This document shows positions 1 to 33,044 of a stretch of DNA of 33,044 nt, in pieces. Under the pieces are notes generated by a model that made no database searches, was not told where the DNA came from, and saw nothing but the letters and a program-made list of their open reading frames with translations. The position numbers and the translations under genes are program-made. Each line of letters starts with the position of its first letter. The first letter of the stretch is position 1. Source of the stretch: a virus. The DNA lies in the IMG/VR virus record IMGVR_UViG_3300025128_000181, positions 1 to 33,044 of that record, one strand, 5' to 3'.

Positions 1-2
1 TG

Positions 3-284
3 CGTGAGATTATAGGTAACAAGCTAAAGAATCTTGCAGTAGAAATGGGTGAGGCTGCATCACTAGAAGAACAACAGAAACTACAAAGCCTAATACTTGC
101 ACTCTTAAACTTTAATGCTGGATTCAACAGCTACAACACACAACTACTTATTGATGGTGTATTCTATAAAGACAAAGGTATATATTTAGACAAAGACATA
201 CCAGACAATCAAAGAGGATTAAGAAACGGTTTAGCTAATGAAATACTACACAATAAACTAATGGACTTACAATGGCAGAAATAG
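3..284 (+). CDS. Unknown phage protein, 5' end cut by window edge
   Basis: The frame is open from the left edge and ends with TAG at 282-284, leaving 93 visible residues. An internal ATG at 45 gives a 79-residue product, but the frame continues upstream of it without a stop, so the gene is more likely truncated by the window. The visible part is mostly helical and polar, with no membrane segment or motif I recognise; a repeated Asn/Gly/Tyr-rich middle (residues about 50-75) is the only notable feature. Its stop overlaps the start of the next gene (272) by 13 bases, so it belongs to the rightward late operon. I cannot assign a function. Its position upstream of small membrane proteins and structural genes suggests a virion or lysis-region role only by context. 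Confidence 0.6.
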   Translation, partial: REIIGNKLKNLAVEMGEAASLEEQQKLQSLILALLNFNAGFNSYNTQLLIDGVFYKDKGIYLDKDIPDNQRGLRNGLANEILHNKLMDLQWQK

Positions 285-760
285 AATATCAAGGAGTTAA
301 AGTAGGTGGTAGTAAACTTCTTCTTGTTATACCATTATTAAGTATGATTGGTGGTGGTGCTTGGGCTGGATTTGAATTGTACAATGAGTTTAGAATTCTT
401 AAAGCTACTGTTATGGAATACCAACCACCTGACATTACTGGTATACAAAAAGACATAGCTGTTATAGAAGAGACTTTAATAAGTGTAAGTGATTCAGTTG
501 AACAAGCTAGAGACTACACTAGGTCTATAAAGAATGATTTAAAGGATGACTTGACTAGACAAGAAGCCTTAATGGAAAGATTAGAAGATAAAGTAAATGC
601 CTCGCAAGATGAAATAGATGCGACCATTGACGTAGCTGGCGAAAGATTTGATGCCAGAAGAGATGCTCTTTATTCTGATACAGATAGGAAGATTAAAGAG
701 TTAGAAGAAAGGCTCGGTAATAAACTACAGCGAGCATTAGATAACCCATTAGCAAATTAA
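272..760 (+). CDS. Membrane-anchored coiled-coil protein
   Basis: A 162-residue protein with one clear membrane segment near the N-terminus (about residues 15-37, rich in Leu, Ile, Val and Gly) followed by a long charged region (about 60-155) with heptad-like spacing, predicted as coiled coil. This is an anchored coiled-coil layout, with most of the protein on one side of the membrane. Inner-membrane spanin subunits have this general shape, so an i-spanin role is possible, but no overlapping or adjacent Rz1-like lipoprotein is seen here. It lies between the truncated first gene and a run of tiny basic proteins in the rightward operon. Function is not recognised; membrane topology is the only firm statement. 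Confidence 0.7.
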   Translation: MAEIEYQGVKVGGSKLLLVIPLLSMIGGGAWAGFELYNEFRILKATVMEYQPPDITGIQKDIAVIEETLISVSDSVEQARDYTRSIKNDLKDDLTRQEALMERLEDKVNASQDEIDATIDVAGERFDARRDALYSDTDRKIKELEERLGNKLQRALDNPLAN

Positions 761-770
761 GGAGAATAAT

Positions 771-869
771 ATGCCATACGGACCTGGAACATACGGAAGT
801 AAAAGAGGTAGACCACCTGTTAAAAAAACTGGTAAGAAAAAAGCACCGATGAGAAAAGGTAAAAAATAA
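771..869 (+). CDS. Tiny basic protein (32 aa)
   Basis: A 32-residue, very basic peptide (about 13 Lys/Arg) starting with MPYGPGTYG and ending in a KKAPMRKGKK tail. A good ribosome-binding site (GGAG) lies six bases upstream of ATG 771, and the TAA stop overlaps the next ATG at 869 (TAATG), the coupling used throughout this operon. The composition fits nucleic-acid binding or condensation, but no known family is recognised. It is the first of three consecutive small Lys/Arg-rich genes. Confidence 0.6.
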   Translation: MPYGPGTYGSKRGRPPVKKTGKKKAPMRKGKK

Positions 870-1129
870 TGGCTAAGGATTCAAGATTAGCTAGAGCAGG
901 TGTGTCTGGCTACAACAAACCAAAGCGTACACCTAGTCACAAAACTAAAAGCCACGTTGTTGTAGCCAAGGAAGGTGGTAAAGTTAAAACGATCAGGTTT
1001 GGACAACAAGGAGTTTCTGGTGACAGAACTGCTACTAAAAGGTCAGCATCATTTAAAGCAAGACACGCTAAAAATATAAAAAAAGGTAAGATGTCTGCTG
1101 CTTATTGGGCTAACAAGGTGAAGTGGTAA
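869..1129 (+). CDS. Small basic protein (86 aa)
   Basis: An 86-residue protein rich in Lys and Arg along its whole length, with Ser/Thr/Gly between the charges and an aromatic C-terminus (AAYWANKVKW). There is no hydrophobic segment, so it is soluble, and the charge suggests nucleic-acid binding. Related small basic proteins are common next to structural genes in marine phage genomes, but I do not know a tested function. It is coupled to both neighbours through TAATG overlaps at 867-871 and 1127-1131. Its place in the late operon makes a packaged, DNA-associated protein a reasonable inference, not a demonstrated role. Confidence 0.65.
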   Translation: MAKDSRLARAGVSGYNKPKRTPSHKTKSHVVVAKEGGKVKTIRFGQQGVSGDRTATKRSASFKARHAKNIKKGKMSAAYWANKVKW

Positions 1130-1257
1130 TGGCTAGACGTGGGTTGTACGCAAACATAAATGCTAGAAAAAAAGCTGGCACAAGTAGAAGCAAAAAGAAA
1201 TCTACTATCAGTAAGAAAGCCTATGCTAATATGAAAAGAGGATTCAAAAAGAAATGA
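1129..1257 (+). CDS. Tiny basic phage protein, RGLYANI type (42 aa)
   Basis: A 42-residue basic peptide beginning MARRGLYANINARKKAG. The opening RGLYANI followed by a Lys/Ser/Gly-rich stretch resembles a short hypothetical protein that I recognise from many tailed phages, with no known function. The start at 1129 overlaps the previous stop by one base, and the TGA at 1255-1257 overlaps the next ATG at 1254 (ATGA). This tight coupling supports it as a real gene despite its size. With the two genes before it, it forms a cluster of three small basic proteins. Confidence 0.6.
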   Translation: MARRGLYANINARKKAGTSRSKKKSTISKKAYANMKRGFKKK

Positions 1258-1463
1258 ATGATGAGCTTAATAGAATGCAATTACAATTAGACAAACACTC
1301 TGGGCAAATAGCAAAACTGTTTAGCAAGATTGATGACACTAATTTATGTATACAAAAAATTAACACCTCTTTACTTCAGATTAAATGGGGAGTGTTTGGT
1401 GCATTTGCTTGGTACATCATAGGACAAGTAGGGATTATAGAGGCAATGAGGTTAGCAATATGA
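1254..1463 (+). CDS. Small coiled-coil plus C-terminal membrane-segment protein
   Basis: A 69-residue protein with a polar N-terminal helix (about 1-45, likely coiled coil) and a single hydrophobic C-terminal segment (about 46-66, GVFGAFAWYIIGQVGII). This arrangement is seen in XhlA-type holin-associated proteins and other small phage membrane proteins. It is directly followed, with ATGA overlap, by a protein with several membrane segments that looks like a holin, so the pair may be a lysis unit. That is inference from topology and order; no diagnostic motif is visible. Confidence 0.65.
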   Translation: MNDELNRMQLQLDKHSGQIAKLFSKIDDTNLCIQKINTSLLQIKWGVFGAFAWYIIGQVGIIEAMRLAI

Positions 1464-1897
1464 TAGCATTTTTAACAAACGTAGCACCAATAGCACTGGG
1501 CTTTGTGGCTAAGTTGTTTGCACTTAAGAGTCAAGCAGCAGCAGAAAATCAAAAGTTAATGATACAGAATTTGCAGGCACGCAACGATTCTATTAACCAA
1601 GCAAGAGACAGAGCAGACAAGGAAAGTCCTATGGCTGCACTTAACAGACGTGTAATTATATTTGTTATACTGGCTTTAATTATATTTACACAAGTAGCTC
1701 CAGTGTTCTTTAATGTACCAACAGTAATACCTAACACTATAGAAGGATTTAGTTTTTTTGGTATACAGTTTACACCAGACATAGTGGAGTATATAGAAAT
1801 ACAAGCTGGTTCAGTATTGAAGATGGATGAAATCTTTGGCTGGGCTACAATGATAATAGAGTTCTATTTTGGAGCTCAGTTGGCTAAAGGAAAATAA
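1460..1897 (+). CDS. Holin-like protein with several membrane segments
   Basis: A 145-residue protein started at ATG 1460, which overlaps the preceding TGA; an in-frame upstream start at 1385 would run through the previous gene in another frame and is less likely. It has an N-terminal hydrophobic segment (about 1-22), a charged linker containing ARNDSINQARDRADKESPMA, a second strong membrane segment (about 65-85) and a weaker C-terminal one (about 123-142). The Lys/Arg/Glu-rich linker before the middle segment resembles the three-segment holin family described for gene transfer agents (PF11351). A holin would make the timed inner-membrane hole for release. No endolysin gene is visible in the window, so the lysis assignment rests on topology and family resemblance. 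Confidence 0.55.
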   Translation: MIAFLTNVAPIALGFVAKLFALKSQAAAENQKLMIQNLQARNDSINQARDRADKESPMAALNRRVIIFVILALIIFTQVAPVFFNVPTVIPNTIEGFSFFGIQFTPDIVEYIEIQAGSVLKMDEIFGWATMIIEFYFGAQLAKGK

Positions 1898-1898
1898 T

Positions 1899-2519
1899 AT
1901 GGCATTAGAATCAACAACATACATAGATGGGTTAGTAGCAACAAACCCTACAGGTACAGACCCAAGGAGTCAAGGAGATGACCACATAAGACTGGTTAAG
2001 TCAGCAGTGGCTGCTACTTTTCCTAACATTGCTGGTGCTGTAACAGCTACGCACACAGAGATAAATAAGATAGATGGCTATACTGGCACAACAGCAGAGT
2101 TAAACTACAATGATGTCCCAACTCTAGGCACGGTAGAAGCGTCAAGAACTGTGACTGCTGATGCTGTAGGAACAACAACCAATTTAAAGACCAAAAAGCA
2201 GACAGAAATTGTTAATGCGGTAGGTACAGTCAGTACCTCAACAGCAATTGATTTTTCATTAGGCAACGTAGTGACTGCTGTACTTGCAAGTGGTGGAGCG
2301 TTTACAATTACTAACGCACCAACATCTGGCATATACGGTAAGTTTAAATTAATACTAACTAACGGTGGTACAGTAGCAGACCCTTGGCCCAGTAGCGTTA
2401 AGTTTGCTGGTGGCACTACACCTACACTAACAACAAGCGGAATAGATATTCTTACACTTGAAACAATTGACAATGGTGCTAACTGGTATGCAGTTGTTGA
2501 CGGACTAAATATGAGCTAG
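1899..2519 (+). CDS. Tail-fibre-like virion protein
   Basis: A 206-residue protein started at ATG 1899, just after the previous stop. The N-terminal half contains NPTGTDPRSQGDDHIRLVKS followed by a TFPNIAGAVTATHTEINKIDG region. This pattern is typical of tail-fibre or tail-spike attachment regions in many phages, where short Thr/Asn-rich repeats precede the receptor-binding part. The C-terminal half is Thr/Val/Gly-rich and probably beta-structured, ending in a WYAVVDG segment. It is shorter than most fibres, so it may be a fibre tip, an adaptor, or one subunit of a composite fibre. It sits between the holin-like gene and structural genes. Confidence 0.6.
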   Translation: MALESTTYIDGLVATNPTGTDPRSQGDDHIRLVKSAVAATFPNIAGAVTATHTEINKIDGYTGTTAELNYNDVPTLGTVEASRTVTADAVGTTTNLKTKKQTEIVNAVGTVSTSTAIDFSLGNVVTAVLASGGAFTITNAPTSGIYGKFKLILTNGGTVADPWPSSVKFAGGTTPTLTTSGIDILTLETIDNGANWYAVVDGLNMS

Positions 2520-2527
2520 GAGATATA

Positions 2528-3358
2528 ATGGCAAGAGGAAACCCTTTAGTAACACCTAGTATTTTTGATGAAGAATCTAACATAAGTTTAGGGAGTTTAT
2601 ATAAAAACACCAAAAACAAGATTGTTGATCAGGCAACTAAAAGAAAAGAAATTGATGCGTATATGAATGAAAGGGGAAGATACTTTTCAGACGCAGGTGT
2701 CTATGTTCCAGAGTTTGGTGAAGACCAGTATGGTGCTGGGGTAGGCTCTAGTGCTAGACACCAAGCAGCAGCGGCTAGCACAAGTGACTATCTTGCAAAC
2801 TTGCTTGACTATACACCATTTAGACCAATCAGTGGATTTATGGGAGATGTTGGTTCTTTCGGTGCTGGTGCATTACAAGAAGTAAAAGGAAGTCTTTTTG
2901 ATTATGGTAAGTCTATTGCTGATGGCAACATAGACAACAATTATCTAGGTGCTTTTGCACAAGATATGAAAGACAATTTTGTAGGAAGTTTTTTAACTCC
3001 TAGATACACTGGATATATGGATGTTGTTGATAAAGTATATAAAAGACCCACTGCTATTGCAGAAGCTATGATTGCAAACGGACCAACAGCAAAACAAATA
3101 AATGATTCTCTTGCTATGGATAGCCAGTTAATGCAGCAAACAGTAGGGGATTTTTCAAAACCTACAGTAGTGACTCCTACAACTCCACCACCGCCACCAA
3201 CACCTACTCAAAGAAATGTAACTAAATTTAGCCCTACTAGGTCAACAGCTATTAAAGGTGGTAGAGGTGGCAGAGGAAATGTAGGTGGAAACAGTATGAA
3301 AGCTGGAAGCAGTAGAAATTATGGAGTTACTGGAAGACGCGTAGTAGGAGGAAGATAG
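2528..3358 (+). CDS. Unknown virion-region protein with proline hinge and Gly/Arg tail
   Basis: A 276-residue protein with a good ribosome-binding site (AGGAGATATA) before ATG 2528. Residues 1-205 are mixed, with an amphipathic helix-rich middle. A TPTTPPPPPTPT hinge follows at about 215-228, then a low-complexity Gly/Arg/Ser tail rich in GGRGGRGN and GRRVVGGR that looks disordered and basic. I do not recognise the family. The stop TAG (3356-3358) overlaps the GTG start of the next gene by one base, so both are translated together. Context (fibre-like gene before, tail-completion-like gene after) suggests a minor virion or assembly protein. Confidence 0.65.
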   Translation: MARGNPLVTPSIFDEESNISLGSLYKNTKNKIVDQATKRKEIDAYMNERGRYFSDAGVYVPEFGEDQYGAGVGSSARHQAAAASTSDYLANLLDYTPFRPISGFMGDVGSFGAGALQEVKGSLFDYGKSIADGNIDNNYLGAFAQDMKDNFVGSFLTPRYTGYMDVVDKVYKRPTAIAEAMIANGPTAKQINDSLAMDSQLMQQTVGDFSKPTVVTPTTPPPPPTPTQRNVTKFSPTRSTAIKGGRGGRGNVGGNSMKAGSSRNYGVTGRRVVGGR

Positions 3359-4911
3359 TGGCACAGACTCAAGTAACAGTATTAAACCCTAATGGAATTA
3401 ATAAGGATATGAGTCCTTATGAGTCACCACAAGACAAGTGGTCTGATGGTAACAACGTAGAGTTTGATAACAACAAAACAGTTAAAGTTTTGGGAAACCA
3501 ACAAGTGTTTGGCACACCAACAGGAGCACCTTATTGGCTAATGCCTTTTGACACAATAAGCACGAACTCTTGGATATATCCTACTTTAACTAAGATATAC
3601 AGAGTACACACATCTGGTGCGACTACCACACATACAGATATAACTAGAACATCTGGCGGTGACTATTCAGCTACTGCTGGCACGGGCTGGAATGGTGGTG
3701 TCTTAGGTGGTGTTGCTATTATCAATAATGGTGTAGACAATCCGCAGTTTATGGGCACAGCTAACACTGCTAAATTTGCAGACCTAACTAACTGGCCCAG
3801 CAACACAACTTGCACAGTTATAAGACCTTTTAAAAGATTTTTAGTTGCACTGGATATAACAGAGTCTAGCACAAGATACCCATTCAGAGTTAAATGGTCA
3901 CATCCAGCAGAGGGTGGCACAATTCCTACAACTTGGAATCCAGCAGATGCAACTAAAGATGCTGGCTATGTAGATTTATCTCAGACAAAAGGATTTGTAA
4001 TTGATTGTTTGCCACTAGGTGACGTAAACATTATCTATAAAGAAGATTCTATTTGGTCTATGGCATTTGAGGGAGGACAGTCTATATTTGGATTTAGGCA
4101 ACTCTTTGATGACGTTGGTATCTTAGGCAGGCACTGTGCAAAAAGTTTCAATAACAAGCATTTTGTGGTCTCTGAGGATGATGTATACATACACGATGGT
4201 CAAACTAAAGAGTCAATTGTAGACACACAGATTAGAGATGAGTTATTTAACTCTATGCACCCAGATTACAAGACAAGAACATTTGTAGCTGCGAATAGAG
4301 AAAAGAATGAAATGTGGGTTTGTTTTGTATCTAACACGAACGACACTAACGCCTTTGCAGACACAGCTTATGTGTATAATTGGAGAAACAACAGTTGGTC
4401 TAAAAGAGATTTGCCATATGCTAGCTACGTTGACTGGGGTGTGGTTGAATTTGACTCTACTACAGATTGGTCAGAGTCTGGTGAGTGGGATACTGACAGT
4501 GAGTCTTGGAACTCACCACTAAAACCATCACTTCTTATAGCATCTGCTGCAAACACTAAGTTGTACATATTAGGAAGTAACCAAAATGCTGGCACTAGCT
4601 TTAGAGCGTTTGTAGAAAAAGACAATATGCATCTAGGAATTAGCTCTACAAAATCTGTAATGAAAATTGTGCCTAGGCTAAGTGGCACCGGTGCTGTAGA
4701 TTTCTATGTAGGTACAGAAATGAGGGCACACGAAGGCACAACTTGGAAAGGGCCTTATGCATTCACACCTGGAACACACTCAGAGATACCAGTCAGAGCT
4801 ACTGGAAACTACATAGGGATCAGGGCTGAATCTACAGATGACAAGACTTGGGCTATAGATAATGTAGAAATACACTGGAAACCAACTGGCAGTAGAGGTG
4901 TTGGGGTATGA
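3358..4911 (+). CDS. Tail hub/head-completion-like structural protein (P22 gp10-like)
   Basis: A 517-residue protein translated from GTG 3358, which overlaps the preceding TAG. It opens with VTVLNPNGINKDMSPYESP and SDGNNVEFDNNKTVKVLG, a layout I associate with podovirus tail-hub or stabilisation proteins of the P22 gp10 type (usually about 470 residues), where the N-terminus contacts the connector. The rest alternates short beta strands and aromatic turns (many W, G, D, T), consistent with a beta-propeller-like body. A Ser/Trp/Asp-rich stretch at about 370-390 is a likely surface loop. The following gene overlaps by four bases. The structural assignment is moderately sure; the exact counterpart is not. 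Confidence 0.55.
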   Translation: MAQTQVTVLNPNGINKDMSPYESPQDKWSDGNNVEFDNNKTVKVLGNQQVFGTPTGAPYWLMPFDTISTNSWIYPTLTKIYRVHTSGATTTHTDITRTSGGDYSATAGTGWNGGVLGGVAIINNGVDNPQFMGTANTAKFADLTNWPSNTTCTVIRPFKRFLVALDITESSTRYPFRVKWSHPAEGGTIPTTWNPADATKDAGYVDLSQTKGFVIDCLPLGDVNIIYKEDSIWSMAFEGGQSIFGFRQLFDDVGILGRHCAKSFNNKHFVVSEDDVYIHDGQTKESIVDTQIRDELFNSMHPDYKTRTFVAANREKNEMWVCFVSNTNDTNAFADTAYVYNWRNNSWSKRDLPYASYVDWGVVEFDSTTDWSESGEWDTDSESWNSPLKPSLLIASAANTKLYILGSNQNAGTSFRAFVEKDNMHLGISSTKSVMKIVPRLSGTGAVDFYVGTEMRAHEGTTWKGPYAFTPGTHSEIPVRATGNYIGIRAESTDDKTWAIDNVEIHWKPTGSRGVGV

Positions 4912-5159
4912 GTATAAGGTACACTAAGTCACCTGTGCCAGTCAACCCAGAAGATATATCTGGTTATTTGCAGTCAGAGCTAGATAAACTGTCTGGAATT
5001 ATTAGCAACATAGCTGATGGTCATTTTGACACGTCTAATGTTGCACCTTCTAAGCCAAGAGCTGGTGACATAAGATATGCTGATGGCACAAACTGGAATC
5101 CAGGTAGCGGTGAAGGTGTGTATGTGTATCTATCTACAGGAGCGTGGAGTAAACTTTGA
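4908..5159 (+). CDS. Small structural protein with RYADGTNWNPGSGEG motif
   Basis: An 83-residue protein starting at ATG 4908 inside the previous stop (ATGA). An N-terminal helical stretch is followed by APSKPRAGDIRYADGTNWNP and GSGEGVYVYLSTGAWSKL. This Gly/Asp/Tyr-rich C-terminal module recurs in marine podovirus genomes between the hub-like gene and the ejection-protein genes. It probably forms a small beta module in the tail or connector. The biochemical role is unknown to me. The next gene starts at TTG 5156, again overlapping the stop. Confidence 0.6.
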   Translation: MSIRYTKSPVPVNPEDISGYLQSELDKLSGIISNIADGHFDTSNVAPSKPRAGDIRYADGTNWNPGSGEGVYVYLSTGAWSKL

Positions 5160-5563
5160 TTGAAGGGATAAAGGGAGAGAGTGTAGAGGTCTGGTGGCCG
5201 CTCGTTGAAGAATACTTGATTACAGCCCTTAAGTATGGTTTAGGGGAGTACAGTATAGGTGACATAAAAAGTGCTTGTATATCAAAGAATATGCAACTCT
5301 GGGTAAAAATAGGAAAAGAAGCAAAGGGTGCTTTTGTTACAAAGATAGCAAGATACCCACAAAAGAATTTACTTGTAGTTATCTTATTAGGTGGCGATGA
5401 GTTTCAAGAATGGAGAGATGAAGCAGATGCAGTCTTAAATGCATTTGGAAAGCAACATAACTGTGAGTATGTAGAACTATTTGGTCGTAAAGGCTGGGGA
5501 AAAATGCTCAAGGATATAGATTATAAAGAAGTAACACGACTATTCGCAAAGGAGATAAGATAA
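5156..5563 (+). CDS. Conserved small phage protein, possibly GNAT-like fold
   Basis: A 135-residue protein whose best start is TTG 5156, overlapping the previous TGA in the sequence TTGA; no ATG occurs near the start, so a rare start with translational coupling is likely. The order of an early WWPLVEEYL helix, a central strand pair (LLVVILLGG) and a terminal YVELFGRKGWGKML element matches a conserved phage family whose strand-turn pattern suggests a GNAT-like fold. T7 gp13 has a comparable fold, but I cannot equate the two. It lies just before the ejection-protein genes and may help assemble them. No catalytic residues can be assigned. Confidence 0.55.
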   Translation: MIEGIKGESVEVWWPLVEEYLITALKYGLGEYSIGDIKSACISKNMQLWVKIGKEAKGAFVTKIARYPQKNLLVVILLGGDEFQEWRDEADAVLNAFGKQHNCEYVELFGRKGWGKMLKDIDYKEVTRLFAKEIR

Positions 5564-6360
5564 TGTCAAAGAGTCCAGAAACATCAACAGTCAACGCAGA
5601 CCCTTGGGATGTTGCCTCCCCTTATATGGAGGCTGGCTTTAAAGAAGCCAAGAATTTATACAACAACTACACCCCAGAATATTACAGTGGTCAGACGCAG
5701 GCTGGATTTACACCTGATCAACAAACAGCACAGCAAGGCATAAGAGACTTTGCAACACAAGGTGCACCAAGTATTATGAACCCAGCTATGAGTGCATACC
5801 AGCAGGGTGTGGGCTCAAGTATGTTAGATGTGGCTAACAATCCATATGTAAACGATATGGCACAAGCTGCAGCAGATAGGGCTATGGGCGGTGTATATGA
5901 TAATCTTGCAGATATAAGGGGTGGTGCAATAATGTCTGGTGGATATGGTGGCGGAAGGCAAGGCATAGCAGAAGGCAACGCAATTGCTGGTGCCGCAGAC
6001 TCAGCCAACCAAGCAGCGGCACAGATATACTCTAATGCATATGGTCAAGGATTGGGACACCAGAGAGCTACGTTAGGTATGACTGGTGGTCTTATGAATG
6101 CTGGCTTTAGTCCATATAGTGCACTGGGTGCTTCTGGTGGACAACAACAAGCCAGAGAACAAGCACTGATACAAGATGCTATGGCTCAACAAAACTTTGA
6201 GCAGAATATGCCATACACAAAACTTAATCAATACCAGTCTGGCATTACTGGATTTAGTCCTTTAGTAGGCAACGCTGGACAGATGGTAACAACCACACCT
6301 GGAAACACTATGATGAGTAACATAGGCGGTTTAGCACAAGCATACTCACTTTTACGATAA
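5563..6360 (+). CDS. Ejection/internal virion protein, P22 gp7-like position
   Basis: A 265-residue protein, ATG 5563 overlapping the previous TAA. It is Ala/Gly/Gln/Met-rich and contains NPYVNDMAQAAADRAMGGV and SGGYGGGRQGIAEGNAI. These match a recurrent podovirus family found among the DNA-ejection (injection) proteins just before very large internal virion proteins. The composition suggests long amphipathic helices separated by Gly-rich turns, typical of proteins that unfold through the portal. A typical partner set in P22 is gp7, gp20 and gp16; here the genes at 6370, 8248 and 9448 could fill the other places. The role is inferred from order and composition. Confidence 0.55.
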   Translation: MSKSPETSTVNADPWDVASPYMEAGFKEAKNLYNNYTPEYYSGQTQAGFTPDQQTAQQGIRDFATQGAPSIMNPAMSAYQQGVGSSMLDVANNPYVNDMAQAAADRAMGGVYDNLADIRGGAIMSGGYGGGRQGIAEGNAIAGAADSANQAAAQIYSNAYGQGLGHQRATLGMTGGLMNAGFSPYSALGASGGQQQAREQALIQDAMAQQNFEQNMPYTKLNQYQSGITGFSPLVGNAGQMVTTTPGNTMMSNIGGLAQAYSLLR

Positions 6361-6369
6361 GGAGATAAT

Positions 6370-8208
6370 ATGCCATTTGGTATACCAACAGACACTAGTT
6401 CATTAACTAGTGGATTATTAAATTTCAAAGACAACTTAGTACAGGCTTGGCACGATACTGCAGAGCCTGGACAGCCTGGATACATAGCTCCTATGGAGCA
6501 GATAAATAGTGCTGGCGTTACTGTTGGTGATGGCACTAGACAAATGACAGCACCTACGGTGTTTGGCTCACCGCCCGAAACTGGCATACCAGATATGTTT
6601 AGACCGAAACCTAGTCTACCATACAACTCTGATTTGCCTATGCAGAATACAACAGTTTATGGACCACAAAATTTTAACAGTGGACTAGACCCGTTTAACC
6701 AACCAAGTAATTATTCACCTAGTGTGTTTGACCCTACTGTACAAATTAACCCAGCAGGTGTAACTTCAGATGATGGTATGATGACAGAGCCAGCTATGTA
6801 CCTATATCCAGGAGAAGAAATAGGAATTGATGGTGTGCCTTACAGACCAGATGCTGGACAAACAAACCCAGCCTATAGCTACGAGCCAAATCAAGGTGGT
6901 GGCAGTGCTGCTGGATACACCCCATCTGTTCCAGAGGTTATGCTGTCACAAGACTTAAGCCAGAGACCTTTATCTGGAACTATGTATGCACCTGATCTTT
7001 CAGCTTACAACGATTCATCTTTGTTTAACTACACTGGACCTGGCGGGGTTGATGGTTACACATATGGTCAAGGGTTAAGAACTGATGGTGCTGACTACAG
7101 TATATTTGGTAGCCCAACAGATGTAGCTAACCCATACTATGAGGGACAGTTTGCTCCAGAGCCAGTAGGCCCAGCAGATGGTGCTATTAATATGAACCCA
7201 GTCCAACTACCTGATGGATTGCCTCAAATAGAAACAAGTGCTGATGTTAGTATGCCTGCATTTAATGGTCTCGTACCCAGACCACCTAACTCTGCTGGAG
7301 ATTTAACATATCAACAAACCATAGATGAGATGGGAATATTTGGACCAAACAACCCTCCACCTAGCACTATGTTTCCTAGTCCAAATGACTCAGAGCCTTC
7401 TTTATTCTTAACTCCAGAGCAACAAGCTATACTAGCAGACCAAGATAGAATGCAACAAGGTCAGATAGGAAGTATGCCATATGCTCCAGCTATGGATGAC
7501 ACTGCTGATGTTGAGCTAGGTATGCAAGGACCACCTCCAAGACCAACAGCACAGCAGTATATGGATATGGCACAAGATATGGCAGACCAGATGGCAATAA
7601 ACCTAACCCCAGAAGAACTTAGAGACGGTTTATTTATTGAGCCACAGTTTAGAGTAGATGAAAATGGTCAGCTTATAGGCAAAATGGGAATACCAGATGC
7701 GTTCTTGCAGGACAAAACTCCTATACCTTCTGAGTATAGTTTATTTATGGATGAGGCACAGTTTGACCCAGACAATATGTTTGCAGAGCCAAGTGAAGCC
7801 GAGCTTCCTTTGTGGCAAGACAAGGATGGTTATTATTTTCCACTATCTGACGATATGGGATTAGGTGAGCCATTCATACCAACAGATAACCTAGAGCCAG
7901 CAAGTGACCCTCTTGTACAAATCTATGATGACATAGCAAAGTTCCAAAACAAGACAAAAGCTGAAGAACAATACAAAGATGTCATAGTTGAAACAGCAGA
8001 TTTTATGGAAGCAAGAGACGCTCTAATAGAAAAACAAGTAAACGAAGCTAGGGCTGAGATTCAAGATGCTGCAAGAAGACCAGTCTACACACCTAGACCA
8101 GCACCTGCACCAGCACCTAGACCTGTTGCTCCATCAGGAGGATACAGTACAGGAAATTTAAACAATAGTTTTTCAACACGCAGAGATGTTAGAAATCTTT
8201 TTGCTTAG
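6370..8208 (+). CDS. Large Pro/Asp/Gln-rich low-complexity virion protein
   Basis: A 612-residue protein preceded by AAGGAGATAAT before ATG 6370. Residues 1 to about 510 are extremely rich in Pro, Asp, Gly, Tyr, Met and Gln, without an obvious fold. A helical charged segment (about 520-570) follows, then a PAPAPAPRP linker and a short C-terminal SFSTRRDVRNLFA tail. Such long disordered proteins are found among ejected virion proteins of podoviruses. The conserved-looking basic C-terminus may be an assembly or targeting signal. I recognise no domain. The neighbours (gp7-like before, hydrophobic and very large proteins after) support an internal virion role. Confidence 0.6.
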   Translation: MPFGIPTDTSSLTSGLLNFKDNLVQAWHDTAEPGQPGYIAPMEQINSAGVTVGDGTRQMTAPTVFGSPPETGIPDMFRPKPSLPYNSDLPMQNTTVYGPQNFNSGLDPFNQPSNYSPSVFDPTVQINPAGVTSDDGMMTEPAMYLYPGEEIGIDGVPYRPDAGQTNPAYSYEPNQGGGSAAGYTPSVPEVMLSQDLSQRPLSGTMYAPDLSAYNDSSLFNYTGPGGVDGYTYGQGLRTDGADYSIFGSPTDVANPYYEGQFAPEPVGPADGAINMNPVQLPDGLPQIETSADVSMPAFNGLVPRPPNSAGDLTYQQTIDEMGIFGPNNPPPSTMFPSPNDSEPSLFLTPEQQAILADQDRMQQGQIGSMPYAPAMDDTADVELGMQGPPPRPTAQQYMDMAQDMADQMAINLTPEELRDGLFIEPQFRVDENGQLIGKMGIPDAFLQDKTPIPSEYSLFMDEAQFDPDNMFAEPSEAELPLWQDKDGYYFPLSDDMGLGEPFIPTDNLEPASDPLVQIYDDIAKFQNKTKAEEQYKDVIVETADFMEARDALIEKQVNEARAEIQDAARRPVYTPRPAPAPAPRPVAPSGGYSTGNLNNSFSTRRDVRNLFA

Positions 8209-8247
8209 GAAAAAAAATATGAATTATAAATTTAAAGGAGAAAGATA

Positions 8248-9444
8248 ATGCCTTGTATGATGAATGGAAGACCAGTGCCTGGAGCCAAGGGTTCTTGCCC
8301 AGCAGGTAGCACTTGGTCAGAAACTGCTGGAGATGGCGAGTTTCAATTTGCTGATGTTGGTGACTTCTTAAAAAGAAGATACACCGATAAAGATACTGGT
8401 GATTTAAGAGCTGGAACAGCAGCTATGGATGCTTTGATATTTGTCCCAGGTGTGGGCTGGATGGCTAGAGGTGCAATGACTGCTGGCAAAGTAGGGGCTA
8501 CTGGAATTGGAAAGCTGATTAATGCAATGACAAGAACCAAAACAAAAGCAATTCCAGAAGTAAGAGGAAGTGCAACAGTTCCTAATCTTAATGTTCCTTT
8601 TGTATCTAACAAAACTAAACCACACTTTATAATAGGAAAAGATGGAAGACCAATTAAAGTAGACACTCCAGCAATTAAACCTGGCACTCCTTTAAGACCT
8701 GTTGGCAATAGGACAATTGACACTGGAGTTAAAACACCAGGAATACCAGCAGGAACTAAATTTTCTCTTCCAAAGACAAGCCTGGTTGCTGGCAGTGGAC
8801 TGGCAATAAACGAGCAGTTTAATCCATTAACTGAGGCTGGCAAAGAAAACAAAAGGCTAAGAGATGAAAGAGCAGCAGAACTTAAAACACAAACACAAAA
8901 TCGTGATGCTGAAATTCAGAACCAAGCTAACTTAGAAGCTGACAAAGCAGAGGCTGAGAGAAAAAGAGTTGCTAACCTAGGTTTCTTTGATAGAATGAAA
9001 GAGCCTGGATACTGGGACACATCTATCAGTGGGTTTAAGGGTGATGACAGACTAAACAGATTAGGTCAGTTGCTGTACTTCTATGGCTTGCCACCTTCTG
9101 GCAGAGCAAAGGCTAAGAACCCAGCAGAAACTTGGGCTAAGATGTCTGCTGATGCAGCCACTATTGCATCTAAGAATGCTGGTGATAGTGCATTCAGTAA
9201 GATAGGAGACAAGACACTACAAGGCTCAATAGCAGATTTAGTCAAGAGCGACTATGGAAACACTTGGATTCCTGGTGACGTTATGTTTGGTGATAAGCTA
9301 GGAAAAAAAGACCTTGAAGCAGTGACTGGAAGAATAGCAGTCCTGATCAACCAGATATCAAGACAACCTGGAATGTCTACTATGTCCTTACAACAGCTTT
9401 ATGAATTAGCTAAGATGGAATACGAGAAAGAAAGGAACATTTAA
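8248..9444 (+). CDS. Ejection-region virion protein with N-terminal hydrophobic segment
   Basis: A 398-residue protein with a good ribosome-binding site (AAAGGAGAAAG) before ATG 8248. A Cys-containing start (PCMMNGRPVPGAKGSCPAG) is followed by a hydrophobic Ala/Gly-rich stretch at about 58-92 that could enter a membrane. A basic Pro/Thr-rich linker (about 95-190), an Ala/Glu/Lys/Arg helix (about 190-245) and a mixed C-terminal domain follow. It has no recognised family. The combination of a hydrophobic region and long helices, one gene before a 1097-residue protein, fits the membrane-crossing part of a DNA-ejection apparatus. The 39-bp gap before it is AT-rich and holds nothing else. Confidence 0.6.
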   Translation: MPCMMNGRPVPGAKGSCPAGSTWSETAGDGEFQFADVGDFLKRRYTDKDTGDLRAGTAAMDALIFVPGVGWMARGAMTAGKVGATGIGKLINAMTRTKTKAIPEVRGSATVPNLNVPFVSNKTKPHFIIGKDGRPIKVDTPAIKPGTPLRPVGNRTIDTGVKTPGIPAGTKFSLPKTSLVAGSGLAINEQFNPLTEAGKENKRLRDERAAELKTQTQNRDAEIQNQANLEADKAEAERKRVANLGFFDRMKEPGYWDTSISGFKGDDRLNRLGQLLYFYGLPPSGRAKAKNPAETWAKMSADAATIASKNAGDSAFSKIGDKTLQGSIADLVKSDYGNTWIPGDVMFGDKLGKKDLEAVTGRIAVLINQISRQPGMSTMSLQQLYELAKMEYEKERNI

Positions 9445-9447
9445 CAT

Positions 9448-12400
9448 ATGGCAACACCATACGAAGAAGATGAGTACATAAAAAGACTCAGTGCTATGCA
9501 AGCATCTATGCCCCAGTTCAAGTCTATGCAGGCTACTGGTGCTGGTGCACTTGCAAATATGGCTGGACTGGATAGTGCGGCCTTTGATACTTACAGAGAC
9601 ATTCAAGATAAAGCACTTCAAGGATTTAGCTACAAGCAACCTGGTAGATTATTTAAAGCAGAGGATAAGGTAGAGTGGTGGAAAGAAAGAGCAGCACTTA
9701 ACTCTATGAATACTATTGTACCTATGATGGGCTTTGCTATTGGTAATGTAATGAAAGCAATACCAAACCCTATCGCCAAAGCTATGGGTAGTGCAGTGAA
9801 CTGGGCTACTATGGCTACTGCATACAATATGAATCTTGCTGACACTTTAGAGGAACACGAGAGAGCAGCTGGAAGACCACTGACAGACTCAGAACAAAAG
9901 AAAGCAGCTCTTGTCAGCATAGGTGTTACTGCATTAGATGTCATTGCTCCTGTTAAAGGTGCAAGTGCCACGTCTCAATTGCTAACTAAATCTTTTGGTA
10001 CTGGTGGTGTAAAAACAGCCAGACAATCTCTACAGAAACTTGTAAATACAAACAGAGACAGTCTTGTTAAACAGATAGGCAAGGGTGCTGGCTTTACTGG
10101 TCAGCTAGTGGGCACAGAGATGCTGACAGAGGCTGGTCAAAAAGGATTGCAGATAGGTACAAGTGCAACACCAGAGAGACTAGGCACATCAGAAGGTATG
10201 CAAGATATGTTTGAGGAAGCTATTATTGCTGGTCCTACTGTAGGTGCTGTTGGTATTCCTGGTGCAGTTGGTCAAGCAACAGCCAATAACAGAGACTTGA
10301 GCACAGCTCGTAGGCTTGCTAAAGATTTTAACTCAGAGCAAGTTAGTCTTGAGTCACCAGATAGCACAAAAGAAATAGACCCTAGCAAGCTCATAGATAT
10401 ACCAGAAGGTAAAGGATTTGAGTCTGAGTTCAAACTGCTAGCCAAGAAAGGTGACGCACTGCTTGAGCGTAGCACTGGAGTTAGCTTAGAGAAAGCAGCT
10501 AAAGGGCTAGCTGGTGGTGTGGCATTTAAAGGCACTAACCCTATCAAAGAGATACGAGATAGAGCTAAGTCTGGAGCACAGTGGCACTCAGCAAACAACA
10601 TACTACAAATGTTTCAGCCAGTTGAGACAGCAAGCGGTGAGCAAGGTGCAAGAACTAACTTCTTTAGCTTGAAAGAAACTAAGACTGGTGAGTATCTTAA
10701 GGATGTAGTGAACATAATAAACAAGTACGCTAACCTAAAGCCAGGTGTTGGTTATATGGGTAAAACATTTGACAGCGACTTAGGCAACTACATCCTAGCA
10801 AAACTTAGCCCGCAAAAGAGAGGCACGTTTCCTTTGCCACAAGAGTTTGCTGGAATGCAGTTAGAGATTGATGCAGACATAGCACAGATAAGAAAAAAAT
10901 TAGACAAGGCACACTCTGACTTAAACGCTTCTGGTGTTAATGTTGCATATGTAAAAGATTATTTAACCAACCCAATAAGCAAAGAGTCAGTCACAGCAAA
11001 CAGAGATGGATTTGTAGAGAGTCTTGTTGAGTCTAGTGAGCGTGCATACAACAACGCATCTGAATTAGGTCCTACTAAAGTTAAGAAGCTAAGTCCAGAA
11101 CAAGCAGAGGCAATAGCTGACAGCATTATCAATGGATATGATGAGTCAGTTAGGGTTGACAGAGACACAGACACTGGTCGATCAGGTCTGGGTAGACAGA
11201 ACTTTGAGAAATCTAGAAGTGCTGCTTGGGAATTCTTGGATGAAGTATCACAAGAGAAAGGTCACGGTTCTTTTAGAGAGTCTAGTGTTGAGAAGGTTCT
11301 TACAGAGTATCTTCAAAAGGCAGCCACTCGTGTTGCATCTGCTAAGACTTTTGGAAAAGATGCAAGCAAGCTAAAGCAAGAGCTGTACAATCTTAAGAAG
11401 AATGGTGACATCACACAAAAAGAAGTGGACAGAGCATACGACTTGTATGACGCATCACATAATGTATACAAGAAAGATGCTAACCCAACAGGATTGGCCG
11501 CATCTAAAGTGGCTACGACTGTAGGTGCTGTAACTCACTTAGGACTAGCAACGCTGTCATCACTGTCAGAACTTGCTTGGATAGGTGAGAGAGCTGGCTT
11601 TGGTAATATGCTACTGACTCTACCTAAAGCTCTAGCCTATACTGCTGATGGACTCAAGCGTGGTGCTAGAGGTAAATACATAGAGCCTGGTGAGAGTGCA
11701 ACAGCTATGGCTACACTAGGATTCAATCTAGACCCAAGGGTTAATGAAAGACTAGACCAGATATTCTCAACAGATACCAATGCTGTACTTAGTCTGTACT
11801 TCAGAAGCCCGTTAGGTGGTATGCTCACACAGTGGACAAACTTTAATAGAAACTGGGCAGCACAAGCTATGATGATGAACATCAACAGAAGAGCTAACAG
11901 CCTAATAGCTGGTGACATATCAGACATAGATAGACGTAGACTTATGAGTGAGCTTAAAGAAAACGGTCTGACTATGGATGATTTCAACCTGATCGCTAAT
12001 GCATTTAGGAATGAGGATGGTAAGGTCAGAATAGATATAACAAGAGATGACATACTAGATACTGTAGTAAAAACAGAGACTAATCTAGTAGCTCCAGCTA
12101 ACAAAAAGAAAAAGAAAGAAGCTGACATCAGAGAACAAGATGTAACTATAAGAGATATGCTAGTGCCTTGGATGCACAAGGTAGTAGATGATGTAGTTGT
12201 ACACCCCAAAGCAAACAACAAACCACTATGGATGTCTGACCCTAGGCTAGCTATTTTTGCACAGCTTAAGACATTCCCAGTTGTATTTGGAAACACTGTG
12301 GTTAAAAGATTACTAAGGAAAATGAATCCTAAACAATGCAACCCAGACTATGGTGCTGCTGTTGGTGTGGTGGGTGCAATTGCATTTGCTTACGCTGCTG

Positions 12401-12741
12401 TTTATTTTGGCGAGATGATGAAGGATGCTATCAAAAGCAAAGACTTTGAAGACCCTACATTTAAAGAGACTCTAGATAGAATGGGACTGCTTGGACCAGT
12501 AGGTATGCTTGGTGGTGCGGGAAGGTTTGGTGAGAGTGCTACTACTGCAATAGGTGGTACAGCAGTTGGATTTGTAGACAGAGCTTACAAAGATTTCTTA
12601 ACACCTATCTGGACTGCTGACGAAGGTGGCTTAGAGGATGATTCTCCAATGGAAAACTTAGGGGAATGGTTATCAGAGACACTGAATGGTTCTCTTGGTG
12701 CAGTAGGAATATACTTTAAACCATTTGGAGGTGACGAATAA
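9448..12741 (+). CDS. Very large internal virion/DNA ejection protein
   Basis: A 1097-residue protein, the largest in the window, three bases after the previous stop. Several Ala/Gly-rich hydrophobic stretches (about 88-130, 150-170, 265-285, 680-705 and 965-990) alternate with long charged helical regions. Near 790-850 it has SPLGGMLTQWTNFNRNWAA followed by NRRANSLIAGDISDIDRRRL, a pattern I associate with the large core proteins that podoviruses inject ahead of their DNA (the role of T7 gp16 or P22 gp16). I do not see a transglycosylase active site at the N-terminus, so the T7 gp16 enzyme domain seems absent. Likely released into the host envelope to form part of the DNA conduit. Assignment by size, composition and order. 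Confidence 0.6.
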   Translation: MATPYEEDEYIKRLSAMQASMPQFKSMQATGAGALANMAGLDSAAFDTYRDIQDKALQGFSYKQPGRLFKAEDKVEWWKERAALNSMNTIVPMMGFAIGNVMKAIPNPIAKAMGSAVNWATMATAYNMNLADTLEEHERAAGRPLTDSEQKKAALVSIGVTALDVIAPVKGASATSQLLTKSFGTGGVKTARQSLQKLVNTNRDSLVKQIGKGAGFTGQLVGTEMLTEAGQKGLQIGTSATPERLGTSEGMQDMFEEAIIAGPTVGAVGIPGAVGQATANNRDLSTARRLAKDFNSEQVSLESPDSTKEIDPSKLIDIPEGKGFESEFKLLAKKGDALLERSTGVSLEKAAKGLAGGVAFKGTNPIKEIRDRAKSGAQWHSANNILQMFQPVETASGEQGARTNFFSLKETKTGEYLKDVVNIINKYANLKPGVGYMGKTFDSDLGNYILAKLSPQKRGTFPLPQEFAGMQLEIDADIAQIRKKLDKAHSDLNASGVNVAYVKDYLTNPISKESVTANRDGFVESLVESSERAYNNASELGPTKVKKLSPEQAEAIADSIINGYDESVRVDRDTDTGRSGLGRQNFEKSRSAAWEFLDEVSQEKGHGSFRESSVEKVLTEYLQKAATRVASAKTFGKDASKLKQELYNLKKNGDITQKEVDRAYDLYDASHNVYKKDANPTGLAASKVATTVGAVTHLGLATLSSLSELAWIGERAGFGNMLLTLPKALAYTADGLKRGARGKYIEPGESATAMATLGFNLDPRVNERLDQIFSTDTNAVLSLYFRSPLGGMLTQWTNFNRNWAAQAMMMNINRRANSLIAGDISDIDRRRLMSELKENGLTMDDFNLIANAFRNEDGKVRIDITRDDILDTVVKTETNLVAPANKKKKKEADIREQDVTIRDMLVPWMHKVVDDVVVHPKANNKPLWMSDPRLAIFAQLKTFPVVFGNTVVKRLLRKMNPKQCNPDYGAAVGVVGAIAFAYAAVYFGEMMKDAIKSKDFEDPTFKETLDRMGLLGPVGMLGGAGRFGESATTAIGGTAVGFVDRAYKDFLTPIWTADEGGLEDDSPMENLGEWLSETLNGSLGAVGIYFKPFGGDE

Positions 12742-12884
12742 TGGCTTGCGGAACAGAGATAGTACCTGGATACAAAGCGTTTGACCAAGTAATCAGTAAG
12801 AATGTTACTAACCCAGGGCTAGAGGCAAAGATGAATCAGCTACTAGCCAAGGCTGAGAAAAAAACTAAGAAGAAGCAGAAGTAG
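12741..12884 (+). CDS. Small protein ending the rightward operon (47 aa)
   Basis: A 47-residue peptide whose ATG overlaps the previous TAA (TAATG). It starts MACGTEIVPGYKAFD and ends in a Lys-rich tail (KAEKKTKKKQK). No family is recognised. It is the last rightward gene before the leftward arm, and its final 20 bases are also the end of the leftward gene at 12865-13248 on the other strand. The basic tail may bind nucleic acid or be an unstructured extension. I see no hairpin terminator after its stop. Confidence 0.55.
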   Translation: MACGTEIVPGYKAFDQVISKNVTNPGLEAKMNQLLAKAEKKTKKKQK

Positions 12885-13248
12885 ATATATAACCTACTCT
12901 TTTGTTTATGTATTTCTGGCTACCAAAGTCAGTCTTTGCTGGCATACGTCTATCTTCCCAGCCAAAGTCATAGCCTTTCTCCCTTAGATTGCTTATATTA
13001 AATACATACTCACCTTCTGGTGTAGATATTATGTATAAAAATTCCTTTCCACTCTCGTCAGCCTGATCTAGGTTGGCTGTATACTTCTTGTGTTCTATTA
13101 GTTGTGTGTCGTAGTGCTTTCTTCTGCACTTAAACTCAATTACATACTCATCACTATACCCATCAAATGTACAGAACTCATCTGTAGTTGCTGTAATTGA
13201 TGTGCCTAGCTTATCAACAGCTATCCACTGCAATTCTTCTTGAGTCAT
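12865..13248 (-). CDS. Possible PD-(D/E)XK-type nuclease (127 aa)
   Basis: A 127-residue protein read leftward, the last gene of the leftward arm. Residues about 28-56 hold a Tyr-Ser-Asp-Glu turn, then VIEFKCRRKHYDTQLIEHKKY. The E38-x-K40 pair after an acidic strand and a second Lys further on resemble the core of small phage PD-(D/E)XK nucleases, in which E-x-K residues bind metal. The C-terminus has PAKTDFGSQKYINKRVGY. Such a nuclease next to a RusA resolvase would fit DNA debranching or host DNA degradation, but the motif is short and I cannot exclude another fold. Its start overlaps the RusA stop by four bases. Confidence 0.45.
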   Translation of the reverse strand: MTQEELQWIAVDKLGTSITATTDEFCTFDGYSDEYVIEFKCRRKHYDTQLIEHKKYTANLDQADESGKEFLYIISTPEGEYVFNISNLREKGYDFGWEDRRMPAKTDFGSQKYINKRVGYISTSASS

Positions 13249-13643
13249 AGCTCTTCTCCTTTTATCTCAACAACAACATAGTTGTCATCTTCTATGCCAC
13301 CAAACTTAGTATTGATTTCACCAACATAATCATAGTCATCATCTTTTATTACTCCACCTTTAACTAATGCATCCATAAGAAACTTGTGCATAGGAAACGT
13401 GTAGTTGTCTAAATCTTTTTTTCTTTTGTTCTTGAAGTACAGTGTGTATGAAGGTGTTATCTTCTTGTATTTAGGTAGGGTCTTTACAAACTCTTTGACT
13501 ACTTCATAGTAATCATCCTTGCATTTGCCTTTGGCAAAAGGATGTAAGTGTATAAAGACATTAAGACTAAGCAAGTTTGTTTTTTTCTTGTCTCCTCTGC
13601 CCTTAGAATATGTAGGCATAGGCAAGATACCCTTGCTTATCAT
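13245..13643 (-). CDS. rusA: RusA-family Holliday junction resolvase
   Basis: A 132-residue protein of the usual RusA length (about 120). The family signature is clear: KDLDNYTFPMHKFLMDALVK, with Asp77, Asp79 and Asp91 corresponding to the catalytic acidic residues, followed by GGVIKDDDYDYV. RusA dimers bind four-way junctions and cut them symmetrically with Mg2+; in phages this resolves replication and recombination intermediates before packaging. The ATG overlaps the previous stop (ATGA), and the next gene downstream is a possible nuclease, so DNA end-processing functions are grouped here. The family assignment is strong; activity is inferred from conserved residues. Confidence 0.9.
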   Translation of the reverse strand: MISKGILPMPTYSKGRGDKKKTNLLSLNVFIHLHPFAKGKCKDDYYEVVKEFVKTLPKYKKITPSYTLYFKNKRKKDLDNYTFPMHKFLMDALVKGGVIKDDDYDYVGEINTKFGGIEDDNYVVVEIKGEEL

Positions 13644-13873
13644 TTGATGTCCTCTTCTTTGAGTATCTCTTCTATCTGTTTCTCAATAAACCAGCGTGCT
13701 TTTCTTAAGTCATCTAGTCTACCTTGACCAAGATGTTTGTGCTCCCAGCGACACAAATACTTACACGCACTTGCGGTTAGGTAGCTCATTTTTTGGTCTA
13801 ATATAAAATCTATTACTTCTATCTTTCCCTTCTGATAATGTGAAGGGTTTATTTTGTCCAGTCCCTTTTCCAT
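13640..13873 (-). CDS. DUF3310 family protein (T7 gp1.7-related nucleotide kinase domain)
   Basis: A 77-residue protein with the DUF3310 (PF11753) pattern: INPSHYQKGKIEVIDFILDQ at the start, a KYLCRWEHK helix, and DLRKARWFIEKQIEE at the end. The same domain occurs in T7 gp1.7, a reported nucleoside monophosphate kinase, so a role in nucleotide supply is plausible; the short stand-alone version may act differently. A GAGGGA ribosome-binding site precedes ATG 13873. It follows a newly noted small gene (13849-13983) with 25 bases of overlap and overlaps rusA by four bases. It stands in the same leftward operon as ribonucleotide reductase, which supports the nucleotide-metabolism reading. Confidence 0.75.
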   Translation of the reverse strand: MEKGLDKINPSHYQKGKIEVIDFILDQKMSYLTASACKYLCRWEHKHLGQGRLDDLRKARWFIEKQIEEILKEEDIK

Positions 13874-13983
13874 AATTCCCTCGGCTTGGTTGTTTTCTTT
13901 TTCTTGAGTTCTTGGTAGAGTCTAGCAGTCCTGTCCATTTGAACAAGACCGCCAGAGTTTTTAGGCTTAGTCCTTGAGCTCAT
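13849..13983 (-). CDS. Small basic protein (44 aa) in overlapping frame
   Basis: A 44-residue leftward frame from ATG 13983 to TAA 13849-13851. It begins MSSRTKPKNSGGLV, has a RLYQELKKKKTT helix, and ends RELWKRDWTK. It fills the gap between the small membrane protein ending at 13967 (17-base overlap) and the DUF3310 start at 13873 (25-base overlap), in a third frame. The sensible amino-acid composition and the dense overlapping style of this operon support it; there is no strong ribosome-binding site, so it would depend on coupling. No function is recognised. A later in-frame Met (MDRTARLYQ) is an alternative start. Confidence 0.5.
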   Translation of the reverse strand: MSSRTKPKNSGGLVQMDRTARLYQELKKKKTTKPRELWKRDWTK

Positions 13984-14209
13984 CGACTATGTCTTTGTCG
14001 AGTAGCTTCCAGATAATAACAGCAGCAATGATGCCTGCTAGTCCACCGTTTCCTAAAGTCCATACTATACCCAGTATAGAACCAATTACATCTCCAGTTA
14101 GGAAAGCTACCTTTGGTCCAAAGATAACTTGTAATATAATTGATAGGCTGATTAACTTGATGCCAACATCTATTGCACCATCAGCACCGTTCTTTATTTT
14201 CTCTAACAT
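13967..14209 (-). CDS. Small membrane protein with two membrane segments (80 aa)
   Basis: An 80-residue protein with two hydrophobic segments (about 17-36 and 42-68), separated by a short Gly/Asp turn, and charged ends (MLEKIKNGAD and LLDKDIVDELKD). An AAGGAG ribosome-binding site lies just upstream of ATG 14209. It resembles two-segment holins in size and layout, but it is expressed from the DNA-metabolism arm rather than the late arm, so membrane functions early in infection (such as superinfection exclusion or host inhibition) are equally possible. It is the third consecutive leftward gene for a membrane peptide after ribonucleotide reductase. Confidence 0.7.
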   Translation of the reverse strand: MLEKIKNGADGAIDVGIKLISLSIILQVIFGPKVAFLTGDVIGSILGIVWTLGNGGLAGIIAAVIIWKLLDKDIVDELKD

Positions 14210-14235
14210 ATTAACTCCTTTATTATTTTAATTGG

Positions 14236-14355
14236 CTATATAAGCCACCCTTTTCTAAGAGCATTTAACCATATGACAACATAGATTAAACACCCTGTAG
14301 AAACCATCGCTGCTACAAAGTAAGCAGTATAAACAATTGCTTTCAGTATCTTCAT
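14236..14355 (-). CDS. Tiny single-pass membrane peptide (39 aa)
   Basis: A 39-residue leftward frame from ATG 14355 to TAG 14236-14238. Residues 3-31 are almost entirely hydrophobic or aromatic (KAIVYTAYFVAAMVSTGCL then IYVVIWL), followed by a basic tail (NALRKGWLI), the positive-inside pattern of an N-out single-pass peptide. A Cys in an STGC context could be a weak lipobox, but the hydrophobic stretch continues past it, so a plain membrane peptide is more likely. The ATG overlaps the stop of the lipoprotein gene upstream (ATGA), strong evidence that the pair is translated together. Function unknown. Confidence 0.55.
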   Translation of the reverse strand: MKILKAIVYTAYFVAAMVSTGCLIYVVIWLNALRKGWLI

Positions 14356-14492
14356 ACTTTCCACCCTACACATAGTGTTGTATCAACTGGTGCATTACAT
14401 CGTAGCTGTTCCATTTTTTCTTCAAACATACTGCATCCAGTTAATGTAATAACTATAACTTGCAAGACTATTATTAATATAAATGTATTCAT
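14352..14492 (-). CDS. Small predicted lipoprotein (46 aa)
   Basis: A 46-residue leftward frame from ATG 14492, which overlaps the ribonucleotide reductase stop (ATGA), to TGA 14352-14354. The first 19 residues are a typical lipoprotein signal (Ile/Leu/Val-rich after MNTF) ending in LTGC, so cleavage before Cys20 would leave a 27-residue lipid-anchored peptide with two further Cys. Mature lipoproteins this short are known in phages as o-spanins of the Rz1 type or as superinfection-blocking proteins such as T5 Llp. The mature part here is not Pro-rich, which argues slightly against Rz1. Position in the early DNA-metabolism operon favours receptor or envelope alteration over lysis, but this is inference. 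Confidence 0.6.
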   Translation of the reverse strand: MNTFILIIVLQVIVITLTGCSMFEEKMEQLRCNAPVDTTLCVGWKV

Positions 14493-16450
14493 TCTACATC
14501 TCTCTCCTCCTCAACTAAATCTACTAATTCACATACACTACCAGTACAGGCTAGTGTCTTAGTACCCACTGTTGAGTCTGTTAATTCATATTTGCTAATC
14601 AAGTCCCAGTCTACAGACTTTGGCATTTTCTTAGCAAGCTCTGTGTACTGCTCTTTAGTACAATCTTCATAAGGTGCTTGTTGGTATGTGTGGTCTGAGT
14701 GTGGTAAGAAACTAACACCACTGACCTCATCGAAATGTTTATACACCCACGCACCTACTTCCATCCATTCGTGTTCTCTAACACTAATGGTTACACTAGG
14801 CTTGTGCTCACAATAGTATCTCTGATATGTAAGCCACAACTCTAGTTGTTCAATAGCTGTTCTTTCGTTCCTAGTCACAGCACCTTTGGGTGCTTTCATA
14901 GGGAATGTAAAGACCTTGACACTATTAGGTTTCATAACATCAGCCTCACAAGGGATGCCCTGATCTTCCATAAGTTGTGCTATTGGGTCTTTGGCATCTG
15001 CTCTTACTCTTCTAAAGTAATAGTCGTTGTGTCTAGTGTGTATGCCACTAGCACTGTCAACTAGCTGGCTGACTGTACCACTGGGTTTAATTGCTGTGGT
15101 TGCAGTAGCCTGGTTAATGCCTAATGCAGCAGACCATTTCTTGTTAGTAGTTACTGTCTGCTTTTTGAGTTCAATCAAGAAGTCAGGCAAAGACTTTTTA
15201 CCGTGGTGTCCTCTGCTTGCACTTCCATTCATAAAAGAGTTGTCCATTATACCAGTTAATGAAACTCCCAAGAGAGATTCTTCTTCTGTATTGTGTATCC
15301 ATTTAGGTCTTAATCGTTTGATATTTGTCAGTGACGCTTGGAACGTACCTAGTATGGTAGCCAACCTTACCTTTCTTAAAATGTCCTCTTGTTTGTCCTC
15401 TGCTCTCACCACCACTTCAGTTAGATTACAGAACTGTCCATCTCTTAAGATGATTTCACTACAAGGATTGCATCCAAAGTCGTGCTCAACATCACGTCTG
15501 CCAATAGAGGCTACTTGTTTCTTTGCTGCTTCTCTATTAAAGATACCACGCTCACCAGACTTGGACTCATACAGTGACAGCCATTCTTTCATAAAGATTC
15601 CTATGTCTGGCTTCTCTGTGTAGCACACACTGTTGTTACTCAGTGCCATCTCTGGTGTATCAGACCACCACTGACCAGACTTAGCATTACGCATACGCTC
15701 ATCAGTTAGATTAGATAGTGAGATCAGGGCACTACGTCTAACACCGCCTACTACAACTACCTCTGCTATCTTGCACATCATACGATGGCACTCATAGCTG
15801 GTCAGCTTGCGACCTACTGCATCTTTAAATAGGTTAGTAGCAAAGTTAAATAAATCTAGTAGTGGCTCTGGTCCACTGGCTCTGCCACCAAACGTAGATA
15901 GCCTGGCACCTTTAGGTCTTACCCTAGAGAAGTCCCACTTAGGCATCTCACCGTTATACAAATAGTTAATTAGTTTTCTGAATGCAGACTGCCATCCTTC
16001 CTTGCTGTCTTGCACTACTACAATGTCATCAACATCAATCATTTCTTCTGGCACTTCTGGTAGCTTGTTCGTGTGCTGTCTCTCTACGCTGAACCCTACA
16101 CCAGTACCGTGCATAAGCACATACAAACACTCATCGAATGCTTTAGTGTGGTCAACACTAAGATAAGCACAGTTGTATCCAGCTATGTTGTTATCTTTCA
16201 GTGCCTTACCCGCAGTCATTAGTGCTCTCATACTAGGCATAACATCTAAGTTAAGCACAGCTTCTTCAAGAAGTTTCCTAGTCTTAGGGGTTAGCTCGCC
16301 CTCAGTGTTTTCTTTTAGGTGCTCCTCCATAAAGTCAAAGTACCTTGCTACAGTTTCTTTCCACGTCTCTCGCCTATTCTTTTCAGGCAGCCACCTTGCA
16401 TATCTGCTTAGTGCTATAAAGTTTTGGTAATCATTTGGTAATGTATTCAC
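14489..16450 (-). CDS. nrdJ: Adenosylcobalamin-dependent (class II) ribonucleotide reductase, monomeric type
   Basis: A 653-residue enzyme that reduces ribonucleotides to deoxyribonucleotides for phage DNA synthesis, using B12 instead of oxygen or a radical subunit. The Lactobacillus-type monomeric pattern is visible: the first redox Cys in GYNCAY (C94), the catalytic loop CNPCSEI (N328, C330, E332), the partner Cys in FCNLTEV (C341), and the C-terminal shuttle pair CTGSVC (C635, C640). The start is GTG at 16450, overlapping the upstream TGA (GTGA). No ATP-cone domain precedes the core. The phage depends on host or environmental B12. It is followed by a small lipoprotein gene and preceded by a single-pass membrane protein. 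Confidence 0.93.
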   Translation of the reverse strand: MNTLPNDYQNFIALSRYARWLPEKNRRETWKETVARYFDFMEEHLKENTEGELTPKTRKLLEEAVLNLDVMPSMRALMTAGKALKDNNIAGYNCAYLSVDHTKAFDECLYVLMHGTGVGFSVERQHTNKLPEVPEEMIDVDDIVVVQDSKEGWQSAFRKLINYLYNGEMPKWDFSRVRPKGARLSTFGGRASGPEPLLDLFNFATNLFKDAVGRKLTSYECHRMMCKIAEVVVVGGVRRSALISLSNLTDERMRNAKSGQWWSDTPEMALSNNSVCYTEKPDIGIFMKEWLSLYESKSGERGIFNREAAKKQVASIGRRDVEHDFGCNPCSEIILRDGQFCNLTEVVVRAEDKQEDILRKVRLATILGTFQASLTNIKRLRPKWIHNTEEESLLGVSLTGIMDNSFMNGSASRGHHGKKSLPDFLIELKKQTVTTNKKWSAALGINQATATTAIKPSGTVSQLVDSASGIHTRHNDYYFRRVRADAKDPIAQLMEDQGIPCEADVMKPNSVKVFTFPMKAPKGAVTRNERTAIEQLELWLTYQRYYCEHKPSVTISVREHEWMEVGAWVYKHFDEVSGVSFLPHSDHTYQQAPYEDCTKEQYTELAKKMPKSVDWDLISKYELTDSTVGTKTLACTGSVCELVDLVEEERDVE

Positions 16451-16656
16451 TTTTTATCTCCTTCATCAATTGGTTCTATCTCTATGTCAACCATACGTTC
16501 ACCGTTGTCATCTAGATAGTCTTTATATTTTAATCGACCAGTTCTGTGCATCAACACAGCATCGGTAATTCCTTTTTCATATGCTTGTTTGTGTGTAAAG
16601 TAAATACCTACAGCACCAAGCAATATAAAAGCTACACTCAGACTTATGTAGTCCAC
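16447..16656 (-). CDS. Small N-terminally anchored membrane protein (69 aa)
   Basis: A 69-residue protein translated from GTG 16656, whose first base is the last base of the previous TAG. It has one membrane segment at about 4-20 (ISLSVAFILLGAVGIYF) followed by a soluble tail with KGITDAVLMHRTGRLKYKDY and a negatively charged end. I associate the GITDAVxMHxTGRLxY pattern with a conserved hypothetical protein near replication genes in marine phages; its function is unknown. It overlaps the ribonucleotide reductase start by four bases. The cytoplasmic tail might tether a replication or nucleotide enzyme to the membrane, but nothing in the sequence shows this. Confidence 0.65.
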   Translation of the reverse strand: MDYISLSVAFILLGAVGIYFTHKQAYEKGITDAVLMHRTGRLKYKDYLDDNGERMVDIEIEPIDEGDKK

Positions 16657-16826
16657 TAATAACTCTCCTCAAATTCCTCCAGAAATCTATCTTGCTTTTC
16701 TATCAGTCTCTTTTCAAAAGCATCTAATAGTTCATCGGGTTCTATTTCTAATTCATCACAGATTAGGCACACATCATATGTTGCAGCGATGTATGCCTTT
16801 AGCTCTGGTAGTTGTTTTGTTATCAA
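16656..16826 (-). CDS. Small acidic helical protein (56 aa), TTG start
   Basis: A 56-residue leftward frame from TTG 16826 to TAG 16656-16658. The TTG lies in the TTGA overlap with the nuclease stop (TGA 16823-16825), the same rare-start coupling as at 5156. The protein is helical and acidic, with MITKQLPELKAYIAATYDVC, an ELEIEPDELLDAFEKR turn-helix and an EKQDRFLEEFEESY end. It fills exactly the space between two solid genes in the same direction, overlapping one and touching the other. The family is not recognised; similar short acidic proteins occur at this place in other marine phages. Confidence 0.6.
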   Translation of the reverse strand: MITKQLPELKAYIAATYDVCLICDELEIEPDELLDAFEKRLIEKQDRFLEEFEESY

Positions 16827-17629
16827 AAGTCAGCTCCATTAGTAACATAATAATTAGTTATCTTACCAGATGGAATAGGTCTTGCTTCCAGACTACCAAA
16901 GCAATCTTCCTTAAACCCACAGAATGCACACGTCATACATAGCTTCTCTTCTGTCTTGGCTTTGTTCCAAGTTGTAGCGTTAGCTAATCGCATAGGTGGT
17001 GTGTCTGATTCCATCTTGGCTTTTAAGTCAACAACAAATGTATCTATGTCTTGTTCCAATGGTTGTTCACATAGCTTGAGTGTTGACTTGTTCTTGTTGA
17101 AAGCTAGGAAGTATCCTTTCTTTCTATTGTCTGCTTTACCATAGGCAGATAGCTGTTTGATGTAGCCAAAAGTATCATCAGTGAGCCCAGTCTCTTGGAA
17201 CTTATTGTCCCAGGACCAAGCACTTGCTGTCTTAATATCTACTAGCTCACCATCAATCGTACAATCCTGGCTACCGTCTACACCTTCTAGTGTGTGCTTC
17301 TTTTGTTGGTCTTCTACTGTGTGTCCAGACAGCTTAAGCAAAGCGATCAGGACTGCTTCTAGTATGTGACCTTGCAAGAAGGTAAGGTAAACTTCACCAC
17401 TTATTTGTTCTGGTGTGTAACCGTGGTAGTTGTACCACTGTGCTCTTTCACATTTGCCTAGGGATGACATCCGTAAGTTACGATTGTCTTCTCTTGGTTT
17501 GAAAGCATCTTTAATTGCTTCTTCTACCTCTCGACCAGCTTGCATAGCTATCGAGCTCAAGTCTCCAGAATAATCTTTTGACTTCATTACATCATATACA
17601 TCTTGTACTACTGTATTTATAGACTTCAT
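16823..17629 (-). CDS. Cas4/RecB-like PD-(D/E)XK exonuclease with cysteine cluster
   Basis: A 268-residue nuclease. The RecB-type core is visible: Glu91 in QGHILEA, Asp126 in CTIDGE, the D131-I-K133 pair, and YIKQLSAY with Gln159 and Tyr163 (motif QxxxY). Cys60 (LGKCERAQWY) and the C-terminal CMTCAFCGFKEDC (C231, C234, C237, C243) match the four-Cys iron-sulphur site of Cas4/AddB-type nucleases. Such enzymes resect DNA ends for recombination or degrade host DNA. A GAGGAG ribosome-binding site precedes ATG 17629, and a palindromic operator (17661-17674) lies 32 bases upstream, so this gene probably starts a controlled sub-operon with the ribonucleotide reductase genes after it. Confidence 0.82.
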   Translation of the reverse strand: MKSINTVVQDVYDVMKSKDYSGDLSSIAMQAGREVEEAIKDAFKPREDNRNLRMSSLGKCERAQWYNYHGYTPEQISGEVYLTFLQGHILEAVLIALLKLSGHTVEDQQKKHTLEGVDGSQDCTIDGELVDIKTASAWSWDNKFQETGLTDDTFGYIKQLSAYGKADNRKKGYFLAFNKNKSTLKLCEQPLEQDIDTFVVDLKAKMESDTPPMRLANATTWNKAKTEEKLCMTCAFCGFKEDCFGSLEARPIPSGKITNYYVTNGADF

Positions 17630-17660
17630 CGTCTACTCCTCTCTTATTAAAATTTATTTT

Positions 17661-17674
17661 TGTAACGCGTTACA
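17661..17674. promoter_or_regulatory. Palindromic operator, copy 1
   Basis: A perfect 14-bp palindrome, TGTAACGCGTTACA, extended to 16 bp by flanking T/A. It sits in the 48-bp gap between the polymerase stop and the nuclease start, 32 bp upstream of that start codon. Three more copies occur at 24115, 25868 and 26952. The AT-rich stretch after it could contain a leftward promoter (TTGTAA, 18 bp, TTTAAT), but this is weak. Dyad symmetry, repetition and position support a repressor or activator binding site. Confidence 0.7.
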
Positions 17675-17677
17675 ATT

Positions 17678-19408
17678 TTAGTGTGTTTCATCCCAGCTCT
17701 TGCCAACCTTGTACTCACCAGTGATTGGACAGTTTAGTTTATAGTAGTCTGTTGTCTCTTCCATAGCTTGGACAACCAGCTTGCCAATAACCTCTGCATC
17801 TGTGGGGTCACACTCTATCTGTATCTCATCGTGTATCACACCCAACTGCTTGTAATCAAACTGATAAGCAAGTGAATGGAATATAACCCAAGCCCTCTTA
17901 GCTATGATAGAACCAGCACTTTGAAGTAAAAAGTTAAGTGCTGAGTGTGGGCTACGAACATACACTCTACGACCATCAAGTGTCCTGATCCAGCCCTTCT
18001 TTGACGCGTGCTCTATCTTCTTTCTAAGCACAGCCAACGCTGGGGTATTGGATAAGAACTGCTGTTTAATCTTTCTGCCTAGCTTCATACCACCACCACA
18101 TATCTTTCCTATCAGCTCATCACCACCACCATATAGGTAGGCATAGATGAAACGCTTTGACTCATCTCTGGTGCTCAGACCCGCAGCCTTTTGATTAGCT
18201 GTGTGTATGTCACCACTTAATATCTCTTCAGTATACCCTGGGTCTTTCATATAATGTGCTAAACATCTCAACTCAAGTCCAGATAAATCAGCTCCAACAA
18301 TTACCTTGCCATCTGGCACAGTAAACAAACCACGCATCTGCTTGCCATACTCTTTGTTGCTTGCTGTTACTTGCTGTAAGTTAGGGTTGCTACTAGACAT
18401 ACGGTGTGTGACAGTGCCCATAGTGTGGACTCTGCTATGTATTCTTCTAGTATCGTAGTTGTACTCATCAACCCAACTACTCACTTGGCTCTGCCTTTTC
18501 TGCAACATAAGATACCTAGCTATAATCTTAGCTTCGGGTATGTCCACATCCTTGAGTGTTGACTCATCAACCTTCGGCATACCAGTCTCAGTAAATACAC
18601 TAGGCTTCCATCCATAATGCATAAGGTGTCTGCCTACTTGCTGTCTACTGCCCAGATTTAACTCTGGATAAGTCCAGTATCCGTAGTCACCATCATCATT
18701 AGTGTGACACTCCAGGTCCACCTCTGTCTGATAGTGCTTAGTTCTCTGTCCTCTCTTAGTAAACCTATTCTTGACTGGTGTCTTGCTCTGCCATACTGGT
18801 AGTGGTACAAAAGTTTTGTGCACCTCCTCCTCTGCAAGTCTCAAGTCATCATTGATTTCAACCAACAAATCAATAGCACCTTTAATATCAAAGAACCATC
18901 CAGTCTTTTCTTGAAGTGAACAGTGCTTCTTAGTTTGATACTCCAACTCTTTAGCATCCTCACTCAAGTTGCTGTTCACCAAATACTTATACAATTTAGT
19001 AGTCACCTTGGTATCTCTGATGCAATACTCTAGCATCTCATCTGACATTTTAGACCAATCGCTGTGGTCTCCCTTCTCAAAGCCGAGTCTATCTCCCCAG
19101 GCTGCAAGTGAATGACCACCGTCTAGTCTTGGTTTGTATAGCTGGCTCATCACCATTGTGTCTTCTATCTTGACACCACTAAAGTCTACATCAAGCAGTC
19201 TCTTTAACACTGGCACATCAAAAGCTATGCCATTATGAAAGATCAGGCAGTCAGCTTCTCTCTGCACCCAGTCTTTGAACAACTCAAGGCAAGAGCCAGC
19301 AAACGTAGTCACCTCATCTGTATCTATATTGTGGACAGAGATGCACCATACAACAGTAGCATCTATGCCATCCGTTTCTATGTCACAACTAAAAGTCTGC
19401 ATCATCAT
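17678..19408 (-). CDS. polA: DNA polymerase, family A, with 3'-5' exonuclease
   Basis: A 576-residue replicative polymerase of the T7/Pol I type. Exonuclease motifs: SCDIETDG (D9, E11), FHNGIAFD (N59, D64) and YCIRD (Y128, D132). Polymerase motifs: A in GADLSGLELR (D374), B in RDESKRFIYAYLYGG (R414, K418, Y426) and C in VIHDEI (D527). The residue matching Pol I Phe762 is Tyr422, as in T7. No 5'-3' exonuclease domain is present, as usual for phage forms. The first 20 bases overlap the end of the primase-helicase gene. The start is one of three consecutive Met codons (19408, 19405, 19402); the GGGAG upstream has best spacing to the third. Confidence 0.95.
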   Translation of the reverse strand: MMMQTFSCDIETDGIDATVVWCISVHNIDTDEVTTFAGSCLELFKDWVQREADCLIFHNGIAFDVPVLKRLLDVDFSGVKIEDTMVMSQLYKPRLDGGHSLAAWGDRLGFEKGDHSDWSKMSDEMLEYCIRDTKVTTKLYKYLVNSNLSEDAKELEYQTKKHCSLQEKTGWFFDIKGAIDLLVEINDDLRLAEEEVHKTFVPLPVWQSKTPVKNRFTKRGQRTKHYQTEVDLECHTNDDGDYGYWTYPELNLGSRQQVGRHLMHYGWKPSVFTETGMPKVDESTLKDVDIPEAKIIARYLMLQKRQSQVSSWVDEYNYDTRRIHSRVHTMGTVTHRMSSSNPNLQQVTASNKEYGKQMRGLFTVPDGKVIVGADLSGLELRCLAHYMKDPGYTEEILSGDIHTANQKAAGLSTRDESKRFIYAYLYGGGDELIGKICGGGMKLGRKIKQQFLSNTPALAVLRKKIEHASKKGWIRTLDGRRVYVRSPHSALNFLLQSAGSIIAKRAWVIFHSLAYQFDYKQLGVIHDEIQIECDPTDAEVIGKLVVQAMEETTDYYKLNCPITGEYKVGKSWDETH

Positions 19409-21044
19409 CTCCCATAAGTGGTGAGTGTCCCTTCTCTAATCTTCCAGTCTTGCCATTGAAGTATGCCCATCCAGCCTCACCAGTCTGACCAGTTCTTCTC
19501 ATCTTGGGCACACGAATGCGGGTTGCATTTCTCTCGTAGTCATCCTCTGCCAGTTTGTCTCTTGAGAATAGTATGTTGGTATGGCACGCTTGTGGTATAG
19601 CACCACTGCCCTTGACATCATACTCACTTATCTTATGTGGGTGACTACCATCATCGGGCTTCCTTGTATGTGTGCTTAGTATCACAGTAGCCTTGGTCTC
19701 CTTACATAGCTTGATAAACCTATCCATCACCTCTTCAATATTCTCATTGGAAAGGTTCTTGATAGCTGTATGTAATGGGTCAACCAGGATTACAGAACAG
19801 CCCAGTCCCTTGACAAAGTATCTAATCTTACTGAACATTTCTTCAAGGTCTATGCTGCCACCACCATCATCGTGTAGCTGTATCTTAGACGCAAACCCTA
19901 TGTCAACAGCATCTTTCATAATCTTATCCACATTCAAATCATTAGGCTTAAGCAACTGCATATTCTCACCAGTGTGTACGCTGACAACTTTCCTAATCGT
20001 CTCATCAATATTATCCTCGACCATAAAGCAACCTATCTTCTCCTTAGTATTGGTAGAGAAATGATAGATTAACTCATTAAGTATTGTTGTCTTGCCTATA
20101 GATGTGTGTGCAATGATGGACACCAGCTCACCACGAGCTACACCACCACGCATCATCTCATTTAGATTGCCAAAGGAATCGGGCAAAGGTATTAACTCAG
20201 TATCTCTGTACTGCATCATAGCATTACGCATATCCTCTACACTAGCTACACCCGACACAGTGTATGGCTTGGAATAATCCCACCACTCGTGAACAAACTG
20301 CTTGCTGTCACCATTAATCAGATACTCACAAGCATCCTTCCACTTAGACAGCGTTAGTATCTTGCATTTGTTAGGTCCAAGCAGTGGGGCTACTGCATTT
20401 GCTGCATCCCTACCCGCTTCATCGTTATCGAATGCGAGCACAACTGTCTCGAATGAATCGAGCCAATCCAAATTAGCTTTGATATTGTCCACACAATTAG
20501 AGCCATTAATCACACTAACAAATGAGAACTTGCTACCGAACATCTCATATGCGGCCATCGCATCCAGTTCACCCTCTAGTATAGTGACAAACTTTCCCCC
20601 AGGCTTTTCTATGTGCTGACCAAACAGTGCATTGTTCTTGCTAGTATCTCCACTACCAAAGAATCTCTTGCCTTCCACTATCCTTGTCTTCATACCAACC
20701 ATCTCACCTTTTCGGTTGTGTATTGGGTAGTGGTGCTTGATGATGTTGCCATCCTTATCCTTCTCAGCCTTGACCTTGAACTTCTCAAGCGTCTCACCTC
20801 TAAGCCTACGATCAGGCAAGCTAAAATACTCACCTCTATAGTCAGCTAGCCACTCATCATCCTTTGATTGTTTTACTTTTACCCCACCTAGTGCCTCCTT
20901 GCCTCCCCTATGGTGGGTGCCGCAAGCAAAGCAGTGGGTTTGACCATCTGAATAGACAGCCATATTATCCTTGCTTGTGTCCTTGCCTTGCGTTGCACAA
21001 GTGGGACACTGCTCCTTCCTTAAAAGTATATTTCTTTTATTCAT
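19389..21044 (-). CDS. Primase-helicase, T7 gp4-like
   Basis: A 551-residue bifunctional replication protein. I chose ATG 21044 because GGGAGGAG lies just before it; the frame is open 51 bases further, but that part is inside a terminator hairpin. N-terminal zinc-binding Cys pairs are CPTC (13, 16) and CFAC (38, 41). The TOPRIM domain has ILEGELDAM (E157, D161) and AFDNDEAGRD (D206, D208). The RecA-like helicase has Walker A AHTSIGKTT (K318), Walker B VILVDP (D422), and a later LSTHTRKP motif. It unwinds the fork and makes primers for the polymerase encoded next. The C-terminal DDDADF tail is acidic, as in T7, where it contacts the polymerase. Confidence 0.93.
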   Translation of the reverse strand: MNKRNILLRKEQCPTCATQGKDTSKDNMAVYSDGQTHCFACGTHHRGGKEALGGVKVKQSKDDEWLADYRGEYFSLPDRRLRGETLEKFKVKAEKDKDGNIIKHHYPIHNRKGEMVGMKTRIVEGKRFFGSGDTSKNNALFGQHIEKPGGKFVTILEGELDAMAAYEMFGSKFSFVSVINGSNCVDNIKANLDWLDSFETVVLAFDNDEAGRDAANAVAPLLGPNKCKILTLSKWKDACEYLINGDSKQFVHEWWDYSKPYTVSGVASVEDMRNAMMQYRDTELIPLPDSFGNLNEMMRGGVARGELVSIIAHTSIGKTTILNELIYHFSTNTKEKIGCFMVEDNIDETIRKVVSVHTGENMQLLKPNDLNVDKIMKDAVDIGFASKIQLHDDGGGSIDLEEMFSKIRYFVKGLGCSVILVDPLHTAIKNLSNENIEEVMDRFIKLCKETKATVILSTHTRKPDDGSHPHKISEYDVKGSGAIPQACHTNILFSRDKLAEDDYERNATRIRVPKMRRTGQTGEAGWAYFNGKTGRLEKGHSPLMGDDDADF

Positions 21045-21059
21045 ATCTCCTCCCGTTTT

Positions 21060-21091
21060 AAAATAAAAAGGCAGCCACCCTCGTAGCTGCC
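21060..21091 (-). terminator. Rho-independent terminator between SSB and primase genes
   Basis: Read leftward, GGCAGC-UAC-GAGG-GUG-GCUGCC forms a 9-bp stem (one G-U pair) with a four-base loop, followed at once by UUUUU-A-UUUU. It lies 24 bp after the SSB stop (21115) and 16 bp before the primase-helicase start. It should end most transcripts from the SSB unit, so primase, polymerase and downstream genes depend on read-through or antitermination. Confidence 0.8.
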
Positions 21092-21114
21092 CCATATAAC
21101 ACTGCTATCTTACA

Positions 21115-21498
21115 TTAGAAATCAGATTCGTCTAGCTCCCCAGCACCCTCTGCTTTCTCTTCGACTCTTACTGCTTCTAAGTAACTGAAAGCAGACCAGT
21201 CTCCCTTGCCAGGCTTAACCTTGATAGTTACTGTGTCACCATAGAGAGAAAGATGGTTGATACTAACCTCCTCCTTGTCGACATTGTAAACTTTAGGTGC
21301 ACCGAAATCTATCTTACGAGTAGCGGTGATTTGCGTAGCACCATCATACTCCTTAGTCTTCAGTCCTTTTTTCTCAGCAAGTTTCTTACTATCCTTATCC
21401 AACGCAATTGTCAAAGAATATTTCTCCGTTCCCTTGTACACATCGGGCTTTAAAATGTGGTTAAAAACCACAGTACCAACTAAACTCATAGCACTCAT
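21115..21498 (-). CDS. Single-stranded DNA-binding protein, T7 gp2.5-like
   Basis: A 127-residue protein started at ATG 21498, which has AGGAG six bases upstream; the frame continues eight codons further, but without a better site. It is a compact beta-rich OB-fold-like protein with GTVVFNHILKPDVY near the start, a GATQITATRKIDFG turn in the middle, and an acidic C-terminus ending ELDESDF. An acidic tail with a terminal aromatic is the hallmark of phage SSBs such as T7 gp2.5, used to contact polymerase and primase-helicase. Location directly before the primase-helicase and polymerase genes supports the role. A long structured leader precedes it and a strong terminator follows. Confidence 0.8.
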   Translation of the reverse strand: MSAMSLVGTVVFNHILKPDVYKGTEKYSLTIALDKDSKKLAEKKGLKTKEYDGATQITATRKIDFGAPKVYNVDKEEVSINHLSLYGDTVTIKVKPGKGDWSAFSYLEAVRVEEKAEGAGELDESDF

Positions 21499-21525
21499 AT
21501 ATAACTCCTGTAACATTAACATTTA

Positions 21526-21692
21526 TGACCCGTAGGTCTCCGACTAGTAGGTAATCCTACTAAGGGTACACTGGAAAATAAGGAAGGAAAACCAGTGTAC
21601 TCTTAGAAAGACTAAGAACCTAAGACTATCTGAGAGTGAGCCCGCTAGTTAGCTAGCTAGATTGCTTACCCTCAGACTGTCTTAGTATTGTA
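21526..21692 (-). other. Structured non-coding leader upstream of SSB
   Basis: The 208 bases between the 21707 gene and SSB hold no reading frame but several inverted repeats. A perfect 9-bp stem, GTACACTGG (21566-21574) with CCAGTGTAC (21592-21600), has a 17-base loop. A 7-bp stem, TAGTAGG/CCTACTA, spans 21545-21562 with a TAAT loop. A long interrupted stem pairs CTAAGAC (21620-21626) with GTCTTAG (21678-21684), CTGAG with CTCAG and GTGAGC with GCTTAC. CTAAG/CTTAG repeats could form alternative pairings. None is followed by a U-run, so these are not ordinary terminators. They may control SSB translation or stability, form a small RNA, or be a replication structure. Confidence 0.65.
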
Positions 21693-21706
21693 GGAGATAC
21701 AAGTAA

Positions 21707-21907
21707 TTAAATTTTAGCTGACGTTTCAGGATGTGTCAAGCTATTTGCTATCTTTTTTTCCTGATCCGTATGCTCCTTGTAATATGCATCTGAACGCATA
21801 TACTCCTCGACCATAGCATCAATGATGTCTTGCTCAGTGAGACTATCTATATCACCACCTTGCAGCTCATCCATTTTATCCATCATCATTTGTTTAAATA
21901 CTCCCAT
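21707..21907 (-). CDS. Small acidic Met-rich protein (66 aa)
   Basis: A 66-residue protein started at ATG 21907, chosen because GGGAGGATTAAT lies directly upstream and because this start avoids overlap with the neighbouring gene ending at 21909. The frame is open 20 codons further. It is acidic and helical: MGVFKQMMMDKMDELQGG, then an IDSLTEQDIIDAMVEEYMRSD helix pair. The family is not recognised. It lies in a run of small genes of unknown role between the methyltransferase and SSB, each with its own strong ribosome-binding site, a pattern typical of host-takeover genes. Confidence 0.6.
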   Translation of the reverse strand: MGVFKQMMMDKMDELQGGDIDSLTEQDIIDAMVEEYMRSDAYYKEHTDQEKKIANSLTHPETSAKI

Positions 21908-21908
21908 A

Positions 21909-22157
21909 TTAATCCTCCCTTGGTGGGTATTCATCATCGTCATCAAGACTGTCATCTTTCGGTACAATCTCAGTGACGCTCACTATCTCAAACTCATCGT
22001 GCAGTTGAGAATTCCTTGCTTCACCGTGGTACTCATCACTCCAGTAGGCATCGTCTGCAACCATCTCTGCATCCTCCTCACTACTGGCTTCAACTACCAC
22101 GACAAAATCATACGATACAGTTGACTGTATGTGTACTTCATAGTCTTTGTAACTCAT
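21909..22157 (-). CDS. Small acidic conserved phage protein (82 aa)
   Basis: An 82-residue protein with GGGAGGTAAT before ATG 22157. The first half is YEVHIQSTVSYDFVVVVEAS followed by SEEDAEMVADDA. An alternating beta strand followed by an EEAE-type helix is seen in a loose group of small phage proteins that modulate or mimic nucleic-acid-binding partners; I cannot be more precise. The C-terminus is very acidic (DDSLDDDDEYPPRED), which could mimic DNA. Its stop is one base from the next start. No function is assigned. Confidence 0.6.
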   Translation of the reverse strand: MSYKDYEVHIQSTVSYDFVVVVEASSEEDAEMVADDAYWSDEYHGEARNSQLHDEFEIVSVTEIVPKDDSLDDDDEYPPRED

Positions 22158-22158
22158 A

Positions 22159-22398
22159 TTACCTCCCGTTTTTTGGTATTACTGACATTTTATTAGCAGA
22201 TGTGAAGAGTGCACCAGCATCGTTACCTTCATCATCACTGCTTGCTATTATCCAGGACCCATCAGTGAATACTATGACTGGTGCGTTACTGTACCATCCC
22301 ATATGATTCATCTCATCATCCGTTAGATATTCTATCTTCCTAACTGTCTTACCTTTGAAGATTTTAGTGGCATCTCCAGACCAATCACGCATTCCCAT
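22159..22398 (-). CDS. Small conserved phage protein (79 aa)
   Basis: A 79-residue protein with a GGAGGTAAGA site before ATG 22398. It has KTVRKIEYLTDDEMNHMGW, then a beta hairpin SNAPVIVFTDGSWIIASSDD and GNDAGALFTS. The GW..xPVIVFxDGxxIxxSxDxEGNxAGxL pattern recurs in small hypothetical proteins of many phages and likely forms one compact beta domain. The function is unknown. It overlaps the previous gene's end (22385) by 14 bases. It belongs to the small-gene cluster between methyltransferase and SSB. Confidence 0.65.
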   Translation of the reverse strand: MGMRDWSGDATKIFKGKTVRKIEYLTDDEMNHMGWYSNAPVIVFTDGSWIIASSDDEGNDAGALFTSANKMSVIPKNGR

Positions 22399-22618
22399 TC
22401 TTACCTCCCATATTTTTTATAGTATCTTTATTATCCAATCGCCACTGTTCTCTAGCTTCAACCCTAAACTTATTGAGCCTAGCTACATCACTGTAGTTCA
22501 TAGTCTTACCGTACCTATCCTTCACCTTACCACCGTGTGAATAGATACCATCTAGGTAGCTTGGGTTTATCTGTATCCCATATGCTACCTTGACTTCATC
22601 GTCTTGCCACTTTTTCAT
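22385..22618 (-). CDS. Small basic protein (77 aa)
   Basis: A 77-residue protein with AGGAGGGATA before ATG 22618. It is rich in Lys, Asp, Tyr and Asn, with YGIQINPSYLDGIYSHGGKV followed by KDRYGKTMNYSDVARLNKFR and a basic amphipathic helix (residues about 45-65). No domain is recognised; the helix with regular Arg/Lys spacing could bind nucleic acid. Its start lies inside the end of the 34-residue gene at 22596-22700, and its stop lies inside the next gene. Such dense overlaps are the rule in this cluster. Confidence 0.55.
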   Translation of the reverse strand: MKKWQDDEVKVAYGIQINPSYLDGIYSHGGKVKDRYGKTMNYSDVARLNKFRVEAREQWRLDNKDTIKNMGGKNGNA

Positions 22619-22700
22619 TATCCCTCCTATCTTTTCTACGTTGTGTTCGACTTAACTTTCTTTTCTTAATCCTACGATTCCATCCGATGTATCTCTTCAT
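22596..22700 (-). CDS. Tiny highly basic peptide (34 aa)
   Basis: A 34-residue leftward frame from ATG 22700 to TGA 22596-22598: it begins MKRYIGWNRRIKKRKLS, continues with RTQRRKDRRDNEK and ends VARR, with 16 Lys/Arg. An AGGAGG box lies exactly six bases upstream of the ATG, one of the best ribosome-binding sites in the arm, which argues against chance. It overlaps the end of 22672-22932 by 29 bases and the start of 22385-22618 by 23 bases in different frames. The composition suggests RNA or DNA binding (an antiterminator-like arginine-rich peptide is possible). No homology is claimed. Confidence 0.6.
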   Translation of the reverse strand: MKRYIGWNRRIKKRKLSRTQRRKDRRDNEKVARR

Positions 22701-22932
22701 CGTTATCCTCCTGGATTAATCCGTTGTAATTGAGTATGTGCTCAACCATACTGACAATATAACAATACTCATCTTGCTTCTCTTCTGTCATACGCTCATC
22801 CCCATTCTCATCTGTAACATAGATTGAGTCAAGTGATGAATACTCCAGGACCAGTGTTGCTAACTCAGAGTATAGGCTTATGTATGTATGTGGATGCAGC
22901 CTAACATCATCCAGTATTAATTGTTTGGTCAT
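22672..22932 (-). CDS. Small acidic helical protein (86 aa)
   Basis: An 86-residue protein started at ATG 22932, where AAGGAGGG lies upstream and the ATG overlaps the methyltransferase stop (ATGA). An earlier in-frame start would lie inside the methyltransferase gene and is rejected. Residues MTKQLILDDVRLHPHTYISL and a LATLVLEYSSLDSIYVTDENG strand-turn are followed by an acidic helix with EEKQDEYCYIVSMVEHILNY and an acidic end. The family is not recognised. Coupling to the methyltransferase suggests co-expression, but no functional link can be shown. Confidence 0.6.
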   Translation of the reverse strand: MTKQLILDDVRLHPHTYISLYSELATLVLEYSSLDSIYVTDENGDERMTEEKQDEYCYIVSMVEHILNYNGLIQEDNDEEIHRMES

Positions 22933-24077
22933 ACAAACCCTCCTTGTTTTAGTATGTGAACTATCACATCGACAGTCCATCCATTGCCCAACATCTTCTT
23001 GCGTTGGGTATTGCTTACACCATCCGTATAGTTATCGGGCAGTGTTTGTAATCGCTCCATCTCTAATGGTAGCAGTGGGCGATACGTTCCTTTCTCTACT
23101 ACTAAGTTATCCTTCTCAACAGTAGTCAAGCATCCAGACTTGTCATCCTTACGGGGCTCAAGTCTTTGCTTGGGAGTGATGTCTGTGTTGTAGTCATCCC
23201 TCTTACCAGTAACTGGGTTGATGCGTCTGCCTACCATCCTAGCTACTAATACTTTAGGCTCACGATTACCGCCACCCATAGTATTCAGAGTTGGACTCTT
23301 ACCCGTATCTGAATATACACGCTTGAGTATATCGTGTCCATTAATGTCTAGTGCAGTGCCAACGTGATGACAATCCTCATCTTTGTCATACTCTCTGAGT
23401 TCACAAGTTCTGACACCAGTCATAGCTTGGTTGCCAAATCCCTTGTAATCTCTAGCCAATAGACAAGCAGCCTTATCCACGTTTATCTGTTTAACAGTCG
23501 TGCCTTGGTCAGCTACACTATCACCGTATCCCTCAACAAGTATATCCTTCAAGACTATACCTTTGTCATCGGGCTGAGTTATATCCCAGTTAGCCCAGTA
23601 CAAACGGTATCTGTTTTGTGCTGATACAAGTGACGAGTTTATCGCTACTGGTTCTACACCTAGATACTTGCTTATGATGTCTTGATACTCTTGCTTCATC
23701 CTTACATTTTCTAATAAGAATTTAACATTAGGATTGTATCTGCGACACTCTTCCAGGACTCTGAGAAACTCAAAGAATAGTGCTGACCTAGGGTCATCAA
23801 AAGCTAACTGCTTACCCGCAAAACTAAATCCTTGACAAGGTGAACCCGCAAGGATTAGGTCTATGTTTGGCAGTTGTATCCCGCTTACAAAATTAACATC
23901 ACCAACACACTCAGTATCTGGGTAGTTCTTGAGCGTAATCTTCTCAGCCCAAGGGTCTACCTCAGATGCAAAGTATCTGCTGACCTTAATCCCTGATCGT
24001 TCAAGGGCTACTTGACCGCAGCTCGAACCATCAAACAGACTTAGCACGTTAATGCCTAGATTGTTATCTTTATCCAT
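22929..24077 (-). CDS. DNA C5-cytosine methyltransferase
   Basis: A 382-residue enzyme that transfers a methyl group from S-adenosylmethionine to cytosine C5 in DNA. Motif I is SLFDGSSCGQ (12-21), IV is AGSPCQGFSFAG with catalytic Cys81, VI is LLENVR with Glu123, VIII is SAQNRYRLYW (Gln154, Arg156, Arg158), and X is GNGWTV (364-369). The region between VIII and IX (about 180-330) is the target-recognition part. It likely protects phage DNA from restriction or marks it during infection; the target is unknown. A strong ribosome-binding site precedes ATG 24077, with a palindrome-overlapped promoter 38 bp upstream. No partner restriction enzyme gene is seen. Confidence 0.93.
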   Translation of the reverse strand: MDKDNNLGINVLSLFDGSSCGQVALERSGIKVSRYFASEVDPWAEKITLKNYPDTECVGDVNFVSGIQLPNIDLILAGSPCQGFSFAGKQLAFDDPRSALFFEFLRVLEECRRYNPNVKFLLENVRMKQEYQDIISKYLGVEPVAINSSLVSAQNRYRLYWANWDITQPDDKGIVLKDILVEGYGDSVADQGTTVKQINVDKAACLLARDYKGFGNQAMTGVRTCELREYDKDEDCHHVGTALDINGHDILKRVYSDTGKSPTLNTMGGGNREPKVLVARMVGRRINPVTGKRDDYNTDITPKQRLEPRKDDKSGCLTTVEKDNLVVEKGTYRPLLPLEMERLQTLPDNYTDGVSNTQRKKMLGNGWTVDVIVHILKQGGFV

Positions 24078-24092
24078 ACTTACTCCTTCCTA

Positions 24093-24135
24093 GTTATAAA
24101 GAGCAAAGGATATCTGTAACACGTTACAAATATCC
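24093..24135 (-). promoter_or_regulatory. Palindromic operator copy 2 over a leftward promoter
   Basis: The core TGTAACACGTTACA (24115-24128) lies in a longer 28-bp dyad (24108-24135) whose arms match except at one pair. Read leftward, GTTACA (complement of 24115-24120) could be the -35 box and TATAAC (complement of 24093-24098) the -10 box, with a 16-bp spacer, so the dyad covers the -35. The 24-base centre is identical to copy 3 at 25863-25886. It should control the methyltransferase operon. Confidence 0.7.
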
Positions 24136-24143
24136 CTTGGTTT

Positions 24144-24428
24144 TTACAACTCAGATAAGAAATCCCCAGGACTCATACCCCTATCTCTGTAATCATCCAT
24201 TAGCTTATCACTATACTTATCTCTCAATCTCTTATCTTGTATATCAGCCCACATATTCCTCTCTTTTAGGGTAGTAAATACATAACTATTTTCCCCCGCT
24301 AGTGAGTCAGATGCAAACGATTCATTTGAGTTAAAAACTGTACAGAAATCCTCGACACGAACTTCCCATCTCTCGACAAGCCATTCATCTATCAAGGTGT
24401 ATCCATACATTAGCGTTTCATCGTGCAT
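24144..24428 (-). CDS. Small acidic protein (94 aa), unknown
   Basis: A 94-residue protein with AAGGAGGATAT before ATG 24428. It starts MHDETLMYGYTLIDEWLVE, then has RWEVRVEDFCTVFNSNES, and ends with a charged helix (KLMDDYRDRGMSPGDFLSEL). It is acidic overall with no membrane segment or known motif. The stop lies 15 bp before the operator of the methyltransferase promoter, so it is probably the last gene of a transcription unit that starts near 25834 or 25303. The function is unknown. Confidence 0.6.
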   Translation of the reverse strand: MHDETLMYGYTLIDEWLVERWEVRVEDFCTVFNSNESFASDSLAGENSYVFTTLKERNMWADIQDKRLRDKYSDKLMDDYRDRGMSPGDFLSEL

Positions 24429-24437
24429 ATATCCTCC

Positions 24438-24632
24438 TTATTCGTGACCATTTTCTTGCATAAACTCTACTGCTTCCTCTATCTGGTCAGTTACTGTTAG
24501 TTGTGGTATGAAATTAGCCCAGTTTGCACTAAAATAATCCAACAACTCCTCTACTTGGTACACATCTATCATATCATTTTCATAACAATATACGATAGCT
24601 TCAATAGCACCATCTGTAAACTTATCAACCAT
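24438..24632 (-). CDS. Small acidic helical protein (64 aa), unknown
   Basis: A 64-residue protein with AGGAGGTGATAAAGT before ATG 24632. Three amphipathic helices are likely: FTDGAIEAIVYCYENDMIDV, YQVEELLDYFSANW and VTDQIEEAVEFMQENG. It is strongly acidic, which is common in small phage inhibitors, but no target is known. It lies between the GP88-like gene and the 24144 gene with short gaps, in the same unit. Confidence 0.6.
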   Translation of the reverse strand: MVDKFTDGAIEAIVYCYENDMIDVYQVEELLDYFSANWANFIPQLTVTDQIEEAVEFMQENGHE

Positions 24633-24646
24633 ACTTTATCACCTCC

Positions 24647-25303
24647 TTAATGTTTAAAATAACTTACATTTTTTACACTACTATCCCAGCATTGTCTACA
24701 ATCACCGCATTCACCGTCATTCTCAAAGGCTCTGCAAGTTGCATCATCCTTGTTAGTAACGACTGTGCTAGTGTTTGCATACTTTGGTGGTTTGCCATCC
24801 ACAAAACTACCACTCAGCCTAATCACTAGATTTTTAGGGATAGGCTTACTGTAATTCTGTATCCAATTGCTTTCCTTAGTAGGCAGCCAGTATTGAATAT
24901 CGGGAGTAGCTTCTGCAATCTGCACAATCTTATCCAAATGCTCAACACTTTGTATATCACCGCTATCGTGCCATCTAAAAACTTTATCCTTTAGTATTGC
25001 TTTAGCGTGAGTCATCACAAATATCATTGCTTCAACCCATTGAGGCTTATCGATACTATCAAGACGTCTGTATTGTGCTTTCTTTACTTCGGGATAGACC
25101 GTATAAAATCCTTTATCCGCATAGCAATCTGCACACACGGAAGTAGGTATTTGTTTAAGTATCATCCCAGTCTTGCACATATCTGTAGGCAATCCGTAAG
25201 ACCAGCCTGGCATTTTCTTAGGATTAGAAAATTTACCAACATAATCTTGAGCTGCCTTCAGTGTTCTAAATGGCAATAGTAACAAATTGTTTTGTATATC
25301 CAT
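24647..25303 (-). CDS. GP88-like cysteine-rich phage protein, possible metal cluster enzyme
   Basis: A 218-residue protein started at ATG 25303, with AAAGAAGG upstream; a 12-codon in-frame extension lacks such a site. It has PGWSYGLPTDMCKTG, then IPTSVCADCYADKGFY, a VFRWHDSGDIQSVEHLDK block and IQYWLPTKESNW, closing with Cys-rich CRAFENDGECGDCRQCW. This is the pattern of the phage family known as gene product 88 (PF17338), sometimes labelled radical-SAM-like. The Cys clusters suggest an iron-sulphur or zinc site, and the central WHDSGD looks like an active-site block. The reaction is unknown to me. It is three genes upstream of the DNA methyltransferase, so a DNA or nucleotide modification role is an idea only. 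Confidence 0.7.
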   Translation of the reverse strand: MDIQNNLLLLPFRTLKAAQDYVGKFSNPKKMPGWSYGLPTDMCKTGMILKQIPTSVCADCYADKGFYTVYPEVKKAQYRRLDSIDKPQWVEAMIFVMTHAKAILKDKVFRWHDSGDIQSVEHLDKIVQIAEATPDIQYWLPTKESNWIQNYSKPIPKNLVIRLSGSFVDGKPPKYANTSTVVTNKDDATCRAFENDGECGDCRQCWDSSVKNVSYFKH

Positions 25304-25321
25304 ACACTTTCCTTCTTTAGT

Positions 25322-25356
25322 TATAACAAGTAAGCCCAATCCTAACGATCAGGCTT
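25322..25356 (-). promoter_or_regulatory. Hairpin and possible promoter upstream of the GP88-like gene
   Basis: In the gap before 25303, AAGCC (25332-25336) pairs with GGCTT (25352-25356) and ATC with GAT inside, giving an interrupted stem that contains one of the GATCAGG sites. Read leftward, TTATAACTA follows it, the same -10-like string as upstream of the methyltransferase (24093-24098), but no good -35 is visible. On the plus strand the stem is followed by a T-run, yet no plus-strand gene ends here. Confidence 0.35.
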
Positions 25357-25367
25357 AGTTTTTACAA

Positions 25368-25493
25368 CTAATCCTTGTATTTCTCGTTTATCTTATCATT
25401 CATATCCATAAAGAATGGAACGAAAACGCAAGACAATCCGATTAATACAAGAATAAATATAAATAAATCAAACATTAAATTGCCTATCATCAT
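25368..25493 (-). CDS. Tiny membrane peptide (41 aa)
   Basis: A 41-residue leftward frame from ATG 25493 (overlapping the previous TGA; a second ATG at 25490 follows) to TAG 25368-25370. Residues about 7-28 form one very hydrophobic segment (FDLFIFILVLIGLSCVFVPF), followed by a charged tail (MDMNDKINEKYKD). ATGA coupling to the WYL_2-like gene supports translation. It looks like a single-pass inner-membrane peptide expressed early. The function is unknown. Confidence 0.55.
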   Translation of the reverse strand: MMIGNLMFDLFIFILVLIGLSCVFVPFFMDMNDKINEKYKD

Positions 25494-25834
25494 TTACCTC
25501 TTATTACTTCTTTAAATAATCCTTCGGTCATCCATAAATCACGCTCACCGCCCGACTTAATATAATAGACCGTATCCAAATTGACAGTTCTGTATCCCTT
25601 ACGCGTTTCAAAAACAACTCGTAAATTTGGCTTATCCTCTGGCTTGTAAGATAACTTACCGCCTTTAAGAAACTTTTTTACGCCTATCCTACAGTTCATA
25701 ACTCGTTTGCTGCCATCCGCTTTATGAAATTTGACCGTAAAAAATCTGCCTTTACTGTCATCTATAACTTGCCTTATCCTATTAACTCTGGATTGGCTTT
25801 GAATAGATTTTTTTCTAAATTGACTTATTGCCAT
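25490..25834 (-). CDS. WYL_2-like (Sm/SH3 barrel) small phage protein
   Basis: A 114-residue protein started at ATG 25834, where CGAGG lies five bases upstream; a GTG two codons earlier is an alternative. After a basic helix (FRKKSIQSQSRVNRIRQVI), the barrel signature follows: GRFFTVKFHKADGSKRVMNC, a RIGVKKFLKGG turn, then LRVVFETRKGYRTVNLDTVY and YIKSGG. This matches the phage family described as WYL_2 (PF10902, formerly DUF2693), an Sm-like SH3 barrel related to regulatory WYL domains. It is the first gene after operator copy 3, so it could regulate transcription, perhaps its own operon, but the sequence does not prove DNA binding. The basic N-terminus is compatible with it. Confidence 0.7.
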   Translation of the reverse strand: MAISQFRKKSIQSQSRVNRIRQVIDDSKGRFFTVKFHKADGSKRVMNCRIGVKKFLKGGKLSYKPEDKPNLRVVFETRKGYRTVNLDTVYYIKSGGERDLWMTEGLFKEVIRGK

Positions 25835-25862
25835 AAACACCTCGTTTTTATTGGTTAAATTA

Positions 25863-25886
25863 ATATCTGTAACACGTTACAAATAT
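25863..25886. promoter_or_regulatory. Palindromic operator, copy 3
   Basis: Core TGTAACACGTTACA at 25868-25881, within a 24-base block identical to 24110-24133 upstream of the methyltransferase. It lies 34 bp before the start of the WYL_2-like gene. Read leftward, GTTACA could be a -35 box, but the -10 at the expected spacing (ATAAAA/TAAAAA) is poor, so the promoter is less certain than the operator. Confidence 0.7.
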
Positions 25887-25923
25887 ACCTTTATAAATAG
25901 TGATTTAACACGCTTCACATACT

Positions 25924-25988
25924 TATATTGAAGACTTCTTTTTAATTTAATACCTTTGGCTAGGTATTGTCAAAAAGTCTTGAATATA
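25924..25988. repeat. Nested inverted repeat (compound stem-loop)
   Basis: Outer arms of 14 bases, TATATTGAAGACTT (25924-25937) and AAGTCTTGAATATA (25975-25988), are complementary except at one pair. Between them AATACCT (25949-25955) and AGGTATT (25962-25968) form an inner 7-bp stem with a TTGGCT loop. It lies between the terminator at 26011 and operator copy 3, with no reading frame. It could be a cruciform, a small RNA, an origin element or a transcription insulator. Confidence 0.7.
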
Positions 25989-26008
25989 GGCATATTTTAC
26001 ATTAAGCA

Positions 26009-26034
26009 ATAAAAAAGCCCCTCGAAAGGGGCTT
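26009..26034 (-). terminator. Rho-independent terminator after the 26053 gene
   Basis: Read leftward, AAGCCCCU-UUCG-AGGGGCUU forms a perfect 8-bp stem with a stable UUCG tetraloop, then a U-run. It begins 19 bp after the stop of the gene at 26053-26793. It closes a single-gene transcription unit. Confidence 0.92.
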
Positions 26035-26052
26035 CCTTAGTGCTAGGGTGTG

Positions 26053-26793
26053 TTACTTCTTTCCCTTGCCTTTTGGCTTGCTAACTGTCGACTTCTTAGC
26101 GTCTTTCCCATAGTCTTTTTGGAAAGTCTTTCGTTGATTGGAAAGAATCTCAAATTTCTCGTCATCAAGATTCAAAAACCAGTCTTCAAATGCCTCGCTC
26201 AACTGTCTATCTAAGCTATCTAAGTGCTCGCTTTCCGCTTTCGCTTTGGCTTCTTGTTGGCTTGCTGTCGTTGTTGGCTTTGTCGCTTCTGTGTAGGGCT
26301 TTTCGTGTTGCTTTTTACCTACACCCTTAAGAGATAACCTTTCATTGTCGCTTATGTAGTTCTTTTGCTTAGCCCACATAAAAGCCTTGTGAAATTGAAC
26401 GCGTAAAGTATTTAATCTCTCAAAGTTTTGGGGATTTTCACCGCCTTTCGTTTGATTCTTAAGCCTTGTCGCATAGTCAACTACATCTTGCACACCTACT
26501 GTATCGATTTTCCCGTCTTGATTGAATAGGATTGATTGCAAAATTTGTTGAATGCTCGCGATCGCGGATTCACTTTCAATAATAGCGTCATTCAATAGCT
26601 TGATTGACTCGCTTACATTTGTGAAAGATTCCTTAGTATCACTTATGGAATTATGCGGGTTAGTTATGTCGCTTTTTTCCTCGTTTTTAAGATTATCACG
26701 CTCAATCATCTTCAAAATGTCGGTCATTCCCGCGTTCACTCTTAAGCTAGTTAGCTTGCTTCTGTCTAATTGTGTTGTTTGTTGTGTTGTCAT
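26053..26793 (-). CDS. First leftward (early) gene, unknown function (246 aa)
   Basis: A 246-residue soluble protein with a CGAGGA site before ATG 26793. The N-terminal part (1-60) is Thr/Ser/Asn-rich, then comes a long helical region (about 60-105, IASIQQILQSILFNQDG), a mixed core with LRVQFHKAFMWAKQKNYIS, a Thr/Ala/Glu-rich linker and a basic tail (KPKGKGKK). No known domain is seen. It has a unit of its own: a TTGACA promoter 60-90 bp upstream and a strong terminator downstream. CG dinucleotides are much more frequent than in neighbouring genes, and it holds the only GATC outside the GATCAGG context, suggesting recent transfer. An immediate-early host-takeover protein is a reasonable guess. 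Confidence 0.7.
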   Translation of the reverse strand: MTTQQTTQLDRSKLTSLRVNAGMTDILKMIERDNLKNEEKSDITNPHNSISDTKESFTNVSESIKLLNDAIIESESAIASIQQILQSILFNQDGKIDTVGVQDVVDYATRLKNQTKGGENPQNFERLNTLRVQFHKAFMWAKQKNYISDNERLSLKGVGKKQHEKPYTEATKPTTTASQQEAKAKAESEHLDSLDRQLSEAFEDWFLNLDDEKFEILSNQRKTFQKDYGKDAKKSTVSKPKGKGKK

Positions 26794-26823
26794 ATTTTCC
26801 TCGTTTATTTTGTTTTATTAACA

Positions 26824-26843
26824 CGCGGGGAAAAGCCCTCGCG
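26824..26843 (-). other. GC-rich hairpin at the 5' end of the early transcript
   Basis: CGCGGGG (26824-26830) pairs with CCC-(T)-CGCG (26836-26843), a 7-bp stem with one bulge and a five-base loop. It begins right at the expected start of the leftward transcript from the promoter at 26852-26880. Such 5' hairpins can protect mRNA from decay or limit ribosome access. Confidence 0.55.
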
Positions 26844-26851
26844 ATTCTTAA

Positions 26852-26880
26852 AGAATACCTAAAGTCTTTCGGAATGTCAA
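26852..26880 (-). promoter_or_regulatory. Leftward sigma70-type promoter for the early gene
   Basis: Read leftward: TTGACA (complement of 26875-26880), a 17-bp spacer, then TATTCT (complement of 26852-26857). The -35 is a perfect consensus and the -10 matches four of six. The transcript would start near 26845 and lead into the gene at 26793. Host RNA polymerase should read it, in line with the absence of a phage polymerase gene in the window. Confidence 0.75.
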
Positions 26881-27190
26881 ATAAACTATAAAACTAAGCT
26901 ACTAATTATTATTATATGAATCCTCGAATATCCCTCGAATAAAAATAAATCTGTAACGCGTTACAAAAATACCTAGATACATCCTCGGACAATCTCGCGA
27001 CCGATTCCGCGAGAAAATCGAGCCCGCGACCGACTAAGAAAAAGCCGAGGAAAGCGAAGCCACCCAACCCTTTTAAAAAAAACTTATCCCGGCGAAACCT
27101 ATGCACAGGTAAAATTTTATATTTTTCAGATATACCTCGCACATCCTCGACAGATTCGGGCATACTGTGTTAATCAATGCCAAACTGGGG
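26881..27190. other. Divergent control region, possible replication origin
   Basis: No convincing gene lies here. The stretch from 26799 to 27149 contains seven CCTCG and one CGAGG pentamers, including two in tandem at 26922-26937 (CCTCGAATA repeated with 11-bp spacing). GCGACCGA occurs at 26997-27004 and 27026-27033, and CTCGCG/CGCGAG can pair around 26994-27012. An A-tract at 27075-27082 is followed by CTATGCACA (27099-27107), one base from a DnaA box. Repeats, GC/AT alternation and the divergent promoters fit an origin, but no single element proves it. A leftward 83-codon frame (26912-27163) lacks a ribosome-binding site and contains operator copy 4, so I do not call it. Confidence 0.4.
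26952..26965. promoter_or_regulatory. Palindromic operator, copy 4
   Basis: TGTAACGCGTTACA again, with flanks close to copy 3 (AGGTAT before and AGAT after when read leftward). Unlike the other copies it is far (159 bp) from the next leftward start, and about 70 bp upstream of the -35 of the TTGACA promoter. It may control that promoter from a distance, a closer promoter (a TATAAT lies about 35 bp further left), or the divergent rightward promoter. Confidence 0.65.
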
Positions 27191-27219
27191 TTGACTTTTA
27201 GTGGTTTATACTTTATAAT
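27191..27219 (+). promoter_or_regulatory. Rightward sigma70-type promoter for the terminase/capsid operon
   Basis: TTGACT (27191-27196), exactly 17 bp, then TATAAT (27214-27219): five of six and six of six consensus matches with ideal spacing. The transcript would start near 27226 and carry a leader of about 137 bases before the small terminase gene. I see no other comparable rightward promoter in the window, so it may drive the whole late unit. Confidence 0.85.
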
Positions 27220-27362
27220 ATTGTTTATCTTTGTTGTGAAACAGATAGATACCTAGATAATACTAAAGAAGGAACGCCAGCTAGTCAACCAGTTATAAAT
27301 TCTTTGGTATACGCTAGGAATCTAAGAAGCAACAATATTATTTTAAGGTATAATACTAGTAT

Positions 27363-27950
27363 ATGGCACATAAAGGCAAAGTATCAACTGATTCCGAAGA
27401 GGAAATCAGACAAATTGAGAAAGAATTGGAGGAAGAAGCTAGATATGCAGTAGCTTCAGCCAAAGGAATAGTACCAGCAGACGCTGTAATCAAGATTGAG
27501 CGTAAGATGGGCAGACCCACGGGCGGGTTATCCCAGGAATCTAAAGCAGCAGGGGGCAAAAAGTCCAGAATGAAGAGAGGACAGAAATACAAACCTACAG
27601 ATGATGATTATTCTAAGGTAGAAGAGATGGTTACTATAGGTTTAGACCAACACACAATAGCAAAAGTTATGGGTATTTCTAATGCTACCCTAACAAAATA
27701 TTTTGCACACAATTTGCTAGTAGGTAAAGAAAAAAGAACCGCCCGCGTTGCTGGTGTAGCCTATGAAATGGCAGTATCTGGGGAATCTCCTAGTATGACT
27801 ACGTTTTGGCTTAAGACACAAGCTGGCTGGTCTCCTAAGCACCACGTTGTTGTAGAAGATAGGCAGTTTGACATACAGTGGGCTCAAGATGAAAAGGATA
27901 TTGCAGACGCTAATCAGATATTAAGGGAAAAAGATAGCAAGTTACACTAG
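27363..27950 (+). CDS. terS: Terminase small subunit
   Basis: A 195-residue protein at the classical position directly before the large terminase. A charged N-terminal helix (EEEIRQIEKELEEEARYAVA) is followed by a Lys/Arg-rich linker and a helix-turn-helix, KVEEMVTIGLDQHTIAKVMG then ISNATLTKYF (about residues 88-118). The C-terminus has YEMAVSGESPSMTTFWLKTQ and AGWSPKHHVVV, a sequence common to podovirus small terminases. The subunit recognises the packaging start on phage DNA and stimulates the large subunit. The ribosome-binding site is weak (AAGG 14 bases upstream). The leader promoter at 27191 lies upstream. Confidence 0.85.
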   Translation: MAHKGKVSTDSEEEIRQIEKELEEEARYAVASAKGIVPADAVIKIERKMGRPTGGLSQESKAAGGKKSRMKRGQKYKPTDDDYSKVEEMVTIGLDQHTIAKVMGISNATLTKYFAHNLLVGKEKRTARVAGVAYEMAVSGESPSMTTFWLKTQAGWSPKHHVVVEDRQFDIQWAQDEKDIADANQILREKDSKLH

Positions 27951-27955
27951 TATCT

Positions 27956-29245
27956 ATGCAAGAGGAGAGAAAATCTATAGTAATACCCTACACACCTAGG
28001 GAATTACAAAGGCACTTACACACAACGCTAGATAGATTTAATGTTGTAGTGTGCCACAGAAGGTTTGGTAAGACTGTGTTTGCTATAAATCAGCTAATTA
28101 AAAGTGCTGTGGAAGATATAGGTAAAAGTAAGCCCGCACCTAGATATGCATACATAGCACCACTATTCAAGCAAGCTAAAACAGTTGCCTGGGATGAATT
28201 GAAGAGATTGTGTGCTGTATTTCCCGAAGTAAAGTTTAACGAGGCAGAACTAAGAGCCGACTTTATGGGAGCAAGGATACAGTTGTACGGGGCTGACAAT
28301 TATGACACTCTAAGAGGAATTTATTTAGATGGGGTCGTGCTTGATGAGTACGCTCAGATGAACCCTAAGATGTTCTCTGAGGTTATAAGGCCCGCACTAT
28401 CAGATAGAAAGGGGTATGCAATATTTATTGGTACACCTAAAGGCAAGAACGAATTTTATGATATATACCACTCTGCCCCAGAAAAGAAAGGATGGGCTAG
28501 ATTCTTATACAAGGCGAGTGAAACAGGAATACTAGACGATGAAGAGCTGGAACTTGCGAAACAAGATATGGCAGAAACTGAATTTGAACAAGAATACGAG
28601 TGTTCTTGGTCTGCTGCACTTAGAGGTGCGTATTATGCTAAAGAGATTGAAGCTGCTTATGATGAAGACCGAGTGGGGAAAGTCCCTTATGACCCGTCTA
28701 AGCAAGTAGTAACAGCCTGGGACCTTGGGGTTTCAGACGCAACCAGCATATGGTTTGTACAATTTGTTGGTAAAGCAGTACACGTTATAGATTATTATGA
28801 AAACTCTAATGAAGGATTACCTCACTATATAGAGGTACTTAACAGAAAGGGTTATCATTACGGTGCACACATAGCACCGCACGATATAGTAGTCAGAGAA
28901 TTTTCTACTGGAAAGTCAAGACGCGACCTAGCATTTGACCTAGGCATAGACTTTCAAGTAGCACCTAAGTTAAAGGTTATGGATGGTATAGACACTACCA
29001 GAACTTATTTAAACAAATGCTGGTTCGATCAGGAAAATACTAAGAAAGGACTAGAAGCATTACTACAATATAGAAGTAGTTATGATGACAAGAAAAAGAT
29101 ATGGTCACAAAGACCAGTCCACGATTGGACATCACACGCTAGCGATGCATTTAGATACTTGTGTATAACAGATGTAGTGTTCACAGGTAATGATAGTGTC
29201 TGGGGAAGGGAACTCCCTGAGACTGATTTAAGTTGGATAGTATAA
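27956..29245 (+). CDS. terL: Terminase large subunit (packaging ATPase-nuclease)
   Basis: A 429-residue motor protein that pumps DNA into the prohead and cuts it. ATPase motifs: Walker A-like VCHRRFGKT (K39, T40), Walker B VVLDEYAQM (D130, E131), and a following FIGTPKGKNEFYD coupling motif (159-169). The nuclease domain has AWDLGVSDATS (D256, D261) and the C-terminal HDWTSHASDAFRYL with D397, an RNase H-like metal site. The length is usual for podoviruses. It follows the small subunit with a five-base gap and precedes a 47-residue gene and the portal. Confidence 0.95.
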   Translation: MQEERKSIVIPYTPRELQRHLHTTLDRFNVVVCHRRFGKTVFAINQLIKSAVEDIGKSKPAPRYAYIAPLFKQAKTVAWDELKRLCAVFPEVKFNEAELRADFMGARIQLYGADNYDTLRGIYLDGVVLDEYAQMNPKMFSEVIRPALSDRKGYAIFIGTPKGKNEFYDIYHSAPEKKGWARFLYKASETGILDDEELELAKQDMAETEFEQEYECSWSAALRGAYYAKEIEAAYDEDRVGKVPYDPSKQVVTAWDLGVSDATSIWFVQFVGKAVHVIDYYENSNEGLPHYIEVLNRKGYHYGAHIAPHDIVVREFSTGKSRRDLAFDLGIDFQVAPKLKVMDGIDTTRTYLNKCWFDQENTKKGLEALLQYRSSYDDKKKIWSQRPVHDWTSHASDAFRYLCITDVVFTGNDSVWGRELPETDLSWIV

Positions 29246-29255
29246 GGAGAAGTAT

Positions 29256-29399
29256 ATGCCAATGAACCCAAAGTGGTTAGAAAACAAATTGATGGAGATG
29301 GCACAGGACATCAAGGACCTGAAAGAAATAATGAAGGCAGTAAGCAACAGTCCTCCACCTAAAAAAGAAACCACTTACCCGATAAACAAAGGTAAATAA
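29256..29399 (+). CDS. Small protein between terminase and portal (47 aa)
   Basis: A 47-residue peptide with an AAGGAGA ribosome-binding site before ATG 29256. The first half is a Met/Lys/Glu-rich helix (MPMNPKWLENKLMEMAQDI, KDLKEIMKAV), followed by a PPP turn and a polar tail (ETTYPINKGK). It has no known family. The gap between terminase and portal is filled exactly by it, and the ribosome-binding site is strong, so it is likely expressed with the packaging genes. Confidence 0.6.
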   Translation: MPMNPKWLENKLMEMAQDIKDLKEIMKAVSNSPPPKKETTYPINKGK

Positions 29400-29402
29400 T
29401 TT

Positions 29403-31436
29403 ATGGCTAAAATGACAAAGAGGGAGCTATCTGCTCACCTAGAGCAGGAAATCAATGCTGCTTTAGGGTACAAAGATGGAAAGCTCACGGAGCAACGCTC
29501 TGATGCATTAGACCGTTACTATGGTAAGAAGTATGGTAATGAGCAAGAAGGTCGTTCTCAGATTGTCACAAGAGATGTAGCCGATGTAATCGAATGGATT
29601 ATGCCTAGCCTTATGAAGATATTTACTTCTGGGGATCAGGTAGTCAAGTTTGAACCACAAGGTCCAGAAGATGTGGAGATGGCAAAACAGTCTACAGACT
29701 ATGTAAACTATGTCATTATGAGACAAAACCCTGGATTCTCTACAATATACCAGTGGTTTAAAGATGCACTACTGCAAAAAAATGGTGTAATAAAACACTA
29801 CTGGGATGACAGCAGTGAAACATTAAGAGAAGAGTACAAAAACTTAACAGAAGAAGAGTTTACTGCACTCTTGCTAGATGACAATGTTGAAGTAAAACAA
29901 CACACAGAAAACGTAGGCGAAGGAGAAATGACTCTAGAGCCCACTACACACGATGTTGTAGTAAACAGAACATACGAGGATGGGCAGGTAAGAATAGAGC
30001 CTGTACCACCAGAAGAATTTTTAATTGACAAGTATGCCAAGACAATTGACAGTGCAAGGTTTGTCGCTCACAGAGTAAAGAAAACTAAGTCAGAACTATT
30101 AGAACAAGGTTATCCTAAATCAAAAATTGAAAATGTATTCAATAATGATGAAGCGGATTACAAAGCTGAAAGACTTTCTAGATTCTCACACGAGCAAGAC
30201 AACTCACCAGAAGGTGATATTGATGATGGAGTCTGGGTTACAGAGTGCTACCTAAGAGTAGACTATGATAACGATGGTATTGCTGAATTAAGAAAAGTAA
30301 CGAAGGTTGGAGATGAACTGTTAGATAATGAGGCTGTGGATAGTGTTCCCTTCTCCTCCCTTACACCTATACCAATGCCTCATAAGTTTTACGGTCTGAG
30401 TATTTATGACTTAATCTCCGACCTTCAACTCATTAAGACTACACTAATGCGTAACTTGTTAGACAATATGTATCTAACAAACAATGGGCGATACGAAGTA
30501 GTGGAAGGTCAAGCAAATTTAGATGACCTAATGACTTCTAGACCAGGTGGAATCGTAAGAGTACGAACACCAGGTGCGGTAAATCCACTAGGGACACCGC
30601 AACTAGACCAGAACTCTTTTAATATGCTGGGGTATTTAGACAGTATTAGAGAAGAACGAACTGGTGTTAGTAAGCAGTCAATGGGTTTATCTGAAGGTGG
30701 GCTGAAGTCTCACCAAACTGCTACAGGTGTTGGTCAAGTAATGACTGCCGCACAGCAGAAAATAGAATTAATAGCTAGAATATTTGCAGAAACAGGTATG
30801 AAAGACCTAGCAAACTCTGTCTATATGTTAGTACAAAAGTTTGAAAAGCCAGAGAAAATTGTAAGACTAAACAATAAATGGACTACACTATACCCACACG
30901 AGTGGAAAGAAAAGATGGATTGTGTAGCACAAGTTGGATTAGGATTTGGTAATAAGGATATGAATCTTATGCACCTAGGAAGATTGGCTCAAACAATACA
31001 GATGATTGCACAACACCCGCAAGCTGGTATGTTGTTAAAGCCAAAAAACATATACAACTTAGTAGCCGAACAGATAAAAGCTATGGGTATGAAGAATGTA
31101 GATGACTTTATTACAGACCCAGGCGATCAGGATGTGCAACAACAACAAGGGCCTAGTCCAGAAGAGCAAGCCAAGCAGATGGAAGCACAGCTCAAAGCTG
31201 AAGAAATTAAAGTTAAGTTGCAAAAAATACAACAAGAGTCTGCTATTAAACAGCAAGAAATGCAACTGGAAGCTGACATAGCTGCCCAGGACCTAGAGCT
31301 TAAGAGACAAGAAGCGTCAGTAGATATGCAAATTAAAGCACAAGAGCTAGAAATAAAGAAGGCAGAACTGGCACTTAAACAACAAGAGCTTGTACTTGAG
31401 AGAGAACAAGAACGAGCTGTCAAGATAGGAAACTAG
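29403..31436 (+). CDS. Portal protein, P22 gp1-like
   Basis: A 677-residue protein that forms the dodecameric ring through which DNA enters and leaves the capsid. The N-terminal YYGKKYGNEQEGRSQIVTRD followed by VADVIEWIMPSLMKIFTSGD is a marked signature of P22-type portals. It is followed by EPVPPEEFLIDKYAKTIDSA, a wing region (DNDGIAELRKVTKVGD), a helical crown region with LMRNLLDNMYLTNNGRYEVV, and a Gln/Glu/Lys-rich coiled coil at the C-terminus (about 585-670), like the long barrel of P22 gp1 (725 residues). It overlaps nothing but is followed one base later by a small gene. Confidence 0.88.
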   Translation: MAKMTKRELSAHLEQEINAALGYKDGKLTEQRSDALDRYYGKKYGNEQEGRSQIVTRDVADVIEWIMPSLMKIFTSGDQVVKFEPQGPEDVEMAKQSTDYVNYVIMRQNPGFSTIYQWFKDALLQKNGVIKHYWDDSSETLREEYKNLTEEEFTALLLDDNVEVKQHTENVGEGEMTLEPTTHDVVVNRTYEDGQVRIEPVPPEEFLIDKYAKTIDSARFVAHRVKKTKSELLEQGYPKSKIENVFNNDEADYKAERLSRFSHEQDNSPEGDIDDGVWVTECYLRVDYDNDGIAELRKVTKVGDELLDNEAVDSVPFSSLTPIPMPHKFYGLSIYDLISDLQLIKTTLMRNLLDNMYLTNNGRYEVVEGQANLDDLMTSRPGGIVRVRTPGAVNPLGTPQLDQNSFNMLGYLDSIREERTGVSKQSMGLSEGGLKSHQTATGVGQVMTAAQQKIELIARIFAETGMKDLANSVYMLVQKFEKPEKIVRLNNKWTTLYPHEWKEKMDCVAQVGLGFGNKDMNLMHLGRLAQTIQMIAQHPQAGMLLKPKNIYNLVAEQIKAMGMKNVDDFITDPGDQDVQQQQGPSPEEQAKQMEAQLKAEEIKVKLQKIQQESAIKQQEMQLEADIAAQDLELKRQEASVDMQIKAQELEIKKAELALKQQELVLEREQERAVKIGN

Positions 31437-31437
31437 T

Positions 31438-31698
31438 ATGGGGAAGAAGGGAGAAGAAATAGCTAGGGCTGACCAAGCTAAACAAATTTTAGAACACCCT
31501 CTATATGTAGAGGCTTTGTCCACAGTCAAGGAAGCATTAATACAATACTTGCTTGATACTAAGGTTGCCGAGGAAGTGGAAAGAGATAGATTGTACATAA
31601 CAATCAAAGCACTGGATTTAGTTAATCAACATATAACTTCAGTGCTTGAGACAGGCAAACTTGCTGAAAGGGAGCAAGAAGATTTTTTAACACAGTAG
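31438..31698 (+). CDS. Small helical protein between portal and scaffold (86 aa)
   Basis: An 86-residue helical protein with ARADQAKQILEHPLYVEALS, a KEALIQYLLDTKVAEEVERD helix, and LVNQHITSVLETGKLAERE. The order 'helix, ILxxPLxxEA, Leu/Val-rich helix, GKLAE end' is a conserved small-gene pattern between portal and scaffold in many podoviruses. The function is unknown to me; a head-assembly accessory role follows from position. It starts one base after the portal stop, so translation is coupled. Confidence 0.6.
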   Translation: MGKKGEEIARADQAKQILEHPLYVEALSTVKEALIQYLLDTKVAEEVERDRLYITIKALDLVNQHITSVLETGKLAEREQEDFLTQ

Positions 31699-31711
31699 AG
31701 GAGAAAGACCG

Positions 31712-32746
31712 ATGGATTCTGCAGAGAACACCCAGGAAGGTAGATTTGAAAGAGTAAGAGAAGGTTCAGCAGAAGATGCTGCAAACCAAATCCTTAATAT
31801 GTGGGACTCACAAGAGCAAACCGCAAGCGAGGAAACCGAAGCCCCTGTTGACGAGGAAGTGGTAGAGGAAACAGAGGAAGCTGAAGAGGTAGAAAAAGAA
31901 GCCCCTGAATCGGAAGAGGAAGGACAAGCTGAAGAAGAAACCGAAGAAGAGGTAGAAGAAGAGTTTGATGTAGTAGCCGAAGAAGATTTGAAATATACCA
32001 TTAAGGTAGATGGAGAAGAACTAGAGGTTGGTATTGAAGAGCTTAAAAACGGATACCAAAGGCAAGCTGACTACACTCGTAAGTCTCAGGCACTAGCAGA
32101 GCAACGTAAGGAGACGGAGCAAATCCAGTCCGAGCGTCAGAAACTAGAGCAAGAGAGGCAAATGTACGCTAATGGCTTACAAATGTTGCAAGAGCAACAA
32201 GCTGGAAGACTTCAAGAGTTTGAAAATACTGATTGGGAAACACTAAAAGCAGATGACCCATATCAGTATATGCTTAAGAAAGATGAGTACAGAGATGCAC
32301 AGGAAAGACTGCAAAACGCACAACAGCAACAAGTTCTTATACAACAAGAACAAGCTGATGCTGCAAACAAAGCTAGAGCACATTTTGTTCAACAAGAATA
32401 CTCTAGATTAGTACAGGCTTTACCTGAGTGGAACGATCAGGAATCTACAATTAAGAAAGACATACAACAGTATGCTACTTCTGTAGGCTTTAGACCAGAA
32501 GAGATTAGCCAGTTAGCTGACCACCGTAGTGTTCTAATAATTAAGAAAGCTATGGAATATGACAAGCTGACAACAAAGGTTGCTCCTAAGAAAAAAGCAG
32601 TTAAGAAAGTTCCTAAAGTACAAAAGTCTGGAAGAGGCAACTCCAAAGAAGATACAGCTGCTGAAGCTGTTAAAGAAAAGCGTGCAAGGTTACGGAAGTC
32701 TGGCAAACAAGATGATGCCGCTTCTATATTTTATGATATGCTTTAA
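31712..32746 (+). CDS. Capsid scaffold protein
   Basis: A 344-residue protein with an AGGAGAAAGA site before ATG 31712. It begins with a Glu-dominated acidic region (about 35-92) followed by LKYTIKVDGEELEVGIEELK and NGYQRQADYTRKSQALAEQR, a recognisable signature of podovirus scaffolds. A long Gln/Glu/Arg coiled coil (about 125-225) comes next, and a basic C-terminal end (about 290-344, VAPKKKAVKKVPKVQ) probably binds the capsid protein. Scaffolds guide capsid assembly and then leave the prohead. The position before the major capsid gene is typical. Confidence 0.85.
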   Translation: MDSAENTQEGRFERVREGSAEDAANQILNMWDSQEQTASEETEAPVDEEVVEETEEAEEVEKEAPESEEEGQAEEETEEEVEEEFDVVAEEDLKYTIKVDGEELEVGIEELKNGYQRQADYTRKSQALAEQRKETEQIQSERQKLEQERQMYANGLQMLQEQQAGRLQEFENTDWETLKADDPYQYMLKKDEYRDAQERLQNAQQQQVLIQQEQADAANKARAHFVQQEYSRLVQALPEWNDQESTIKKDIQQYATSVGFRPEEISQLADHRSVLIIKKAMEYDKLTTKVAPKKKAVKKVPKVQKSGRGNSKEDTAAEAVKEKRARLRKSGKQDDAASIFYDML

Positions 32747-32758
32747 GGAGATAGGATA

Positions 32759-33044
32759 ATGCCTACGCAATTTAAGACATACGATGCAACAGCAATCCGT
32801 GAGGATTTGTCTGATGTCATCTATGATATTTCACCAACGGATACTCCGTTCCTATCCAGTATTACTGGTAAAGGTTCAGTATCTAACACTCTATTTGAGT
32901 GGCAAACAGAAGCACTCGCTGCTGCTGTAATTAATAACTACCACGTTGAAGGAGCCGCTGCTGGTACAGCCGCGACTACTGCTACAACTCGTGTATCTAA
33001 CCAAACACAAATCTCTAAAAAGGTTGTTGAGGTTACAGGTACTC
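32759..33044 (+). CDS. Major capsid protein, SU10-type, 3' end cut by window edge
   Basis: The first 95 residues of a capsid gene that runs past the right edge. An AAGGAGATAGGATA site precedes ATG 32759. The visible part has TYDATAIREDLSDVIYDISP, TDTPFLSSITGKGSVSN, and LFEWQTEALAAAV. The REDLSxxIYxIxPTxTPFLS motif followed by FEWQTxxL is the clear signature of the SU10 major capsid family (PF17236), an HK97-fold group found in many marine podoviruses. It is directly downstream of the scaffold gene. The rest of the protein (a typical total is about 300-400 residues) is missing. Confidence 0.9.
   Translation, partial: MPTQFKTYDATAIREDLSDVIYDISPTDTPFLSSITGKGSVSNTLFEWQTEALAAAVINNYHVEGAAAGTAATTATTRVSNQTQISKKVVEVTGT

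Follow-up and report, generated by a model that had tools for sequence, protein, structure and literature searches.

In the cluster A mycobacteriophages L5 and Bxb1, repressors and stoperators diverge together, and the sites are located in short intergenic gaps (PMC6550527, PMC9283540). L5-type genomes carry 20–30 stoperators each (PMC6550527), which are asymmetric 13-mers (PMC9283540), and the repressor of these temperate phages is monomeric, with an N-terminal HTH plus a stoperator domain (PMC6550527, PMC9283540). The operators of lambda CI have been described as near-symmetric (PMC10742460). In its working, the locus reported here is closest to the L5/Bxb1 stoperator systems, although on the features tested it is not a member of them. 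Like them, it has one phage-encoded, here proposed, regulator with sites in intergenic gaps and in a control region, and site and regulator sequences were found to diverge together between related phages. Unlike L5, it has only 4 sites in the 33-kb window and 2–5 in each relative contig, as opposed to 20–30, and these are symmetric and 15–16 bp long, not asymmetric and 13 bp. No relation of the protein to those repressors was detected by sequence or fold, and no tyrosine integrase (PF00589) was found in the 13 records searched.

Three other arrangements are of similar outline. Lambdoid CI/Cro immunity combines near-symmetric operators, a divergent early/late control region and type-specific repressor-operator pairs. 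Lambda N acts with nut boxB, where small type-specific leader palindromes are matched by a fast-diverging cognate phage protein, the N/boxB pairs of lambdoid phages being type-specific as well. In parS/ParB pairs, several short palindromes likewise go with a type-specific cognate protein.

Four copies of a palindrome in the leftward arm

The window, i.e. the whole 33-kb stretch (33,044 nucleotides) that was analysed, is an IMG/VR linear virus record encoding a family A DNA polymerase, a primase-helicase, a B12-type ribonucleotide reductase, a Cas4-type exonuclease, a 5mC methyltransferase and an SU10-type portal. The portal (positions 29403–31436) scored 746 bits against the portal family of Phage SU10 and the DNA polymerase is pelagiphage-like, a combination reflecting mosaic ancestry. 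A sequence-only reading of this DNA had reported four copies of a palindrome, and our search found exactly four exact matches to TGTAACRCGTTACA, at 17661, 24115, 25868 and 26952, with 0 copies expected from dinucleotide shuffles of the window. Because the best remaining matches carry 3 mismatches, the rightward late arm is without an operator copy, as had also been noticed. The copies are as follows.

26952–26965, no strand: operator copy 1, in the control region upstream of the regulator gene; sequence TGTAACGCGTTACA
25868–25881, no strand: operator copy 2, in the leader of the WYL_2-like gene
24115–24128, no strand: operator copy 3, 5′ of the 5mC methyltransferase gene, forming the tip of an inverted repeat that extends over about 24085–24160
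17661–17674, no strand: operator copy 4, in the 48 bp that separate the DNA polymerase stop from the nuclease start

All four copies were intergenic, in gaps that make up 12% of the leftward arm (approximately 2e-4 under random placement), and two of them, in the nuclease and methyltransferase gaps, were operon-internal. Three preceded a start codon, by 32 bp at the nuclease gene (17629), 34 bp at the WYL_2-like gene (25834) and 38 bp at the methyltransferase gene (24077). The fourth was in the divergent control region, 159 bp ahead of the ORF start at 26793. The spacing of 32–38 bp and the control-region position agree with the earlier reading. Read on the minus strand in a 16-bp frame, the operator is TTGTAAC-N2-GTTACAR. 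The 24-base block common to the copies at 24115 and 25868 and the 28-bp dyad at 24115, which has one mismatched pair, proved to be real. The −35 box that had been placed under the 24115 copy was not borne out, as alignment of relatives revealed no conserved sigma-70 promoter overlapping that position.

The genes, promoters and terminator of the locus are listed below.

26053–26793, minus strand: proposed regulator gene (246 aa), the first gene of the leftward arm and the only tested gene tracking operator type
26852–26880, minus strand: regulator promoter, sigma-70-like (TTGACA-17-TATTCT), with an equivalent in most relatives
26018–26030, minus strand: intrinsic terminator immediately 3′ of the regulator gene, with a similar one in L083 and L086
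25944–25973, minus strand: promoter of the WYL_2-like unit, sigma-70-like (TTGACA-18-TAAATT), with the operator downstream of it
25490–25840, minus strand: WYL_2-like gene, a putative target, assigned to WYL_2 (PF10902), a family of small SH3-like proteins, through its relatives (27.0–27.5 bits versus a cut-off of 26.7)
22929–24077, minus strand: C-5 cytosine DNA methyltransferase gene, a putative target
16823–17629, minus strand: Cas4-domain-type exonuclease gene, a putative target (phrog_1990, E 7e-38)
27191–27219, plus strand: late promoter (TTGACT-17-TATAAT), directed rightward at the terminase genes, with no operator copy downstream

In the relatives, the WYL_2 promoter reads TTGACT-17-CATAAT with the operator at about +35. 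T7-type phage promoters were rejected, since no phage RNA polymerase was found: PF00940 (single-subunit RNA polymerase) was absent from the window, which is an incomplete genome, and from the relatives, while the control HTVC019P was detected. Host RNA polymerase is therefore the likely target of regulation.

Could the same regulator be an activator, or a dual regulator, of middle genes, with the palindrome taking the place of the −35 element or working from a position upstream of a −10? At the methyltransferase gene, a conserved TATAAC follows the palindrome by about 16 bp, which fits such a role, as does the position of the control-region palindrome, 34–37 bp ahead of a conserved TATAAT. However, at the WYL_2 gene a good, conserved promoter precedes the palindrome, the spacing between the palindrome and its nearest −10-like sequence varies from site to site, and the AT element on the nuclease side is also present in relatives without the palindrome (L011, L013). 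We regard activation as unlikely.

Further features of the non-coding DNA were noticed. CCTCG/CGAGG words are abundant in the control region of the window (26800–27160), and CATATAATAA is conserved after the control-region operator in relatives. An 83-aa ORF (26912–27163, minus strand) overlaps the control-region operator and is probably no real gene. Several relatives share a palindrome, TAGAATATTCTA, immediately beyond the gene for the small terminase subunit (L080 4640, L086 1704, L017 2421).

Putative operators of related phages

A DNA-polymerase search provided 67 related contigs, to which further searches added others; the regulon reading rests on about 15 of these, in several cases metagenomic fragments, representing about six independent operator types. 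Conservation of the palindrome at the same gene starts in related phages had been proposed as a check, and it was upheld as to position and failed as to the exact motif: among relatives, TGTAACRCGTTACA occurred at these gene starts only in the near-identical contigs L072 and L077. Comparison by exact motif was thus given up in favour of comparison by position. The other relatives carried different palindromes at the same positions, repeated 2–5 times per phage, alike within a phage and unlike between phages, with conserved flanks. The operator types, whose half-sites were aligned by hand, are as follows.

TTGTAAC N2: window, L077
TCGGAAC N2 (TCGGAAC-N2-GTTCCGA): L005, L007, L012, L081, L083
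TCGTAAC N2 (TCGTAAC-N2-GTTACGA): L010, L080
TCGGAAY N1 (TCGGAAY-N-RTTCCGA): L006, L074, L086, L088
TCCGARG N1 (TCCGARG-N-CYTCGGA): L062, L091
TCGTATY N1: L013
ATTAACC N1: L015

All are symmetric dyads of 15–16 bp. Core identity within a phage was 0.88, compared to 0.41 after shuffling among phages, and none of 5000 shuffles was as high. Alignment of relatives revealed the rewritten core within conserved flanks most clearly at the methyltransferase gene. Relatives without the motif had been named as the refuting result, and taken literally this result was obtained; that these relatives have another palindrome in place of TGTAACRCGTTACA makes the case for a regulon stronger. One regulator over the leftward units, as first proposed from the window, is well supported at the sequence level by palindromes that share positions, agree with one another in each phage and change along with a single gene.

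Some contigs departed from this arrangement: 1) L012 had a fifth operator about 40 bp before the start of a DUF3310 gene, 2) L013 had sites at only two of the four positions, and 3) in L010 (5385–5399) and L080 (8109–8123) the methyltransferase site was of a 15-bp type (TCGGAATAGTTCCGA and TCGGAACTCTTCCGA, respectively), mismatching their other 16-bp TCGTAAC sites, perhaps because it was left behind by recombination or because the gene has become uncoupled. In L008, L009, L011 and L017, which have no regulator homologue, repeated palindromes of the operator kind were not found. L024 and L035 each had one TGTAACTCGTTACA, at other locations. In L072 (9900–10437), the methyltransferase gene runs directly into ribonucleotide reductase sequence, unlike in the window, and this junction is a deletion or a chimaera. 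No mention of the exact motif TGTAACRCGTTACA was found in the literature searched. A scan of host genome contigs returned three short, weak matches, of which the one inspected was GC-rich DNA without a comparable ORF.

Co-variation of the proposed regulator gene with operator type

With the remaining genes on each contig as a matched control, regulator identity was correlated with operator similarity (Spearman 0.67, p<0.0005, 0 of 2000 permutations as high), compared to −0.04 to 0.21 for nine other genes; the statistic treats phages as exchangeable, covers about six independent types and uses permutations without phylogeny. Across different operator types, the top identity of the regulator was 62%, versus 84–100% for the other 15 of the 16 families compared.

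Pairs of close relatives demonstrated the same pattern. Between L062 and L074, the WYL_2-like protein was 99% identical, the methyltransferase 99.7%, and SSB and terminase 100%, whereas regulators and operators were unlike. The palindrome as the recognition site of the methyltransferase was rejected on this pair, in which the enzyme is nearly the same despite different palindromes. Between L083 and L086, the DNA was closely similar on either side, with the regulator ORF replaced and both operator cores rewritten inside conserved flanks. L091, which was found afterwards via the methyltransferase flank, had the L062 operator type and a regulator 83% identical to that of L062. The 15-bp and 16-bp operators part at one branch of the regulator tree (support 88/90, long branches being present). 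In L015, copies of GATTAACCCGGTTAATTTC surround a 182-aa ORF at the regulator locus, which is non-homologous and was not recognised by the regulator HMM.

The WYL_2-like protein had been named as candidate regulator because its gene follows one copy. Its identity hardly followed operator similarity (Spearman 0.15), and L006 and L062 had a 100% identical copy despite their different operators. It is therefore excluded as specificity determinant; not tracking operator type, it would instead be a regulated gene. The small proteins at 24144 and 24438 were also rejected as regulators, being 95–100% identical in the aligned part between L062 and the window, which differ in their operators.

Comparison of these contigs thus establishes, at the level of sequence, the sites, their positions, their concerted change within each phage and a co-variation exclusive to the 26053–26793 gene, and marks its predicted product as the probable operator specificity determinant. 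With respect to L062 (40.7 kb; positions 1857–2573 and 8308–11727), its regulator is without about 70 N-terminal residues present in L091, and its helicase and polymerase frames are apparently broken by frameshifts; the broken frames and shortened regulator appear to be due to sequencing errors or decay.

RNA folding at the operator sites

Three of the four sites are in presumably transcribed leader or intergenic RNA, where they might instead act as RNA hairpins, either serving an N-like antiterminator as type-specific sites of the nut/boxB kind or functioning as translational operators. The methyltransferase site can form a strong hairpin (z −6.3 versus shuffles), in which an inverted repeat at 24085–24160 (minus strand) has outer arms AGTTGTAAA..TTTATAACT and inner arms AAGGGATAT..ATATCCTTT, with the operator at the tip; it is conserved across 10 phages, and in five of its pairs both partners have changed. 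In the other direction, the remaining sites were not unusually stable (z +0.85, −0.36 and −1.61), the control-region site lies upstream of the regulator promoter, C..G is retained in the 16-bp types over a 2-nt centre, an arrangement that a hairpin cannot pair, and L062/L091 mostly have an A-C mismatch beside the centre. Apart from a CTCTTTA downstream of the methyltransferase site, the sites showed no boxA. The locus thus resembles lambda N/boxB in having small type-specific leader palindromes and a fast-diverging cognate phage protein, and differs in having a clear hairpin at only one of four sites, one site upstream of the promoter and dyads that run through the centre. Hairpins as the functional elements appear quite improbable to us. 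Since the methyltransferase operator is the tip of a long conserved hairpin, conservation there may be partly at the RNA level; an added RNA-level role is possible at this site, where the hairpin could be a weak terminator or an RNA processing site.

The proposed regulator protein

Searches of Pfam, PHROGs, the phage collection and the PDB gave no match to the 246-aa regulator. It is predicted to be mostly helical, and two AlphaFold models of it were of moderate confidence (pLDDT 64 and 69; pTM 0.42 and 0.44). A fold search gave nothing significant, with Z up to 7.1 to helical CID/VHS-type domains, which is within the tool's stated background. No known DNA-binding fold was recognised from Pfam, PHROG, the PDB and these models, CI/Cro-like or other HTH was not detected, and no arginine-rich RNA-binding N-terminus was seen by eye in regulator alignments. 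Near-symmetric operators, the divergent control region and type-specific regulator-operator pairing are as in lambdoid CI/Cro, from which the locus differs in the undetected HTH and in operators dispersed at the gene starts of the replication arm, as opposed to clustered at one divergent promoter pair.

Multi-copy palindromes of 14–16 bp with a type-specific cognate protein would also be expected of parS-like partition sites in a plasmid-like prophage whose centromere-binding protein would be the 246-aa product. Yet the protein has no match to ParB, KorB or CopG, and the sites are unclustered, spread over 9 kb at 32–38 bp before start codons, so that partition is, in our estimate, extremely improbable.

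Proposed mechanism

Taken together, we consider it likely that the four palindromes are operators of an early, type-specific DNA-binding repressor, the 26053–26793 product, acting at stoperator-like leader and intergenic sites. The regulator would be made early from its own sigma-70 promoter and would probably bind the 16-bp TTGTAAC-N2-GTTACAR as a dimer; a DNA-binding dimer fits because the dyad of the 16-bp types runs through the centre. Repression would fall on the control region of the regulator itself and, downstream, on three leftward units (WYL_2-like, methyltransferase and nuclease), with RNA polymerase stopped at sites in leaders and intergenic gaps. An elongation block is favoured because operators lie downstream of promoters, and the outcome would be a timed shut-off of early functions. 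Binding, dimer formation, repression over activation, timing, immunity and action on DNA versus RNA are here inferred.

Between close relatives, operator and regulator coding region change together, giving at least six specificity types, and this diversification may be driven by incompatibility of co-infecting or resident phages, i.e. by superinfection-immunity-like selection. More tentatively, this undescribed protein family might be a superinfection-immunity-type regulator in phages without detectable lysogeny genes, its specificity being repeatedly re-set by replacement of the regulator ORF and in-place rewriting of all operators, including the case of a non-homologous regulator (L015).

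The comparison provides about six natural regulator-operator pairs against closely related phage backgrounds. The phages concerned form an environmental group in which neither tyrosine integrase nor phage RNA polymerase was detected. The regulator lacks a recognised fold, and its specificity is nonetheless readable by comparison. It thus becomes testable whether presumably lytic phages keep immunity-like incompatibility groups, a topic usually studied in temperate phages.
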